From Cupriavidus sp. AU9028 (lineage in GTDB: Bacteria; Pseudomonadota; Gammaproteobacteria; Burkholderiales; Burkholderiaceae), in contig NZ_JAIMCG010000012.1 of NCBI RefSeq assembly GCF_019795295.1, forward strand, positions 1 through 64,000: a DNA stretch of 64,000 nucleotides, written 5' to 3'. The notes beneath the pieces were generated by a model. That model was not told the DNA's origin, searched no databases, and saw only the letters and a list, made by a program, of their open reading frames with translations. The first letter of the stretch is position 1; every line of letters begins with the position of its first letter. Shown here piece by piece: positions 1-64,000 of this stretch. The position numbers were made by a program, and so were the translations under genes.

Positions 1-96
1 TACATCGTTGGCTTCTATAACCCGGTACGGCTGCACTCCACACTGGACTACCAGTCACCACAGCACTACGAGGACAAGTTCCACCAGACCACCTAA
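1..96 (+). CDS. IS3-family transposase, C-terminal end (cut by window edge)
   Basis: Frame 1 is open from the first base and stops at TAA 94-96, giving about 31 residues. The peptide contains FYNPVRLHSTLDYQSP, the typical C-terminal end of the integrase (rve) domain of IS3-family OrfB transposases, in which N-x-x-R-x-H-S-x-L is strongly conserved. The catalytic DDE residues lie upstream, outside the window. The gene is cut by the window edge, so it cannot be said whether the transposase is intact. Confidence 0.85.
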   Translation, partial: YIVGFYNPVRLHSTLDYQSPQHYEDKFHQTT

Positions 97-126
97 ACAC
101 CTGTCTGAAAAAACTTGACCACTACA
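1..126 (+). mobile_element. Right end of an IS3-family insertion sequence
   Basis: The transposase stop at 96 is followed by about 30 non-coding bases ending in CTTGACCACTACA at 114-126. IS ends commonly have the form 5'-TG...CA-3', and read inward this end begins TGTAGTGGTCAAG. The exact boundary is inferred, because the left terminal repeat is not in the window. Immediately after it comes a palindromic REP-like element. Confidence 0.6.
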
Positions 127-127
127 G

Positions 128-170
128 CTCCCTCTCCCGCCCTGCGGGAGAGGGGCCGGGGGAGAGGGCA
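128..170. repeat. REP-like palindromic element, copy 1
   Basis: CCTCTCCCGC at 131-140 pairs with GCGGGAGAGG at 144-153 around a 3-nt loop, and an outer CCCTCTCC/GGAGAGGG pair extends the symmetry to about 170. The same core recurs at 54437-54707 and 62361-62476. It lies 20 bp past the ppc stop, so on the minus strand it could also act as a strong hairpin at the 3' end of the ppc transcript. Confidence 0.8.
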
Positions 171-189
171 ATGCACCACCCCCTTCAAA

Positions 190-3156
190 TCACCCCGTAT
201 TGCGCAACCCCGCCGCAATCCCGTTGATGGTCAGATGGATCCCCCGCCGTACCCGCACGTCGTCTCCCTCCTTGCCTGCCCGGTAGCGCTTGAGCAGTTC
301 CACCTGCAGGTGATTGAGCGGATCGAGATAGGCAAAGCGGTTCTTGATGGAGCGCGCCAGCAGCGGGTTGTCGGCGAGCCGCTCCTGCTTGCCGCTGACC
401 AGCGCCAGCATGTCGCAGGTCAGGTGCCATTCGGCGCTGATGCGGGCGAACACCGTGCGGCGCAGCGTGGCGTCCTCGCACAGCTGCGCATAGCGCGAGG
501 CCACCGCCAGATCGGTCTTGGCCAGCACCATGTCCATGTTGGACAGCAGCGTGGAGAAGAATGGCCAGGTCTTGACCATGCGCCGCAGCGTGGCGACCAG
601 CGCCTTGCGCGCCTTGTCGTCGCCGGCCTCGTCCAGCAGCGCGCGCACCGCGCTGCCGAAGCCGAACCAGCCGGGCAGCAACAGGCGGCATTGTCCCCAC
701 GAGAAGCCCCATGGAATCGCCCGCAGATCCTCGATGCGCCGCTGCGACTTGTCCATCAGCTTGCGCGAGGCCGGGCGGGAACCGATGTTCAGGTCGGCGA
801 TCTCGGTGATCGGCGTGGTGGCGAAGAAGTAATCGGCAAAGCCGGGCGTCTCGTAGACCAGATCGCGATAGGCGCGCAGCGCATGGTTGGACAGCCGGGT
901 CATGATCGCCTCGAACGCCTCCAGGTCTCTGGGCGCGTTCTGCGTCGGCAGCAGCGAGGCTTCCAGCGTGGCGGCGATCACCGTCTCCAGATTGCGGCGG
1001 CCGATCTCGGCATTGCCGAACTTGCTGTTGATGATCTCGCCCTGCTCGGTCAGGCGGATCTGTCCGTTGACGGTGCCCGGCGGCTGGGACAGGATGGCCT
1101 GGTAGGTGGGCCCGCCCCCGCGCCCGACCGTGCCGCCCCGGCCATGGAACAGGCGCAGCCGCACGCGGCGGCGCTCGAACAGCCGTACCAGGGCCAGCTC
1201 GGCGTTGTACAGCTCCCAGTTCGAGGTCAGGAAGCCGCCGTCCTTGTTGGAGTCGGAATAGCCGAGCATCACTTCCTGCTCGCCGCCATGGTGCGCCAGT
1301 ACCGCATCGAAGCCGGGCAGGTCCAGCAGCGCTTCCATGATGCCGGCGGCATTGCGCAAGTCCTCGATGGTCTCGAACAGCGGAATCACCATCAGCTCCA
1401 TCCGCGCCGGATTGCGCGGATCGCCCAGCGCGCCGCGCAGCAGGCCCGCCTCCTTTTGCAGCAGCATCACCTCGACCAGATCCGACAGCGTCTCGGTATG
1501 CGAGATGATGTAGTTGCGCGTGACGCGATGGCCCAGGCGCGCGCGCAGCTCGCGCGCCGCGGCGAGGATGCGCAGCTCGCCCCGGGTCTGCTCGGAATAC
1601 TCGTGGAAGGGCAGCGTCAGCAGACGCGGCTGGCGCAGTTCGTTCAGCAGCAGTTCCAGCTTGCCTTGCTCGGGCAGCGCCGCATAGTCGGCCTCGACCC
1701 CTGCGGCGGCGAACAGCTCGGCGATCACGGCCTCGTGGACATCCGACACCTGGCGCATGTCGATCGACGCGAGGTGAAAGCCGAAGATCTCGATGGCGCG
1801 GCGCAGCCCGTCGACGCGCGCCTGTGCCAGCGCTTCGCCGTGATGGGCGCGCAGCGAATCGACCACGACGCGGATGTCGGCGCCGAAGGATTCGGCATCC
1901 GGATACGGCGGCGCGTCCGCCACCGCGTGGCGCGTGGCGGCCTGACCCGTCAGCGCCTTGCAGGTGGCGGCGAGCCGCGCATAGACGCCGATCAGCGCGC
2001 GACGGTAGGGCTCGTCCTCGCGATGCTCGGATTTGTCGGGCGACCGCTCGGCCAGCGCCAGCAGCTCGGGGCTGGCCTGCACCATCAGCGAGGACATCGA
2101 CAGCTCGGCCCCCAGCGCATGGACCTCGTCCAGATACCACTCCAGGATCAGCCGGGCCTGGCTGCAGGCGGCGTAATCCAGCGTCTGCGCGGTGACGTTG
2201 GGGTTGCCATCGCGGTCGCCGCCGATCCAGGTGCCCATCTGGAAGAACGGCGGCAGCGGCGCCCGCGTGGCGGTGCCGCGCCGGCCGGCGGGGAACACCG
2301 CCGCGATGTCCTCTTCCAGTTCGCGCATCAGCCGGGGAATGCCCTGCAGGAACGTGGTGCGATAGTAGGACAGCGCGTTCTCGATCTCGTCGACGACCAT
2401 CAGCCGCTTGTTGCGCAGCATGCGGGTCTGCCACAGCGTGGTGACGCGGGCGCGCAGCTGCGCGGTGTTGTGCTCGCGCTCGCGCGGGGTCATCGGCTGG
2501 TCGCGCTCGGCGAGCAGCCGCGCGATCTCGCGCTGCGCATCGAGGATGCTCTTGCGCTGGACTTCGGTGGGGTGCGCCGTCAGCACCGGCATGATCAGTG
2601 CCTCGTCGAGGAACTTGCGCAGCGCCTTGCCGGTGACGCCGGCCGCGTCGATCGCTTCCAGCGCGCGCGCCAGGCTGCCCGGCTGCGGCGGCGAGCCGGC
2701 CAGCGCGTGGATGCGCCGGCGGCGGTTGTGATGCTGGTCCTCGGCGATATTGGCCAGATGCGAGAAGTAGCTGAACGCCCGCACCACCTGATTGGTCTGG
2801 TCGCGCGACAGGCGCTTGAGCAGCCGGTCCAGCTCGGCGGCCGCGGCGCGGTCGTTCTCGCGCCGGAAGCGCACCGCGGTCTGCCGGATCGTCTCGACCA
2901 GGTCGAACGCCGCCTGCCCTTCCTGCTCGCGCAGCACGTCGCCCAGCAGGCGGCCGAGGAAGCGGATGTCCTCGCGCAGCGGCAGGTCCTTGTCGGCGGC
3001 GCCACGCCGCGGCGGCTGGGCGGGCACCACTTCCAGATGGGAAGCGCGCCGCCGCTTGCCGGCGGTCGGCTCGGGGGCGGCCCCGGCGGTGGTGGCATCG
3101 TCCTTGGCGGCGGCGCGAGAGCGTCGGGCGCCGGAGGGGGCGTCGGGCGGGTTCAT
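190..3156 (-). CDS. ppc: Phosphoenolpyruvate carboxylase
   Basis: This soluble anaplerotic enzyme carboxylates phosphoenolpyruvate to oxaloacetate to refill the TCA cycle. The 988 residues are slightly longer than the roughly 880-930 usual for bacteria, because of a basic, Ala/Pro-rich N-terminal extension of about 60 residues. Family motifs are present: [11 protein letters not shown] with catalytic His near 195, GGDRDGNPN near 315, [13 protein letters not shown] near 671, and the conserved C-terminal NTG. The start at 3156 was chosen over upstream in-frame starts because GAGAGGAGC lies just before it. It is divergent from hemC across 152 bp. The reading frame is intact. Confidence 0.97.
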
Positions 3157-3308
3157 CGGTGCTCCTCTCTTTCTATGGTTCCAGTAATTCGATTGAATCT
3201 GGCTATTGCAGCCTCTGGGGGCGAACCGTGGCACTGCTGCTGTGCGCAAGGGCGGGCGGCCAGGCCTGGCAGCCGGGACGGACAGGGCTGCGTGCTACCA
3301 TTCGCCGC

Positions 3309-4349
3309 ATGCAAGCTTCCGTTTCGACCGCATCCCGGCTCGACGCCGGGTCGCCTTCCTCGCCGCAGGCGCCCCACCGTCTGGTGATCGCCTCCCGCGA
3401 AAGCCGGCTCGCTCTGTGGCAAGCCGAACATGTCCGTGCTGCGTTGCAACAGTACTACCCCGAATGCGATGTGTCCATTCTGGGAATGACCACCCGCGGC
3501 GACCAGATCCTGGACCGGACGCTGTCCAAGGTCGGCGGCAAGGGGCTCTTCGTCAAGGAGCTGGAAGTCGCGATGGAAGAGGGTCGGGCGGACCTCGCGG
3601 TGCATTCGCTCAAGGACGTGCCGATGGAGCTGCCGCCCGGCTTTGCGCTCACTGCGGTGATGGAGCGCGAGGACCCGCGCGACGCGCTGGTTTCCAATAC
3701 CTTCGATTCGCTGGACGCCATGCCGCCAGGCACGGTGGTCGGCACCTCCAGCCTGCGGCGCGAGGCGGCGCTGCGCGCGCGCTATCCGCACCTGATCGTG
3801 CGCCCCCTGCGCGGCAATCTCGATACCCGTCTGGCCAAGCTGGATCGCGGCGAATACGGCGCGATCATTCTCGCTGCCGCCGGTCTGAAGCGACTGGGCC
3901 TGGGCGCACGCATCCGCGCCTTGCTCGATGTCGGCATTTCGCTGCCCGCCGCGGGGCAGGGCGCGCTGGGCATCGAGATCCGCAGCGCCCGTCCCGAGCT
4001 GGAAGCGTGGCTGGCGCCACTGAACCATGGCCCGACCCGCCTTGCCGTCAGCGCCGAGCGCGCGGTGTCGCGCCAGCTGGCCGGCTCCTGCCAGGTCCCG
4101 CTGGCCGCGCACGCACGCTGGGACGGCGCGACGCTGCGCCTGGAGGCCTTCGTCGCGCTGCCTGACGGCTCGCGCGCCGTGTACGGCGCCGCCGCTGCCG
4201 AGGTGACCGGCATTGCCCAGGCCGAGGCGCTGGGCCGGGCCGTGGCCACCCAGTTGCTCGACCAGGGCGCGGGCGAGGTGCTGGCCGCGCTGGCCGACGC
4301 GCAGGCCGTACCCGGCGCGGACGCCGAGGCAGCCCCGGGCGCCGGCTGA
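3309..4349 (+). CDS. hemC: Hydroxymethylbilane synthase (porphobilinogen deaminase)
   Basis: The enzyme joins four porphobilinogen units into linear hydroxymethylbilane, the precursor of uroporphyrinogen III, for heme and siroheme. The 346-residue protein has the substrate-binding stretch [12 protein letters not shown], then [10 protein letters not shown], and [10 protein letters not shown] carrying Cys261, which should hold the dipyrromethane cofactor. The in-frame start at 3159 overlaps the ppc leader and would add about 50 non-homologous residues, so ATG 3309 was chosen. The first conserved strand ([19 protein letters not shown]) begins near residue 23. The gene ends 8 bp before the hemD-hemX fusion, so the two are probably co-transcribed. 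Confidence 0.96.
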
Positions 4350-4357
4350 GGCACGCC

Positions 4358-6472
4358 ATGCTGCGCCCGACCGTCGTTGTCACACGACCTGCCGGGCAGT
4401 CCCGGCAACTGATCGACGCCCTGCAGGCCGCCGGTCTGGACGTGCTCAGCTTTCCGCTGCTGGCAATCGGCCCGGCCACCGATGACGGGCCGCTGCGCGC
4501 CGCGCTCGGCGAGCTCGAGCGTTTCGCGCTGGTGGTCTTCGTCAGTCCCAACGCCATCGCCTATGCGCTGGACGCGCTCGCTTCCCAACAGGGCGTGCTC
4601 GATCCAGCCTGGCCCATCTCGGTGCCCGTCGCCGTGGTCGGACCGGCCAGCGTCGCCGCGCTCGCAGCGCGCGGCATTGCCGCGCCGACCCACCGGGTGA
4701 TATCGCCGCTCGATCCCGCCGCCGCGCCCGCCGCCAATGACGTCGACCCTCGCTTCGATTCGGAGGCGCTCTGGGCCCGGCTCGATCCCGCCGAGCTGCG
4801 CGGCCGTTCGGTGCTGATCGTGCGCGGCAATGGCGGGCGCGACTGGCTGGCCGAGCGGTTGCGGGAGGCCGGCGCGACCGTGGTGGCGGTGCAGGCGTAT
4901 CGCCGCGACCTGCCGGAACCTGGCGCCATGCAGTGGCAGGCCGTGCGCGAAAGCCTCGCCGACGGCGCGGCGCCGCATGCCTGGCTGCTGACCAGTTCCG
5001 AAGCGGTACGCAATCTCGACACGTTGGCCGGGCAACATCTTTCCCCGGACGAGGTGCAGCGGCTGCGGCAGGTGCAGTGCATCGCCGCCCATGCGAGAAT
5101 CGCCGAGCAGGCCGACGCGCTCGGCTTCCGGCGCATTGGCGCGGCGTCGCCGGGCGACGACGGCCTGCTGCAGGCGTGCCTTGCGTGGGCGCGCGAACGA
5201 GGCTGGCAGCCTGCGGCGCCAACGCCTGCGGAGCCGGCGGCGCCCGCTGCCGCCGCGCAGGCGTCCCCGCCCGATCCATCCCATTCATCCACGTCAACGA
5301 AGGCCGATCGCGTGACGCAACAGAACTCCAATTCCACCGCCCCGCCGAACACCGCGCAAACCGATGCCCGCGCCCGGACCAATGGCGCTGCAACACCCGC
5401 TACCGCCACCGCGGGCAAGGGTCGCGGCGCGATCGCCTGGCTGCTGCTGGTCATCGTGTTGCTGGCGGGGGGCGCCGCATTCTGGTGGCTGCAGCAGCGG
5501 GTGGACCGGTTGACCGAGGAACTCGCCCGGCGCCAGCAGAGCAACGACTCGCTGGTGCAGGAGTCGCGCGTGCTGACGCGCGAGGCGCAGTCGACCATCA
5601 AGGAGATGCAGGCCAAGGTGGGCGCGCTGGAAGCGCGCATCGACGACACTCGCGACAAGCAGGCCACGCTGGAGCAGGTCTACCAGGACCTGATGCGCAA
5701 CCGCGACGACTGGGAACTGGCCGAGATCCAGCAGCTGCTGACCAACGCCGGCCAGCAGCTGCAGCTGACGGGCAACGTACAGGTCGCGCTGTCTGCGCTG
5801 CAGAGCGCCGACGTGCGCCTGGCCCGCTCCGACAAGCCGGAGACCAACGAACTGCGCCGCGCCATCGCCCGCGATATCGCCAGCATGAAGGCCGTGCCCG
5901 AAATGGATCTGACCGGCGCGGCCATCAAGCTGGACGAAGCGATCAACCAGATCGATGCGCTGCCGCTGCTGTCCGGCGAACGGATGCTGGAGCGCGGCGA
6001 TGCCGCAGCGCCGGCTTCGGCGGCCGCCGCTCCGGATGCCGCGGCGGCATCGGCGCCAGAGGCGGCACCGGGCGGCGGCTCGCGGATCGCGGCCGCCGGC
6101 GAGCGGCTGGCTCGCTGGGCAGAGGGGCTGTGGGCGACCGTGCGTGACGAGCTGGCGCAGGTGATCCGCGTGCGCCGCGTCGACAATACCGACGCGCTGC
6201 TGATGAGCGGCGACCAGGGCTGGTTCCTGCGCGAGAACATCAAGCTGCGCCTGCTCAATGCCCGCCTCGCGCTGCTTTCGCGTAACGAGACGGTGTTCCG
6301 CAACGATCTTGCCGGGGCGCAGGACATGATCGCCCGCTACTTCGACGGCAATTCGCGCCGCGTGCAGACCGTGCAGACGTTGCTGAAGCAGGCGCAGGCC
6401 GGTGCGGTGTCGGTCCAGCTGCCGACCATGGCCGAAAGCCTCGGTGCCTTGCGTGCCCTGAAGAAGGAGTAG
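4358..6472 (+). CDS. hemDX: HemD-HemX fusion: uroporphyrinogen-III synthase plus HemX domain
   Basis: The N-terminal part (about 1-275) is a uroporphyrinogen-III synthase, which closes hydroxymethylbilane with inversion of ring D; it shows VTRPAGQSRQLIDALQAAG, FVSPNAI and a later LTSSEAV. A Pro/Ala/Ser/Thr-rich linker (about 280-350) leads to one membrane segment at about 356-377, a coiled coil (about 378-450) and a HemX domain to residue 704. HemX is often annotated as a uroporphyrin-III C-methyltransferase, but no SAM-binding motif is seen, so catalysis by that half is unlikely. An in-frame GTG at 5312, with AAGG about 10 bases upstream, could start a separate HemX. hemY follows after 3 bp. 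Confidence 0.93.
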   Translation: MLRPTVVVTRPAGQSRQLIDALQAAGLDVLSFPLLAIGPATDDGPLRAALGELERFALVVFVSPNAIAYALDALASQQGVLDPAWPISVPVAVVGPASVAALAARGIAAPTHRVISPLDPAAAPAANDVDPRFDSEALWARLDPAELRGRSVLIVRGNGGRDWLAERLREAGATVVAVQAYRRDLPEPGAMQWQAVRESLADGAAPHAWLLTSSEAVRNLDTLAGQHLSPDEVQRLRQVQCIAAHARIAEQADALGFRRIGAASPGDDGLLQACLAWARERGWQPAAPTPAEPAAPAAAAQASPPDPSHSSTSTKADRVTQQNSNSTAPPNTAQTDARARTNGAATPATATAGKGRGAIAWLLLVIVLLAGGAAFWWLQQRVDRLTEELARRQQSNDSLVQESRVLTREAQSTIKEMQAKVGALEARIDDTRDKQATLEQVYQDLMRNRDDWELAEIQQLLTNAGQQLQLTGNVQVALSALQSADVRLARSDKPETNELRRAIARDIASMKAVPEMDLTGAAIKLDEAINQIDALPLLSGERMLERGDAAAPASAAAAPDAAAASAPEAAPGGGSRIAAAGERLARWAEGLWATVRDELAQVIRVRRVDNTDALLMSGDQGWFLRENIKLRLLNARLALLSRNETVFRNDLAGAQDMIARYFDGNSRRVQTVQTLLKQAQAGAVSVQLPTMAESLGALRALKKE

Positions 6473-6475
6473 GGC

Positions 6476-7672
6476 ATGCGATTCCTGTTCTGGGTAGTGG
6501 TGCTGTGCGCCGGCGCCGTGGGGCTGGCGCTGTTTACGCAGTTCAATCAGAGCAACGTGGTGCTGTTCTATCCGCCGTACCGCGTGGAGCTATCGCTCAA
6601 TCTGGCGCTGGCGCTGCTGTTGCTGCTGTTCTTCGTCGCCTGGACCGTGCTGTCCGCGATCCGCCATCTGTCGGAGATGCCCGGGCGTGCCGCCGCCTAT
6701 CGCGAGCGCAACCGCATGCTGAAGGCCCAGGCCGCGCTGCGCGAATCGATCGAGAACCTGTTCGCCGGCCGCTTTGCCCGCGCCGAGCGCGCCGCCCGCG
6801 AAGCCCAGGCGTGGCGCGAGCAGGCGCAGACCGCGGCGCTGATCGGCGCGCGCGCCGCCGACCAGATGCAGGAGGCCGAACGGCGCGACGCGTGGCTTGC
6901 CCAGGTCGACGCACCGGAGCGCGAGCAGGCGCGGCTGGTGTCGCTGGCCGAAATGCAGGTCGATGCGCGCGATGCCGAAGGGGCGCTGGCCACCATCGCC
7001 CAGCTGCAATCGCAGGGCGCGCGCCAGATCCACGTGCAGCGCATCGCGCTGCGGGCCCAGCAGCATCTGAAGAACTGGAACGAAGTGCTGCGGCTGGCCC
7101 GCTCGCTCGAAAAGCGCAACGCGCTGCATCCTGTGCTGGCGCTGCGGCTCAAGCAGATGGCCTGCGAGGCGCTGCTGGAAGAGCGCCGCCACGATCCCGA
7201 GGCGCTGCAGGACTTCTGGCGCTCGTTGTCCGCCGATGAGCGCCGTGCCGCCCGCATCGCCGAACCGGCGGCGCGCTACTTCTCCCAGCTGGGCCGCCAG
7301 CAGGAGGCGCGCCGCATCGTCGAGGACGCGCTCAAGTCCAACTGGGACAGCCGGCTGGTGCTGCGCTATGCCGACTGCGCCGAGCCTGGGCGCGCGCTGC
7401 CGCAGATCCAGCAGGCCGAGCAATGGCTGGCGCAGCATCCGAACGACGCCGAGCTGCATTTCACGCTGGGCTCGCTGTGCCTGGGCGAACAGCTGTGGGG
7501 CAAGGCGCAGGCCAACTTCGAGCGCGCGCTCAAGTACGCCGATGGCGACGAAGCCGAGCAGCGCCGGCTGCGCGTGCGGGCGCATCTGGCGCTGGCCCGC
7601 CTCTACGAGCATACCGACCGCCCGCAGGATGCACAGCGCCACTACCGGGAGAGCGCGCTGCTGGCGGCGTAA
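6476..7672 (+). CDS. hemY: HemY-like membrane protein (TPR-type)
   Basis: This is the 398-residue protein usually encoded after hemX in proteobacteria. Two hydrophobic segments at about 2-20 and 40-60 anchor it in the inner membrane. An Arg/Glu-rich helical region with TPR-like repeats follows, most clearly near the C-terminus (AELHFTLGSLCLGEQLWGKA). It is not the protoporphyrinogen oxidase that shares the name hemY in Gram-positives. Its exact role in heme synthesis is unsettled in the literature. It lies 3 bp after hemDX and is convergent with phr, with 21 bp between the stops and no evident Rho-independent terminator. Confidence 0.9.
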   Translation: MRFLFWVVVLCAGAVGLALFTQFNQSNVVLFYPPYRVELSLNLALALLLLLFFVAWTVLSAIRHLSEMPGRAAAYRERNRMLKAQAALRESIENLFAGRFARAERAAREAQAWREQAQTAALIGARAADQMQEAERRDAWLAQVDAPEREQARLVSLAEMQVDARDAEGALATIAQLQSQGARQIHVQRIALRAQQHLKNWNEVLRLARSLEKRNALHPVLALRLKQMACEALLEERRHDPEALQDFWRSLSADERRAARIAEPAARYFSQLGRQQEARRIVEDALKSNWDSRLVLRYADCAEPGRALPQIQQAEQWLAQHPNDAELHFTLGSLCLGEQLWGKAQANFERALKYADGDEAEQRRLRVRAHLALARLYEHTDRPQDAQRHYRESALLAA

Positions 7673-7693
7673 GCGCGGGCGCGGGCCGGCGCG

Positions 7694-9283
7694 TCAGTCC
7701 GCCGGCTCGTCGTCAGGTCCGTCCTGCTCGTCCTGTCCGTCCCGCGCCTGCAGCGCGCGCAGCGCATTGCGGCTGTCGCGCACCGCCGCGTAGCGCGACA
7801 GCGTTTCCTGCCGCGCCACGTCGTGCTGTACCAGCGGCACTGGGTAGTCCCGTCCCAGCGCGATGCCCGCCTTCGCCAGCACGGCGGCCGGCGCGGTCCA
7901 GGGCGCGTGGATGTATTTGTCCGGCAGTCCCTGCAGCGCAGGCAGGTAGCGCCGGATGAAGCCGCCCTCGGCATCGAAGCGCTTCGACTGGGTGACCGGG
8001 TTGAAGATGCGGAACCATGGCTGCGCATCGCATCCGGTCGAGGCCGCCCACTGCCAGTTGCCATTGTTGGCGGCCAGGTCGTAGTCGTTGAGCCGGTCGG
8101 CGAACCATTGCTCGCCCCAGCGCCAGTCGACGCCCAGGTCCTTGACCAGGAAGCTGGCGCTGACCATGCGCAGCCGGTTGTGCATATAGCCGCTGGTGCG
8201 CAGCTGGATCATCGCGGCGTCGACCAGCGGGTAGCCGGTGCGCCCCTCGCACCAGGCATCGAAGTAGGCGCGTGCGGGTTCGCCCTGGAGAAAGCGCAGG
8301 CCGTCGAACGCGGGCTGCCAGGCATGCCCCTGCGCCGCGCGCGGATGGTGGTGCAGCACCATGAAGAAGAAATCGCGCCAGATCAGCTCGCCCAGCCAGG
8401 TTGCGGCCCCTTGCGCGCCAGTGCCGCCGGCCAGCATCGCCGCGTGCGCCGCGCGCGCCAGGGTGCGGACCGAGACGGTGCCGAAGCGCAGATGAACCGA
8501 CAGATAGCTCGGGCCGCGCGCCGCCGGGAAGTCGCGCAGCCGTGCATAGTCGGGCAGGCGTTCAAGGAAATCGTCCAGCAGCGCCTGCCCGCCGTCGCTG
8601 CCGGTGGGCAAGGGCAGCGTCGGCAGATCGGTCGCGGCGAAGCCGAGCGCGTCCAGCGTCGGCAGGGGGCGTTGCCGCTCGGGCGGTATCGCCGCCAGGG
8701 CACCGAGGTAGGGCTGCACCGGGTAGGGCCGCAGATCGAAGGGCTCCAGCGTGCGCAGCCAGGCGGCCTTGTACGGCGAGAACACCGCGAAGGGCTTGCC
8801 CTGGCCGTTGAGGATCTCGTCGCGCTCGAAAATCACCTGGTCCTTGAAGCTGAGCCATAGCCGTGCATCGCCGGCCAGGGCCTGGGCGACCGCATCGTCG
8901 CGGGCAACCGCGGCCGGCTCGTAGTCATGATTGGCGAATACCGCTTCGACATCGAGCTCGCGCGCCAGCGCCGGCACCGCCTCGACCGCGCGGCCCTGCA
9001 GGACGATCAGGCCGCCGCCGGCGGCGCGCAACGCCGCATCGAGCGAGGCCAGCGAGCGCAGGATGAACTCGACTCGCCGGTCCGCGCGCAGTCCGCGCGC
9101 CAGCAGCGGATCGAGGATGTCCCGGTCGAATACGAACACGCACCAGACCTGCTCGCCGTGGCGCAGGGCATAATGCAGCGCCGCGTGATCGTCCAGGCGA
9201 AGATCACGGCGGAACCAGACCAGCGCCCTCGAAAAACGGCGGCCGATCCGATAGGGTTTGCGGAAGGACGGGGATGAAGGCAT
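7694..9283 (-). CDS. phr: Deoxyribodipyrimidine photolyase
   Basis: The enzyme is a flavoprotein that uses light to split cyclobutane pyrimidine dimers in DNA. The 529-residue protein opens with an antenna-binding domain (ALVWFRRDLRLDDHAALHYA, from about residue 20). The C-terminal FAD-binding domain has WLGELIWRDFFF, NNGNWQWAASTGCDAQPWF and FNPVTQSKRFD. These match class I CPD photolyases, including the Trp-rich electron-transfer region. The Asp/Glu-rich tail (about 515-529) is unusual but short. The ATG at 9283 has a weak ribosome site. It is divergent from rsuA (123 bp apart) and stands alone on the minus strand. A cryptochrome is less likely given the overall motif match. Confidence 0.95.
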   Translation of the reverse strand: MPSSPSFRKPYRIGRRFSRALVWFRRDLRLDDHAALHYALRHGEQVWCVFVFDRDILDPLLARGLRADRRVEFILRSLASLDAALRAAGGGLIVLQGRAVEAVPALARELDVEAVFANHDYEPAAVARDDAVAQALAGDARLWLSFKDQVIFERDEILNGQGKPFAVFSPYKAAWLRTLEPFDLRPYPVQPYLGALAAIPPERQRPLPTLDALGFAATDLPTLPLPTGSDGGQALLDDFLERLPDYARLRDFPAARGPSYLSVHLRFGTVSVRTLARAAHAAMLAGGTGAQGAATWLGELIWRDFFFMVLHHHPRAAQGHAWQPAFDGLRFLQGEPARAYFDAWCEGRTGYPLVDAAMIQLRTSGYMHNRLRMVSASFLVKDLGVDWRWGEQWFADRLNDYDLAANNGNWQWAASTGCDAQPWFRIFNPVTQSKRFDAEGGFIRRYLPALQGLPDKYIHAPWTAPAAVLAKAGIALGRDYPVPLVQHDVARQETLSRYAAVRDSRNALRALQARDGQDEQDGPDDEPAD

Positions 9284-9406
9284 CGATGGCGCCGAAAGGA
9301 CAAGGCATGGGCGGCGCGCCCGGCTGAGCCAGAAACGCCGCTACCGTACCATACGGTCCGCCGCCCGATCCCGGTCCGGCAGACCCCTCGCATCACAGCA
9401 ATCGAC

Positions 9407-10129
9407 ATGAAAAGCAAGCTCCCCACCCTGCAACGCATCCTGCAAGCCGAAGGCTTCGGCACGCGCCGCTACTGCGGCGATCTCGTCGAGGCCGGCCTGG
9501 TCGAGGTGGAGGGCCAGCCGTGCGACGATCCGGATGCGACCTTCGTCCACCAGGGCCTGCGGCTGACCGTCGACGGCGAGCCGTGGGTCTGTCACGAGAA
9601 GGTCTATCTGATGCTGCACAAGCCGGTCGGCTACGAGTGCTCGCAGCGGCCGCTCCACCACCAGAGCGTGTATTCGTTGCTGCCGCACCAGTTGCGCGAG
9701 CGCGGCGTGCAGGCGGTCGGGCGGCTGGACCAGGACACCACCGGACTGCTGCTGCTGTCCGACGACGGGCAGTTCATCCATGCCCAGACCTCGCCACGGC
9801 GCAAGGTGCCGAAGATCTATGAGGTCACCACGGCAGACCCCGTCACCGAAGCGCAGGCGCAGGCGCTGCGCACCGGCGTGCAGCTGGATGACGAGCCGGC
9901 CCCGCTGGCCGCGGTCGCCTGCGAGATCACCGGCGAACGGGCCCTGCTGCTGACACTGGCCGAGGGGAAATACCATCAGGTCAAGCGGATGGTGGCGGCG
10001 GCCGGCAATCATGTCGCGGCCCTGCACCGCAGCCGCATCGGTGGGCTGCCGCTCGATCCCGAACTGGAACCGGGGGAGTGGAAGTGGCTGGAGGCACACG
10101 ATCTGGAGGCGTTGAAGTCAGCCGCGTGA
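9407..10129 (+). CDS. rsuA: 16S rRNA pseudouridine synthase, RsuA family
   Basis: The protein converts a uridine in ribosomal RNA to pseudouridine; RsuA itself acts at position 516 of 16S rRNA. It has 240 residues. An N-terminal S4 RNA-binding domain (LQRILQAEGFGTRRYCGDLV, about 8-60) is followed by the catalytic domain with GRLDQDTTGLLLLSDDG, in which Asp108 is the expected nucleophile. A KYHQVKRM motif near 190 is typical of the RsuA/RluB/RluE/RluF group. The absence of a long C-terminal tail fits RsuA better than RluB, but RluE cannot be excluded. It is monocistronic, with 137 bp to yqgE. Confidence 0.9.
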   Translation: MKSKLPTLQRILQAEGFGTRRYCGDLVEAGLVEVEGQPCDDPDATFVHQGLRLTVDGEPWVCHEKVYLMLHKPVGYECSQRPLHHQSVYSLLPHQLRERGVQAVGRLDQDTTGLLLLSDDGQFIHAQTSPRRKVPKIYEVTTADPVTEAQAQALRTGVQLDDEPAPLAAVACEITGERALLLTLAEGKYHQVKRMVAAAGNHVAALHRSRIGGLPLDPELEPGEWKWLEAHDLEALKSAA

Positions 10130-10266
10130 GGATCGCGCGCTGAATCGCACTCTCTCGCCTCGCAGACGCCCTTGATCGGCATATTGCGCGATCCATTCAA
10201 CATCATGTATCGCTTCGTTCACTTTCTGCTGAATCTTTTCCGGAAAGCCCGGGCCGATTTGATAAA

Positions 10267-10848
10267 ATGCAGCGCATGGCGACGCCCGCAGCTTCCATCA
10301 ATCTGACGAATCAGTTCCTGATCGCCATGCCGGGCATGGCGGATCCGACCTTTGCGGGGGCGGTCGTCTATATCTGCGAGCACAACGAGCGCGGCGCGCT
10401 CGGGCTGGTGATCAACCGCCCGATCGATATCGACATGGCCACGCTGTTCGACAAGATCGATCTGAAGCTCGAAATCCAGCCCGTGGCCCAGCAGCCGGTG
10501 TACTTCGGCGGCCCGGTGCAGACCGAGCGCGGCTTCGTGCTGCACGATCCGGTCGGCGTCTATGTGTCGTCGCTGGCGGTGCCGGGCGGTCTGGAAATGA
10601 CCACGTCCAAGGATGTGCTCGAGGCGGTCGCCAATGGCAGCGGGCCGCACCGCTTCCTGCTCACGCTCGGCTATGCCGGCTGGGGTGCGGGCCAGCTGGA
10701 GGAAGAGCTCAGCCGCAACGGCTGGCTCAATGTCCAGGCCGATCCCGAAATCGTCTTCAGCGTACCCCCGGAGGGGCGCTTCGCCGCGGCCGTCGGGCTG
10801 CTGGGCATCGACGTCGCCATGCTGTCCGGCGAGGCCGGACATGCCTGA
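10267..10848 (+). CDS. yqgE: YqgE/AlgH family protein (UPF0301)
   Basis: This 193-residue protein is of the UPF0301 family, whose biochemical role is still unclear. It shows the family block FLIAMPGMADPTFAGAVVYI followed by CEHNERGALGLVINRP, then YFGGPVQTERGFVLH and a later GYAGWGAGQLEEEL. Starts at 10267 or 10276 both fit; neither has a strong ribosome site, and homologues begin just before the NQFLIAMP block. The stop overlaps the ruvX start by 8 bp, a pairing conserved in many proteobacteria. The A/T-rich TTTGATAAAAT just upstream may contain part of a promoter. Confidence 0.93.
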   Translation: MQRMATPAASINLTNQFLIAMPGMADPTFAGAVVYICEHNERGALGLVINRPIDIDMATLFDKIDLKLEIQPVAQQPVYFGGPVQTERGFVLHDPVGVYVSSLAVPGGLEMTTSKDVLEAVANGSGPHRFLLTLGYAGWGAGQLEEELSRNGWLNVQADPEIVFSVPPEGRFAAAVGLLGIDVAMLSGEAGHA

Positions 10849-11293
10849 TCCTGGCGCGGCTTCGCCGCGCGAGCAGGGCCCGGCGACGGCAGCGCCCACC
10901 GACGGCACCGTGCTGGCCTTCGACTATGGCGAGCGCAAGATCGGCGTCGCGCTGGGCAACTTCGTCACCCGGCAGGCCCGGCCGCTGACCATCCTTCCCA
11001 ATGTCACCGTGGACGGTCGCTTTCGCGACGTCGGCGCATTGATCGCCGAGTGGGCGCCGGTGCACCTGGTCGTCGGCCTGCCGCTGGACAAGGAGGGCGG
11101 TGAGCAGCCGGTCACCAGACTGGCGCGCCGCTTCAGCAATCAGCTCAACGGCCGCTTCGGCCTGCCCGTCACGCTGGTGGACGAGCGCTACAGTTCGCGC
11201 CTGGCGCAGATGGCCGGCGGCAAGCCCGGGCAACTCGATGACGAGGCCGCCCGCATCATCCTGCAACAGTTCTTCGACCAACTTCCGCTATGA
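10841..11293 (+). CDS. ruvX: RuvX/YqgF, putative pre-16S rRNA nuclease
   Basis: The family has an RNase H-like fold and is implicated in maturation of the 16S rRNA 5' end. The 150-residue protein has a disordered N-terminus of about 23 residues and then LAFDYGERKIGVALGN carrying the first acidic residue. LVVGLPLDKEGGEQPVT follows, then VTLVDERYSSRLA with the second acidic pair, and a C-terminal DDEAARIILQQFF. The start at ATG 10841 overlaps the end of yqgE and leaves the family block in the expected place. The stop overlaps the pyrR start as ATGA, so yqgE-ruvX-pyrR are translationally coupled. Confidence 0.94.
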   Translation: MPDPGAASPREQGPATAAPTDGTVLAFDYGERKIGVALGNFVTRQARPLTILPNVTVDGRFRDVGALIAEWAPVHLVVGLPLDKEGGEQPVTRLARRFSNQLNGRFGLPVTLVDERYSSRLAQMAGGKPGQLDDEAARIILQQFFDQLPL

Positions 11294-11841
11294 CCGTGAC
11301 CGACCTTCCCGACGCCGAGGCGCTGTACGCCGCCCTGCGCCAGCATGTGCAACGGATGCTGCCCGCCCAGGGCGATCCGGCACGCGCGCAATGGTCGATC
11401 GCCGGCATCCATTCCGGCGGCGCCTGGATCGCCGAGCGCCTCGCCGCCGACCTGGGACTGCCCGAGCACGGCGTGGTCAATGTGGCGTTCCATCGCGACG
11501 ACTATGCGAAAAAGGGTCTGCACAGCCAGGCCCAACCCACCACGCTGCCGTTTTCCGTGCAGGATCGCTGCGTGCTGCTGATCGACGACGTGCTGGCCAC
11601 CGGGCGCACCATCCGCGCCGCGGTCAACGAACTGTTCGATTACGGCCGTCCGGCCCGTATCGCGCTGGCCACCCTGGTCGACCGCGGCGGCCGCGAACTG
11701 CCGGTGGCCGCCGATTTCGCCGCCGCCACCCTCGCGCTGCCGGCGGGCACCACGCTGGTGCTGTCGCGAGAGGGGGAGGGCGCGGCGACGCGCTTTGCCT
11801 TTTCGACCGAAGCCACGGCGATGCCGGCCACGACGCGCTGA
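11290..11841 (+). CDS. pyrR: PyrR-type phosphoribosyltransferase
   Basis: This is a type I phosphoribosyltransferase of 183 residues. The PRPP-binding loop VLLIDDVLATGRTIRAAVNE lies near 97-116. In Gram-positives PyrR is both a uracil phosphoribosyltransferase and an RNA-binding attenuator of pyr operons. In proteobacteria the homologue next to pyrB is usually annotated the same way, but attenuator function is not established. It overlaps ruvX by 4 bp and lies 120 bp before pyrB, with an inverted repeat in the gap. Confidence 0.9.
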   Translation: MTVTDLPDAEALYAALRQHVQRMLPAQGDPARAQWSIAGIHSGGAWIAERLAADLGLPEHGVVNVAFHRDDYAKKGLHSQAQPTTLPFSVQDRCVLLIDDVLATGRTIRAAVNELFDYGRPARIALATLVDRGGRELPVAADFAAATLALPAGTTLVLSREGEGAATRFAFSTEATAMPATTR

Positions 11842-11882
11842 GCGGGCATGGGCGCAGAAGGAATCCCCCCGGGGATGCCCGC
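11842..11882 (+). promoter_or_regulatory. Inverted repeat in the pyrR-pyrB gap
   Basis: GCGGGCAT at 11842-11849 is an exact reverse complement of ATGCCCGC at 11875-11882, with a 25-nt loop that holds a short C-run/G-run. It starts immediately after the pyrR stop. It could fold in mRNA upstream of pyrB, or be a chance GC-rich repeat. No U-run follows, so it is not a classical terminator. Confidence 0.35.
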
Positions 11883-11961
11883 GCCTCGTGCCTGCCCGCG
11901 AGCCAGTTACCAGACCAGACACTCCACGCAAACCCGCCTGACCGCCAAGCCGTACCCGCCC

Positions 11962-12933
11962 ATGACCAAGACGTTCCGCAACCCGCAGCTCACCAGGAAC
12001 GGCGAGCTCAAGCACCTGCTGTCGATCGAAGGCCTGTCGCGCGACATGATCACGCACATCCTCGATACCGCCAGCCAGTTCGTCTCGCTGTCCGATTCGG
12101 ACCGCGACGTGAAGAAGGTGCCGCTGCTGCGCGGCAAGAGCGTGTTCAACCTGTTCTTCGAGAATTCCACGCGCACCCGCACGACCTTCGAGATCGCGGC
12201 CAAGCGGCTGTCGGCGGACGTGCTGAACCTGAACATCAACGCGTCGTCGACCAGCAAGGGCGAGTCGCTGCTGGACACCATCAACAACCTGTCGGCCATG
12301 TCGGCCGACATGTTCGTGGTGCGTCATGCCAGCTCGGGCGCGCCGTACCTGATCGCCGAGCACGTCGCGCCGCACGTGCACGTGATCAACGCCGGCGACG
12401 GCCGTCATGCCCACCCGACCCAGGGTCTGCTGGACATGTACACCATCCGGCATTTCAAGCGCGATTTCACCCAGCTGACGGTGGCCATCGTCGGCGACAT
12501 CCTGCATTCGCGGGTGGCGCGCTCGGATATTCACGCGCTGACCACGCTCGGCGTGCCGGAGCTGCGCGCGATCGGCCCGCGCACGCTGCTGCCTTCGGGG
12601 CTCGAGCAGATGGGTGTCCGCGTCTTCCACAACATGGAAGAGGGCCTGAAGGGCGTGGACGTCATCATCATGCTGCGGTTGCAGAACGAGCGGATGAGCG
12701 GGGCGCTGCTGCCCTCGGCGCAGGAGTACTTCAAGGCGTTCGGCCTGACCCCGGAGCGCCTGGCGCTGGCCGCGCCAGACGCCATCGTGATGCACCCGGG
12801 GCCGATGAACCGTGGCGTCGAGATCGACTCCGCGGTCGCCGACGGCCCCCAGTCGGTGATCCTGAACCAGGTCACCTTCGGCATTGCGGTGCGCATGGCG
12901 GTGATGGGCATCGTCGCCGGCAACAACGACTGA
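11962..12933 (+). CDS. pyrB: Aspartate carbamoyltransferase, catalytic subunit
   Basis: The enzyme condenses carbamoyl phosphate with aspartate in the first committed step of pyrimidine synthesis. The 323-residue protein contains the carbamoyl-phosphate motif [31 protein letters not shown] and a C-terminal [13 protein letters not shown]. The start is set at ATG 11962 ([10 protein letters not shown]); the upstream in-frame ATG at 11848 would add 38 Pro/Arg-rich residues with no family counterpart. No pyrI regulatory-subunit gene follows. Instead a pyrC-like gene lies 58 bp downstream, the arrangement known in Pseudomonas, where a DHOase-like protein forms part of the ATCase complex. Confidence 0.96.
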
Positions 12934-12991
12934 GCATCGACCCAGCGCCGAGCCCACGAACACCAGGCGCACGAACACCAAGCGACACGAT

Positions 12992-14266
12992 ATGAAATTG
13001 CACATCCAGGGTGGCCGCCTGATCGATCCGGCCGCCAATCTCGACGCGACTCGTGACCTCTTCATCGCCGACGGCAAGGTGGCCGCGATCGGCGATGCCC
13101 CGGCCGGTTTCCAGGCCGACAAGGTCATCGACGCCAACGGGCTGGTGGTCTGCCCGGGCCTGGTCGAGCTGTCCGCGCGCCTGCGGGAGCCGGGCTACGA
13201 ATACAAGGCGACGCTGGAGTCGGAACTGGCTGCCGCCAGCGCGGGCGGCGTCACCAGCCTGGCCTGTCCGCCGGACACCGACCCGGTGCTCGACGAGCCG
13301 GGGCTGGTCGAGATGCTGAAGTACCGCGCCCAGACGCTGAACCAGGCGCATGTCTATCCACTGGGCGCGTTGACGCTGGGCCTGAAGGGCGAGGTGCTGA
13401 CCGAGATGTCGCAGCTGACCGAAGCCGGCTGCGTCGGCTTCTCCCAGGCGGAGCAGCCGATACGCGACACCAAGGTGCTGCTGCGCGCGATGCAATATGC
13501 GCAGACCTTCGGCTTCACCGTCTACCTGCGTCCCGAGGACCCGTTCCTGGGCGGCGGCGTCGCGGCCAGCGGCGCGGTGGCGTCGCGGCTGGGGCTGTCG
13601 GGCGTGTCGGTGATCGCCGAGACGGTGCGGCTGCACACCATCTTCGAATTGATTCGCTCCACCGGCGCGCGCGTGCATCTGTGCCGGCTCTCGTCCGCCG
13701 CGGGCATCGAACTGGTGCGGCAGGCGCGGCGCGAAGGGCTGCCGGTGACCTGTGACGTCAATATCCACCACGTCGCGCTGACCGACATGGACATCGGCTA
13801 CTTCAACTCGCAGATGCGTTTCACGCCGCCGCTGCGCAGCGGACGCGACCGGGATGCCATCGTCGCCGGCCTGGCCGATGGCACCATCGACGCGCTGTGT
13901 TCGGACCATACCCCGGTGGACGAGGACGAGAAGCTGCTGCCGTTCGCGGAGGCGACCCCGGGCGCCACCGGGCTGGAGCTGCTGCTGCCGCTGACGCTGC
14001 GCTGGGCCACCGAACACAAGGTGCCGCTGGTCAAGGCGCTGGCGCGAATCACCAGCGAGCCGGCCCGCGTGCTCGGCCGCCCCGCGGGCACGCTGGCGGT
14101 CGGCGCGGCCGCCGACGTTTGCGTGTTCGATCCGTCGCAGGCGTGGAAGGTCGAGCCACGCACCCTCAAGAGCCAGGGCAAGAACTCGCCGTGGCTCGGC
14201 TACGAGATGCAGGGCAAGGTGCGCGCCACGCTGGTCGGCGGCAACCTGGTCTACCAGGCGCAGTGA
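12992..14266 (+). CDS. pyrC': Dihydroorotase-like protein, probably non-catalytic (PyrC')
   Basis: This 424-residue amidohydrolase-fold protein aligns along its length with class I dihydroorotases: PGLVELSARLREPG at about 55-68, NIHHVALTDMDIGYFN, and CSDHTPVDEDEK. In active enzymes the first block contains a metal-binding His-x-His just before LREPG; here residues 61-63 are Ser-Ala-Arg. Loss of both ligands should abolish the binuclear zinc site. In Pseudomonas an inactive PyrC' next to pyrB is a structural partner of ATCase, and the same role is inferred here. A functional pyrC should exist elsewhere in the genome. The reading frame is intact, so the protein appears to be maintained. Confidence 0.88.
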   Translation: MKLHIQGGRLIDPAANLDATRDLFIADGKVAAIGDAPAGFQADKVIDANGLVVCPGLVELSARLREPGYEYKATLESELAAASAGGVTSLACPPDTDPVLDEPGLVEMLKYRAQTLNQAHVYPLGALTLGLKGEVLTEMSQLTEAGCVGFSQAEQPIRDTKVLLRAMQYAQTFGFTVYLRPEDPFLGGGVAASGAVASRLGLSGVSVIAETVRLHTIFELIRSTGARVHLCRLSSAAGIELVRQARREGLPVTCDVNIHHVALTDMDIGYFNSQMRFTPPLRSGRDRDAIVAGLADGTIDALCSDHTPVDEDEKLLPFAEATPGATGLELLLPLTLRWATEHKVPLVKALARITSEPARVLGRPAGTLAVGAAADVCVFDPSQAWKVEPRTLKSQGKNSPWLGYEMQGKVRATLVGGNLVYQAQ

Positions 14267-14316
14267 ACGCCGGCCCTGCATCCGGAGTGGCGCCGGCACG
14301 GCCACGCGGCACCGCC

Positions 14317-15168
14317 ATGCTGCGGTGGCGCAAGCTGCTGCTCGTGCTGCACCTGTTGCGCGGCGTGCTCACCTGCGCCTTGCTCTTCCCGTGGCTCGGC
14401 GTTCCCGCCCGCAACACGCATATCCGGCGCTGGTCGCGCCGGCTTCTGCGGCTATGCGGCGTCGAGGTGCAGTGCATCGGCGAGCCGCCGGCGCAAGGGC
14501 AGGGGGTGATGCTGGTGGCCAACCACATCTCGTGGCTGGATATCTTCGTCATCCACAGCTGCCAGCCGGCCCGCTTCGTCGCCAAGTCCGAGATCCGGCG
14601 CTGGCCGGTGGTCGGCTGGCTGTGCGAGAAGACCGGCACGCTGTTCATCGAGCGCGGCCGCAAGCGCGACGCCCACCGGGTGCTGCACGACCTGGTCGCC
14701 TGCATGCGGCACGGCGACCAGGTCTGCGTGTTTCCCGAGGGCACCACCAGCGACGGCCTGACCGTGCTGCCGTTCCACGCCAACCTGATGCAGGCGCCGG
14801 TCGCCGGCGATCTGCCGGTGCTGCCGCTCGGCCTGCGGTATCGCGATGCCGCCAGCGGCGCAGTCACGGTTGCGCCGGCCTACATCGGCGAGATGAGCCT
14901 GCTCGACAGCCTGGACGTGATTCTCAAGGCGCCGCCGATTCGCGCGGAACTGGCCTTCGGGCCGCGCATCGATACGCGCGGTTTCGGTCGTCGGTCCCTG
15001 GCCGAGCTGGCGCGTGACACCGTGGTCTGCCTGTGCGAGGGCCGCGGCGACGAGGCCCGTCAGCTGGTCAACGACGCGCAGGCGCGCCAGCGCAGCGAAC
15101 CGGTGGCCGAAGCGGCCGCAGCGGCCCCTGCCACGCCTTCCTCGCCGTCCAGCGTCGCCCCGGCCTGA
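14317..15168 (+). CDS. plsC: 1-acyl-sn-glycerol-3-phosphate acyltransferase
   Basis: This inner-membrane enzyme adds the second acyl chain to lysophosphatidic acid in phospholipid synthesis. It has 283 residues. A hydrophobic N-terminal stretch (about 5-28) is followed by the acyltransferase motif NHISWLD, and then FPEGTTSDG, both diagnostic of the PlsC family. The C-terminal Ala/Pro-rich tail of about 25 residues is low complexity. A GTG at 14263 is in frame, overlaps the pyrC' stop and would add 18 residues; neither start has a clear ribosome site. The product might use another lysophospholipid or ornithine lipid, as several PlsC paralogues do. Confidence 0.9.
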   Translation: MLRWRKLLLVLHLLRGVLTCALLFPWLGVPARNTHIRRWSRRLLRLCGVEVQCIGEPPAQGQGVMLVANHISWLDIFVIHSCQPARFVAKSEIRRWPVVGWLCEKTGTLFIERGRKRDAHRVLHDLVACMRHGDQVCVFPEGTTSDGLTVLPFHANLMQAPVAGDLPVLPLGLRYRDAASGAVTVAPAYIGEMSLLDSLDVILKAPPIRAELAFGPRIDTRGFGRRSLAELARDTVVCLCEGRGDEARQLVNDAQARQRSEPVAEAAAAAPATPSSPSSVAPA

Positions 15169-15183
15169 CGGGCCCACGCCAGG

Positions 15184-16029
15184 TCAGGCCGAGGGGTCCC
15201 GCCAGGCGGGGCACTCGACCTGGATCACCTCCCGCTCCGACAGCTGCGGCGCCAGCCGCGCGGCCGTCAGTTTGCCGCCCCAGACGCAGCCGGTATCGAG
15301 CGCCATCAGGTCCGGCCGCATCACCAGCCCCAGGGTCGACCAGTGCCCGCACACCACCGTGGTATCGGCGGTGCGCCGGCCGGGAACGTTGAACCATGGC
15401 ATGAAGCCGGCCGGCGCGCTGCCCGCGCCCTCCTTGGTCTTGAAGTCCATCACTCCCTCGGCGGTGCAGAAGCGCAGCCGGGTCAGGGCGTTGACCACGA
15501 CCCGGTGCCGCTCGATGCCGCGCAGTCCGTCGTGCCAGCGGTCGGCCTTGTTGCCGAAGACGTCGGCCAGGAACCCCTTCCATCCCGGTCCGCGCAGTTC
15601 TCGCTCCACTTCCGCGGCCAGTTCGAGGGTCTGGTCGACATCCCACTGCGGCAGCACCCCGGCATGGACGATCAGGAAGCCGTTCTCGACCAGCGCCAGC
15701 GGACGGTGCCTTAACCAATCGAGCAGATCGTCGCAATCAGCCGAATGGAGCAACGCATCGAGCGTGTCAGACTGGCCCGGATAGCGCACTTTGGCGGCAA
15801 CGGCTAATAAATGAATATCGTGATTTCCAAGCACGGATTCGGCGCGCGCGCCCATTTCGCGGACGCGCCGCAGCGTCTGCGCGGAGGCCGGCCCGCGGTT
15901 AACCAGGTCGCCGACAAAGCGCAGACCGGCTGACGCCGGGATTTTGGCCGCGAGCTGCTCCAGGGAGGCGGCGCAGCCCTGGAGATCGCCAATTGCATAG
16001 GGGAGATGAGGAGTGACGGGTGCGCTCAT
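15184..16029 (-). CDS. apaH: Symmetrical bis(5'-nucleosyl)-tetraphosphatase
   Basis: The enzyme hydrolyses Ap4A to two ADP and limits this stress dinucleotide. The 281-residue protein has the metallophosphatase motifs in order: IGDLQG, FVGDLVNRGP and VLGNHDIHLLA, followed by VCGHWSTLG near the C-terminus. ATG 16029 is preferred; a GTG at 16047 would add six residues. It is convergent with plsC (15 bp between stops) and divergent from the rmlB gene. The upstream 200 bp are relatively A/T-rich and contain a long inverted repeat. Confidence 0.95.
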   Translation of the reverse strand: MSAPVTPHLPYAIGDLQGCAASLEQLAAKIPASAGLRFVGDLVNRGPASAQTLRRVREMGARAESVLGNHDIHLLAVAAKVRYPGQSDTLDALLHSADCDDLLDWLRHRPLALVENGFLIVHAGVLPQWDVDQTLELAAEVERELRGPGWKGFLADVFGNKADRWHDGLRGIERHRVVVNALTRLRFCTAEGVMDFKTKEGAGSAPAGFMPWFNVPGRRTADTTVVCGHWSTLGLVMRPDLMALDTGCVWGGKLTAARLAPQLSEREVIQVECPAWRDPSA

Positions 16030-16055
16030 GAATGGCGAGGCGTGCACGAAAAGGG

Positions 16056-16120
16056 GGCTTTGAAGTTTTTTAATAACTATTTTTACGCCGGTTACAACAC
16101 GCTACAAAAAGTTCAAAGCC
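16056..16120. promoter_or_regulatory. Long imperfect inverted repeat in the apaH-rmlB divergent region
   Basis: The arm at 16056-16070 (GGCTTTGAAGTTTTT) matches the reverse complement of 16106-16120 (AAAAAGTTCAAAGCC) at 14 of 15 positions, around a 35-nt A/T-rich centre. It lies between the apaH start and the TTG start of rmlB, the first gene of the polysaccharide operon. A regulator-binding or looping site is possible. No confident -35/-10 pair was assigned; TAGAAT near 16147 is only a possible -10. Confidence 0.5.
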
Positions 16121-16260
16121 GGCCGTAGTGACGTGTACCGGGTCGGATAGAATACGGCCACTCCAACCTTTTGGAAACGTTCGCCCATGATCGGGAATCG
16201 ACTGGGCCGGTAGAGTATTGTCCCGCACTTCAGGGCGAATAAGAGCAGGGGGAAGCTGAT

Positions 16261-17325
16261 TTGTCGCAAATTATAGTTACCGGGGGCGCGGGTTTTATCG
16301 GCGCCAATTTCGTCATGGAATGGCTTAGCGACCCCAATGCCGATCCGGTAGTAAATGTCGACAAACTGACCTACGCGGGCAATCTGCGCAGCCTTGCCCC
16401 CTTGCAGGACGATCCGCGGCACCGCTTCGTGCGCGCCGACATTGCTGACGGCCAGGCCATGGCCGAGCTGCTCGCCCGGCACCGGCCGCGCGCCGTGGTG
16501 CACTTTGCCGCCGAAAGCCATGTCGACCGCTCGATCGACGGACCCGCCGCCTTCGTCCAGACCAACATCGTCGGCACGTTTGCGCTGCTCGAGGCGGTGC
16601 GGGCCTACTGGTCGGCGCTGGAGGGCGAGGCGCGCCAGGCCTTTCGCTTCCTGCATGTCTCTACCGACGAGGTGTACGGCACCCTCGGGCCGCAGGATCC
16701 CAAGTTCAGTGAAACCACGCCTTATGCACCCAACAGTCCGTATGCCGCCTCAAAGGCCGCCTCGGACCACCTGGTGCGTGCGTGGCACCACACCTACGGC
16801 CTGCCCACAGTCACGACCAACTGCTCGAACAACTACGGGCCCTGCCAGTTCCCCGAGAAGCTGATCCCGCTGATGATCCTGCGGGCGCTGGCAGGCGAGC
16901 CGCTGCCAGTCTACGGCGATGGCCTGAATGTGAGGGACTGGCTTTTCGTCCACGATCATTGTGCCGCCGTTCGCGAGGTGCTGGCCCGAGGCCGTATCGG
17001 CGAGACGTACAACGTCGGCGGCTGCAACGAGATGCGCAACATCGATGTGGTTCACGCCATCTGCGACCTGCTGGACGAGCTGCGTCCCCGGGCGCAGGGT
17101 TCGTATCGCGAGCAGATCCGCTTCGTCACCGACCGTCCCGGCCACGACCGGCGCTATGCCATCGACGCCGGCAAGATGGCCGGCGAACTGGGCTGGCAGC
17201 CCGCCGAGACCTTCGCCACCGGACTGCGCAAGACCGTGCGATGGTATCTGGACAACGCGGAATGGGTGCGCGAGGTGACCTCGGGGGAATATCGCAACTG
17301 GGTGAGCCGCCACTATGCCAGCTGA
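16261..17325 (+). CDS. rfbB: dTDP-glucose 4,6-dehydratase
   Basis: This is the second step of dTDP-L-rhamnose synthesis, converting dTDP-glucose to the 4-keto-6-deoxy sugar. The 354-residue short-chain dehydrogenase/epimerase-type protein has the NAD-binding GGAGFIGAN at 7-15, VSTDEVYG, and the catalytic YAASKAASD. The start is TTG 16261, preceded by AGGGGGAAG; no suitable ATG precedes the Rossmann motif. It is the first gene of a plus-strand run reaching 39157, and its stop lies inside the start of rfbD. The TTG start may limit expression of this first gene. Confidence 0.97.
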
Positions 17326-18256
17326 TGCCGGCCTGACTCCCTCGATCCTGATTACCGGCGCCCGCGGACAGGTGGGCTTCGAGCTATGCCGCAGCCTGGC
17401 GCCGCTGGGCCGCGTCGTTGCGGTCGACCGGTCCCGCTGCGATCTGGCCCGGCCCGAGCAGGTCCGCCAGCTGGTGCGGGAGGTGCGTCCCGACGTCATT
17501 GTCAATGCGGCCGCCTATACGGCGGTGGATCGTGCGGAGGACGATGCGACGCTCGCCTTCGCCGTCAATCGGGACGGTCCGGCGCTGCTCGCGGAGGAAG
17601 CGGCCCGCGCCGGCATCCTGCTGGTGCACTATTCGACCGACTATGTGTTCGACGGCGCCAAGGACTCGCCTTATGTGGAGGAGGACCGGCCGGCGCCGCT
17701 GTCCGTCTACGGCCACAGCAAGCTGGCCGGCGAGCAGGCGGTGCTGGGCAGTGCCGCTTCGGCCCTGGTCCTGCGCACCAGCTGGGTTGCCGGCAGCCAT
17801 GGCGGCAATTTCGCACGGACCATGCTGGCCCTGGCGCGGCAACGCGACACGCTGCGCGTGGTGGCGGACCAGATCGGCGCGCCGACCATGGCCGCGTTGC
17901 TGGCCGATGTCACCGCGCAGATCGTCGCGCGCCACTGGCTGCACGGCGACCGCGCGGCATTCGCCGGCGGCCTGTATCACGTGACCGCGGCGGGCGAAAC
18001 CAGCTGGCACGGCTACGCCTGCGAGGTGCTGCGCCTGGCGGCGCAGCGCGGCGTGGCGCTGCAGGCCATGCCGGAGGCGGTCGAACCGATCCCGACATCG
18101 GCCTATCCGCGGCCCGCACGGCGGCCGGCGAATTCCCGGCTCGATACCGCGAAGCTGCGCCGGACCTTCGGCATCCACCTGCCCGACTGGCGCAGCGGTG
18201 TTGCGCAGTTGCTCGACCAGATTCTCGACGGGGAGCCGGCATGCGCAAAGGCATAA
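17315..18256 (+). CDS. rfbD: dTDP-4-dehydrorhamnose reductase
   Basis: This is the last step of dTDP-L-rhamnose synthesis, an NADPH-dependent reduction. The 313-residue protein has [14 protein letters not shown] at about 11-24, the [16 protein letters not shown] motif, and STDYVFDG followed by [10 protein letters not shown] with the catalytic Tyr/Lys. The start overlaps the end of rfbB by 11 bp, and the stop overlaps the rfbA start. The order B-D-A-C is common in Burkholderiales and enteric O-antigen loci. Confidence 0.96.
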
Positions 18257-19119
18257 TCCTGGCCGGCGGCTCCGGCACCCGGCTCTACCCGATCACGCGC
18301 TCGGTCTCGAAGCAGCTGCTGCCGGTCTACGACAAGCCGATGATCTATTACCCGCTGTCCACGCTGATGCTGGCGGGCATGCGGGACATCCTGATCATCT
18401 CGACGCCGCAGGACACCCCGCGCTTCGCCGAGATGCTGGGCGATGGCAGCCAGTGGGGCGTCAACCTGCAATACGCGGTACAGCCCTCGCCGGACGGGCT
18501 GGCGCAGGCGTTCATCATCGGGCGCGACTTCGTCGGCGGGCAGCCCAGCGCGCTGATTCTGGGCGACAACATCTTCCACGGCCACGATCTGGTCGGCATG
18601 CTCGAGCGGGCCAACGCCACCGAGAACTGCGCCACCGTGTTCGCCTATCACGTGCAGGATCCGGAGCGTTATGGCGTGGTCGAATTCGGCGACGACGGCC
18701 GTGCCGTGTCGCTGGAGGAGAAGCCGGCGCGCCCGCGGTCCAGCTATGCGGTGACCGGGCTCTATTTCTACGACCGTCAGGTCTGCGACATCGCGGCGCA
18801 AATGCGGCCGTCGCCTCGGGGCGAGCTGGAAATCACCGATGTCAACAACCGCTATCTGCAGCAGAAACAGCTGCGGGTCGAAGTGATGGGCCGCGGTTAC
18901 GCGTGGCTCGATACCGGCACGCACGACTCCCTGCTCGAAGCGTCCAGCTTCATCGCCACGCTGCAGAAGCGGCAAGGGCTGATGGTGGCATGTCCGGAGG
19001 AGGTCGCCTTCCGCAACGGCTGGATCGACGCCCAGCAGGTCGAGGCGCTGGCGGCAGCCCTGCCGAACAACGGCTATGGGCGCTATCTGCATCGAATCCT
19101 GACCGAGGCCGTGCTATGA
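18241..19119 (+). CDS. rfbA: Glucose-1-phosphate thymidylyltransferase
   Basis: The enzyme makes dTDP-glucose from glucose-1-phosphate and dTTP, the first step to dTDP-rhamnose. The 292-residue protein opens with the nucleotide-binding loop [14 protein letters not shown], followed by [28 protein letters not shown] and [12 protein letters not shown]. It overlaps rfbD by 16 bp and ends in an ATGA overlap with rfbC. The glucose-1-phosphate could come from the ManB-like mutase at 45626. Confidence 0.97.
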
Positions 19120-19697
19120 CGAAGGTGCGTCTGCAGGTCACCCCCACCCGCCTGCCCGAGGTGCTGGTGCTGGAGCCCGCGGTGCATGAGGATGCGCGCG
19201 GGTTCTTCTTCGAGAGCTTCAACGCGCGCGACTTCGCCGAAGCGATCGGGCGGGACGTAACGTTCGTGCAGGACAACCACTCTCGCTCGATGCCCAATGT
19301 GCTGCGCGGCCTGCACTATCAGCTGCGGCATCCGCAGGGCAAGCTGGTGCGCGCCATTGCCGGAGAGATCTTCGACGTCGCGGTGGATCTGCGCCGCGCT
19401 TCGCCTCGCTTCGGCCAGTGGGCAGGCGTCCGACTGTCGGCGCAGAACCACCGGCAGTTGTGGGTGCCGGAAGGCTTCGCCCACGGCTTCCTGGTGGTGG
19501 GACAGCAGCCGGCGGAAGTCCTCTACAAGACCACCGACTTCTGGGTCGCGGGCGACGAGCGCGCCGTGGTCTGGGACGATGCGGATATCGGCGTGGCATG
19601 GCCGCTGGCCGGTCCCCCCTTGCTGTCCGACAAGGATGCCCGGGCGGTGGCGCTGCGCGACGCCCAGGTGTACGACGCGCCGACGGGAGGACGATGA
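19116..19697 (+). CDS. rfbC: dTDP-4-dehydrorhamnose 3,5-epimerase
   Basis: This is the third step of dTDP-L-rhamnose synthesis. The 193-residue cupin protein has [31 protein letters not shown] with the active-site His, [11 protein letters not shown] and [12 protein letters not shown]. It is of normal family length. The start overlaps the rfbA stop as ATGA, and the stop overlaps the next glycosyltransferase start in the same way, so translation is coupled. Confidence 0.97.
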
Positions 19698-20500
19698 TGC
19701 AGATCCTGTCCGGTACCGCTGCGGCCTCGGCCGGCGAGCGCGACGCCATCACCGTGTCGATCGTCAGCCATGGACAGATGGCGCTGATGACGCCGCTGCT
19801 TGCGCAGCTGCAGCGCCTGTCGGCACGCATCCCGCTCCATCTGGTGGTGACGCTGAACCTGCCCGAAGCGGTGCCGGCGATCGAGCAGACACCGCGCTTC
19901 CGGCTGACCTGGTTGCGCAACGATCGACCGCTGGGCTTTGGCGCCAATCACAACCGTGCGTTTGCGCACTGTCGTACCGCCTGTTTCTGTGTGCTAAATC
20001 CCGACGTGAGGCTGGAGGCAGGCAGCCTGGCGATCCTCGCCGACGTGGTCGCCCGGCGCCCCGGCGTGGCGGGTCCGCGGGTCGTGTCGCCGCGCGGCAC
20101 CGTGGAGGACAGCGCGCGTCATGTGCCGTCGGTGTGGCGCCTGCTGCGGCGATGGGCGAGTGGGCGTTTCGAGGCGGAATACCCGACCGACCAGTCCGAG
20201 CAGCAGGTGGACTGGATCGCCGGCATGTGCATGGTCTTCGACAGCGCAAGCTTTGCTCGCGTCGGCGGGTTCGACGAGACCTTCTGGTTGTATTGCGAGG
20301 ATGTCGATCTCTGCCTGCGCATGCATCTGGCCGGCCTGCGGGTCACCTGGGTGCAGGACGCCGTCGTGGTACACGATGCCCAGCGCGCCAGCCGTCGCCG
20401 CTGGCGCTATCTGGCATGGCATGTGGAAAGCCTCATCAGGCTGCTTTGTTCGCCGACCTACTGGCGCTTCCGCATGAAGACAAGACAGGCGTGCCAGTAA
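19694..20500 (+). CDS. GT2 glycosyltransferase, WbbL-like (probable rhamnosyltransferase)
   Basis: This cytoplasmic GT-A fold transferase of 268 residues resembles WbbL, which adds rhamnose to GlcNAc-PP-undecaprenol. Visible features are ITVSIVSHGQM at the N-terminus, LGFGANHNRAF, the acidic LNPDVRLEAGS site, and GGFDETFWLYCEDVDLCLR near 190-208. Its position directly after rmlBDAC and before a WecA-like gene supports rhamnosyl transfer to a lipid-linked GlcNAc. The acceptor is inferred from context only. ATG codons at 19694 and 19697 are both possible starts. Confidence 0.82.
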   Translation: MMQILSGTAAASAGERDAITVSIVSHGQMALMTPLLAQLQRLSARIPLHLVVTLNLPEAVPAIEQTPRFRLTWLRNDRPLGFGANHNRAFAHCRTACFCVLNPDVRLEAGSLAILADVVARRPGVAGPRVVSPRGTVEDSARHVPSVWRLLRRWASGRFEAEYPTDQSEQQVDWIAGMCMVFDSASFARVGGFDETFWLYCEDVDLCLRMHLAGLRVTWVQDAVVVHDAQRASRRRWRYLAWHVESLIRLLCSPTYWRFRMKTRQACQ

Positions 20501-20514
20501 CCGTGCCCCCTCCC

Positions 20515-21597
20515 ATGTTCGAGTATTTCTGGGTTCCTTCCCTCGCCTTCCTGCTCTGCCTGCTCGCGATCCTGGTATTGCGGCCGGTAGCGGAGGCGGC
20601 CGGCCTCGTCGATCGCCCCAACGCGCGCAAGCGGCACGACGGCGAGGTGCCGCTGGTCGGCGGCATCGCGGTGCTGTTCTCGGTCGCCATCACCGGGCTG
20701 CTGTTCGTCTATCTGCCCGGTACCTTCACGCCGCTGCTGGCAGGCCTCACGCTGCTGGCAACCATCGGCGTGATGGACGACATGGTGGACGTGTCGCCGA
20801 TGACCAAGCTGGTGCTGCAGATCTTCGCCGCGATCCTGATGACCTCCTGGGGCGGCAACTACCTGACCACCCTGGGCGACCTGTTCGGGCATCGCGAGAT
20901 CCTGCTGGCGAACTGGGGCATTCCGATCACGCTGTTCGCGGTCGTCGCGGTGGTCAACGCGATGAACATGTGCGACGGCATGGACGGCCTGGCCGGCGGG
21001 CTGGCGCTGGTCATCTTCGGCTGGTTCGCCTACGCCGCCAGCCTGATCGGCGACGTGCCGACGCAGCGGGTCTGCATGATCTTCTGCGGTGCCATCGCCG
21101 CCTTCCTGCTGTTCAACATGCGCAACCCGCTGCGAGGATGCAAGCGGGTGTTCCTCGGCGACGCCGGCAGCCTGATGCTCGGCTATGCCATCGTCTGGTT
21201 CGCCGTCGAGTTGACCCAGCCAGCACCGGGCCGTACCGAGCAGGTGCCGCCGGTGGTGATGCTGTGGGTGCTGGGCTTCGTGCTGATCGACCTGCTGGCA
21301 GTCGTGGTACGGCGCATGGCCAAGGGGAAGAATCCCTTTTCGGCCGACCGCACGCATCTGCACCACATCCTGCTGCGCCTGGACCTGAAGGCGGATGCGA
21401 TCGTCTGGATCCTGCTGGCCAGCAACTTCGCCATGGGTCTGGTCGGCATTGCCGCGTGGCAGGCGGGCTTGTCGGAACAGACGCTGTTCCTGCTGTTCCT
21501 GGCGATTTCGCTGGCGCATGTGATGGCGACCCGCAATGCCTGGCGCTTTATTCGCTTCGGGCGCCGGCTGTTGAGCCGGCGGCAACCGAAGGCATGA
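20515..21597 (+). CDS. WecA-like undecaprenyl-phosphate sugar-1-phosphate transferase
   Basis: This polytopic membrane enzyme (about 10-11 segments) starts lipid-linked polysaccharides by moving a HexNAc-1-phosphate, usually GlcNAc-1-P, onto undecaprenyl phosphate. In its 360 residues it shows IGVMDDMVDVSP with the Mg-binding Asp pair, MNMCDGMDGLAGG, FLGDAGSLMLGY, and the cytoplasmic RTHLHHILLRL. All are hallmarks of the polyprenyl-phosphate N-acetylhexosamine transferase family. ATG 20515 is used; in-frame GTGs at 20503 and 20491 would add a few residues. Substrate choice among GlcNAc, QuiNAc and FucNAc cannot be read from sequence. Confidence 0.9.
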   Translation: MFEYFWVPSLAFLLCLLAILVLRPVAEAAGLVDRPNARKRHDGEVPLVGGIAVLFSVAITGLLFVYLPGTFTPLLAGLTLLATIGVMDDMVDVSPMTKLVLQIFAAILMTSWGGNYLTTLGDLFGHREILLANWGIPITLFAVVAVVNAMNMCDGMDGLAGGLALVIFGWFAYAASLIGDVPTQRVCMIFCGAIAAFLLFNMRNPLRGCKRVFLGDAGSLMLGYAIVWFAVELTQPAPGRTEQVPPVVMLWVLGFVLIDLLAVVVRRMAKGKNPFSADRTHLHHILLRLDLKADAIVWILLASNFAMGLVGIAAWQAGLSEQTLFLLFLAISLAHVMATRNAWRFIRFGRRLLSRRQPKA

Positions 21598-21652
21598 ACC
21601 GGTCCGGGCTGCCAGGCCCGGACGCATATCGATATTCGAGAGGCTTGTTGTC

Positions 21653-22465
21653 TTGACTGCAATTGCAACTGCGCTGTGGGGGTTGAAACGAAACCGCGGC
21701 CTGATCCTGCAGATGGTGAAACGGGAGGTACTGGGACGCTACCGCGGCTCCGTCATGGGGCTCGCCTGGTCGTTCTTCAATCCGTTGCTGCTGCTGGTCG
21801 TCTATACCTTCGTTTTCTCGGTGGTGTTCAAGGCCCGCTGGGGTACCGGCGATGGTCAGGCCAGCCATTCCGAATTTGCCGTGATCCTGTTCGTCGGCAT
21901 GATGGTGCATGGGCTGTTCGCCGAGTGCGTCAACCGCGCGCCGACGCTGATCCTGAACAACGTCACCTACGTGAAGAAGGTGGTGTTTCCGCTCGAGGTG
22001 CTGCCGGTGGTGGCGCTGGGCTCTGCGCTGTTTCATCTCGCTGTCAGTTTCATCGTGCTGCTGCTGGCCGAGTACGTGATCATGGGCCGCATTCCCTGGA
22101 CCATCGTCTATGTGCCGGTGGTGTTCCTGCCGCTGGTGCTGGCGACCATCGGCGTGGCCTGGTTCCTCGCCGCGCTGGGCGTCTACGTGCGCGACATCGC
22201 CCAGGCCACTGGCTTGTTCACCACCATCCTCGCGTTCGTGTCGCCGATCTTCTATCCGATGTCGGCGCTGCCCGAGCGCTTCCAGATCTGGATGAAACTC
22301 AATCCGCTTACCTATGTCATCGAGGAGGCCCGAAACACCGTGGTGTTCGGTCGCCATCCCAACTGGCAGGAGTGGGGGCTGTACTGCGCCGGCGGGCTGG
22401 TGATCGCGCTGCTCGGCCTGATGTGGTTCCAGAAGACGCGCAAGGGGTTTGCCGATGTCCTCTGA
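21653..22465 (+). CDS. wzm: Polysaccharide ABC transporter permease (Wzm)
   Basis: This is an ABC-2 type permease of 270 residues with about six membrane segments. The N-terminal block MVKREVLGRYRGSVMGLAWS is typical of O-antigen and teichoic-acid export permeases. With the downstream ATPase it should export completed undecaprenyl-linked glycan across the inner membrane. The start is TTG 21653 with GAGAGG upstream; the 55-bp gap before it is one of the few real gaps in the operon and is A/T-richer than its surroundings. The stop overlaps wzt by 11 bp. Confidence 0.93.
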   Translation: MTAIATALWGLKRNRGLILQMVKREVLGRYRGSVMGLAWSFFNPLLLLVVYTFVFSVVFKARWGTGDGQASHSEFAVILFVGMMVHGLFAECVNRAPTLILNNVTYVKKVVFPLEVLPVVALGSALFHLAVSFIVLLLAEYVIMGRIPWTIVYVPVVFLPLVLATIGVAWFLAALGVYVRDIAQATGLFTTILAFVSPIFYPMSALPERFQIWMKLNPLTYVIEEARNTVVFGRHPNWQEWGLYCAGGLVIALLGLMWFQKTRKGFADVL

Positions 22466-23819
22466 CGACCTGGCCATCCACGTCGAGAATCTGGGCAAGT
22501 GCTACCAGATCTACGACCGCCCCCACGACCGGCTGAAGCAGTCCATCGTCCCGCGCCTGCGCCGCATGGTCGGGGCCACGCCGCGCAGCTACGCGCGCGA
22601 ATTCTGGGCGCTGCGCGACGTCAGCTTCGATGTGCGGCGCGGCGAGACGGTCGGCATCATCGGCCGCAACGGCTCCGGCAAATCGACCCTGCTGCAGATG
22701 ATCTGCGGCACGGTCACGCCGACCACGGGCGCCATCCGCACCAACGGGCGGGTGGCCGCGCTGCTCGAACTGGGCGCCGGCTTCAACCCCGAGTTCACCG
22801 GGCGGGAGAACGTCTACCTGAACGCCGCGCTGCTGGGCCTGACGCAGGACGAGGTGGAACAGCGCTTCGACCGCATCGCCGCCTTCGCCGACATCGGCAG
22901 CTTCATCGAATCGCCGGTGAAACAGTATTCGAGCGGGATGTTCGCCCGGCTGGCGTTCTCGGTGGCCATCCACGTCGATCCCGAGATCCTGATCGTCGAC
23001 GAGATCCTGGCGGTCGGCGATGCGGCGTTCCAGCGCCGGTGCATGGCGAAGTTCTATGAAGTTCGCGAGCGGGGCTGTACCATCCTGTTCGTTTCGCACG
23101 ACCAGTACCAGGTGAAGTCGATCTGCCAGCGGGCCTTGTATCTGGACAGCGGCCGCCAGGTCGCCTTCGGACCGGCCGGCCGGACCATCGATCTGTACAT
23201 GATCGATATGGAAAAGTCCTTCGCCACATCTGAGGAGGCGAAGGCGCTGCCCGCGCCCGCGGCACAGGCCGATGGCGCGGAGCAGGCGCAGCCGGTTTCC
23301 GGAGAGGGGACCGGCGACGCCACGGCCGCCGAGCAGCCGCAGCCCGCGATCGCGGCGGTCGGCACGCTGGCGCAGCCGTTCGTGATTTCCAGGGTCGCGC
23401 TGCTCGATGCCGACGGAGGCGAGATCGAGGAAATCCAGTCGGGCGAGGAAGCGGTGATCGAGATGGACTTTCGCGCCATCGACCGCGGCTTCGCCGGCGG
23501 CATCAGCTTTGTCTTCAACCTGTACCGGCATGACGGCCTGTACATCTGCGGGTCCACCACCATCATGGATGGCCTGCAGCCTTACCCGTCCGGGCAGGGC
23601 GGCACCGTCAGGGTGCGCTTTCCCGATCTGCCGCTGCTGAGCGGCCGCTACAAGTGGCGGGTTGCCATCAATGACCACGGCGGTTTCTCCGTTCTGGCCG
23701 AGGCCAAGGACGTGTGTCAATTCACGGTCGTGGACAACTTCGATTCGGTCGGCCTCGTCAATCTGCAGAGAGAATGGCAGGTGAACATAGAACAGTGCGG
23801 AGTGAAAAATAATGATTGA
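22455..23819 (+). CDS. wzt: Polysaccharide ABC transporter ATPase with C-terminal carbohydrate-binding-type domain (Wzt)
   Basis: The 454-residue protein has a nucleotide-binding domain with Walker A GRNGSGKST near 70-78, signature YSSGMFARLAFSVAI, and Walker B ILIVDEILAVGD near 180-191. A long Ala/Glu-rich linker (about 258-300) joins it to a C-terminal beta-rich domain (about 305-454). Such Wzt C-domains in E. coli O8/O9a recognise the modified non-reducing end of the finished chain. The domain therefore predicts chain termination by a capping modification, which fits the adjacent methyltransferase. ATG 22455 is preferred over an upstream TTG. The end overlaps the methyltransferase start by 8 bp. 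Confidence 0.93.
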   Translation: MSSDDLAIHVENLGKCYQIYDRPHDRLKQSIVPRLRRMVGATPRSYAREFWALRDVSFDVRRGETVGIIGRNGSGKSTLLQMICGTVTPTTGAIRTNGRVAALLELGAGFNPEFTGRENVYLNAALLGLTQDEVEQRFDRIAAFADIGSFIESPVKQYSSGMFARLAFSVAIHVDPEILIVDEILAVGDAAFQRRCMAKFYEVRERGCTILFVSHDQYQVKSICQRALYLDSGRQVAFGPAGRTIDLYMIDMEKSFATSEEAKALPAPAAQADGAEQAQPVSGEGTGDATAAEQPQPAIAAVGTLAQPFVISRVALLDADGGEIEEIQSGEEAVIEMDFRAIDRGFAGGISFVFNLYRHDGLYICGSTTIMDGLQPYPSGQGGTVRVRFPDLPLLSGRYKWRVAINDHGGFSVLAEAKDVCQFTVVDNFDSVGLVNLQREWQVNIEQCGVKNND

Positions 23820-25026
23820 GCGGTTGCATTTCGGGTCGGACGCTCCTTACAGCGGTCTGGAAGCGTCCATCCATCTGGCCCGCTACCAGCTTGCGCGCGA
23901 CTATGCGCGCGGACGCCGGGTGCTCGACATCGCCTGCGGCGAAGGCTATGGCTCGGCATGGCTGCGCCAATGGGGCGCCACCGAAGTCGACGGCGTCGAC
24001 GTGTCGGTCGATGCCGTGGAGCTGGCCAAGGCCAATTTCGGCATCGACGGCGTGCGCTTTCATGCCTATGATGCGCAGCGGGCGGTGGAGCTGTTCCCCG
24101 ATCGCAAGTTCGATCTGATCGTCTCGCTGGAAACCATCGAGCACCTGCCCGATCCGAAGCGCTACCTGCTGAACCTGAAATCGCTGCTGGCCGAAGGCGG
24201 GATCCTGATCATCAGCTGCCCCAACGACTGGTGGTACTACCCGAGCGAGCAGGAGAGCAACCCTTACCACCTGCGCAAGTACCATTTCGACGAGTTCCGC
24301 GCGATGGCCTCCGAAGTGCTGGGCGAGGCGGACCGCTGGGGCATCGGTACCGCGCTGGCCGGGTTCGTCAATTTCGATCACCAGACCATCCCCAGGGCCA
24401 GCGGCAAGGACGACCAGCGGCTGATGATGGCATCGCAGCCCTGCGAGAACGCGTATATCGTTCCGGTAACGGCGGCGGACATGACGCGCCCGGAGAACAG
24501 CAGCTATTTCTTCGGCGTCTGGGGCACCTCGGACGTGACGGCAAGCGCCGCGGTGCTGCCGGTGCCGATGGACGTCTTCCGTAACGGCCTCTACGGCAGC
24601 CAGCCGGACGGCGAGCAGCTCGAGCAGGCGATGCGGGCCGTCAATGCGGCGGCGCTGGAGCGCGAGCGGGGCGATCACGACGCCTACGAGGCGCATCTGC
24701 GCGAAGCCCGCCTGCGCATGGCGGCGCTGGTGGCCGAGAACAAGGTGCTCAAGGCGAACATGGAGAAAGTCCGTTTCGCCGGACGAGAGGCGGAAAGTGC
24801 AGTGGGCTACTGGCGCTCCGAGTGGGACCAGTTGCTGGAAAAACACGAAGCGCTCCGGCGGGAAGCCGAGAGCGCCAACGAGTACTGGCGCTCCGAATGG
24901 AACCAGCTGCTCGAAAAATACGAGGCGCTTCGGCGCCAACAGGAAGCCGCGACACAGCGGTCGGTACGGGTCAACTTGGGTAGGGCAGCGACCAAACTAA
25001 GACAAGTACTGAAACGAGTTCGATGA
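23812..25026 (+). CDS. SAM-dependent methyltransferase with repeated coiled-coil tail (WbdD-like architecture)
   Basis: The N-terminal domain (about 1-230) is a class I methyltransferase: SAM motif VLDIACGEGYGSAWL near 37-51, DLIVSLETIEHLPDP, and LAEGGILIISCPN. Residues from about 265 form a long charged helix predicted to coil. It contains two near-identical 25-residue units; YWRSEW occurs at about 333 and again at 358, each followed by a QLLEK-EALRR sequence. The last 18 residues are basic and amphipathic (LRQVLKRVR). In E. coli, WbdD caps the O-antigen and uses a coiled coil as a chain-length ruler with a membrane-binding end. No kinase domain is present here. The role is inferred from architecture and its position next to wzt. 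Confidence 0.8.
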   Translation: MIERLHFGSDAPYSGLEASIHLARYQLARDYARGRRVLDIACGEGYGSAWLRQWGATEVDGVDVSVDAVELAKANFGIDGVRFHAYDAQRAVELFPDRKFDLIVSLETIEHLPDPKRYLLNLKSLLAEGGILIISCPNDWWYYPSEQESNPYHLRKYHFDEFRAMASEVLGEADRWGIGTALAGFVNFDHQTIPRASGKDDQRLMMASQPCENAYIVPVTAADMTRPENSSYFFGVWGTSDVTASAAVLPVPMDVFRNGLYGSQPDGEQLEQAMRAVNAAALERERGDHDAYEAHLREARLRMAALVAENKVLKANMEKVRFAGREAESAVGYWRSEWDQLLEKHEALRREAESANEYWRSEWNQLLEKYEALRRQQEAATQRSVRVNLGRAATKLRQVLKRVR

Positions 25027-26984
25027 CCTTAGAGTTCAGCGCAACCGACATACAAACTCTCTACCTGACGGGCGACGGCAGCCCGGGACGAGTTCTCACC
25101 CTGCTCGATCCCGGCATGCCGGACGTTGGCTCGCCGATATGCCGGGCCCGAAACCTGTGCATCGTCATCAGCCAGCCGGTCGACATGACTGGATTGGATG
25201 GCGTGCTTGCGCGGGTGCAGGCCAGCATCCCGCGCTTTGCCGGCGAGTTCTGGTTCCGACCCTCTTCGCGCCAGGCCGTCGAAGCGATGATGGCGCGTGT
25301 GCGCGAGCTGCTGCCCGGCACCACCGTCAGGCCGCTGTCGGCGAGCACGCGCCCGCTGGGAGCGAACGAGAAGAACCACGTGCTCGCCGCGACGGCGGCG
25401 GACTGGCTGTTCTTCATCGATCCCGACCTGATGTTCACGCGGGACCTGTTCGTGACGGCGCTGAACGACCTGTGCGGCACCGGTGCGCACTTCCTCGTGC
25501 TGCCGGTGCGCAACCAGCATCAGAAGGCGGGCTGGTGGGAGGGCGTGGTCGGTACCGACGACAATGGCGACATCGTGCTGCAGGCGCGCCGGCTCTGGCG
25601 CGACAACACCTGGGAATGGTCGCCCAGCCATGATCTCGCGATCCTGGAGGACAGCGGCTTTCTGGCTCGCCGCACCAGCCTGGTCGCGGCCGGCGGTTTC
25701 CACGATGGGGACGATGGCGTCGCCATCAACGCCAACCTGTCCGCCCGCATCTTCGCCTCGGGTTACAAGGTGGCGGTGTCGTCGTACACCTTGCGAGGCG
25801 ACGTGCCCGCCGAGATCCCGCCGCGGATGGAAATCGGCACCGTGCTGCACCGGTGCGAGGACCGCATGGAGGACTGGCTCAAGCCCTACGGCCTCGAACG
25901 GCTGGTGACGCCGCCCGGCGGGGACGCCAACAGCACGCTGCTCAGTGGCGAGCGCATCAAGGTGGCGCTGGTGATCGACGTCGATTTCTGGGCGTTCGGC
26001 AATATCGCCCGGCAGGTCAGCCGCTATCTGGCGGACGAGTTCGAGTTCGTGGTGATTCCGGTCGGCGTGGTCTCCAACATCAACCAGGTGCTGATGCTGA
26101 CGCAGGGTTGCCGCATCGTGCATTTCTTCTGGCGCGAGGTGCCGCGGCAGATCGGCAGCGAGTACTACTACTCCTACGCGGAGAGCCTGGGCTTCACGGG
26201 CGAGGAGTTCGACCAGCTCTATCTGCACGACAAGCTGATCACGACCTCGGTCTACGATCACCTGCTGCTCGAGCCGGAGGAGGTCGAGTTGCGTGCGCCG
26301 ATGTACCGGGACCTGATCGCGGGCTACACGGTGTCGTCGCAGCGGCTGCACGGCATCTACTCGGCGCTGCCGGGCTATCCGGCGCCCACCGAGGTGACCG
26401 AGGATGGGGTGGACCTTGGCCTGTTCCGGCCGCAGAACCTGTCGCGCTTCGACAACGTGGCGGCGCGTCCGCTGCGCGTGGGCTGGGTCGGCAACAGCAA
26501 GTGGGAGGCCCGCACCGAGGACTTCAAGGGCCTGCACACGCTGCTCAAGCCCGCGCTGGAGGAGCTCGCGGCGGAGGGGTGGAACATCATGCCGCTCTAT
26601 GCCGACCGGCAGGACGGCTTCATCCCGCACCACCTGATGCCCGACTACTACGCGCAGATCGACGTCTACGTCTGCCCGTCGAAGATCGAGGGAACGCCGA
26701 ACCCGGTGCTGGAGGCGATGGCCTGTGGCGTGCCGGTGATTTCCACCGACGTCGGCATCGTGCCGCAGGCGTTCGGGCCGTTGCAGAAGGAATTCATGCT
26801 GCCCGAGCGCAGCAAGGAGGCGCTGAAGGTGCAGTTGCGCAAGCTGCTGGCCGATCCGTCCTGCCTGCGCCGCCTCTCGGACGAGAACCTGCAGTCCATC
26901 CAGGACTGGTCGTGGGAGATCAAGGCGCAGAAATTCCGCCACTTCTTCCATGCGGTGCTGAACCGGACGGTGACGGCTGCATGA
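25023..26984 (+). CDS. Two-domain glycosyltransferase (GT-A-like domain plus GT4)
   Basis: This 653-residue protein appears to join two transferases. The N-terminal part (about 40-290) resembles a GT-A fold, with WLFFIDPDLMFTRDL near 126-140 supplying a possible D-x-D metal site. The C-terminal part (about 320-640) is a GT-B GT4 enzyme, with VEDGVDLGLFRPQ, RVGWVGNSKW and KIEGTPNPVLEAMACGVPV, which contains the nucleotide-sugar-binding Glu. Such double enzymes can add two sugars of one repeat unit in sequence. The start overlaps the methyltransferase stop as ATGA. The first few codons are unusually A/T-rich. Sugar and linkage specificity cannot be inferred. Confidence 0.82.
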   Translation: MTLEFSATDIQTLYLTGDGSPGRVLTLLDPGMPDVGSPICRARNLCIVISQPVDMTGLDGVLARVQASIPRFAGEFWFRPSSRQAVEAMMARVRELLPGTTVRPLSASTRPLGANEKNHVLAATAADWLFFIDPDLMFTRDLFVTALNDLCGTGAHFLVLPVRNQHQKAGWWEGVVGTDDNGDIVLQARRLWRDNTWEWSPSHDLAILEDSGFLARRTSLVAAGGFHDGDDGVAINANLSARIFASGYKVAVSSYTLRGDVPAEIPPRMEIGTVLHRCEDRMEDWLKPYGLERLVTPPGGDANSTLLSGERIKVALVIDVDFWAFGNIARQVSRYLADEFEFVVIPVGVVSNINQVLMLTQGCRIVHFFWREVPRQIGSEYYYSYAESLGFTGEEFDQLYLHDKLITTSVYDHLLLEPEEVELRAPMYRDLIAGYTVSSQRLHGIYSALPGYPAPTEVTEDGVDLGLFRPQNLSRFDNVAARPLRVGWVGNSKWEARTEDFKGLHTLLKPALEELAAEGWNIMPLYADRQDGFIPHHLMPDYYAQIDVYVCPSKIEGTPNPVLEAMACGVPVISTDVGIVPQAFGPLQKEFMLPERSKEALKVQLRKLLADPSCLRRLSDENLQSIQDWSWEIKAQKFRHFFHAVLNRTVTAA

Positions 26985-27484
26985 CGGCGCCGGATCCGCG
27001 CCGCGAGGCGAGCGGGCGCGAGCCGCGCGAGGGGGACGCGCCCGCTGCCGCCGAGGGCCATCACGACGAGCAGGTGCTGGCGCGCCTGCTGCGCCAGTTC
27101 CTCGCCTTCGCCGGGATCTCCGGTGCGTGCTGGGTGCTGGACTTCGTGCTGCTGCTGATCCTTACGCTGGGGTTCGGCATGTCGGCGCTGGCCGGCAACC
27201 TGATCAGCTCGACGATCGCGGCGGGTACCGCCTTCACGATCTCGGCCCGCTACGTCTTCAAGCGTGGGGGCGGCATGCTGGCGGGCAAGCTGGCCTTCTA
27301 CCTGACGTACAACGCGCTGATGATCCTCGCCGCCTCGTGGGTGATGGGGCAACTGGTGCCGTGGCTGATGGCGTGGATGGGGCGGCCCCATGCGGTGGTG
27401 CTCGCCAAGATCCTGATCACGCCGGTGCTGATGCTGAGCAATTTTGCCGTCGGCAAGCTGACTGCCGAGCGGCTGAAAATCTAG
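26981..27484 (+). CDS. GtrA-like membrane protein
   Basis: This small polytopic protein of 167 residues has four membrane segments between about 38 and 162 and a charged, disordered N-terminus of about 30 residues. LRQFLAFAGISGACWVLDF and the later AGTAFTISARYVFKR fit the GtrA family. GtrA proteins are proposed to flip undecaprenyl-phosphate-linked glucose or another monosaccharide to the periplasm for modification of O-antigen. It overlaps the preceding glycosyltransferase as ATGA and lies 20 bp before a GT2 gene, the order usual for gtrA-gtrB. Confidence 0.85.
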   Translation: MTAPDPRREASGREPREGDAPAAAEGHHDEQVLARLLRQFLAFAGISGACWVLDFVLLLILTLGFGMSALAGNLISSTIAAGTAFTISARYVFKRGGGMLAGKLAFYLTYNALMILAASWVMGQLVPWLMAWMGRPHAVVLAKILITPVLMLSNFAVGKLTAERLKI

Positions 27485-27504
27485 ACTGAATTGCAGGAAC
27501 GACA

Positions 27505-28308
27505 ATGACCGACACGACGAAAGTCTTGCTGTTTATCCCGATGTACAACTGCGAGCGGCAGATCGGCCGCGTGCTCGGGCAGCTGGACGCACGCGCGCGC
27601 AAGGTGATCGACGCCGTCATCGTGGTCGACAATCGCAGCCCCGACGGCAGCCAGGCGGCGGCGCGCCGTGCGATGGAAACCGTGCCGGACGTGCCGGTGC
27701 GCCTGCTGGAGAACGTGGGCAACTACGGGCTGGGCGGCTCGCACAAGGTTGCCTTCGACTATGCCCGCGCGCATGGGTACAGCCACGTGATCGTGCTGCA
27801 CGGCGATGACCAGGGCGATATCCACGACCTCGTGCCGTTGCTGGAGCAGGGGCGCCATCTCGGCGTCGACTGCCTGCTGGGCGCGCGCTTCATGCGCGGG
27901 GCCCGGCTGCAGAACTACTCGCGCTTTCGCACCTTCGGCAACGAGGTGTTCAACTGGATCTTCTCCATCGCCGCGGGCAAGCGCCTGTACGACCTTGGCT
28001 CCGGGCTGAACCTGTACTCGGTGCAGGCACTCGGCCGCATTCCCTATCACCGCTACGCCAACGATCTGACGTTCAACTACTACATGATCCTGGGCACCGT
28101 CGCCGCGGGGTGGCGCATCGAGTTTTTCCCGATCTCGTGGCGCGAGGACGACCAGATCTCCAACGTCAAGCTGTTCAAGCAGGCGCGCAAGACGCTCGGG
28201 CTGGTGGCCTCGTTCTTCTTCCGCCGCCGCTGGTTCCTGGAAACCGACCATAGCGGCGCGCCCGGGCAGCAGTATCAGTCCACCGTCGTCGCGGAGTCGG
28301 CGCCGTGA
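27505..28308 (+). CDS. GT2 glycosyltransferase, polyprenyl-phosphate sugar synthase type
   Basis: The 267-residue GT-A enzyme resembles dolichol/undecaprenyl-phosphate mannosyl- or glucosyltransferases: VLLFIPMYNCERQIGRVL, VIVVDNRSPDGS and LHGDDQGDIHDL near 98-109. Next to a GtrA-like gene it would be expected to act as GtrB, charging undecaprenyl phosphate with one sugar. Unlike typical GtrB it has no C-terminal pair of membrane helices; the chain ends shortly after SFFFRRRWFLETDH. Membrane attachment would then depend on partners. AGGAACGACA precedes the ATG. The start lies 20 bp after the gtrA-like stop. Confidence 0.85.
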   Translation: MTDTTKVLLFIPMYNCERQIGRVLGQLDARARKVIDAVIVVDNRSPDGSQAAARRAMETVPDVPVRLLENVGNYGLGGSHKVAFDYARAHGYSHVIVLHGDDQGDIHDLVPLLEQGRHLGVDCLLGARFMRGARLQNYSRFRTFGNEVFNWIFSIAAGKRLYDLGSGLNLYSVQALGRIPYHRYANDLTFNYYMILGTVAAGWRIEFFPISWREDDQISNVKLFKQARKTLGLVASFFFRRRWFLETDHSGAPGQQYQSTVVAESAP

Positions 28309-29333
28309 TGGCCCCGGGCCGGTTGTCTTCGAGGCAGGACGCGGCTTCCGCGTGGAGCGCGCGCGTCGGCCTGGCCGGGCGCATCCTGTTCGCGCTGGCG
28401 ATGCTCGCGCTGCTGGTGCACACCGTGATGTCGCTGCCGTACTTCACGCAGGTACTGTCGCGGCTGTCCGATGGCGGCGCGCTCGCCATGGTCGGCATCC
28501 TTGCCTATCTGGGCGCGCACCTGCTGCGGGCGCTGCGGCTGGCGATCATCGCCGGCGGTCATGAAGTCAGCTTGCGCCGGCTGACCTCGGTCCACTTCGC
28601 CACCGCCGGGGTATCGCTGCTGCTGCCGTTCAAGCTGGGCGAGCTGTACCGCATCTTCGAGATCAGCCTGGTCGCCGGCGGCCTGCGCCGCGCGGTGCAG
28701 ACGGTCTGGATGGAGCGCGCCTTCGATGTCGCGGCACTGGTGGTGATGATGCTGGTGGTGGCGGTGGCGCCGGCCGGTGCGGCGGCGGTGTTCGCGCCGC
28801 TGTCGGCGGCGGCGGCGCTGTTCATCGCGCTGACCGTCATCACCTTCGTGGTCTTGCCGGGCAACCTGCGCACGCTGTCGCTGTTCGTGATCCGCCGCTA
28901 TCGCTCGGAACGGGCGGTGACGGCGCTGCGCGCGCTGGACAGCGTGCTGCGCTTCGTCGAGAGCGGCCGCCAGCTGCTGCGCAACAAGCAGGGCGTGGTC
29001 GGGGCGGTGTCGGCCTTCATCTGGGCGCTCGAAGTGGCGTCGTTCGGGCTGATCGTCGCCGCCATCGGTCCGGCCGCCGAGCCGCTGCTCGAATCGTTCC
29101 TGGCCTACGTCTCCACCGCTTCGTTCGGCGCCGCCGAATGGTATCCGGTGTACGGAACCGGCGCGGAATCGCTGCTGGCGTTCCCGGTCAAGGTGTTCGT
29201 CTACGGGGTGCTGACGCGCCTGCCGCTGTTCGTCTGCGCCCTGGCGTTCGGCGCGCTGTACGCGCCGGCGCGCCTGTCCGGCGGGCTGTCGCTCAAGAGC
29301 CCCTTCTCCCTCAAGAATGGAAATCAACAGTGA
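28308..29333 (+). CDS. LPG-synthase-TM (UPF0104) family membrane protein
   Basis: This 341-residue polytopic protein has about eight hydrophobic segments. The pattern LRALRLAIIAGGH, then GVSLLLPFKLGELYRIF, resembles the membrane domain of lysylphosphatidylglycerol synthase and the UPF0104 family. Members occur in many glycan loci and have been suggested to move or flip lipids, but the function is not established. No catalytic site is evident. GTG 28305 and ATG 28308 are both possible starts and overlap the previous stop. The stop overlaps the GTG start of the kinase-like gene. Confidence 0.75.
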   Translation: MAPGRLSSRQDAASAWSARVGLAGRILFALAMLALLVHTVMSLPYFTQVLSRLSDGGALAMVGILAYLGAHLLRALRLAIIAGGHEVSLRRLTSVHFATAGVSLLLPFKLGELYRIFEISLVAGGLRRAVQTVWMERAFDVAALVVMMLVVAVAPAGAAAVFAPLSAAAALFIALTVITFVVLPGNLRTLSLFVIRRYRSERAVTALRALDSVLRFVESGRQLLRNKQGVVGAVSAFIWALEVASFGLIVAAIGPAAEPLLESFLAYVSTASFGAAEWYPVYGTGAESLLAFPVKVFVYGVLTRLPLFVCALAFGALYAPARLSGGLSLKSPFSLKNGNQQ

Positions 29334-30793
29334 GCCTTTATCTGATCGTCGACGACACCGTACGCGTCTCGGATGAAATCGCCGGCCTGACTGGGGTATC
29401 GAGCTTCGGCAGGCTGCTGTACCGGCGCCGCACGCTGGTGCAGCACCTGGAGGACGCGGCCGCCGAGGCGGGCTTGCCGGCGCCGGTGGTGCTGCCGTCG
29501 CGCGCCGCCGCGGCGGAACTGGAGCACCGGCTGGCCCACGAGGACTGGCAGGCGTCGTTCCTTGTGATCCCCACCAATATCGTCGCGATGGCCCCGCGCG
29601 CGGAGCTGGTCACGCTGTTGCGGCAGCTACGCTACGTCGCGCAGAACATCCAGCTGCCGGTCGCCCGCGGTGCCGACTGGTCGGGGCTGCTGCGGCTGGA
29701 TACGCCGCTCGCCCGACGCTATCTGCGGCTGGTGGCCGAAGGGGCGGGGCCGGCCGATTTCGTCGCCCGCCACGGCAACGAGATCGCGCCGATCGACAAC
29801 TGCATCAACTTCACCGATCTGCGCGACCAGGCCCAGTTCCTGATCTTCCTGACCAGCAACTTCGACGTTCGCCATTTCAATGCCATCGTCAACGAGAACT
29901 TCACCATCGTGAAGCGCTCGACCGATGTGGCGAAGCTGCGTCGCGAGTTCAACTACTACGGCCTGCTGCCGCCGGAAGTGCAGATGTTCTTCGTGCAGCC
30001 GTTCGACTTCCAGCAGATGCCGGACCACGCCAGCTACCGGATGGAGCGGCTGTTCCTGCCCGACATGGCGATCCAGTGGGTGCATGGGGCAATCCGTCCC
30101 GACGAGTTCCAGCGCTTTCTCGACCGCGTCTTCCACTTCGTCTCGGTGCGCCCGCGCCGGCCGGTGGACCGGGCCACGGCGCTGGCCGAGATGGACCGGC
30201 TCTATTGGGAGAAGGTCGCCGAGCGGATCGACAAGCTCAAGCAGCTGCCCGAGTACGCGCGCCTCGGTCCGCTGATCGACCAGGCGGTGGGCGGCATCGA
30301 TGCGCTGCTGGAACGCTATCGCCAGCTGTACTTCGCCGCGCGCGATCGCTTCCCCTGCGACCACCTGGCGATCGGCCACGGCGACCTGTGCTTCTCGAAC
30401 GTGCTGTACAGCAAGTCGACGCAGCTGCTGCGCTTCATCGATCCGCGCGGCGCCGACCACGCCGACGAGCTCTACACCGATCCCTACTACGACATCGCCA
30501 AGCTGTCGCATTCGATCCAGGGCGCCTACGACTTCATCAACGGCGGCCGCTTCAGCATCGACTTCGGCGCCGGGCTGGAGATGACGCTGGTGACCGACGA
30601 GGGGGACCGCTCCTGGGCGCGCGCGCAGTTCCGCCAGATGCTCGAGCGGCACGGCTACGATGCCCGGCTCGTGCGGCTGTGCGAGGCCTCGCTGTTCATC
30701 AGCATGCTGCCGCTGCATATCGACCTGCCGAGGAAGGTGCTTGCCTTCGTGCTGAACGCCGCCGCCATTCTTGACGACATTTCGGCCGGCTGA
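29330..30793 (+). CDS. APH/choline-kinase-like phosphotransferase with N-terminal extension
   Basis: In this 487-residue protein the C-terminal half has the catalytic signature of aminoglycoside/choline kinases: IGHGDLCFSNVL near 348-359 (H-G-D-x-x-x-x-N) and FIDPRG near 369, equivalent to the metal-binding D-x-G region. The N-terminal half (about 1-200) is not recognised. The probable GTG start at 29330 overlaps the previous stop. Directly downstream are a small HAD phosphatase and a nucleotidyltransferase, so a pathway of phosphorylation and nucleotide activation of a small alcohol, amino alcohol or sugar is inferred. No substrate can be named; choline or ethanolamine are only possibilities. 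Confidence 0.78.
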   Translation: MSLYLIVDDTVRVSDEIAGLTGVSSFGRLLYRRRTLVQHLEDAAAEAGLPAPVVLPSRAAAAELEHRLAHEDWQASFLVIPTNIVAMAPRAELVTLLRQLRYVAQNIQLPVARGADWSGLLRLDTPLARRYLRLVAEGAGPADFVARHGNEIAPIDNCINFTDLRDQAQFLIFLTSNFDVRHFNAIVNENFTIVKRSTDVAKLRREFNYYGLLPPEVQMFFVQPFDFQQMPDHASYRMERLFLPDMAIQWVHGAIRPDEFQRFLDRVFHFVSVRPRRPVDRATALAEMDRLYWEKVAERIDKLKQLPEYARLGPLIDQAVGGIDALLERYRQLYFAARDRFPCDHLAIGHGDLCFSNVLYSKSTQLLRFIDPRGADHADELYTDPYYDIAKLSHSIQGAYDFINGGRFSIDFGAGLEMTLVTDEGDRSWARAQFRQMLERHGYDARLVRLCEASLFISMLPLHIDLPRKVLAFVLNAAAILDDISAG

Positions 30794-30816
30794 AGCGCCG
30801 GCGCCAAGAGGAACCC

Positions 30817-31218
30817 ATGATTCACAAGGACAGATGCCTGGTGCTCGATATCGACGGCACCATCGTGCCGACCCGCCGGGCGAGCGAAAGCTACGACGAC
30901 CTGCAGCCGTATCCGGAGATGGTGCAGCGCATTCGCGAGTATCGCGAGATGGGCTTCTACATCATTCTCTATTCGTCGAGGAACATGAAGACCTACGACG
31001 GCAATCTGGGGCTGATCAATGCCAATACGGCCAAGGTGCTGCTGAACTGGCTGGAGAAACACCAGATTCCGCACGACGAATTGCACCTGGGCAAGCCGTG
31101 GGTGGGGCGCGGCGGCTTCTACGTCGACGACAAGGCGATCCGGCCCGACGAGTTCCTGCGCCACAGCTATGACGAAGTGCTGAAGATCATCTCGCCCGAG
31201 GACGAGAGCGGCCAGTGA
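30817..31218 (+). CDS. Small HAD-superfamily phosphatase, capsule-locus type
   Basis: This compact HAD protein of 133 residues has no cap domain. Motif I is VLDIDGTIVP with Asp11 and Asp13; YSSRNMKTY supplies the Ser/Thr motif, and YVDDKAIRPDEF contains the acidic motif IV. Similar short HAD proteins are common in capsule and LPS loci beside nucleotidyltransferases, but few have known substrates. AAGAGGAAC lies just before the ATG. It sits 23 bp after the kinase-like gene and 23 bp before the nucleotidyltransferase. A phosphatase removing or proof-reading a sugar or polyol phosphate is inferred. Confidence 0.82.
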   Translation: MIHKDRCLVLDIDGTIVPTRRASESYDDLQPYPEMVQRIREYREMGFYIILYSSRNMKTYDGNLGLINANTAKVLLNWLEKHQIPHDELHLGKPWVGRGGFYVDDKAIRPDEFLRHSYDEVLKIISPEDESGQ

Positions 31219-31241
31219 CGGGACCAATACCGGGAGAACAT

Positions 31242-32003
31242 ATGACGACGACCATCATCATCACCATGGCCGGCATGGGCAAGCGCTTCCTCGACGCCGG
31301 CTACGACCGTCCCAAGTACAAGGTGCAGGCGCACGGCCGCACGCTGTTCGCCTGGTCCCTGCTGAGCCTGGCCGATTTCCTCGCGCGCGGGGCGCGCTGC
31401 ATCTTTGTCGTGCGGGCGGAAGACAAGGCCACCGACTTCATCGGCGAGCAGTGCCGCGAACTGGGTATCGCCTCCTACGACGTGGTCGAACTGGATGCGC
31501 TGACCGACGGCCAGGCCACCAGCGCGCTGCTGGCAAAGCCAAAGGTCACCGCGCCCGACCAGCCGATGCTGGTCTACAACATCGACACCTATGTCGATCC
31601 GCGTACGCTGCCCGCGGATGCGGTGCGCGGCGACGGCTGGGTTCCCTGCTTCCCGGGCGCCGGTGCGGCCTGGAGCTTCGCCCGGGCCGACGGCGATGGC
31701 CGCATTGCCGAGCTGCGCGAGAAGGAGCGCATCTCGGACGATGCCACCGTGGGGCTCTACTGGTTCTCCTCGTTCACGCTGTACGAGGCCGTCTACCACC
31801 GCTTCTTCGCCGACCCGTCCAACCTCGCCAAGGGCGAGCGCTATATCGCGCCGATGTACAACGACATGATCGCGCACGGGCACCCGGTCTACCTGCATCG
31901 AGTGCCGCTGGACGGCGTGATTCCGCTCGGCACGCCGGCGGACGTGGAGGCCTTCCTTGCGCGGCAGGCGCCGGTGCTGCCCGCCGCCGTGGCCCAGTCC
32001 TGA
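31242..32003 (+). CDS. NTP-transferase family nucleotidyltransferase
   Basis: The 253-residue Rossmann-like nucleotidyltransferase carries the binding loop ITMAGMGKRF near 7-16 and a metal-site region LVYNIDTYVDPRTL near 111-124. It should couple a phosphorylated substrate to a nucleotide, giving an NDP- or CDP-activated donor. The preceding kinase-like and HAD genes probably provide or edit its substrate. The short loop differs from RfbA (GGSGTRLYP) and is nearer to sugar-phosphate or alcohol-phosphate transferases of capsule loci. ATG 31242 has GGGAGAAC before it, so it was preferred over an upstream in-frame GTG. Confidence 0.82.
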   Translation: MTTTIIITMAGMGKRFLDAGYDRPKYKVQAHGRTLFAWSLLSLADFLARGARCIFVVRAEDKATDFIGEQCRELGIASYDVVELDALTDGQATSALLAKPKVTAPDQPMLVYNIDTYVDPRTLPADAVRGDGWVPCFPGAGAAWSFARADGDGRIAELREKERISDDATVGLYWFSSFTLYEAVYHRFFADPSNLAKGERYIAPMYNDMIAHGHPVYLHRVPLDGVIPLGTPADVEAFLARQAPVLPAAVAQS

Positions 32004-32015
32004 GGGGCCCCTGGC

Positions 32016-34964
32016 GTGGCTGAAAGCACACCAACGCGCAGCAGACCGCGCAGGCCGATGCCGTTCGCGCGGCGCCGGGCGGCGCTGCCGCGGCGCCAGC
32101 GCTGGCATCCGCTTCTCGTCCTTGCCGCACTCGCGCTAGCGACGGCGGGGTTCTTCATTGCGCGCGACTTCTGCAAGGTCCATGACATCGCCGTGCCCCG
32201 CCTGGCGATCGCGCTGTTCGCATTGCTGGTGGGCGCCGGTTGCGTGGCCGCGGTGCGCGCCTGCCGCAACTGGCAGCACGGCACCGTGCTGGTGGTGCTG
32301 GGCCTGTGCGGCGCCGCCATCGGCGGGCTGCTGCCGCCGGCTCCCGGCGGCGCGCAGCGGGTGGAACTCACGGCGACAGGGGAGCGCAATCCCGAAGCGA
32401 AGGGCAGCGAGGTATGGGCGCTCGACGTGGTGCCCGGCCGGGTCCATATGGAAGGACCTGGCTGGGAGCACCGCGATGGGCGAGTCTCGGTGTCCTGGCA
32501 GTCGCAACCGTCCACCGCGGTGCTCAAGGGGCCGTGGCGGCAAGGCGATGTGCTGCGCCTGGTTACCCATGCGTATTCGGGCATCGTCGAACTGAAGGCG
32601 GACGGGCGGACCGAGCGGATCGATCTGTATAGCGCGGAGCAGGGCGCCATCATGGTGACGCTGCCCGCGCCGCGAGCCAATCTCGCGCGCACGGTGCTGC
32701 ACGGCACGCTGCCGGTGCTGCTGCTGTTGGCGCTGGCCGCGCTGCTGTTGTATCTGCCGCGCCCCTGGGCCGCGCTGCTGCTGACGGGGGCGGTGCTGGG
32801 CACGGCGACGCTGTGGCATCTGCAAGCGCGCTCCTATCCGGGCGCGCTGGAGCTGCTGGCCTACGGGGATGCGGAACTGGCCCGTCTCGAGGGCGATATC
32901 GGCAACGGCAGTTTCGAGATCCCGGCCGGCAACACGGCCGGCGCTCGCGCGGTCTCCGCAAGTTTCGCGCACCCCGGCGCGGATTCGCTGCATCTGCGCG
33001 CGGCCAGCGGCACGCTGGAGCCGGTGCCCGACGTGTCGGAGACCGGCATGCGGGTCGCCCGCAGCGGCGCCGAAGGCGAGCCATTGTGCGAACAGGCCGA
33101 GCCGATCCAGCTATTCCGCTGGCTGGGCGACCGCTCGCGTCCGTTGCTGCTCGATGGCGCCGGCAATCGCACCGCGTTGTGGACGACCGCGGGTCTCGGA
33201 GACGCCGGTCAGCCCGGCTATGTCGTCGTGGTCTGCGACGGCGCCTCGGTGCGCATCTCGGCAACCACCGCGTATATCCGCATCGATCCGTGGGCGCAGC
33301 CGTGGTGGCAGCTGCGCGAGGTGCGTGCCGAAGACGCGGCCGGACAGCCCATGCCACTGCTGCAGCTGTCGGCGGAACGCCCCGCTGGCTTCGTCGGCCT
33401 GGCGGCGGCCAGCAACGGCGCCTATGCCCCGGTGCTGTTCGACCGTCCCGACACGCGGGCGATCGCCATCGAGAAGCTCGTGGCGGCGATCGTGGTGGCG
33501 CTGCTGCCGGCAATGCTGTGGCTGGCGCTGACGAATTTCGCAGTGTTGCGCCGGCACTGGGTGCCGGGCACGCGCCTGCTCGCGCTGCTGTGCTTCACGC
33601 TGCCGCCGCTGTGGATCGGCGCGACCATGATGGTGCTGTGGCCAGGGACCATCGGCTGGGACGCCTATTCGCCCTACATCCAGATGCATGCGGGTACGGT
33701 CACGCTGTGGTACGGGATCGGCTACCCGCTGTTGATCGGCGGACTCGCCTTGCTGATGGCGCCGGCGCTGATCGGCGTGGCGCAATGCATCGTGATGGCG
33801 CTGGTCGTGCAGGCAGTGACGGTACGCTGCCTCGATGCCCGCCCGGGACTGCGCTGGGTGGGGCTGGCGACCTGCCTGGCGCTGCCGCTCACCATCGTCG
33901 CCTGGGGCGCCACGGTGCATCTGCGCGATGCGATGAACGGCACCCTGATGGCGCTGTTCGGCATCGGCTGGTTCTATACCGTGGTCGACGGCCAGCGCTG
34001 GCGGCGCGGGCGCCGGGGGCTGGCGCTCGGCCTGCTGGCGGCGCTGGCGCTCGGCCTGGTGCTGCTGCGGATCGACAATATCGTCTTCGTCGGCGTTGCC
34101 CTGATGGCGCTCCCGCTGCTGGTGCGCGGCGTGCGCCGCCGCCTGCTGGCATTCGCCGTGGCCATGGTGGTGCTGTGCCTGGGCATCAATCCGGCCATGG
34201 AACAGGCGGTGTTCGGCTCCCGCGAAGGGCTGGTCGCGGAGAAGAACTTCTACCGGCAGACCGCCTTCATCAGTCCTCTGGTCGGGTATCTGGCCGATCC
34301 CGACAGCAGGCTGTCCGCGCAGCAGAAGGAAGCGCTGGCGCGCGACCTGGCGCCGCTGTTCGACCTGAAGGCGGCGGTGAGCCACTGGAAGCCGCATCAC
34401 GTCATCTGGTGGCACGAAGCGGTCGAAGGCAAGCCCGCGCCGACTGCCGAGCAGATCGCGTCGCTGCAGCGGCACTACATTCGCACCGCGCTGCAGGATC
34501 CGCTGCGGTTCCTGCGGATGCGCGCCGCGATGTTCCTGTCCACGCTGGGGCACAAGTGGATCGCGGTGCCGCCGGTGCCGGCGGCGCCCGGCGCGCAGGT
34601 GCTGCTGGACCGCCTCACCATGCCGCACGACGCGCAGGCGGGCGCTACCGCCCGGCTGATCGGCTTCGACCCGGCGCTGCGGCCCTGGCCGGCACTGGCG
34701 GAGCGGCTGTTCCGGTTTGCCGATGCCGTTGCCACCACGCTGCCGCAGCTGGTGATTTGCATCGTCATGCTGTTCTGCGTGCGCTGGACGCCGGTCGCCG
34801 CAGTGCTCGCGCTGGCCCTGCTGGGGCGCGCGGCGGTGTTCTTTTTCTTTGCGCCGGCGGACGCCCTTCTCTATCTGTTCGACCTGCATGTGCTCGGCTT
34901 CCTGCTGCCCGGCATGGCGGTGTACGAACTGAGCAGGCGCCGCCCGCGCGTTTCGATTGCATAA
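32016..34964 (+). CDS. Large polytopic membrane protein, putative GT-C glycosyltransferase
   Basis: This 982-residue protein begins with a basic N-terminus and a few membrane segments, then has a soluble region of about 200 residues (roughly 275-480). A second block of about eight to ten segments spans 490-980. WPGTIGWDAYSPYIQMH near 545-561 lies at a membrane-loop border and contains an acidic residue where GT-C enzymes hold their catalytic Asp. No family is firmly recognised. As the operon also has GtrA-like and GT2 genes, this could be the transferase that uses an undecaprenyl-phosphate sugar in the periplasm. A polymerase or ligase role is an alternative. The start is GTG 32016 with TGAGGGG upstream. 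Confidence 0.65.
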   Translation: MAESTPTRSRPRRPMPFARRRAALPRRQRWHPLLVLAALALATAGFFIARDFCKVHDIAVPRLAIALFALLVGAGCVAAVRACRNWQHGTVLVVLGLCGAAIGGLLPPAPGGAQRVELTATGERNPEAKGSEVWALDVVPGRVHMEGPGWEHRDGRVSVSWQSQPSTAVLKGPWRQGDVLRLVTHAYSGIVELKADGRTERIDLYSAEQGAIMVTLPAPRANLARTVLHGTLPVLLLLALAALLLYLPRPWAALLLTGAVLGTATLWHLQARSYPGALELLAYGDAELARLEGDIGNGSFEIPAGNTAGARAVSASFAHPGADSLHLRAASGTLEPVPDVSETGMRVARSGAEGEPLCEQAEPIQLFRWLGDRSRPLLLDGAGNRTALWTTAGLGDAGQPGYVVVVCDGASVRISATTAYIRIDPWAQPWWQLREVRAEDAAGQPMPLLQLSAERPAGFVGLAAASNGAYAPVLFDRPDTRAIAIEKLVAAIVVALLPAMLWLALTNFAVLRRHWVPGTRLLALLCFTLPPLWIGATMMVLWPGTIGWDAYSPYIQMHAGTVTLWYGIGYPLLIGGLALLMAPALIGVAQCIVMALVVQAVTVRCLDARPGLRWVGLATCLALPLTIVAWGATVHLRDAMNGTLMALFGIGWFYTVVDGQRWRRGRRGLALGLLAALALGLVLLRIDNIVFVGVALMALPLLVRGVRRRLLAFAVAMVVLCLGINPAMEQAVFGSREGLVAEKNFYRQTAFISPLVGYLADPDSRLSAQQKEALARDLAPLFDLKAAVSHWKPHHVIWWHEAVEGKPAPTAEQIASLQRHYIRTALQDPLRFLRMRAAMFLSTLGHKWIAVPPVPAAPGAQVLLDRLTMPHDAQAGATARLIGFDPALRPWPALAERLFRFADAVATTLPQLVICIVMLFCVRWTPVAAVLALALLGRAAVFFFFAPADALLYLFDLHVLGFLLPGMAVYELSRRRPRVSIA

Positions 34965-34976
34965 GGAGGGGGAATC

Positions 34977-36998
34977 GTGGACGCATTGTCTGACGCCCTA
35001 CGCGAGATCCCTGAGCAGGTCAGCCTGATCTGCACCGACTATTTCGACACCCTGGTGTCGCGCACCGTCCATCCCGAGGACGTCAAGCGGCTGTGGGCCG
35101 AGCGCATCGTCCATGCGCTCGATCTGAAGCTGGACGAAGGGCAGATGTACGCCCGGCGCGCGCAGGTGGAGCGCACGCTGTGCCAGGCCAACGCCTCGTG
35201 TGGCAAGGACCCCGAGTTCGATGTCCACGCGTGCTACGACGCGCTGTGGGAAGGGCTGCCGGCAAGCCGGCCCTCGCGCGAGGTGTTTCGCAAGCTGGCG
35301 CTGGAGCTCGAAGTGTCGATCGAGTGTTCGGTGCAGCGGCTCGACGAAGCGCTGGTGGCCTGGCTGCGGCAGCAGCGCGCGGGCGGGCGGCGCGTCGTGC
35401 TGGTCAGCGATTTCTATCTGCATTCCAGCGCGTTCTGCCGGATGCTGCGCTTCCATGGCATCGAGGACCTGTTCGAGGCAGTGTTCGTCTCGGCGGACAC
35501 GCTCACCACCAAACGCTCGGGCCGCGCGTTTCCCGACATCCTGCGCTGGGCCGGCGTGCAACCGGCGCAGGCGCTGATGATCGGCGACAACCCGGAAGCG
35601 GACGTCAACCAGCCGCGCAAGCAGGGCATGCACGCGGTGCTGCTCGATCGCAGCGAGCGCCACGCGGAATACCAGCGGCTGGCGGCCGTCTGCGCGGACC
35701 GCGGCGGCTGCGAGCGGACCCTGACGGAGATCATTTCGCACGACGACGGCCCGTTCGCCGAGCTGGCGCTGACGCTGTTCACCTTCACCGAGCGGCTGTA
35801 CTGGCATCTGCTGGGCAAGGGCGTGCGGGACGTGTTCTTCCTCGCGCGCGAGGGGCAGCTGCTGATGGCGATGTTCGACCGCTACCAGCGCACGCGCGTG
35901 CCCACGCCGGAAGTGGCCATCCGCGCGCACTATCTGGAAGTGTCGCGCCGCTCCACATTCCTGCCCTCGCTCGGTCCGCTGGACGAGGAGGACTTCGACA
36001 CGCTGTTCCGCCAGTACCGCCGCATCTCGGTGGAGGAATTCCTGCTCAACCTCGGGCTGGAGGGCCTGCTGCCGGCGCTGCAGGCCGAACTGGCGCAGGG
36101 CAGCGAGGCGATCGACCTGCGCCAGCGCGAGGACGACCTGCCGACCAGCGACATCTACCGCCGGCTGCTTGCCAGCCAGACCTTCCGCGACGCCTACGAA
36201 CGCGCGCGCAGCGAAGGGCGGCGCGCGCTGCTGGCCTATCTGGACGGCTTCCCGCTGCAGCAGCCGGCCCAGACGCTGGCGCTGGTCGATGTCGGCTGGA
36301 AGGGCACCATCCAGGACAATCTCTACCGCCTGCTGCGCCATGCGCATGCCGAACTGGACCGCCCGCTGCTCGATATCGACGGCTACTACCTCGGCCTGGT
36401 CGCGCATGGCAACGCCGGGCCGCACAACCGCAAGCACGGCCTGCTGTTCTCGGTGCAGGACGGCGCCACGCCGCGCTATCGGATCTTCAACGAGAACCGC
36501 GCGCTGTTCGAGGTGATGCTCGGCGCCGACCACGGCTCCGCACGGGGCTATCGACTGCGTCCGGACGGCGGCGGCGAGCCGGTGCGCGGCGAGTTCAGCG
36601 AGCAGAGCCTGTTCGAATCGCAGGTGCGCCCGGCACAGCAGCGCATGATGGCGACCTTCGGGCGGATCGACGCGCTGCTGGCCCACCGCTACTACGGCGC
36701 GGACTGGCTGGCCGACTTTGCCGCGCGGCTGCACGCACGCATGGTGTTCGCGCCGGCGCCCAGCGAGATCGACTGGTTCACGGGCGTCTACCACGTGGAG
36801 AATTTCGGCGTGTTCGAGCGCTCCGAGTTCCGCTGCCGGCAGCAGGAACGCGCGCGCCTGCTGGACCAGATGCGCTTTGCCTGGGGCCTGTTCCGCCTGC
36901 GCGGGCGCATGGACCTGGGCTTCTGGCCCTGGCTCAGTTGCCGCCAGCGGGGCGGGCAGCTGGTGGCCGCGGCCTATCGGCTGTACCGCCTGCGCTGA
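34977..36998 (+). CDS. Large HAD-type protein of polysaccharide loci (COG5610-like)
   Basis: This 673-residue protein has an N-terminal HAD hydrolase domain with motif I ICTDYFDTLVSR (Asp21), VLVSDFYL as motif II, and LMIGDNPEADV as motif IV near 200. The middle region starts with DVFFLAREGQLLMAMF near 285-300, as in predicted HAD-type hydrolases found in O-antigen clusters. The rest is mixed alpha/beta and unassigned. Start GTG 34977 is well supported by TAAGGAGGGGG just upstream, which also overlaps the previous stop codon. Function is unknown; phosphate removal or sugar-phosphate transfer at the chain is possible. Confidence 0.72.
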   Translation: MDALSDALREIPEQVSLICTDYFDTLVSRTVHPEDVKRLWAERIVHALDLKLDEGQMYARRAQVERTLCQANASCGKDPEFDVHACYDALWEGLPASRPSREVFRKLALELEVSIECSVQRLDEALVAWLRQQRAGGRRVVLVSDFYLHSSAFCRMLRFHGIEDLFEAVFVSADTLTTKRSGRAFPDILRWAGVQPAQALMIGDNPEADVNQPRKQGMHAVLLDRSERHAEYQRLAAVCADRGGCERTLTEIISHDDGPFAELALTLFTFTERLYWHLLGKGVRDVFFLAREGQLLMAMFDRYQRTRVPTPEVAIRAHYLEVSRRSTFLPSLGPLDEEDFDTLFRQYRRISVEEFLLNLGLEGLLPALQAELAQGSEAIDLRQREDDLPTSDIYRRLLASQTFRDAYERARSEGRRALLAYLDGFPLQQPAQTLALVDVGWKGTIQDNLYRLLRHAHAELDRPLLDIDGYYLGLVAHGNAGPHNRKHGLLFSVQDGATPRYRIFNENRALFEVMLGADHGSARGYRLRPDGGGEPVRGEFSEQSLFESQVRPAQQRMMATFGRIDALLAHRYYGADWLADFAARLHARMVFAPAPSEIDWFTGVYHVENFGVFERSEFRCRQQERARLLDQMRFAWGLFRLRGRMDLGFWPWLSCRQRGGQLVAAAYRLYRLR

Positions 36999-37031
36999 AC
37001 GCGCGGCGTCCTTCAATCCATACCCTGAAGC

Positions 37032-38240
37032 ATGAAGATTGCCTTTTTCCTCGGCTCGGTCGATATCAGCGGCGGCTCCTACGTCATCTACCAGCATGCG
37101 CTGTACGCGCACGCGCGGGGGCACGACGTCACCATCGTCGCGCAGTACCGCTTCCAGCCCAGCCAGCTGGCCTGGCATCCGGCCACCAGCGTGCTGCGCA
37201 TCGTCCATGTCGACGATCTGGACGCGGACGCGACGTTCGACCTGGCCATTGCCACCTGGTGGAAGACCGCGACCGAGCTGCACCGGCTGCGCGCGGCGCA
37301 GTATGCGTACTTCGTGCAGTCGATCGAATCGCGCTTCTACCCGGAAGGGGAAGGCCCGCTGCGGGAACTGGTGGACAGCACCTATCGGTTGCCGCTGCCC
37401 GGCGTGACCGAGGCCACCTGGATTCGCGAGCATCTGTCCACGCACTACGGCCACGCCTACCATCTGGCGCGCAACGGCATCCGCAAGGATCTCTATTCGG
37501 AACAGGGCGAAGCGGCGGCGCCGCGCCTGCCGCGCGGCGAATTGCGCGTGCTGGTCGAAGGGCCGTTCGGCGTTTTCTTCAAGAACGTGGGCCGCTCGCT
37601 GAAGCTGATGCGCAAGGCCGCCCCCGCGCAGACCTGGCTGCTGACCTCGTCCGAGGTGTCGTGGTATCCCGGCGTCGACCGGCTGTTCTCGCGCGTGCCC
37701 ATCCAGTCGGTGCCGCAGATCTATCGCGCGTGCGATGTCATCGTCAAGCTCAGCTATGTCGAAGGCATGTTCGGGCCGCCGCTGGAGATGTTCCACTGCG
37801 GCGGCACCGCGGTCGTCTATGACGTGACCGGGCACGACGAGTACATCGTCGATGGCCGCAACGCCATGGTGGTGGCGCGCGACGACGAGCAGGGCGTGAT
37901 CGACGCGGTGCGCCGGCTGCAGCGCGAGCCGGACCTGCTGGCGTCGCTCAAGCAGGGCGCGCGCGACACCGCGGCGGCGTGGCCGGACTGGGACGAGGCT
38001 TCGCGCGTGTTCCTGCTGGCGCTGGAGTCGTTCATGGATGCGCCGCGCGTCGCGCGCGAGCAGATCGAGCAGATGAACCGGCAGGCGATGGAGGTCTATG
38101 CCGCCGCCGAGCAGACGCGGCTGGCGCAGCGGCCTTCGACCAAGTGGCGCTACCGGATGGACGCGATGCTCGACCGGGTGCCGGCGACCGTCGCGCGCAA
38201 CCTGCGCCTGGGCCGCTACGTGCTGGAGAGCCTGCGGTGA
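37032..38240 (+). CDS. GT4-type glycosyltransferase
   Basis: The 402-residue GT-B enzyme opens with KIAFFLGSVDISGGSYVIYQ, a typical GT4 N-terminal domain. The C-terminal domain has GPFGVFFKNVGRSLKLM and LSYVEGMFGPPLEMFHCGG near 240-258, with a Glu in the position usual for GT4 enzymes (E-x7-E-like). It lacks a signal peptide and should act on the cytoplasmic side. The 33-bp gap from the HAD gene is small, so it belongs to the same operon. Donor and acceptor are unknown. Confidence 0.83.
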   Translation: MKIAFFLGSVDISGGSYVIYQHALYAHARGHDVTIVAQYRFQPSQLAWHPATSVLRIVHVDDLDADATFDLAIATWWKTATELHRLRAAQYAYFVQSIESRFYPEGEGPLRELVDSTYRLPLPGVTEATWIREHLSTHYGHAYHLARNGIRKDLYSEQGEAAAPRLPRGELRVLVEGPFGVFFKNVGRSLKLMRKAAPAQTWLLTSSEVSWYPGVDRLFSRVPIQSVPQIYRACDVIVKLSYVEGMFGPPLEMFHCGGTAVVYDVTGHDEYIVDGRNAMVVARDDEQGVIDAVRRLQREPDLLASLKQGARDTAAAWPDWDEASRVFLLALESFMDAPRVAREQIEQMNRQAMEVYAAAEQTRLAQRPSTKWRYRMDAMLDRVPATVARNLRLGRYVLESLR

Positions 38241-39157
38241 CCGTGACGCCCGTGGTCTGGGCGGTGGTGGTCTGCTATCGCCCCGACCTGGCGCAGCTGG
38301 CCCGCCTGCTCGATGCGCTGGCCCCGCAGGTGGCAGGCATCGTCGTGGTCGACAACGGTCCCGACGAGCGCCTGCGCGCCGCGCTGGCATCCCGCGCCGA
38401 CAGCGGGGTGCGCCATCTGCCGATGGCCGGCAATGTGGGCGTGGCCAGCGGCCACAACGCCGGCATTGACGCGGTGCGGGCCCAGGGCGCCAGTCATGCG
38501 ATCCTGTTCGACCAGGACAGCCTGCCGGCGACGGACATGGTCCAGCGGCTGCTGGCCGCGGTGCAGCAGGCGCAGGCACGCGGGCTGCGCGTGGCAAGCG
38601 CGGGGCCGCGCTTTCACGATCCGCGCGACGGCACCGTCTATCCGTTCATCCGTCTCGACGGCTGGAAGATCGCGCAGGTGCGCCAGCCGGATGCCGGGCA
38701 ATACTGCCTTGCCGACTACCTGATCACCTCCGGCTGCCTGATTCCGCTGGCCGCGCTCGACGAGATCGGCGGCATGGAGGACGGGCTCTTCATCGATTAC
38801 ATCGACATCGAATGGGGGCTGCGGGCGCGCGCGCACGGGTTCGTCAATCTCGGCGTATTCGATGCCGGGATGGAGCACGACCTGGGCGATCCGCCGCGCC
38901 GCTATTTCGGCGGAAGGCTGCGCGTGCCGATGCACTCGCCGCTGCGGCACTACTATCACTTCCGCAATGCGCTGCAACTGTACCGGCGCGGTTATATTCC
39001 GCTGCGCTGGCGCCTGAACGACGGCTACCGGCTGCTGCTCAAGGGCGTGTTCTATTCGGTGATGGTGGAGAATCGCGGCGAACAGCGCCGCATGATCCTG
39101 CGCGGCTGCCGGGACGGCCTCGCCGGCGTCGCCGGGCCCTACTCGGGCGCCGGATAG
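38237..39157 (+). CDS. GT2 glycosyltransferase, RfbF-like rhamnosyltransferase
   Basis: The 306-residue GT-A enzyme has VVVCYRPDLAQLARLLDAL, VVDNGPDERL, GNVGVASGHNAGI and ILFDQDSLPATDMV near 88-101. The D-Q-D acidic site and the IDYIDIEWGLRARAHG block are characteristic of RfbF-type rhamnosyltransferases. The dTDP-rhamnose genes at 16261-19697 would supply the donor. The start is GTG 38237, overlapping the previous stop; GTG 38243 is also possible. It is the last gene on this strand, and its 3' end overlaps the 3' end of the convergent gene by 19 bp. Confidence 0.85.
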   Translation: MTVTPVVWAVVVCYRPDLAQLARLLDALAPQVAGIVVVDNGPDERLRAALASRADSGVRHLPMAGNVGVASGHNAGIDAVRAQGASHAILFDQDSLPATDMVQRLLAAVQQAQARGLRVASAGPRFHDPRDGTVYPFIRLDGWKIAQVRQPDAGQYCLADYLITSGCLIPLAALDEIGGMEDGLFIDYIDIEWGLRARAHGFVNLGVFDAGMEHDLGDPPRRYFGGRLRVPMHSPLRHYYHFRNALQLYRRGYIPLRWRLNDGYRLLLKGVFYSVMVENRGEQRRMILRGCRDGLAGVAGPYSGAG

Positions 39158-40278
39158 CGTGCGGATTGCCGCGCGCGCGGGAGCCCGGCCAGCAGCCGCT
39201 CCCATTGCGCGGCGATGGCCGGCACCGCAAAACGAGCGGCGTCGGCGCGGGCCGTCCCGGCGAGCCGGTCCATGCGGAGCTCGTCCTGCGCCAGTTCCCG
39301 CAATCCGTTTGCCAGCGCCCGCACATCCGCGGGCGGCACCAGCGCCGCGTTGGCGCCGTCGCTAAGCAGCGCCACCGGACCGGTCTCGCAGGCGGTGGCA
39401 ACGATCGGCAGGCCGAACGACATCGCCTCGATCAGCACGAGGCCGAAGCCTTCGTAGCGCGAGCTGAGGCAGAACAGCGCCGCGTGCCGGTACAGCGATT
39501 GCACATCGCTGCGGGCCGGCTCGATGCTGGCGGACTGCGCCAGCCCAAGCTCGTCGCGCAGCCGCAGCAGCGCGTCGCGTTGCTCGCCGTCGCCGACGAT
39601 GCGCAGCCGCCATTGCGGCAACGCCGGCGCGGCCAGCGCCCATGCCCGCAGCAGCAAATCGAACCCCTTGGCCTCGGTCAGCCGGCCGACCGCAAGGACG
39701 GTGCGCACGGTGTCGTCGCCGCGATTGCGCGCGGCGGCCCGATCGGGCCAGGGGAAGGGCAGCGCATTGGGAATCGCCACGATGCGTCCGGCGGCAGGGC
39801 GCAGCCGGTCCTGCCAACGTTGCCGGTCGCGCTCGGTCAGCACCACCACCCGCTCGCAGGTGCGCACCGCAAGCCGCCGCGCGACGCGCCGCGCGCGCCT
39901 GCCCAGGTCCTGTTCCAGATCGCAGTGTTCCCAGGCCACCCGCCGCACGTCCAGCCCAATGCAGGCCGGCAGCGTGAACAGCGTCAGCATGGTGTCCACC
40001 TCGATCAGCACCTGCACGCCATGCCGGCACAGATAGGCGCGGATGCCGGCAACGGTGGCAGCATAGTGCCGCTTGAAGGAGGGCCGCGCCTCGAACAGCG
40101 CGTCGTGCCGCACCGCGGGATCGAGAGGGAAGCAGCTGGCGCGGTCCCACAGGCTCAGCACATGGACGCGATGGCCGCTTCCTGCCAGCGCATTGGCGAT
40201 CACGGCCGTCATCCGCTCGGCGCCGGCGAAGGCGTTCAGCGTGCCGGTCAGGAAACACAGGGTCAGCGGTGCGGGCAT
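39139..40278 (-). CDS. GT4 glycosyltransferase
   Basis: The 379-residue GT-B enzyme shows LCFLTGTLNAFAGAERMTAV, with the acceptor-side Gly-rich loop, followed by RTVLAVGRLTEAKGFDLLL and SSRYEGFGLVLIEAMSFGLP, which has the E-x7-E nucleotide-sugar motif. It is the last gene of the minus-strand block that begins at 45300. It lies 10 bp after the flippase stop and its own end overlaps the RfbF-like gene. Glycan specificity is not predictable. Confidence 0.88.
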   Translation of the reverse strand: MPAPLTLCFLTGTLNAFAGAERMTAVIANALAGSGHRVHVLSLWDRASCFPLDPAVRHDALFEARPSFKRHYAATVAGIRAYLCRHGVQVLIEVDTMLTLFTLPACIGLDVRRVAWEHCDLEQDLGRRARRVARRLAVRTCERVVVLTERDRQRWQDRLRPAAGRIVAIPNALPFPWPDRAAARNRGDDTVRTVLAVGRLTEAKGFDLLLRAWALAAPALPQWRLRIVGDGEQRDALLRLRDELGLAQSASIEPARSDVQSLYRHAALFCLSSRYEGFGLVLIEAMSFGLPIVATACETGPVALLSDGANAALVPPADVRALANGLRELAQDELRMDRLAGTARADAARFAVPAIAAQWERLLAGLPRARQSARYPAPE

Positions 40279-40288
40279 GGTGGCTCCC

Positions 40289-41551
40289 TCATGCCGCGTA
40301 GCGGCGCGTGGCGACGCCGGCGCGCCACCACAGCACGATGCCGGTCAGCACCGCAAAGCCGTTGGAGACCGCGTAGCCGGCCACCGCGCCCCAGGCGCCG
40401 AAGCGCGGCACCGCGATCAGGTCGAACAGCACCACCACCAGCAGCGTGCCCGCCCATTTGGCGGCAACCCACTGCGGCTTGCGCAGGTAGACCGGCACCA
40501 GCGTCAGGCCGACGTCGACGAATACCAGCGCGCTGGCGAAGGCCGCCACGCGCAGCAGGCTGGCGGCGGCCTCGAAGCGCTCGCCGTACAGCAGCGCGAT
40601 GATCCAGTCCGCCATGCCGGCAATCAGCGCGGCGCCGGCAAGCCCCGTGGCGCCGAGCGCCAGCGCCAGCCGCGCGGTATTGCGCCGCGCCACGGCGGCG
40701 CTGGTCTGCCGGTAGACGTAGAGGGGCGCGACGCCAGCGGCGATGATGGTGGCGGCCATCGCATAGTTGTCCAGGATCTGCATCGTTGCCGCGTAGGCGC
40801 TGAACTGGGCCAGCGGCACCGCGGGCTGCAGGATCAGCTGATCGACCCGGCGCGCGGCCATCATCAGCATGAAGCTGATCCAGAACAGCGTGCCGGCGCC
40901 GATCAGCTCACGCGCCAGAGGCGGCTCGGGTGCCACGCGCCGGCACGGCACGCGCATCAGGTACCAGCCGCCCAGCAGCGCGGCGAGCAGCACGGCTTCG
41001 AGGGCGAAGGTGCCGGCATAGCCCAGGCCGGCCGCATGGCCAGTGGCAAACAGGGCCGCCACCAGCACCAGCTTGACCGACAGCGAGATCATGCTGATCA
41101 GCATGCCGGGCCGATTGTTGGTATGGGCCTGCATCCATGCCGTGACGACGCCCGCGGGCTCGCGCAGCAGGATGGCGAGCCCGAGCGTCAGCGCAATCGG
41201 CCACACCTCACGGTCGGCGCCCGCCACCCACAGGTAGCCGCATACCAGCGCATAGCCCAGCACGCCACCGCCCAGCCGCAGCACGAAGGCGTGCGCGAGC
41301 AGCCGGTGCTGCGCGGCGGCACCGGTCAACGCCACCAGCCGCGGCACCACCACCTCGCCGCTGCAGACGAGAGCCACCGACGCGGCGATGGTGACGACCG
41401 CCTGTGCGTACTGGAAATGGGCGAAGCCGTCGGGCCCGAGCGCGCGCGCCAGCATGGCGACGATGGCGAAGCCGCAGCCGACCTGCATCGCGCGTTCGGC
41501 AAGCATCCACGCCAGGTTGCCGGCGATCCGGTCGGCGAAGGTGCGCCGCAT
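40289..41551 (-). CDS. Wzx-like polysaccharide flippase
   Basis: This 420-residue polytopic protein has about 12-14 hydrophobic segments and belongs to the MOP/PST flippase superfamily. The N-terminal GNLAWMLAERAMQVGCGFA and the later VAKWAGTLLVV fit Wzx-type exporters. It should flip undecaprenyl-linked repeat units to the periplasm for Wzy-type polymerisation. Start ATG 41551 overlaps the upstream GT4 stop. No Wzy polymerase or chain-length regulator is seen in this block, so the rest of the pathway must lie elsewhere or act differently. Confidence 0.85.
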   Translation of the reverse strand: MRRTFADRIAGNLAWMLAERAMQVGCGFAIVAMLARALGPDGFAHFQYAQAVVTIAASVALVCSGEVVVPRLVALTGAAAQHRLLAHAFVLRLGGGVLGYALVCGYLWVAGADREVWPIALTLGLAILLREPAGVVTAWMQAHTNNRPGMLISMISLSVKLVLVAALFATGHAAGLGYAGTFALEAVLLAALLGGWYLMRVPCRRVAPEPPLARELIGAGTLFWISFMLMMAARRVDQLILQPAVPLAQFSAYAATMQILDNYAMAATIIAAGVAPLYVYRQTSAAVARRNTARLALALGATGLAGAALIAGMADWIIALLYGERFEAAASLLRVAAFASALVFVDVGLTLVPVYLRKPQWVAAKWAGTLLVVVLFDLIAVPRFGAWGAVAGYAVSNGFAVLTGIVLWWRAGVATRRYAA

Positions 41552-42750
41552 CAGGCCGGCTCCACGCCGGCCTCGCCGGCCCCCAGGGCGTACTGGCGGT
41601 ACAGCGCGAGCCACTGCCCGGCGATCCCGTCCAGCCCGAGCGTCGTGGCGACATGGCGATGCCGCGCCGCCTGGGCCGCCTCGTCGCCGCGGCCGGCGGG
41701 CAGCATCTGCGCGATGGCGGCCGCCAGCGCCGCGGTGTCGCCGCGTGGCACGATGCGGGCATGCGCGCCGGCGATCGCCGCCACTCCCGCCGCATCGGTC
41801 GATACGACCGGACAGCCGCAGGCCAGCGCTTCGCCGATTACAAGCGGCATGCCTTCGATATCGGAGGACAGCACGAACAGGTCGGCGGCATTGAGCAACG
41901 CCGGAATATCGCCGCGCGGGCCGAGCAGCAGCGCGCGCTCGCGCAGCCCCGCGGCGTCGATGCGGCGTTGCAGCGCGTCGCGCAGCGGCCCGCCGCCCGC
42001 GATCAGCAGCCGCATGCCGTCGCCGGGGCAGGCAAGCGCAAACGCATCGATCAGCCGGGCCTGCGCCTTCTCGGCGACCAGCCGCCCCACATGCATTACG
42101 AGCCGCTCGCCGTCGGCAAGGCCCAGCGCCTGGCGAGCAGCGCGCCGCGCCGCGGGGTCGGGCTGGAAACGCATGGTATCGATGCCGTTGGGGACGACGA
42201 CGATCCGGTCGGCGGGTGCGGCGCGTAGCGCCACCATCCGGTCCCGGCCTTCCGCTCCGACGTGGGTGGTCAGCCGGCTCCACCGGTCCGACAGCCGGTA
42301 GGCCAGCATGCTGGCCGCGCCGCCTTCGCGATAGCTGTGCGCGGTGCAGATCGGCAGCGGCATGCCGCCGACCGAAGCCAGCGCGCGCGCCAGCAGATTG
42401 GCGTGGATCATGTGGCTGTGCACGACGTCGGGGCGCCAGGCGCGCACCAGCCGGCGCAGCCGCCACAGCGCGGCGGCGAACGACCAGGGCGTCTTGCGCA
42501 TTGCCAGGCTGGCAAGTTCCACGCCGGCTCCGGGCGCGACTTCGACGCCGTCGGTCAGGCTCACCACCCGCACCGCGTGACCGAGCTCGGCATAGCGCTG
42601 TGCCAGTGCCATTACCTGCCGTTCGGCCCCGCCAAGCCGCAGCCCGGTGGCCAGCAACAGGATGCGCAGCGGTCGCGTGCCGGCGGAGGCGGCCAGGGGC
42701 AGGCCCGGCGGCAGCGCTGTCGACGCGGCACAGTCCAGCGTCCGCATCAT
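41551..42750 (-). CDS. GT4 glycosyltransferase
   Basis: The 399-residue GT-B enzyme has LLLATGLRLGGAERQVMALA (N-terminal Gly-rich loop), VVVPNGIDTMRFQPD, VGRLVAEKAQ and SSDIEGMPLVIGEALACGCP with the conserved E-x7-E. These are typical of GT4 enzymes in exopolysaccharide loci. Its start overlaps the sugar-transferase stop and its stop overlaps the flippase start, which implies translational coupling. Confidence 0.9.
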   Translation of the reverse strand: MMRTLDCAASTALPPGLPLAASAGTRPLRILLLATGLRLGGAERQVMALAQRYAELGHAVRVVSLTDGVEVAPGAGVELASLAMRKTPWSFAAALWRLRRLVRAWRPDVVHSHMIHANLLARALASVGGMPLPICTAHSYREGGAASMLAYRLSDRWSRLTTHVGAEGRDRMVALRAAPADRIVVVPNGIDTMRFQPDPAARRAARQALGLADGERLVMHVGRLVAEKAQARLIDAFALACPGDGMRLLIAGGGPLRDALQRRIDAAGLRERALLLGPRGDIPALLNAADLFVLSSDIEGMPLVIGEALACGCPVVSTDAAGVAAIAGAHARIVPRGDTAALAAAIAQMLPAGRGDEAAQAARHRHVATTLGLDGIAGQWLALYRQYALGAGEAGVEPA

Positions 42751-44093
42751 CGCGCCCCGTAGCCGGTCAGCAGGATCCGCACGGTCTTGATGGCGACCAG
42801 CAGGTCCAGCGCAAAGCTGCAGTGCTTGACGTAATAGAGGTCGTAGCTAAGCTTGGTCACGGTTTCGGCGTGCGAGCCCGCATAGCCTTGCTGCACCTGT
42901 GCCCACCCCGACAGGCCCGGCCGTACCAGGTGCCGGTAGGGGTAGTAGGGGATGGTGTCGGCGAAACGCTCCACCATCGGCGCCTGCTCGGGGCGCGGGC
43001 CGATCAGGCTCATCTCTCCGGTCAGCACGTTCCATAGCTGGGGAATTTCGTCGAGCCGGTACTTGCGGATGACCCGTCCGACGCGGGTCACGCGCGGATC
43101 GGCGTGCGTGGCAAAGCGCGCGTCCGCACCGGCGGGTGCCGCTTCCATGCTGCGGAACTTGAGCATGGTGAAGGGCCGGCCATGCAGGCCCACGCGCACC
43201 TGCCGGAACAGCGCCGGCCCGCGCGAGTCGAGCCGGATGGCGAGCGCCACCAGCAGCCCGACCGGCAGCGCCAGCGGCGCAAGGACGAGCGCCGCGCCGA
43301 CATCGACCAGCCGTTTCACATAGCCATACAGGTAGTGCGCGGCATGGTCGTCGAGAAAATGCTCGTCGATATGATCCAGGCCGACGCGGCCGGTGAGCAT
43401 TTCCGCAACCCGCTCGACGGAGTAGATGCGCACGTGGCTGAGCTTGTAGCGCGCCAGCAGGCGGGTGCGGTCCGGATCCGCGGCGGCATTGCGATCGAGC
43501 ATCAGGCCGTCGCAGTGCACCGCTTCCTGCAGCGTATGGATCGGCTCGAAACGGGTCGGTGCGGGCGGCGCCGCGCCGGGCATGGACAATACCTGCCGCA
43601 GTTGCGTCAGCGCGGCGGCGTCGGTGTAGCCGAACACCGGCACATAGTTGCGCACGTGCCGGCGGTAACCGAGCCAGATCCACGCCAGCGTGGTCAGCCA
43701 GGCCAGCAGCAGTGCACCGCGCGAATATTCCACGTGCAGCACCGCGAAGCCGAACAGCAGGGCGGCAAAGGGCAGCGTTGCCGCCAGGCCCACCAGGCTG
43801 TTGCCCTCCATCGCCGGCAGATGCAGCGAGCGGTGCAACAGCATGAAGGCCAGCATGTAGGGCACCACGCCCCACAGCAGCGTGCGTGGAAAGACATGGG
43901 TGACATGGCCGGCCTGCATTGCCAGCTCGGCCAGCACGGCGCACAGGCTGAAGGGCAGCAGGCCGACCAGCGCCCAGGCCAGCATGCGGCTGGCCCGGCG
44001 CACCGTTTCGGAGCGGGTGGCATGGGGCGCGAGCGCGGGCCTTGGCACAGGGGCAGCGCGCGGGGCGGGGGTGGTTCCGGGAGCCTTGTCCAT
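42747..44093 (-). CDS. WcaJ-like polyprenyl-phosphate sugar-1-phosphate transferase
   Basis: This initiating glycosylphosphotransferase of 448 residues has several N-terminal membrane segments (about 35-150). The catalytic C-terminal domain (from about 252) has DVGAALVLAPLALPVGL, MLKFRSM, DEIPQLWNVLTGEMSLIGPR and RPGLSGWAQVQQGYAGSH. In WcaJ-type enzymes this moves glucose-1-phosphate or another hexose-1-phosphate to undecaprenyl phosphate. The region between the membrane part and the catalytic part is not a clear NAD-binding domain. It is the second priming enzyme of the locus, distinct from the WecA-like one at 20515. Confidence 0.92.
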   Translation of the reverse strand: MDKAPGTTPAPRAAPVPRPALAPHATRSETVRRASRMLAWALVGLLPFSLCAVLAELAMQAGHVTHVFPRTLLWGVVPYMLAFMLLHRSLHLPAMEGNSLVGLAATLPFAALLFGFAVLHVEYSRGALLLAWLTTLAWIWLGYRRHVRNYVPVFGYTDAAALTQLRQVLSMPGAAPPAPTRFEPIHTLQEAVHCDGLMLDRNAAADPDRTRLLARYKLSHVRIYSVERVAEMLTGRVGLDHIDEHFLDDHAAHYLYGYVKRLVDVGAALVLAPLALPVGLLVALAIRLDSRGPALFRQVRVGLHGRPFTMLKFRSMEAAPAGADARFATHADPRVTRVGRVIRKYRLDEIPQLWNVLTGEMSLIGPRPEQAPMVERFADTIPYYPYRHLVRPGLSGWAQVQQGYAGSHAETVTKLSYDLYYVKHCSFALDLLVAIKTVRILLTGYGAR

Positions 44094-44109
44094 GGTGGTC
44101 GGCCGGTGA

Positions 44110-45300
44110 TCAGACCGGATCGCGCGCGGCGATGCCGGCGTCCTCGCCTGGCGTCGGCAGCGCCTGCCGGTAGACCGCCAGCGTCGCCTCGGCCATTGCC
44201 GCGTCGCCGTGGTGGCCGAGCCAGTGGGCCCGCGCCGCCTCGCCCAGGCGCCGGCGTAGCGCGGCGTCGCCCGCCAGCCGGCGCAGCGCGCCGGTCAGCG
44301 CGGTCACGTCGCCAGCGGGGCACAACAGGCCGCAGCGTCCGTCATCGAGCTGTTCGCGGATGCCGGGCAGGTCCGAGGCAATTACCGGCAGGCCGGCCCG
44401 CATTGCTTCGAGCACGGACAGCGGCATGCCCTCGTGGTCGGAGGCCAGCACGAACGCCTGCGAGGACGCCAGCAGCGCCGGGATATCGCCGACATTGCCG
44501 GCCAGCACGATGCGGGCCGGCGCCAGCGAGCCGGCTAGCGCCCGCAGCGCCGGCATCTGCGGGCCGTCGCCAGCGATCACCAGTTCGCACTCGGCCAGCC
44601 CGGCCGCAGCGAAGGCCTGCATCAGCAGATCCGGCCGCTTCGGGCGCGCCAGCCGCGCCACCATGGCAATCCGTCGCAGCGGCTGCGCCGCGCGGGCGAG
44701 CTGGGCGGTATCGGCAATGCCGTTGGGAATCACGCTGATCCGCGCGGAGGAAATCGGCAGGCCGCGCGCCAGTTCGCGCTCGGCCGCCGCCACGCAGACC
44801 AGCCGGTCCGTCAGCGGGGCGAGGCACCATTCGGCCACGCGCGCGGCCAGCCGCTGCGGCAGCGGCGCGGCCGGCTTGAAGCCGAAGCCGTGCACGGTAT
44901 AGATCGCCGGAATGCCAAGCCAGCACGCCGCCAGCCGGCCCAGCGCGCCGGCCTTGGCGCTGTGCAGGTGCACCGCATCCGCGCGGACCCGGCGCAGCGC
45001 CCCGACCAGCTCGCGCAGCGCGCCAACGGCACGCCACGGCGCCAGGCTGTTGTCCAGCCGTTCCAGCCGGACCGTGTCGATGCCCAGCGCGCGGGCGGCA
45101 TCGAACAGCGGCCCGTCGCCACCGGCCAGCAGCACCGCATCGATGCGCCCGGACAGGGCGCGCAGCAGCGTGGCGACATGCGCCTGCGCGCCGCCCGTCT
45201 CCGAATGCGTGATGACGAAGGCGATGCGGGGACGGCCCGCTGCCCCGGGCCGGGACGGCCGACGCAGCAGTGACATGAGCGGGCGCGTCAGGAGCGGCAT
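44110..45300 (-). CDS. GT4 glycosyltransferase (first gene of the minus-strand block)
   Basis: The 396-residue GT-B enzyme has IAFVITHSETGGAQAHVATL, VIPNGIADTAQLA, RIAMVARLARPKRPDLLM and ASDHEGMPLSVLEAMRAGLP with the E-x7-E motif. ATG 45300 is preferred; ATG 45276 is an alternative only eight codons later. The longer reading frame upstream encodes a low-complexity Arg/Ser stretch and was rejected. The 5' region (45301 onward) is purine-rich on the plus strand. As first gene of the block, it probably follows the promoter of the WcaJ/Wzx route. Confidence 0.87.
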   Translation of the reverse strand: MPLLTRPLMSLLRRPSRPGAAGRPRIAFVITHSETGGAQAHVATLLRALSGRIDAVLLAGGDGPLFDAARALGIDTVRLERLDNSLAPWRAVGALRELVGALRRVRADAVHLHSAKAGALGRLAACWLGIPAIYTVHGFGFKPAAPLPQRLAARVAEWCLAPLTDRLVCVAAAERELARGLPISSARISVIPNGIADTAQLARAAQPLRRIAMVARLARPKRPDLLMQAFAAAGLAECELVIAGDGPQMPALRALAGSLAPARIVLAGNVGDIPALLASSQAFVLASDHEGMPLSVLEAMRAGLPVIASDLPGIREQLDDGRCGLLCPAGDVTALTGALRRLAGDAALRRRLGEAARAHWLGHHGDAAMAEATLAVYRQALPTPGEDAGIAARDPV

Positions 45301-45625
45301 GGCTGGCAGGAGGGCGAGAAGAGGGCGAGAAGGGGAGCGGGAGAGGGCGTAGAAGGACGTAGACGGGCGCAGAAAGGGCGGCGTGCAGGATGCGTGCAAG
45401 GACTGGGCGAGGCGGTGCGCCGGGCGTGCGTTCGGGCACCGAAATTCAGGGTCGCAGCGATTATAACTGCCGTGCCTCGCGCAATCCGGCAAAATACGGG
45501 ATTGGGCGCGCCGTCCCGTCCACATCGCGAGGGCGCGCAACACGCATACGCAAGGCAGACCCATCCCGCCAGGCAACCGGCGGGAGCGAGGACGGACCCA
45601 ACTCCCTTTACACCCAGGAAGCTGC
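45301..45625. promoter_or_regulatory. Divergent promoter region with a polypurine tract
   Basis: This 325-bp gap separates the GT4 gene (minus) from manB (plus). From about 45308 to 45394 the plus strand is G/A-rich, with loose repeats of AGGGCGAGAAG; in the minus-strand transcript this becomes a C/U-rich leader. Around 45459-45472 the sequence is locally A/T-rich (GATTATAACTG), which could hold a -10 for either gene, but no matching -35 was found. CAGGAAGCTGC is the ribosome site of manB. No gene or terminator was seen. Confidence 0.45.
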
Positions 45626-47011
45626 ATGCAAATCGATCCCTCCATCTTCAAGGCCTACGACATCCGGGGCATCGTCGGCAAGACGCTGACGCGCGAGGTC
45701 GCCCATGCCATCGGCCTGTCCTTCGGCTCGGCGGCTGCCGAGGCGGGCGAGACCGCGGTCGTGGTCGGCCGCGACGGTCGCCTGTCCGGTCCGGAACTGT
45801 GCGAAGGGCTGGTCGAAGGACTGCGCGCGGCTGGCATGGACGTGATCGACCTCGGCATGGTCGCCACGCCGATGGTCTACTTCGCCACCAATATCGAACT
45901 GAACGGTCGCCGGGCCAACTCCGGCATCATGGTCACCGGCAGCCACAACCCGCCCGACTACAACGGCTTCAAGATGGTGCTGGCCGGCAAGGCCATCTAT
46001 GGCGAGCAGATCCAGGCCCTGCGCCAGCGCATCGCCGACCAGGCCTTTACCCGTGGCGGCGGCAGCTACCAGCAGATCGACGTGCGCCGGCAGTACATCG
46101 AGCGCATCGTTGGCGACGTCAAGCTGGCGCGACCGATGAAGATCGCCCTGGATGCCGGCAACGGCGTCGCGGGCGCCTTCGTCGGCGAGCTGTTCCGCGG
46201 GCTGGGCTGCGAAGTGACCGAGCTGTTCTGCGACGTCGATGGCAATTTCCCCAACCACCATCCGGATCCGGCCCACGTCGAGAACCTGCAGGACCTGATG
46301 CGCTGCCTGCGCGAAACCGACAACGAGCTGGGCCTGGCCTTCGACGGCGACGGCGACCGGCTGGGCGTGGTGACCAAGGACGGTCAGGTCATTTTCCCGG
46401 ACCGCCAGCTGATGCTGTTCGCCGAGGAAATCCTGTCGCGCAACCCGGGCCAGCAGATCATCTACGACGTCAAGTGCACCGGCAAGCTGGCACCGTGGAT
46501 CCGCCAGCATGGCGGCGAGCCGCTGATGTGGAAGACCGGCCATTCGCTGGTCAAGGCCAAGTTGAAGGAAACCGGCGCGCCCATCGCCGGCGAGATGAGC
46601 GGCCACGTCTTCTTCAAGGACCGCTGGTACGGCTTCGACGACGGCCTGTACACCGGCGCGCGCCTGCTGGAAATCCTGTCGCGCCATGACGACCCCAGCG
46701 CCGTGCTCAACGCGCTGCCCAATGCGAACAACACGCCCGAGCTGCAACTGAAGTGCGCCGAGGGGGAACCGTTCGAGCTGCTCGACCGCATCCGCGCCAA
46801 CGCGAAGTTCGAAGGCGCGCGCGAAGTCATCACCATCGATGGCGTGCGGGTCGAATACGCGGACGGGTTTGGCCTGGCGCGGCCGTCCAACACCACGCCA
46901 GTAGTGGTGATGCGCTTCGAGGCGGACAACGACGCTGCGCTCGCGCGCATCCAGGCGGAGTTCAAGCGCGTGATCCTGGCCGAGAAGCCGGATGCAAAGC
47001 TGCCGTTCTGA
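45626..47011 (+). CDS. manB: Phosphomannomutase/phosphoglucomutase
   Basis: The enzyme interconverts hexose 6- and 1-phosphates, supplying mannose-1-P or glucose-1-P for nucleotide sugars. The 461-residue protein has FKAYDIRGIVG, the phosphoserine loop VTGSHNPPDYNGFK with Ser106, the metal loop DGDGDRLGVV beginning near Asp240, and the sugar-binding GEMSGHVFFKDR. This matches the AlgC/ManB group. Which sugar dominates cannot be decided from sequence. The gene sits between the glycosyltransferase block and waaC, fitting a supply role for LPS and O-antigen. Confidence 0.94.
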   Translation: MQIDPSIFKAYDIRGIVGKTLTREVAHAIGLSFGSAAAEAGETAVVVGRDGRLSGPELCEGLVEGLRAAGMDVIDLGMVATPMVYFATNIELNGRRANSGIMVTGSHNPPDYNGFKMVLAGKAIYGEQIQALRQRIADQAFTRGGGSYQQIDVRRQYIERIVGDVKLARPMKIALDAGNGVAGAFVGELFRGLGCEVTELFCDVDGNFPNHHPDPAHVENLQDLMRCLRETDNELGLAFDGDGDRLGVVTKDGQVIFPDRQLMLFAEEILSRNPGQQIIYDVKCTGKLAPWIRQHGGEPLMWKTGHSLVKAKLKETGAPIAGEMSGHVFFKDRWYGFDDGLYTGARLLEILSRHDDPSAVLNALPNANNTPELQLKCAEGEPFELLDRIRANAKFEGAREVITIDGVRVEYADGFGLARPSNTTPVVVMRFEADNDAALARIQAEFKRVILAEKPDAKLPF

Positions 47012-47090
47012 GCGGATCGGCGCGCCGGCCGAGACGGTTGGCGGCGCGCCGGATGCCGGGACGGGGAAGGTATCGCCGCTTGCCGCGGCG

Positions 47091-48107
47091 ATGCCCGACC
47101 GTCCCCGGGTGCTGATCGTCAAGGTGTCCTCGCTCGGGGACGTGGTGCACAACATGCCGCTGGTGCACGACCTGCGGGCGCGCTGGCCGCATTGCGAGAT
47201 CGACTGGGTGGTCGAGGAGGGCTACGCGGATCTGGTGCGGCTGCTGCCGCAGGTGCGCCGCGTGGTTCCCTTCGCGCTGCGGCGCTGGCGCAAGGGACTG
47301 TTCAACGGCCAGGTGTGGCGCGAGCTGGGCGAGTTTCGCCAGGCGCTGCGCGAGGACGCCTACGACGCCATCGTCGAGACCCAGGGCCTGCTGAAGACGG
47401 CGGTGGTGTCCCGCATCGCCCGGCGCCGCCACGGCGCACCGGTGATCGGGCTGGCCAATGCCACCGAGGGGTCGGGCTATGAGCCGGCCGCCCGGCTGTT
47501 CTACACCGCGCCGGTGGGCGTCGGCGTGCATACGCACTCGGTGCAGCGCTCGCGCCTGCTCGGCGCGGCGTTGACCGGCCGCGCGCCAGTCGATCCGCCG
47601 CGCTTCTTCGGCGAGGAAGCGCTTGCGCTGCATGTCAACGACCCGCTGTGGTCGGACCTGCCCGCGCGCTATGCCGTGGGCTTTCACGCCACGGCCGGCG
47701 CCAGCAAGCGCTGGCCGTTGCAGAACTGGCATGACCTGGGCAGACGGCTGTTTGCCGAGGGACTGGCGCTGATGCTGCCGTGGGGCAACGATGCCGAGCG
47801 GCACATGGCCGAGCGCATCGCCCTGGGCGTGCCCGGCGCGCGCGTGCTGCCGCGCTTCTCGGTGATGCAGGGGTTTGGCCTGATCAATCGCGCCGAGCTG
47901 GTGGTCGGCGTGGACACCGGCCTGGTCCATATCGCCGCGGCGCTGTGCCGGCCGACGGTGGAAATCTACACCGCCACCTGGCGCTGGAAGACCGAGGGCT
48001 ACTGGTCGGACCGCATCGCCAATGTCGGCGACGACGGCGCTTCGCCCGGCGTGGACGAGGTCCATGCCGCCACCCGCCGCGTGCGCGGCCTGGAACCGGA
48101 AGGCTGA
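47091..48107 (+). CDS. waaC: Lipopolysaccharide heptosyltransferase I
   Basis: WaaC adds the first heptose to Kdo of the inner core. It is a GT9-fold enzyme of 338 residues with VLIVKVSSLGDVVHNMPLVH at the N-terminus, IDWVVEEGYADL, GFHATAGASKRWP and VGVDTGLVHIAAALC. The start at 47091 was chosen because upstream in-frame codons encode a Gly/Ala-rich stretch that overlaps the manB stop. It is followed after 47 bp by waaA. The donor would be ADP-heptose; no heptose synthesis genes are in the window. Confidence 0.94.
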   Translation: MPDRPRVLIVKVSSLGDVVHNMPLVHDLRARWPHCEIDWVVEEGYADLVRLLPQVRRVVPFALRRWRKGLFNGQVWRELGEFRQALREDAYDAIVETQGLLKTAVVSRIARRRHGAPVIGLANATEGSGYEPAARLFYTAPVGVGVHTHSVQRSRLLGAALTGRAPVDPPRFFGEEALALHVNDPLWSDLPARYAVGFHATAGASKRWPLQNWHDLGRRLFAEGLALMLPWGNDAERHMAERIALGVPGARVLPRFSVMQGFGLINRAELVVGVDTGLVHIAAALCRPTVEIYTATWRWKTEGYWSDRIANVGDDGASPGVDEVHAATRRVRGLEPEG

Positions 48108-48154
48108 AGGCGCCGGTCCCCACGCTGTTCCCGCTGTTCCTTTCGCTGTCTCCG

Positions 48155-49540
48155 ATGCTGTCGATTCTGCTTCGCCTTGCCTACAACCTGCTCTGGCTCC
48201 TGCTGCTGCCTGCCGCGCTGTTGCGCCTGGTGTGGCGCTCGCGCAGGGAACCGGGGTACCTGCACCATGTGGGCGAGCGCCTGGGCGTCTACGGCGATCT
48301 GCCGTCCGCCGGCCCGTGGATCTGGGTCCACGCGGTATCGGTGGGCGAAACCCGCGCCGCGCAGCCGCTGGTCGCGTCGCTGCTGCAGCGCTATCCCGGC
48401 CATCGCATCCTGCTGACGCATATGACGCCGACCGGGCGCGCCACCGGCGCGCAGCTGTTTGGCGGCGACGCCCGCGTGCAGCAGTGCTACCTGCCCTATG
48501 ACATCCCCGTGCTGGTCGACCGGTTCCTGGCGCATTTCCGCCCGCAGGCGGGCATGCTGATGGAGACCGAGGTGTGGCCGAACCTGCTGCGCGGCGCGCG
48601 CAAGGCGGGCGTGCCGCTGTACCTCGTCAACGGCCGGCTGTCGCCGCGCAGCTTCCGGCGCACGGCCCGCTTCGGGCAGGCCGCGGCGCAGATGTACCGG
48701 GATTTCACCACGGTGCTGGCGCAGACCGAGGGCGACGCGGCGCGCTACCGGGCGCTTGGCGTGCGGTCGGTACGCGTCACCGGCAACCTGAAGTTCGACC
48801 TGCGCGCGCCCGAGGCGCAGCTGCAAGCCGGCGAGCGCCTCAAGCGCGCCTTCGGCGGTCGGCCGGTGCTGGTCGCCGCCAGCACCCGCGAGGGCGAGGA
48901 GGCGATGCTGCTCGACGCGCTGACGCGCTGGCGGCGCCTGTGCGGCGACACCTGGGGCGATCGTCCGTTGCCGGCGCTGCTGCTGGTGCCCCGGCATCCG
49001 CAGCGCTTCGACGCGGTGGCGGCGATGGTCGAGCAGACCGGCTTCCGGCTGCAGCGGCGCAGCACCCTGGGGCAGACGGGCACGGACACCGCGTTCGGCA
49101 CGCCGGTGCACGCCGACGTGCTGCTGGGCGATTCGATGGGCGAGATGACGATGTACTTCCGCGCCGGCGACCTGGCTTTCATCGGCGGCAGCCTGCTGCC
49201 GCTGGGCGGGCAGAACCTGATCGAATCGTGCGCGGCCGGCACGCCAGTGCTGATCGGCCCGCATACCTTCAACTTCGCCCAGGCGACCGAGGACGCCATC
49301 GCCGCTGGCGCGTGCCTGCGCGTGAACAATGCGGAACACCTGATGCAGTGTGCCGCGGCGCTGCTGGCCGACCCCGCGCGCCTGGCCCGCATGCGCGAGC
49401 AGGCAGGCGAGTTCGCCGGCCACCATCGCGGCGCCACGGCCAGGACACTGGAGGCGCTGGTGGCTGCGCTGCCTGCGCCCGCCGCCGCCGACGTGTCGGA
49501 CGACGCCGACAGTGGCCCTGCCTCGCCCGGCAAGATGTGA
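48155..49540 (+). CDS. waaA: 3-deoxy-D-manno-octulosonic acid (Kdo) transferase
   Basis: WaaA adds Kdo from CMP-Kdo to lipid IVA at the inner face of the cytoplasmic membrane. The 461-residue GT30 enzyme has an N-terminal hydrophobic anchor (about 1-28), WIWVHAVSVGETRAAQPLV, METEVWPNLL, VNGRLSPRSFRR, AASTREGEEAMLL and IGGSLLPLGGQNLIES. The start at 48155 places the anchor at the N-terminus. The last 25 residues are a Pro/Ala/Asp-rich tail. It completes the waaC-waaA pair. Confidence 0.95.
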   Translation: MLSILLRLAYNLLWLLLLPAALLRLVWRSRREPGYLHHVGERLGVYGDLPSAGPWIWVHAVSVGETRAAQPLVASLLQRYPGHRILLTHMTPTGRATGAQLFGGDARVQQCYLPYDIPVLVDRFLAHFRPQAGMLMETEVWPNLLRGARKAGVPLYLVNGRLSPRSFRRTARFGQAAAQMYRDFTTVLAQTEGDAARYRALGVRSVRVTGNLKFDLRAPEAQLQAGERLKRAFGGRPVLVAASTREGEEAMLLDALTRWRRLCGDTWGDRPLPALLLVPRHPQRFDAVAAMVEQTGFRLQRRSTLGQTGTDTAFGTPVHADVLLGDSMGEMTMYFRAGDLAFIGGSLLPLGGQNLIESCAAGTPVLIGPHTFNFAQATEDAIAAGACLRVNNAEHLMQCAAALLADPARLARMREQAGEFAGHHRGATARTLEALVAALPAPAAADVSDDADSGPASPGKM

Positions 49541-49630
49541 ACCTGTGACGCTGGCGGCGGTCAGTCGGAGATCGGCGCAATGGCCAGGGCCCCCTTGCCG
49601 GCCTGCGTCCCTCCTTCAGGAGTTCCTCCG

Positions 49631-50506
49631 ATGCTTCTGCCCATCCGAAAGCCTTGCCGGCACCGCGCCGGACCCCGCACCGCCGCGCCGCTTGCCGCGC
49701 TCGCGTTGTCCGCGCTGCTTGGCGCCTGCGCCGGGATGCCCGCGCCCAACTCGCCTTCGGCCAGCCCCAGCCTCACCGAGACCCGCCCGAGCGGCCCCAG
49801 CCGCTGGGAGCTGGTGCGCTGGCAGCAGGCTGACGGCAGCAACCGGCCGCTGCCGCAGGCCGACGGCGGCGAACCGGTCGTGCTCGAATTCAATGCCGGC
49901 ATCGATGCCGAGCAGGGCACCGTATCGGGCAACACCGGCTGCAACCGCTTGCGCGGCAGCTATGGCAAGACCGCCAGCGGCATGCGCTTCGATGGCCTGG
50001 CCTCGACCCGGATGGCCTGCCCGCCGCCGCGCATGGCGATCGAGAGCGCGCTGCTGCAGGCCTTCCGCGAGCCGCTGACCACCGTCGCGTCGCAACCGTC
50101 CTCGGGCAGCGGCGGCCGCCAGATCATCTGGAAGACAGCCAGCGGCGACCTGCTGCACTTCGCCGAGCGCGAGGGCGTGGGCCGGCGCGCCGACAAGCTC
50201 GACGACAATCTCGACGACAGGCAGGGGAAGCCGCCCGCCAACGCCTTGCCTCCCGGCGAGAAGCGCGTCCATGTCGATGGCCAGCGGGTCGCCTGTGCCG
50301 ACGCACCGCAGCAGATCTGCCACCGGGTGCGCTACGACGGCAGCGACGAATGGCAGTTGTGGCGCGGTCCGATCGAAGGGCTGGATTTCGAGCAGGGCGT
50401 GGCCTACACCCTGCGGGTGCGCGAAAGCCGGGCAGTGGGGCAGGGCGGCGGCGATACCATCCGCTGGGAAGTGCTCGAAGTCGAGCGCCGCTCGCCGGTA
50501 CGCTGA
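49631..50506 (+). CDS. META-domain lipoprotein
   Basis: This predicted lipoprotein of 291 residues has a signal peptide ending in LSALLGAC with lipidation at Cys33. RWELVRWQQADG and VSGNTGCNRLRGSYG followed by RMACPPPRMAIE fit the META (HslJ-like) domain. A second, less clear domain occupies about 200-291 (VHVDGQRVACADAPQQICH), resembling the DUF4377 found after META. Such proteins are envelope proteins of uncertain role, some linked to stress resistance. ATG 49631 has CAGGAGTT upstream. It is convergent with the AAA ATPase, with one base between stops. Confidence 0.83.
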   Translation: MLLPIRKPCRHRAGPRTAAPLAALALSALLGACAGMPAPNSPSASPSLTETRPSGPSRWELVRWQQADGSNRPLPQADGGEPVVLEFNAGIDAEQGTVSGNTGCNRLRGSYGKTASGMRFDGLASTRMACPPPRMAIESALLQAFREPLTTVASQPSSGSGGRQIIWKTASGDLLHFAEREGVGRRADKLDDNLDDRQGKPPANALPPGEKRVHVDGQRVACADAPQQICHRVRYDGSDEWQLWRGPIEGLDFEQGVAYTLRVRESRAVGQGGGDTIRWEVLEVERRSPVR

Positions 50507-50507
50507 G

Positions 50508-51677
50508 CTAGCGCGCCATCCAGTTCCAGGGGGGGCGGTCCAGCGGGTCCAGTCCGAGAATCTGCGTCTGCCCCAGCTGTTTTTCCAGTACCAGCGACTG
50601 ACTGTCCGGCTGCTGCTCGAGTGCGGCCAGCAGCCGGGCGGCATGCGACACCACCACGATCTGCGAGTGCCGGGTGGCATTGCCGATCATCCGCGCCAGC
50701 GCCGGCAGCAGGTCGGCATGCAGGCTGGTTTCCGGTTCATTGAGCACCAGCAGGGTCGGCGGACGCGGGCTCAGCAAGGCGGCGGCCAGCAGCAGATAGC
50801 GCAGCGTTCCGTCAGAGAGTTCCGCCGCGCGCAGCGGCCGCAGCATGCCGGGCTGCCGCAGCAGCAGCGAAAACCGCCCGTCCTGATTGGCGATGTCCAG
50901 CCGCGAGCCGGGGAAGGCGTCGTCGACGCAGCGTTCCAGTTCGGCGGCATCGCCGATCTCGCGGATGGTCTGCAGCGCCGCCGCCAGATCGCGCCCGTCG
51001 TCGGACAGCACCGGCGTATGCGTGCCCACCCGCGGCTCGCGCACTGGCGAGTCGTGATCGGTGCGGAAATGGTCATAGAAGCGCCAGGAGCGGATGCGCT
51101 GGCGGATCGCCATCATTTCCGGCGCCGCCTGCCGGTCCGCATATTCGGTCAGCATGCTCTCGAACGGCCGCAGCGGCTGCGGCAGGGCCTGCCAGCGCCC
51201 CTTCTCGTCGCGGGCGCGCACCGCCGCGCCGTTGCGATCGACCAGCACGGCGCCGCCGCGCGGCGAGCCGCCGTGCCAGATGACCTCGCGCTTGATCTCC
51301 GGGTCCAGCCCGAACATCGTGCGGCTCTGCGGCGTCGGCAGGCCCAGGTCGATCGCATAGCCCAGGTCGTCGGCGCGAAAGCCCAGCCGCAAGGCGACCG
51401 GCCCTTGCCGCACCGCGCCCTGCACCGGCTGCTCGCCCCGCAGCATCGCGCGCGAAATCGTCTCGGGACCGGCCCACAGGATCGACGGCATGCCGCCTTC
51501 CCGCGCCAGCGCTGCGACGATGCCATCCTGCACGGTCGCCGCCAGCAGGCGCAGCGCACGATAGAGGTTCGATTTGCCGGCGCCGTTGGGGCCGCTGATC
51601 ACCGTGAGCGGCCCCAGCGGCAGCACCATGTCTCGCAGCGAGCGGTAGTTGGAGATGGCAAGCGTGGCGATCGTCAT
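50508..51677 (-). CDS. AAA-family ATPase, SMC/RecF-like (COG4637 type)
   Basis: The 389-residue ABC-type ATPase carries Walker A ISGPNGAGKSNLY near 27-39, an ABC-like signature AAELSDGTLRYLLLAA, and Walker B-like LLVLNEPETSLHADLL with His-switch HAARLLAALEQQ near the end. Residues between are a long insert without a clear coiled coil. It resembles single-gene predicted ATPases of COG4637, which have no firm function, and is not clearly part of a defence operon because no partner nuclease or OLD-type Toprim is adjacent. Its start is 84 bp upstream of the tolC-like stop, on the same strand. Confidence 0.82.
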   Translation of the reverse strand: MTIATLAISNYRSLRDMVLPLGPLTVISGPNGAGKSNLYRALRLLAATVQDGIVAALAREGGMPSILWAGPETISRAMLRGEQPVQGAVRQGPVALRLGFRADDLGYAIDLGLPTPQSRTMFGLDPEIKREVIWHGGSPRGGAVLVDRNGAAVRARDEKGRWQALPQPLRPFESMLTEYADRQAAPEMMAIRQRIRSWRFYDHFRTDHDSPVREPRVGTHTPVLSDDGRDLAAALQTIREIGDAAELERCVDDAFPGSRLDIANQDGRFSLLLRQPGMLRPLRAAELSDGTLRYLLLAAALLSPRPPTLLVLNEPETSLHADLLPALARMIGNATRHSQIVVVSHAARLLAALEQQPDSQSLVLEKQLGQTQILGLDPLDRPPWNWMAR

Positions 51678-51761
51678 GGCGCTCCCGGCAAGAAAGGGGA
51701 GGAGGGCCGGGGCCGGCCTTGCCCCTGGCTGCGTGGTCGGGCCGGTTGGCGTGGTCAGCCG

Positions 51762-53207
51762 CTAGCCGCGGCGCCCGCCCTGCTCCCGCGGCGAGGACGG
51801 CGCGCGCGCCGGCGCGGCGGCCTTCGCCGGCCCCTGCACCTGCGACACGGCCTCGGGTGGCGACGTCAGCAGCGTATTGATCTGGACCAGATCGTCCTCG
51901 GTCAGCGTGCCGGTGAAGGCCTTGAGCCGCAGGCCGTTCATGATGGTGTCGTAGCGGGCGCGCAACAGATCGCGCCGCGTCGAAAACAACTGCGCCTCGG
52001 CGTTCAGCACATCGATATTGATGCGCACGCCGACCTCGTAGCCGAGCCGGTTGGACTCGACCGCCGATTGCGCGGAGCGCTCGGCTGCCTCCAGTGCACG
52101 AACCTGCGCGAGGCCGTTGGAGACGCCGGAGAAGGTCTGGCGCGCGTTCTGCGCGGCGGTACGGCGGGCGAAGTCCAGCTCGCTGGCGGCGCGATCGGCG
52201 AGTGCCAGGGTCTCGCGTGCACGGCTCTGGATCTGCCCCCCGCTGTAGATCGGCACCGTCATCTGCACGCCGATCTGCGCGCTGTTGTAGCGGCTTGCGA
52301 CGTTGACCTGCTGCTGGATCACCCCTGACGAGTTGACGAAGCCATAGGAGGCAACGAGGTCCACCGAGGGCAGATGGCCGGCGCGCGCCTTGTTGTATTC
52401 GCGCTGGGCAGTTTCAAGGTTATAGCGGGCCAGCCCCACCTGGGGGTTGTTGTTCTCCGCCTGCTCCGTCCAGACGTTGACGTCGGCAGGCTGCGGACCC
52501 GGGATGTCGGCATTCGGGCGCAGGCCCATCAGCTCATCCACCGGCCGGCCCGTGATCTGCTGCAGTACGGCACGGCGCACCTCCAGCTCGTTGCGCGCCG
52601 CGATCTCGGTGGACGTTGCCAGATCGAACCGGGCCTGGGCGTCGTTGGTATCCGTAATCGTGGCGGTGCCGACCTCGAAGTTGCGCTTGGCCTGTTCCAG
52701 CTGTTCGCCGATGGCGCGCTTCTGGGCCCCAGCCAGATACACCGCGTCTTGCGCGCCCAGCACTTCGAAGTACGCCTGCGCCGTGCGCGTCATCAGGTCC
52801 AGCTGGGCCTGCACGAAGGTCACTTCGCCCGCCAGCACGGCGAGTTCGCCCTGCTTGTAGGTCTCCCAGCGGTCCCAGCGGAACAGCGGCTGGGTCAGCT
52901 GCAGCGTCCAGTTGTTGTTGTCCAGCGAGCGGTTGCCCTGGATCGGCGAGCTCTGGTCCACCTGCGTGCGCGTTACGCCGACCGAGCCGGCGAGATTCGG
53001 CAGCAGGCCGGCGCGCGCCTGCGGCAGCCGTTCCTGCGTCGCCAGCAGCTGGGCGCGGGCGCTGGCGAACTGCGCGTCATTGGCCTGCGCTTCGCGATAG
53101 ACCTGCAACAGGTCCGCCGCCGAGGCCGGCAGCGGCAGCAGGGCGGCCAGGGCCAGGGCCAGGGCGAGCGGCGCGCTACGCCGCGCGGGACACTGCGCAA
53201 ACCTCAT
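51762..53207 (-). CDS. tolC: TolC-family outer membrane channel
   Basis: The 481-residue outer-membrane protein has a signal peptide of about 29 residues ending PASAA. LLQVYREAQANDAQFASARA and the later TAQRE-NKARAGHLPSVDL region show the duplicated long-helix layout of TolC. It would form the exit duct for RND, ABC or MFS efflux and type I secretion. The C-terminal Pro/Ala-rich tail (about 450-481) is typical of many TolC relatives. CTGGAGACGTC precedes the ATG. The RND system at 54737 lies on the same strand, so cooperation is possible but not proved. Confidence 0.93.
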   Translation of the reverse strand: MRFAQCPARRSAPLALALALAALLPLPASAADLLQVYREAQANDAQFASARAQLLATQERLPQARAGLLPNLAGSVGVTRTQVDQSSPIQGNRSLDNNNWTLQLTQPLFRWDRWETYKQGELAVLAGEVTFVQAQLDLMTRTAQAYFEVLGAQDAVYLAGAQKRAIGEQLEQAKRNFEVGTATITDTNDAQARFDLATSTEIAARNELEVRRAVLQQITGRPVDELMGLRPNADIPGPQPADVNVWTEQAENNNPQVGLARYNLETAQREYNKARAGHLPSVDLVASYGFVNSSGVIQQQVNVASRYNSAQIGVQMTVPIYSGGQIQSRARETLALADRAASELDFARRTAAQNARQTFSGVSNGLAQVRALEAAERSAQSAVESNRLGYEVGVRINIDVLNAEAQLFSTRRDLLRARYDTIMNGLRLKAFTGTLTEDDLVQINTLLTSPPEAVSQVQGPAKAAAPARAPSSPREQGGRRG

Positions 53208-53264
53208 GACGTCTCCAGCTGGACGGGCGCGTGCGCACCCGCTTGGGTTAGCGTACCAACGAGA

Positions 53265-53606
53265 TCAATACTTCGGCATCGAGGGGTCGACCTGCTCGGC
53301 CCAGCCGTGCACGCCGCCGCTCAGGTTGTAGACACGGGCAAAGCCGTGCTGGCGTTCCAGGAACGATGCGACCTGCATGCTGCGTCCGCCGTGGTGGCAG
53401 ATGCAGACGATCTCGGCGTCCGGGTCCAGTTCGGCCGCGCGCGCCACGATCTGGCCCATCGGGATGTGGGTGATGCCGGGCAGCGCGCAGGTCTGGACTT
53501 CCCAGTCCTCGCGCACGTCCAGCAGGACGGGCCTGGCGCGGCCGCTGCCGTCGTCAGCGCTGTTGCCGAGCCATTGCGCAAGCTCGGTGGGCGTGATCTG
53601 CTGCAT
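53265..53606 (-). CDS. Rhodanese-like domain protein
   Basis: This single-domain rhodanese of 113 residues shows PVLLDVREDWEVQTC, then IVCICHHGGRSMQVASFL with the active-site Cys of CHHGGRS, and VYNLSGGVHGWAEQVDP. Such proteins move sulfane sulfur or act as general sulfurtransferases in the cytoplasm; the physiological acceptor is unknown. GGAGCCCTCC precedes the ATG. It lies 12 bp after pcm and 57 bp before tolC; pcm-rhodanese-tolC is a recurring order in Burkholderiales. Confidence 0.92.
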   Translation of the reverse strand: MQQITPTELAQWLGNSADDGSGRARPVLLDVREDWEVQTCALPGITHIPMGQIVARAAELDPDAEIVCICHHGGRSMQVASFLERQHGFARVYNLSGGVHGWAEQVDPSMPKY

Positions 53607-53618
53607 GGAGGGCTCCGT

Positions 53619-54272
53619 TCAGAACTGGAAGCGCGTGGCGGCCTTGACGCCGTCCAGCGGGACCACGGCCGTCTCGAACAGGTTGACGGTCTGGTATTCG
53701 GTCTCGGACATGCGCGTGATCAGCTGCGCCTCCATCACCGGCAGCGTGCCGACGAAGGCCGAGATGCGGCCGCCGACCTTGACCTGCGACAGGATCGACG
53801 AAGGCAGCACCGGCATCGAGCCGGAGATGCAGATCACGTCGTAGGGCGCACCGGCGGGCCAGCCCTCGGCGGCATTGCCTTCGGCCACTTCCACGTTGGT
53901 AATGCCGGCACGGGCGAGATTCTCGCGGGCCAGCGCAGCCAGTTCCGGGCGGATGTCCACCGTGGTCACCTGGCGGGCGCGCGCGCCCAGCAGCGCGGCC
54001 ATATACCCCGAGCCGGCGCCGATTTCGAGCACGGTCTCGTGCTTGCGCACATTCAGTTCCTGCAGCACGCGCGCTTCGACACGGGGCGCCAGCATCAACT
54101 GGCCGCCCGGCAGCGGAATCTCGGTGTCGACGAACGCCAGGCTGGCGTAGGCCTTCGGCACGAACTGCTCGCGCTTGACCACCGCGAGCAGGTCGAGGAT
54201 TTCCTGATCCAGCACGTCCCAGGGCCGGATCTGCTGTTCGATCATGTTGAAACGGGCTTTTTCGAGGTCCAT
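53619..54272 (-). CDS. pcm: Protein-L-isoaspartate O-methyltransferase
   Basis: Pcm-type enzymes methylate L-isoaspartyl residues in damaged proteins so they can be repaired. The 217-residue protein has MIEQQIRPWDVLD near the N-terminus, PLPGGQLMLAPRVEARVLQE, SAM motif I VLEIGAGSGYMAALL, and VTTVDIRPELAALARENL. The start at 54272 was chosen with AGGATAGGC just upstream; the longer frame adds only eight residues. The family block is slightly different from the classic Pcm TISQP motif, so another small-molecule methyltransferase cannot be ruled out. Confidence 0.85.
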   Translation of the reverse strand: MDLEKARFNMIEQQIRPWDVLDQEILDLLAVVKREQFVPKAYASLAFVDTEIPLPGGQLMLAPRVEARVLQELNVRKHETVLEIGAGSGYMAALLGARARQVTTVDIRPELAALARENLARAGITNVEVAEGNAAEGWPAGAPYDVICISGSMPVLPSSILSQVKVGGRISAFVGTLPVMEAQLITRMSETEYQTVNLFETAVVPLDGVKAATRFQF

Positions 54273-54436
54273 CTTGCCTATCCTTGCTAATGCCAACCGC
54301 TATCCGTGTCATCCGGCCGGGCGGTGCGCACGGCCGGGGAAATTCGTCAAACCCGCCATTTTACCCGGCAGACGTGATGCGCGGGCATCCGGCTGGGGCG
54401 GGGTGCTGCCGTCGCACAACGGTTCGCGAGCGCTTT

Positions 54437-54707
54437 GCCCTCTCCCCCGCCCCTCTCCCGCAAGCGGGCGAGGGGAGCGAAACGGCGGCGCTGCGCGCCG
54501 AAGGCTCGGATGGCCCTCTCCCCCGGCCCCTCTCCCGCAAGCGGGCGAGGGGAGCGAAACGGCGGCGCTGCGCGCCGAAGGCTCGGATGGCCCTCTCCCC
54601 CGGCCCCTCTCCCGCAAGCGGGCGAGGGGAGCGAACCTCCAGCGCTTCCACTGCCATCGGTGTGCTCCCCTCTCCCACTTGTGGGAGAGGGGCGGGGGAG
54701 AGGGCAT
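54437..54707. repeat. REP-like palindromic array: three tandem units of 77 bp plus an inverted copy
   Basis: Three near-identical units begin at 54438, 54514 and 54591 (spacing 76 and 77 bp; the first unit lacks one G). Each holds a hairpin CCCCTCTCCCGC-AA-GCGGGCGAGGGG. A fourth copy with another loop, CTCCCACTTGTGGGAG, lies at about 54664-54707 in inverted orientation. The units include the linker GCGAAACGGCGGCGCTGCGC. Related copies occur at 128-170 and 62361-62476. The array lies between pcm and the RND pump, at the end of the pump transcript, and the gap of 464 bp has no other gene. Confidence 0.9.
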
Positions 54708-54736
54708 CGGGCGCTCGCCATCCCACCCAGCGACAT

Positions 54737-57700
54737 TCACTCCGCCCCCGCCCCCCGGCTGCCCCACTCCTGCGCGCCCACTTCGTCCGCCGCGGCGGGC
54801 TGCGCAGCCCGCCCGGCCGCCTTCCCCGCCCACTTGCGCCGCAGCCAGGCCGCGAAGTCGTCCAGGTAGGTGTAGATCACCGGCACCACCACCAGCGTCA
54901 GTACCGACGAGGTGATGATGCCCCCGATCACCGTCTGTCCCATCGGCGCGCGCTGCTCCGCGCCCTCGCCGAGGCTGAAGGCCAGCGGCACCATGCCGAA
55001 GATCATCGCCAGCGTGGTCATCAGGATCGGCCGCAGCCGCACCCGGGCCGCCTCGACCAGCGCCGCCTCGCGCGCCATCGGCGCCTTGCCGTGCGCGCCG
55101 CGCCGGGCCTGGTTGGCGAAGTCCACCAGCAGGATCGCGTTCTTGGTCACAAGCCCCATCAGCATGATGAAGCCGATGATCGAGAACATGTTCAGCGTCG
55201 AGCCGAACAGCAGCAGGGCCGCGAACACGCCGATCAGGGTCAGCGGCAGCGAGGTCATGATCGCGACGGGCTGGAAGAAGCTGGCGAACTGCGAGGCCAG
55301 GATCATGTAGATGAAGATCACGGCCAGCGCCAGCGCCGACACCGCATAGCCGAACGACTCGTTCATCGACTTGGTCGAGCCGCCGAAGCGGTAGTGGTAG
55401 CCGGCCGGCCATGTCATGCCATCGAGCGCCCGCATGATGTCGCGCGCCACCTCGCCCTGCGAGCGGCCCGACGTGTTGGCGGTCAGCTCGACCTCGCGGT
55501 TCAGGTCGCGCCGGCTGATCTGGTTCGCGCCGGTGGTCGGCACCAGTTCCGCGATCTGCCGCAGCGGCACCATCTTCGGCGAGCCGTCGGCGTTGGTCTG
55601 CGTGCTGGCGATCATCAGCCCGTTCAGGTCGGCCATGCCGGTGCGCGCATCCTTGGGCAGGCGCACGCGCACGTCGTAATTCTCGTCGTCGGGCGCGCGC
55701 CAGCTGCTGATCGCGTCGCCAGCCAGCAACGGCCGCAGCGCATTGCCGATCTGCACGATGCCCACGCCCAGGTCCGAGGCCAGTTCGCGGCGGATCCGCA
55801 CTTCGACGGTGGGGCGATCGTCCTTCATGCTGGTATCCAGGTCGACCAGCCCGGGAATCGCCCGCATCCGGCGCGCGGCTTCTTCGGAGAGCCGCTTGAG
55901 TTCGCCCAGGTCGTCGCCCTGCACCGACACCTGGATGGCCTTCTGCCCGCCCGCGCCGTCGGGCATGCCGACCATCGTCAGGGTAATGCCGGCAATGCGC
56001 GCGACGCGCTCGCGGATCAGCGGATTGAGCTGCGCCGTGGTGCGCTCGCGCTCGCGCCGATCCACCAGCCGCACCGACACCAGCGCGTTGTTGCGGCCCG
56101 AGGTATTGCCCGCGTTGATCGTCGCGTAGGTGTACGCGACCTCGGGGAATTCCTTCAGCGCTGCCTCCACCTGGCGCACCTTCGACTCGGTCACTTCCAG
56201 CGCGGTGCCCACCGGCGTATGGAAGCCGACCTGCGTCTCGCCCAGGTCTGCATTCGGCACGAACTCCGTGCCGATCAGCGGCACCAGCGCAAAGCTGCCG
56301 AAGAAGGTCGCCACGGCGATGATGGCCGTCGCCAGACGGTGCTTCAGCGCCCAGCCCAGCATCGAGCCGTAGCCGTGGCCCAGCGCATCCATTCGCGCGG
56401 AGAACCAGTCCAGCAGCCGCCCCACGGTGCGTCCGTACCAGCTGCGCTTGTTGCCCGTGCCGTGCAGGTCCGGGTCGTGCCAGACCGACGAGAGCATCGG
56501 GTCCAGCGTGAAGGACACGAACATCGAGATCAGCACCGCGGCCACCACGGTCACGCCGAACTGATGGAAGAAGCGGCCGATGATGCCGCCCATGAAGCCG
56601 ACGGGCAGGAACACCGCGACGATCGAGAAGGTGGTGGCGAGCACCGCCAGCCCGATCTCCTCGGTGCCATCCAGCGCGGCACGGCGGTGATCCTTGCCCA
56701 TCAGGTTGTGGCGCACGATGTTCTCGCGCACCACGATGGCATCGTCGATCAGCAGGCCGACGCACAACGACAGCGCCATCAGCGTGATCATGTTCAGTGT
56801 GAAGCCGAACAGGTACATCACGCCGAAGGTGCCGATCAGCGCGATCGGCAGCGTGAGGCCGGTGATCACCGTGCTGCGCCAGGAGCCGAGGAACAGGAAG
56901 ACGATCGCCACGGTAAGGAAGGCGCCTTCCAGCAGGGTCGAGCGCACCTCGTCCACGCTGCGCCGGATGCCGCGCGCGTTGTCGTTGATGACGGTCAGCT
57001 GCACGCCGTCGGGCACCAGCTTGCGCACCTCGTCGGTCATGCGCACCAGCCCGTCGACGGTATCGACGGTGTTCTGGCCCTGTTCCTTGACCACCGACAG
57101 GAACAGCGCGCGCTCGCCATTGAGCAGCGCCAGGCTCTCCTGCTCCTGCTCGCCGTCCAGCACCTCGGCGACCTGGTCCAGCGTGACTGGCTGGCCGCCG
57201 CGGCGCGCCACGATGATCTGGCGGAACGCCGCGGCATCGCGCACCCGGCCCTTGATCTGCACCACCGTATCGGTGGCGGTGGAGCGCAGCTCGCCCGCCG
57301 GCAGTTCCTGGTTCTCGGCGCGGATTGCGTCCATCACCTGCTGCACGCCGATGCCCAGCGCCTCCAGTTGCGCGGGTCGGATGCGCACTTCGATCTCGCG
57401 CTTGGTGCCGCCGACGATGGTGATGGCACCCACGCCGCGCACCGTCTCCAGCCGCTTGCGCACGATCTGGTCCGCGATGGTGGTCAGTTCGCGCTGGCTG
57501 CGCGCCGAACCCGGTGCGTTGGATACCGACAGGTGGAAGATCGGCGCCTCGGAGGGGTCGTAGCGCAGCACACGCGGCTCTTCGACCTCGTCGCGAAACT
57601 GCGGCCGGATCAGCGCGATCTTGTCGCGCACGTCCTGCGCGGCGCGGCCCACGTCGACCGTCAGGTCGAACTGCACCACCACCACCGAGGAGCCCTGGTA

Positions 57701-57952
57701 CGAGTGCGAGAAGATCTCGTCGATGCCCGAGATCGTATTGACGATCTCCTCGACCTTGCGCGTGACGTCGGACTCGACCGATTCCGGCGGGGCGCCGGGA
57801 TACTCGGTCTGCACCACCACGATGGGAAAGGTGATGTCGGGGAACTGGTCCACCGACAGCCGGTTGTACGAGAACAGCCCGATGACGACGAAGGCCATCA
57901 TCATCATGGTGGCCAGCACCGGGTTGTGGATCGACAGTCGGGTGAACCACAT
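54737..57952 (-). CDS. RND-family efflux pump, inner-membrane component
   Basis: This proton-driven exporter has 1071 residues, normal for AcrB/MdtB-type pumps. The N-terminus [19 protein letters not shown] gives the first membrane segment. [18 protein letters not shown] holds the Asp pair of the proton relay, and two large periplasmic loops and twelve membrane segments are evident. ATG 57952 was chosen because the upstream frame is non-homologous. It lies 16 bp after the membrane-fusion-protein gene. Sequence style is closer to multidrug pumps than to heavy-metal pumps, but the substrate is unknown. Its 3' end is 30 bp from the REP array. Confidence 0.95.
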
Positions 57953-57968
57953 GGCAGCCGCTCCTCGT

Positions 57969-59108
57969 TCAGGCCTTGACCAGCCGCACCTGGCTGCCCA
58001 CGCGCAAGGTGCCCAGGTTGGTTCGCACCACCTGCGCGCCGGCCGGCAGGCCACCGGCGATCTCGACCCAGCCCGCCGACTCGTCGCGCACGCCGACGGT
58101 GACTTCGCGCTGCTTCAGCACGCCATCCTCGATGCTGTAGACGAAGGCGCGCTCGCCTTCGTAGCGCACCGCCGTGACAGGGACCGCCAGCGCGCCGTTG
58201 CGTTGGCCCAGCACCAGCCCGCCGCGGGCGAACATGCCGGCGCGCAGCCGCCCCTCGGGGTTGTCGATGCGGACATAGACCATGATGCTGCGCGTACCCT
58301 CGGTCACCGCCGGGTTGATGCGCACCAGCTTGCCCTCGAACTGCCCGGCGCCCTCGACTTCCAGCTGCACAGACTGGCCAATCGTCACGCGGCCGACATC
58401 GCCCATCGGCACCGGCGCCTCCAGTTCGAGCGTGCGCAGATCGACCACCTGCAGCAGCGGCGAGTCCGGCGACACCTTCTCGCCGGGCTGGACCGAGCGC
58501 ACCGCCACCATGCCGTCCAGCGGCGACTTCACCACCGTATCGGCGAGCGACTTGCGCACGACCGCGAGGCCGGCTTCCGCGGCGTCCAGGTTGGCCTTGG
58601 CCACGTCCAGCTCCGACTGGAACTTGTCGAAGGCGGTGCCGGAGATGAAGCCGCGTTCCACCAGGCTGCGGTTGCGCTCGAACGTCTGCCGCGCGTTCTC
58701 GTACTGGCCCCGTGCGGCCAGCATCTGCCCGCGGGCCTGCGCCGCGCGGGCTTCGTATTCCGTCGCCTCGATGCGGACCACCACCTGGCCCGCGCGCACC
58801 GCCTCGCCCTCGCGCACCAGCACCTCGCGCACCTCGCCGGCCACCTTGGCGCCAATGGCGGCCTGGTTCAGCGCGCGCAGGCCGCCGGAGAGCGGCAGCA
58901 GCACCTGCAGATCGCGCGGCGCCGCGGCGACGACTTCGGATTGCAGCAGTTCGATCAGCGTGGCTTGCGCCGGCTGGTTTGCCGCGCTCGCGGCGGAAGC
59001 GCTCGCGGGTTGCTTCGCGCCGCCGCCGCGCACGGCCAGCATCGCGCCGGCCAGCACCAGCAGCGCCAGCAAGGAGAGGAAAAGGGTACGCTTGCGCGGA
59101 ATCTTCAT
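57969..59108 (-). CDS. RND efflux membrane fusion protein
   Basis: The 379-residue periplasmic adaptor has an N-terminal hydrophobic segment (about 9-27). The lipoyl-like region IGAKVAGEVREVLVREGEAV (about 85-104) is followed by a coiled-coil hairpin (about 115-185) and a beta-barrel part with VPVTAVRYEGERAFVYS. No lipobox Cys is seen, so it is probably anchored by its N-terminal helix. The start overlaps the TetR stop (ATGA), so regulator, adaptor and pump form one operon. A TolC-like channel at 51762 could complete the complex. Confidence 0.93.
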   Translation of the reverse strand: MKIPRKRTLFLSLLALLVLAGAMLAVRGGGAKQPASASAASAANQPAQATLIELLQSEVVAAAPRDLQVLLPLSGGLRALNQAAIGAKVAGEVREVLVREGEAVRAGQVVVRIEATEYEARAAQARGQMLAARGQYENARQTFERNRSLVERGFISGTAFDKFQSELDVAKANLDAAEAGLAVVRKSLADTVVKSPLDGMVAVRSVQPGEKVSPDSPLLQVVDLRTLELEAPVPMGDVGRVTIGQSVQLEVEGAGQFEGKLVRINPAVTEGTRSIMVYVRIDNPEGRLRAGMFARGGLVLGQRNGALAVPVTAVRYEGERAFVYSIEDGVLKQREVTVGVRDESAGWVEIAGGLPAGAQVVRTNLGTLRVGSQVRLVKA

Positions 59109-59977
59109 GATCGCGAAGGAGAGGCGGAAGGGGAGGCCGCAGCGGAGGCCGAAGCGGAGGCGCTTGTGGACTCGCAGCCGTCCGCGGATTGCTGCATCGA
59201 CTGCTGCTGCATCTCGTCGCGGATCTGCTCCCAGATCCATGGCCCGGACTGCGGCGGCAGCGGAACGTCGCGCGCGCCGCCGGTCGTCAGGCCGAACAGC
59301 AGCACCTGCAGCAGATTGTCCAGGAACGCTTCGGGGTCGATGTCGTCATAGGCAAAGGCGCCGAAAGCGCGCTGCCACAGCATCAGGAAGACCAGCGGCG
59401 CGCAGATCAGCGTGGTGGTCGGGTTGGCCGGCAGCGCACGGAACTCGCCGCGCGCCACGCCGCGCTGCAGCACGCGGGCAAACAGCTCGTCGCCGGGAAT
59501 CATCACCTCCTCGTTGTAGAAGCGGGCGATCTCCGGAAAATTGGCCGACTCGGCCATGATGAGCTTGGTCAGCCCCGCCACCGGCGTGGCACCGATCAAT
59601 CCCCACCATCCGCGCAGCAGTTCGCGCAGCAGCTCCGGGGTCGAGCCCTCGTAGCTGTCCACCAGATCGGTGCCGCGCTTGAGCGCCGGCACCAGGTTCT
59701 CGCGCACCACCGACTGGAACAGTTCCTTCTTGTTGGCGAAGTAGAGATAGACCGTGCCCTTGGATACCCCGGCGGCAGCGGCGACATCCTCCAGCCGCGT
59801 CGCGGCATAGCCGCGCTCGACGAACAGTTCCAGCGCCGCGGCCACCAGCTCCTGGGGCCGTGCCGACTTGCGGCGCGACCAGCGGCGCCCGGCGCTACCG
59901 TTGGCGGCGTCGCCGTCTTCGTGGGCGGGGGCGGAATCGTCGGCGATATCATGCCGACCAGCGGAGGAGGGACTCAC
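59105..59977 (-). CDS. TetR/AcrR-family transcriptional regulator of the efflux operon
   Basis: The HTH (LVAAALELFVERGYAATRLE, then VAAAAGVSKGTVYLYFANK) is diagnostic of TetR regulators. The rest is a ligand-binding helical domain, ending in a Ser/Ala-rich tail of about 27 residues. The 290-residue form starts at GTG 59977, but the start is uncertain: no ATG lies in frame before the HTH and no clear ribosome site was found. The longest frame begins at TTG 60229, which lies upstream of the predicted transcription start and is rejected. It overlaps the adaptor gene, and a palindrome at its own promoter implies autorepression. Confidence 0.85.
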   Translation of the reverse strand: MSPSSAGRHDIADDSAPAHEDGDAANGSAGRRWSRRKSARPQELVAAALELFVERGYAATRLEDVAAAAGVSKGTVYLYFANKKELFQSVVRENLVPALKRGTDLVDSYEGSTPELLRELLRGWWGLIGATPVAGLTKLIMAESANFPEIARFYNEEVMIPGDELFARVLQRGVARGEFRALPANPTTTLICAPLVFLMLWQRAFGAFAYDDIDPEAFLDNLLQVLLFGLTTGGARDVPLPPQSGPWIWEQIRDEMQQQSMQQSADGCESTSASASASAAASPSASPSRS

Positions 59978-60186
59978 GGCGGGCAAAGCGGGAACTCGGT
60001 TCGACAACGGCGGCCGGGGAACGGGTTGGGGGAAAGGGAAAAGCGGTCCGGGATCGGCCCGGACGCTCGCTGCGGACCGATCGAGGCACGCGGCGGGGGA
60101 ATGGCGAGCGCAGCGGATGCGATGCTGGTCTGCCGTCCGCGCCGGCGATTCCCCTTGGTCGGTAAAATCAGGCGGTAAAATAAATA

Positions 60187-60196
60187 ACCGATCGGT
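60187..60196. promoter_or_regulatory. Probable TetR operator palindrome
   Basis: ACCGATCGGT at 60187-60196 is a perfect 10-bp palindrome in the context AATAACCGATCGGTCAGTAA. This form is common in AcrR/TetR operators. It lies just downstream of the predicted -10, around the expected transcription start near 60194, so a bound repressor would block initiation. Confidence 0.7.
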
Positions 60197-60200
60197 CAGT

Positions 60201-60229
60201 AATGTAGTAGAGCGGCAAATACCGGTCAA
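60201..60229 (-). promoter_or_regulatory. Sigma-70-type promoter of the tetR-MFP-RND operon
   Basis: On the minus strand TTGACC (60229-60224) is followed after 17 bp by TACATT (60206-60201), a close match to a -35/-10 pair with ideal spacing. Transcription would begin near 60194, inside the operator palindrome, so TetR would be expected to repress its own operon. Confidence 0.7.
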
Positions 60230-60244
60230 GCCGGGGGCGATTCG

Positions 60245-60271
60245 ATATGGCAGGTGATTCTAATGCCATAT
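60245..60271. promoter_or_regulatory. 8-bp inverted repeat upstream of YkgJ and tetR
   Basis: ATATGGCA at 60245-60252 is the exact reverse complement of TGCCATAT at 60264-60271, with an 11-bp spacer. It is in the tetR-ykgJ intergenic region and could be an operator for a dimeric regulator; no regulator can be named. A third ATGCC occurs at 60274. Confidence 0.5.
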
Positions 60272-60382
60272 TTATGCCGATTTCGCGTCACGGTTGCGGT
60301 CACCTTCCTTTCAATGTGTAACTTCCCTTCGCGCCACTGCGCGCGGCACCGACACTGCGGCGTGCCGTGGTGAACCAAGCTG

Positions 60383-60661
60383 ATGCCCTGCCAATCTGAC
60401 GTAACTTGCCGCCCGGGGTGCGGCGCCTGCTGTATCGCGCCGTCGATCACCTCGCCGCTGCCCGGCATGCCCGAGGGCAAGCCCGCTGGCGTGCCGTGTG
60501 CGCAGCTGCTGCCCGATATGCGCTGTGCCGTGTTCGGACGGCCCGAGCGGCCGGCCTTCTGCGGCGGACTGCGGCCCTCGGCCGAGATGTGCGGCGGCTC
60601 GCGCGAAGCGGCGATCCACTGGCTGGCTCGGCTGGAGGCCGCTACCGCGCCGCAGGCCTGA
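60383..60661 (+). CDS. YkgJ family cysteine cluster protein
   Basis: This 92-residue Cys-rich protein has [17 protein letters not shown] with four Cys near the N-terminus, then [25 protein letters not shown] and a final MCGGSREAA. The pattern matches YkgJ-type Zn- or Fe-chelating proteins, which lack a firm function. The ATG at 60383 has no strong ribosome site. It is separated from the DUF1439 lipoprotein gene by 58 bp. Confidence 0.85.
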
Positions 60662-60719
60662 CGACCGAACGGGGCGGGGCAATGCAGCAGATGGAATCAA
60701 ACCGGAGATCCGAATCACC

Positions 60720-61292
60720 ATGGCGACGATGAACCGTCGACGCTGGCTGGCCGCGTGCGGCAAGGCCACCGTCGCAGCCGCGCTGGCGGCCACGCTGGCC
60801 AGCTGCGGGCTGGTCGGCAACGAATACACCTTCTCGCAGAGCCAGCTGCAGGCGGCGCTCGAGCGCAAGTTTCCGTTCAGCCAGCGCTACATGCAGCTGT
60901 TCGACGTCCAGCTGACCAATCCGCAGCTGGTGCTCGATTCCCAGCGCAATCGCGTCAGCATCAGCTTCGACGCCCGGCTGGACAACCAGCTTTTCTTCAG
61001 CCAGCCGATGACCGGCCGCTTCGCGCTGGACAGCGGACTGCGCTATGACTCGCCGAGCCGCTCGCTGGTGCTGCAGGACCCGGAAGTGCGCCAGTTCGAT
61101 GTGGCGGGCATGCCGGCGCAGTTCTCGCGCCAGCTCAACGCGCTGGGCGGCATCCTTGCCGAACAGCTGCTGCAGGACTATCCGCTCTATACCTTCAAGC
61201 CCGACGAGCTGCGGCTCGGCGGCCGACAGGTCGAGCCCGGTACAATCACGGTCCTGCCGGACGGCATCAACGTCAAGATCAACCGGCCCTGA
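60720..61292 (+). CDS. DUF1439 lipoprotein (YceB-like)
   Basis: The predicted lipoprotein of 190 residues has a signal peptide ending in ATLASC with Cys29 as the lipidation site. The family region has [38 protein letters not shown] and a C-terminal [12 protein letters not shown]. This fits the DUF1439 / YceB group, of unknown role. ATG 60720 or 60729 may be the start. It is followed by a 163-bp gap before uppP. Confidence 0.85.
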
Positions 61293-61455
61293 TGGCCCCA
61301 GCGGCCCTGGCGGCGCCGGACTCCGGCGCGCGCGTCATTGGCCGAAGGCGCCGCGGCGCGCGTTGCCGCGCCAGCGCCGCGCCCGTCGTCTTTCCCGGCC
61401 GGCCGTGTTCCGGCCGTTGTTTCTTCCTGACCCCAACTCGCCATTCCTTCAACGC

Positions 61456-62337
61456 ATGGATATCGCCATTGCCTTCAAAGCCTTGATCCTCGGCATCGTC
61501 GAGGGGCTGACCGAATTTCTGCCGATCTCCAGCACCGGGCACCTGATCCTCGCCGGCGAACTGCTGGATTTCAACGACAACAAGGGCAAGGTGTTCGAGA
61601 TCGTCATCCAGTTCGGGGCGATCCTCGCAGTCTGCTGGGAGTTCCGCCGCCGCATCACCGATGTCGTCGGCGGCCTCGCCACCGAGCCGCGCGCGCAGCG
61701 CTTTGCGCTCAATGTCATCGTCGCCACCGCCCCCGCCATCGTGCTGGCGTTCCTGCTCGGCGGCTATATCAAGGCCCACCTGTTCAACCCGATCACCGTC
61801 GCCACCGCGTTCATCGTCGGCGGGCTGGTGATCCTGCTGGCCGAATGGAAGGAAAGCCGGCGCGGGCAGGTCTCGCATCCGCAGGGCAACGCCTTGCTGG
61901 AAGCGGCCAAGGCGGCCGCCCCGCGCATCGAATCGGTCGACGACATGACCTGGCGCGACGCGCTGAAGGTCGGCGTGGCGCAGTGTTTCGCGCTGGTGCC
62001 AGGCACCTCCCGCTCTGGCGCCACCATCATCGGCGGCATGCTGTTCGGCCTGTCGCGGCAGGTCGCCACCGAGTTCTCGTTCTTCCTGGCAATCCCGGTG
62101 ATCTTCGGCGCCAGCGTCTACGAGCTGTACAAGGCGCGCTCGGTGCTATCCGCCGACGACATCGGCGTGTTCGCGATCGGCTTCCTTTTCGCTTTCCTGT
62201 CGGCGTTCCTGTGCGTGCGCTGGCTGCTGCGTTTCGTCGCCACGCACGATTTCCGGCCGTTCGCCTGGTACCGGATCGTGTTCGGGGTGCTGGTGCTGGC
62301 CACCGCGCAGATGGGGCTGGTGGCCTGGCACGCGTAA
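61456..62337 (+). CDS. uppP: Undecaprenyl-diphosphatase (bacitracin-resistance type)
   Basis: UppP dephosphorylates undecaprenyl diphosphate, recycling the carrier used by the polysaccharide and peptidoglycan pathways. The 293-residue protein has about eight membrane segments, with [20 protein letters not shown] near 15-34 and [19 protein letters not shown] near 180-198, the two active-site blocks. The start at 61456 places the first block in the usual position. It belongs functionally with the glycan genes of this window but is not in their operon. Confidence 0.96.
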
Positions 62338-62360
62338 GGGGCGCTAGCGCGGGGCTGCTT

Positions 62361-62476
62361 GCCCTCTCCCCCGGCCCCTCTCCCGCAAGCGGGCGAGGGG
62401 AGCACACCGGCAGGGCGTCGATCGCCAATGGTTTGCTCCCCTCTCCCGCCCAGCGGGAGAGGGGCCGGGGGAGGGC
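62361..62476. repeat. REP-like palindromic pair
   Basis: A CCCTCTCCC...CCCCTCTCCCGC-AA-GCGGGCGAGGGG copy at 62361-62402 is followed by an inverted copy, CTCCCCTCTCCCGCCCAGCGGGAGAGGGG, at about 62436-62476. The two arms flank about 35 bp of unrelated sequence. The pair lies between uppP and trmB, which are convergent, so it could terminate both transcripts. It is the same family as at 128-170 and 54437-54707. Confidence 0.85.
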
Positions 62477-62500
62477 AGCCCTGGCAGCCCGGAAAGCCCG

Positions 62501-63295
62501 TCAGCCCCCCGCTCCCTCCCGCTTGCGAAACACCACATCCCACACCCCATGCCCGAGCCGCAGTCCGCGGCGCTCGAACTTGGTGACCGGGCGATAGTCC
62601 GGCCGCGGCGCAAAGCCGCCGTCCGCCGCGCTGCCCGTGTTGACCAGCGCCGGCTCGCCCGACAGCACCTCGACCATCTGGTGCGCATACTCTTCCCAGT
62701 CGGTGGCGCAATGGAAATAGCCGCCGGGTTTGAGCCGGCTCGCCAGCAGCTTGACCAGCGGCGGCTGCACCAGCCGGCGCTTGTTGTGGCGCTTCTTGTG
62801 CCAGGGGTCCGGGAAGAAGATATGGACGCCGTCCAGGCAGTCCTCGGTCAGCATGTGCGCGATGACCTCGACCGCATCGTGCTGCAGGATGCGGATATTG
62901 CCGATGTCGCGCTCGCCGATCAGCTTGAGCAGCGCGCCCACGCCCGGCTCGTGCACCTCGCAGCCCAGGAAGTTGTCGTGCGGGCGCAGCTGCGCGATAT
63001 GCGCGGTGGTCTCGCCCATGCCGAAGCCGATCTCGAGGATCGTCGGCGCCTCGCGGCCGAAGGCCGCCGCCAGGTCCAGCGGCTGCGGCGTGTAGGGCAG
63101 CACGAAGCGTGGTCCCAGTTCGTCGATCGCGCGCTGCTGCCCGGTGGAGGTGCGGCCGGCGCGGCGCACGAAGGAACGGATGCGGCGCGGATGGGCGACG
63201 TCGTCCGGCGCCGCGGAATTTTCGGAGGCGGGGGAATCGGCGGAAATGGCGGAATCCACCGGCGGGATCGGGGAGATCGGTTCGTCAGGAAGCAT
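62501..63295 (-). CDS. trmB: tRNA (guanine-N7-)-methyltransferase
   Basis: TrmB makes m7G at position 46 in tRNA variable loops. The 264-residue protein has a disordered N-terminus of about 50 residues, the SAM motif [31 protein letters not shown] and [18 protein letters not shown], which is diagnostic of TrmB. The start at 63295 (MLPDEPIS) was preferred over a frame start ten codons upstream. CCACCGGTGG at 63322-63331 lies just upstream and is a 10-bp palindrome. Confidence 0.95.
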
Positions 63296-63349
63296 GGCAA
63301 CAAAAAAGCCGCCGAGGCAGACCACCGGTGGGTGGTGGCTGGGCGGCTA

Positions 63350-63425
63350 ACGGATCGGCTAGCGGATCAGTATCGGATCCAATATCGAATATCGAATCGA
63401 GGATCGGATCGCGGATTGGATCGGG
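63350..63425. repeat. GATC/ATCG-rich tract upstream of trmB
   Basis: Six GATC sites and several ATCGGAT/ATCGAAT variants lie in about 75 bp between trmB and the AHSA1 gene, giving a loosely repetitive A/T-richer stretch in a GC-rich region. The surrounding gap of 237 bp holds no gene. A regulatory role (for example methylation-sensitive) is not shown. Confidence 0.6.
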
Positions 63426-63517
63426 CAGGCCGGATGGCTTGCCCGCCTGCGCAGCGAATTCTACCCCAATGGTGGCAGTTGCCCGTTGCAGGCGCCCGCC
63501 GCCGGCGAGCCATGGAA

Positions 63518-63534
63518 GAACCGCCTTGCGGTTC
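63518..63534 (-). terminator. Possible short terminator-like hairpin at the AHSA1 gene end
   Basis: GAACCGC (63518-63524) and GCGGTTC (63528-63534) form a 7-bp stem with a 3-nt loop, overlapping the stop of the minus-strand AHSA1 gene. In the mRNA, UUCC follows the stem, so the U-run is weak. Confidence 0.35.
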
Positions 63535-63979
63535 ACCCCGCGGGAATCTCCGGCTCGACCACCCTCGCCAGCAGCTCCAGCGACTGCTGCCAGCCCAGCC
63601 GGCATGCATCGGGCGGAATGGCATCCGGCAGCCCGGTCTGCTCGACGTGCAGTTCGGTGCCGCTCGAGACCGCCCGCAGCTCGAAGGTCGTCAGCATTTC
63701 CCCGGGAAGATTGGCATCGTCGAAGCGGTCCGTGACGACGATCCGTTCGTTGGGCACCAGTTCGCGATACTCGCCGCCGAAGCTGTGCGTCTGGCCGCCG
63801 GAGAAGTTGGTGAACGACATCCGGTAGCGGCCGCCCACGCGCGCGTCCAGCTCGTGGACGGTGGCCGTGAAGCCGTCCGGCGCGTTCCATTTGGCGATGG
63901 CGGCCGGGTCCAGCAGGGCGCGATAGACCCGCTCCGCGGGCGCGCGAAAAACCCGGACCAGGGTGAGGTTGTAGGGCAT
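63533..63979 (-). CDS. SRPBCC / AHSA1-type protein
   Basis: This small START-like hydrophobic-ligand-binding fold has 148 residues: LTLVRVFRAPAERVYRALLD at the N-terminus, AKWNAPDGFTATVHELDARV, and GTELHVEQTGLPDAIPPDAC near 107-126. The family is the activator-of-Hsp90 homology group, but most bacterial members have no known role. AAGGAGTTCCC before ATG 63979 is a good ribosome site. The other side of the gene lies outside the window. Confidence 0.88.
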   Translation of the reverse strand: MPYNLTLVRVFRAPAERVYRALLDPAAIAKWNAPDGFTATVHELDARVGGRYRMSFTNFSGGQTHSFGGEYRELVPNERIVVTDRFDDANLPGEMLTTFELRAVSSGTELHVEQTGLPDAIPPDACRLGWQQSLELLARVVEPEIPAG

Positions 63980-64000
63980 GGGAACTCCTTCAAGCCTGCG

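Follow-up and report, generated by a model that had tools for sequence, protein, structure and literature searches.

The NDP-heptose route comprises an isomerase, a kinase, a GmhB-type HAD phosphatase and a nucleotidyltransferase, with the kinase step followed by that of the cap-less HAD and then by that of the nucleotidyltransferase; LicA and LicC are broadly a kinase and a nucleotidyltransferase of the kinds found in the gene trio described here. Three-component Gtr-type glycosylation relies on a GT2 enzyme that transfers to a lipid carrier, a GtrA flippase and a periplasmic GT-C. To our knowledge, it is unsettled by which route bacteria activate the fructose of their capsules and LPS. KfoE, from the E. 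coli K4 capsule locus, was reportedly published by Liu in 2014 as a fructosyltransferase, and was so named because loss of kfoE removes fructose. The K4 polymer is described as built of GlcA and GalNAc and branched with fructose (PMC7429809, PMC5317027), and the chondroitin backbone genes are given as kfoA, kfoF and kfoC (PMC3673904), so that fructose is the only sugar of the repeat unit without an assigned donor pathway. Deletion of kfoE is reported to yield non-fructosylated chondroitin, and among the loci bearing the trio K4 is the only one known to us with such genetic evidence for fructose (PMC7925653, PMC7429809). The knock-out does not distinguish donor synthesis from transfer, and may include a polar effect on the downstream nucleotidyltransferase gene. 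Among the literature matches listed, titles and abstract openings name no NDP-fructose donor pathway or role for the trio, although the term GDP-fructose occurs in some of these papers, and the main text of a 2026 E. coli capsule catalogue holds no word starting with "fru" (PMC13171606).

The window, that is, the whole stretch of 64,000 nucleotides from Cupriavidus sp. AU9028 (contig NZ_JAIMCG010000012.1) that was analysed, carries the trio on its forward strand in the arrangement given by an earlier sequence-only reading: kinase (29330..30793), HAD phosphatase (30817..31218) and nucleotidyltransferase (31242..32003), in that order and with 23 bp between each pair of open reading frames. All three products are homologous to K4 counterparts. 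The KfoE-type kinase (487 aa) starts with a GTG that overlaps by 4 bp the stop of the upstream PF03706 gene, and is 26% identical to K4 KfoE over 311 residues (E 5e-26). Its C-terminal part, from about residue 180, is APH/choline-kinase-like, and the fold of the N-terminal ~180 residues is unclear. The cap-less HAD phosphatase (133 aa) is 38% identical to the K4 HAD and has a solved relative in PDB 1xpj (E 7.8e-36); its closest named family is TIGR01689 EcbF-BcbF, which it matches over profile positions 4-124 of 126 with 144.4 bits, yet below the curated cut-off of 162. The sugar-phosphate nucleotidyltransferase (253 aa) is 33% identical to the K4 enzyme and matches PDB 4evw (E 7.2e-40).

The kinase has no Pfam match, the cut-off for APH (PF01636) being 23.2 bits, and a single weak NCBIfam APH match (19.5 bits against a cut-off of 205). 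In Pfam, K4 KfoE likewise stays below the APH cut-off (13.5 bits) and the 118UI copy has no APH match, while a Variovorax relative (L010) reaches 36.7 bits. The window kinase carries HGDxCFSN and DPRG motifs, the R of DPRG being K in two window-type relatives. Kinase residues K195, E206, H350, G351, D352, C354, F355, N357 and I370-G374, HAD residues D11, D13, R55, K93, D104 and D105, and nucleotidyltransferase residues G11, R15, P24, K25, N113 and D115 are invariant in all seven aligned trios, and we take them to be the catalytic positions of the respective families.

The K4 counterpart sits in the capsule locus of E. coli SCU-115 (L098), beside the chondroitin synthase KfoC (GT2, PDB 2z86), and of 5426 E. 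coli genomes the 20 with kfoC are also the 20 with the kinase gene, each at 99% identity or more. The printed kfoE deletion arms (PMC7429809) match this locus exactly at 11220-11269 and 12839-12888, so that their borders coincide with those of the kinase gene (11270-12838); KfoE is therefore the kinase homologue. By its sequence, KfoE looks like a kinase that helps to prepare fructose, instead of the enzyme that attaches it. As in the window, HAD, kinase and nucleotidyltransferase genes are adjacent in K4 and each is homologous, but the order is HAD-kinase-nucleotidyltransferase, the two loci lie on different tree branches, and the GT2 proteins of the K4 stretch are KfoC and a 446-aa protein, with no GtrA or PF03706 protein named, whereas the window has both. 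Since a set of the same kind surrounds kfoE, the unqualified "new" of the sequence-only reading is not supported. The choice then left open between an alcohol, an amino alcohol and a sugar also narrows: a ketofuranose becomes the leading candidate, because the set surrounds a gene whose product is required for fructose.

Linkage of the three genes extends well beyond these two loci. Of 80 retained relatives of the kinase, all 80 have a related nucleotidyltransferase gene no more than 1.5 kb away, and 72 a related HAD gene; in the other eight no HAD was found in the 10-kb flanks or up to the contig end. Single open frames span kinase and nucleotidyltransferase in one locus (L017) and HAD and nucleotidyltransferase in another (L041), and may be fusions, if not due to sequencing errors. 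In a separate draw of 398 genomes from the window's phylum, 28, counting the window, have a match to the kinase model. Thirteen of the 14 matches above 200 bits have both partners in short flanks, one of them (L108) with a HAD match of just 35 bits, and in the fourteenth (G458) the HAD is about 2.7 kb away; the 14 matches below 100 bits have neither partner. The linkage is far above chance, and the trio is a conserved module. Rare linkage elsewhere, which had been named as evidence against a pathway, is thus contradicted, because the three genes recur together, and a substituent-activating role stands as the best reading of the trio.

We propose that the trio makes the activated donor of a furanose-form 2-ketose, most likely D-fructofuranose, with which a surface polysaccharide is decorated, and we give this a probability of roughly 0.57. 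The kinase would add a phosphate to the anomeric O-2 of fructose 6-phosphate, whose 6-phosphate would hold the furanose ring, perhaps with fructose 2,6-bisphosphate as the intermediate; the HAD would then remove the 6-phosphate, giving fructofuranose 2-phosphate, which the nucleotidyltransferase would convert to NDP-fructofuranose. This order of steps is modelled on the heptose route, with which the trio shares the logic of kinase, cap-less HAD and nucleotidyltransferase, although its kinase is APH-like and it has no isomerase. In K4, the donor would be the substrate of a separate transferase.

In the tree, six window-type rows fall together on one side of a branch (SH-aLRT 99, without bootstrap), and long branches part them from the clade in which K4 groups with the vibrios and the 118UI locus. 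The window trio is therefore a relative, and not a member, of the K4 clade, and its sugar is less certain; given the long branches, sugar specificity may have changed. It is accordingly conceivable, if unlikely, that the window branch uses the same pathway logic for a different ketofuranose or furanose (e.g., xylulose, sedoheptulose or tagatose). The separate branch and the 26% kinase identity to KfoE would fit such a change, as would the conserved columns of the main clade (55 in the kinase and 48 in the nucleotidyltransferase), of which window-type rows keep 39-44 and 31-38, respectively. The HAD argues against it, since each of the six rows keeps 28-29 of 31 columns (defined on 50 main-clade rows), that is, almost all. 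Ribofuranose is also an unlikely product of the window trio, because a relative of a solved ribofuranosyl transferase encoded next door (34977..36998, forward strand; PDB 7shg, E 1.6e-112 over residues 16-622) accounts for it. This protein, which has N-terminal HAD matches and belongs to the context and not to the trio, would be a separate source of ribofuranose; a gene of its type is matched in one of five window-type relatives (L137).

The published name of KfoE implies a different division of labour, in which proteins of the KfoE type transfer the fructose themselves and the HAD and nucleotidyltransferase do no more than supply the donor. In its favour, the N-terminal part of main-clade kinases is similar to the nucleotidyltransferase encoded beside them (hhalign probability 93.9%, E 1.6e-7), a fold common to some glycosyltransferases. 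That part is absent from the Legionella copy, however, and in the window branch it is not recognisable as a nucleotidyltransferase domain (hhalign probability 0.8%, E 0.066). Furthermore, all 44 rows compared share the kinase-type positions K195, E206, H350, G351, D352, C354, S356, N357, D371, P372 and R373, and one kinase relative exceeds the APH cut-off. Other candidate transferases also adjoin the trio: WavE proteins in 29 of 80 loci, and in 16 of 80 the family of a 477-aa K4 protein that we call KfoD-like from its position alone. The name and the knock-out phenotype remain in favour of transfer by KfoE (PMC7925653, PMC7429809, PMC3673904), but against these observations we consider it improbable. 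A LicA/LicC-like or CDP-alcohol route, in which the trio would make a CDP-linked alcohol or amino alcohol, agrees with the broad kinds of kinase and nucleotidyltransferase but leaves unexplained the HAD linked in 72 of 80 loci and has no matching group in the K4 repeat unit as described (PMC7429809, PMC5317027), and is the least probable of these readings.

The gene set of the trio occurs across several phyla. In V. mimicus and other vibrios its neighbours are genes of the LPS-core type (Kdo transferase, heptosyltransferase, ligase and WavE families), and fructose occurs in the V. cholerae core. It is also found in the O78 and O20/O137 O-antigen loci of E. coli, for which we know of no fructose-containing structure; this speaks against fructose as the product, although these structures could lack a residue that was lost for being acid-labile. 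O20/O137 contains ribose, and ribofuranose is a conceivable product of the trio in that locus. K52 contains fructose. The trio of the 118UI locus (L095) is present in 37 of 5426 E. coli genomes, one of them named O15:H18 ST69. K52 is described as mostly in CC69 (PMC13171598), and we infer that the 118UI locus is K52. No such trio is listed in PMC7901785 for the fructose-bearing HS1 locus of C. jejuni, so another fructose route exists. None of the 80 loci has both WavE and KfoD-like clusters; we claim no exclusivity, because Citrobacter (L006) and ES1 (L100) loci outside those 80 carry both, the KfoD-like protein being distant.

Returning to the proposed ketofuranose donor pathway, the window's own neighbours suggest how the sugar may be used. 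Upstream of the trio and on the same strand are genes for a GtrA family membrane protein (26981..27484; PF04138, 29.9 bits against a cut-off of 26.1), a possible flippase for a lipid-linked sugar; a GT2 of the dolichol-phosphate-mannose-synthase kind (27505..28308; PF00535; PDB 5mlz DPM synthase, E 5.5e-7), which matches NCBIfam AglJ and PpgS, both under their cut-offs, and probably forms a polyprenyl-phosphate-linked sugar; and a membrane protein of family PF03706 (LPG synthase TM region; 28305..29333; 47.5 bits against a cut-off of 33.4), a possible flippase or scaffold. In window-type relatives, the GT2 and PF03706 genes stand beside the trio in five of five and GtrA in four of five, while the same search gave no match to any of them in four other trio loci, one of which is a short stretch. 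The sequence-only reading was right about the set and partly right about its purpose, and left out these three companions of the window's branch. Downstream, a 982-aa membrane protein (32016..34964, forward strand) with 14 hydrophobic segments has no Pfam match and no meaningful PDB match, and has homologues in two of five window-type relatives (L137, L138); we regard it as a candidate GT-C transferase, with the lipid-linked sugar as its putative donor. WavE has no match in the window's own genome, a weak negative given that the control was equally matchless.

Genes for GtrA, for a GT2 similar to DPM synthase and for a large membrane protein flank the trio, as might be expected of a Gtr-type system, although the window adds the PF03706 protein and the donor-making trio itself, and no known GT-C is matched by its large membrane protein. 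That GT2, PF03706 and GtrA genes accompany the trio suggests that in the window branch the sugar is carried on a lipid and attached outside the membrane: once moved onto polyprenyl phosphate by the GT2, it would be flipped by GtrA, the PF03706 protein or both, and then attached by a membrane transferase, perhaps that encoded at 32016-34964. More tentatively, we suggest a widespread bacterial NDP-fructofuranose route through fructose 2,6-bisphosphate, with KfoE as an APH-type anomeric kinase and the window as a polyprenyl-phosphate variant with attachment outside.

The present comparison ties kfoE, the gene of the set with genetic evidence, to the kinase of a three-enzyme module, and the question of fructose activation therefore becomes testable with purified enzymes. 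If true, the proposed route would rename a gene that is deleted in chondroitin production strains, would point to fructose 2,6-bisphosphate as an intermediate in bacteria, and would account for a gene set spread over several phyla. It would also mean that acid-labile ketofuranoses may be absent from published O-antigen structures, and the Gtr-like variant in the window predicts a lipid-linked ketofuranose.

The kinase, HAD phosphatase and nucleotidyltransferase (NT) genes form a genuine and widespread module, which probably makes a ketofuranose donor. The three-gene set described in the sequence-only reading is borne out by the ORFs, which place the kinase at 29330-30793, the HAD at 30817-31218 and the NT at 31242-32003, with two gaps of 23 bp between them. 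The HAD comes close to the EcbF-BcbF family without passing (TIGR01689, 144.4 bits, under the cut-off of 162) and has a solved relative (PDB 1xpj), as does the NT (PDB 4evw); the kinase has no solved relative by sequence. A seven-sequence kinase alignment, run against named genomes, found at least 545 confirmed relatives; the best 80 were kept, ranked on likeness to a Variovorax kinase and not on neighbours. Among these best 80 of at least 545, a related NT lies within 1.5 kb of the kinase in every locus and a related HAD in 72, in the orders HAD-kinase-NT (61), kinase-NT (6), HAD-NT-kinase (6), NT-HAD-kinase (5) and NT-kinase (2). The HAD was not found, including by tblastn, in eight of the 80 (L014, L015, L016, L026, L039, L040, L073 and L084), the L073 contig being just 5.6 kb long. 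In the Variovorax loci L014, L015 and L016, the kinase and NT are retained with no HAD found within 10 kb, and their near relative L013 differs.

In a draw of 398 genomes from the window's phylum (window counted), 28 have a kinase match; in the 14 above 200 bits, both partners lie within short flanks in 13 and the HAD is about 2.7 kb away in the other (G458), and in the 14 below 100 bits neither a HAD nor an NT partner was found. Matches are scarce close to the window (its own included in each count): 3/60 relatives, 2/60 genomes at genus level, 6/200 at family level and 3/369 at class level, the last two each including one weak match without partners (G959 and G191). The distribution of the module is patchy, as is frequent for capsule genes. 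Queried with an E. coli plasmid trio, 120 of 5426 E. coli genomes match, four along the whole query and 116 along a small part of it (among the matches listed, mostly the HAD gene); the trio is complete in all six chromosomal loci inspected among the 120.

Modelled on the heptose route, the kinase would convert fructose 6-phosphate to the 2,6-bisphosphate, the HAD would release fructofuranose 2-phosphate and the NT would form NDP-fructofuranose. Alternatively, the HAD might act ahead of the kinase, with fructose 6-phosphate as its substrate, or at the final stage, on the polymer, as in the ribofuranose system. The eight loci lacking a detected HAD suggest that its step can be replaced or bypassed. 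In main-clade kinases, the N-terminal part looks like a nucleotidyltransferase domain (probability 93.9%), a likeness not shown for the window type by the same kind of comparison.

The best-supported case for fructose as the trio's sugar is E. coli K4. The SCU-115 locus (L098) is assigned to K4 because its 686-aa GT2 protein matches chondroitin synthase (PDB 2z86) over all 625 chain residues with two visible differences. At a threshold of 99% identity, kfoC and the kinase gene pick out an identical set of 20 among 5426 E. coli genomes. Reportedly, Liu in 2014 named KfoE a fructosyltransferase; the matching SCU-115 gene is annotated as a hypothetical protein. In the K4 literature, the polymer is described as chondroitin branched with fructose (PMC7429809, PMC5317027), its backbone is attributed to kfoA, kfoF and kfoC (PMC3673904), and kfoE deletion is reported to abolish fructosylation (PMC7925653, PMC7429809). 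The deletion primers, as printed in PMC7429809, fit L098 without mismatch, one arm ending at 11269 and the other starting at 12839, the positions that directly flank the kinase gene (11270-12838); therefore, the gene reportedly needed for fructosylation is the trio kinase. Against the kinase reading, KfoE scores under the Pfam APH cut-off. In the K4-type strains WP7-S18-ESBL-09, WP4-W18-ESBL-09 and F8, the kfoE match is split in two by an annotated IS1 transposase, so the K4 capsule there may be unfructosylated.

Should KfoE make the donor, fructose transfer should fall to another protein. WavE and KfoD-like proteins are candidates only for this transferase: in the 80 loci, clustering found WavE in 29, KfoD-like in 16, neither in 35 and both together in none, and outside the 80, the Citrobacter locus L006 and locus L100 carry WavE with a distant KfoD-like protein. 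The KfoD-like family groups the 477-aa protein of K4 with the C-terminal part of an 829-aa protein from E. coli 118UI (L095) and with other trio-locus proteins, some links being weak. Certain vibrios, V. mimicus (L089) among them, carry the trio alongside Kdo transferase, heptosyltransferase, ligase and WavE family genes, in what looks like an LPS core cluster.

Some results run contrary to fructose as a general product. The trio also lies inside the E. coli O-antigen loci for O78 (L096) and O20/O137 (L097), whose structures are not known to contain fructose; an acid-labile residue may have been overlooked there. Conversely, C. jejuni HS1 has capsule fructose and no such trio among the genes listed in the accessible portion of PMC7901785.

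The window holds a distinct variant, which looks tied to a lipid carrier. A tree was built of 57 rows, 21 from chosen loci and 36 out of the 71 others that had all three proteins. In it, the window-type rows (window, G008, G458, G669, G932 and G958) form one side of a branch and 50 others another (SH-aLRT 99 for each), K4 and 118UI being far apart within the larger clade; the Legionella row has a very long branch and unsure placement, and several rows, the window's included, have unusual composition. Beside the trio, the window-type relatives carry the GT2 and PF03706 proteins (5/5 each), GtrA (4/5) and the 982-aa membrane protein (2/5), and in G008 the trio is followed by a 527-aa protein with 12 hydrophobic segments, differing from the 982-aa protein. 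The same search gave no match to GtrA, GT2 or PF03706 in L009, L094, L101 (a short stretch) or L139. From these conserved neighbours, a GtrA protein over its family cut-off and a GT2 resembling dolichol-phosphate mannose synthase, we infer that the window's sugar would be moved to a lipid carrier and then attached outside the inner membrane. The substrate of this branch may be a sugar other than fructose.

Elsewhere in the locus, the protein at 34977-36998 is related to a ribofuranosyl transferase (PDB 7shg, E 1.6e-112, residues 16-622), which points to a polysaccharide that probably contains ribofuranose. Two ORFs read from sequence at 21653-23819, one resembling an ABC permease and the other a Wzt ATPase extended by a long C-terminal part, are 81% and 73% identical to their matches in L137 and suggest that the polysaccharide is ABC-exported. 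A 653-aa protein (25023-26984) is kept in L137 and L138; its C-terminal end carries a GT4 domain, and its N-terminal half matches no Pfam family.

The reassignment of KfoE that this reading of the trio entails is open to direct test.
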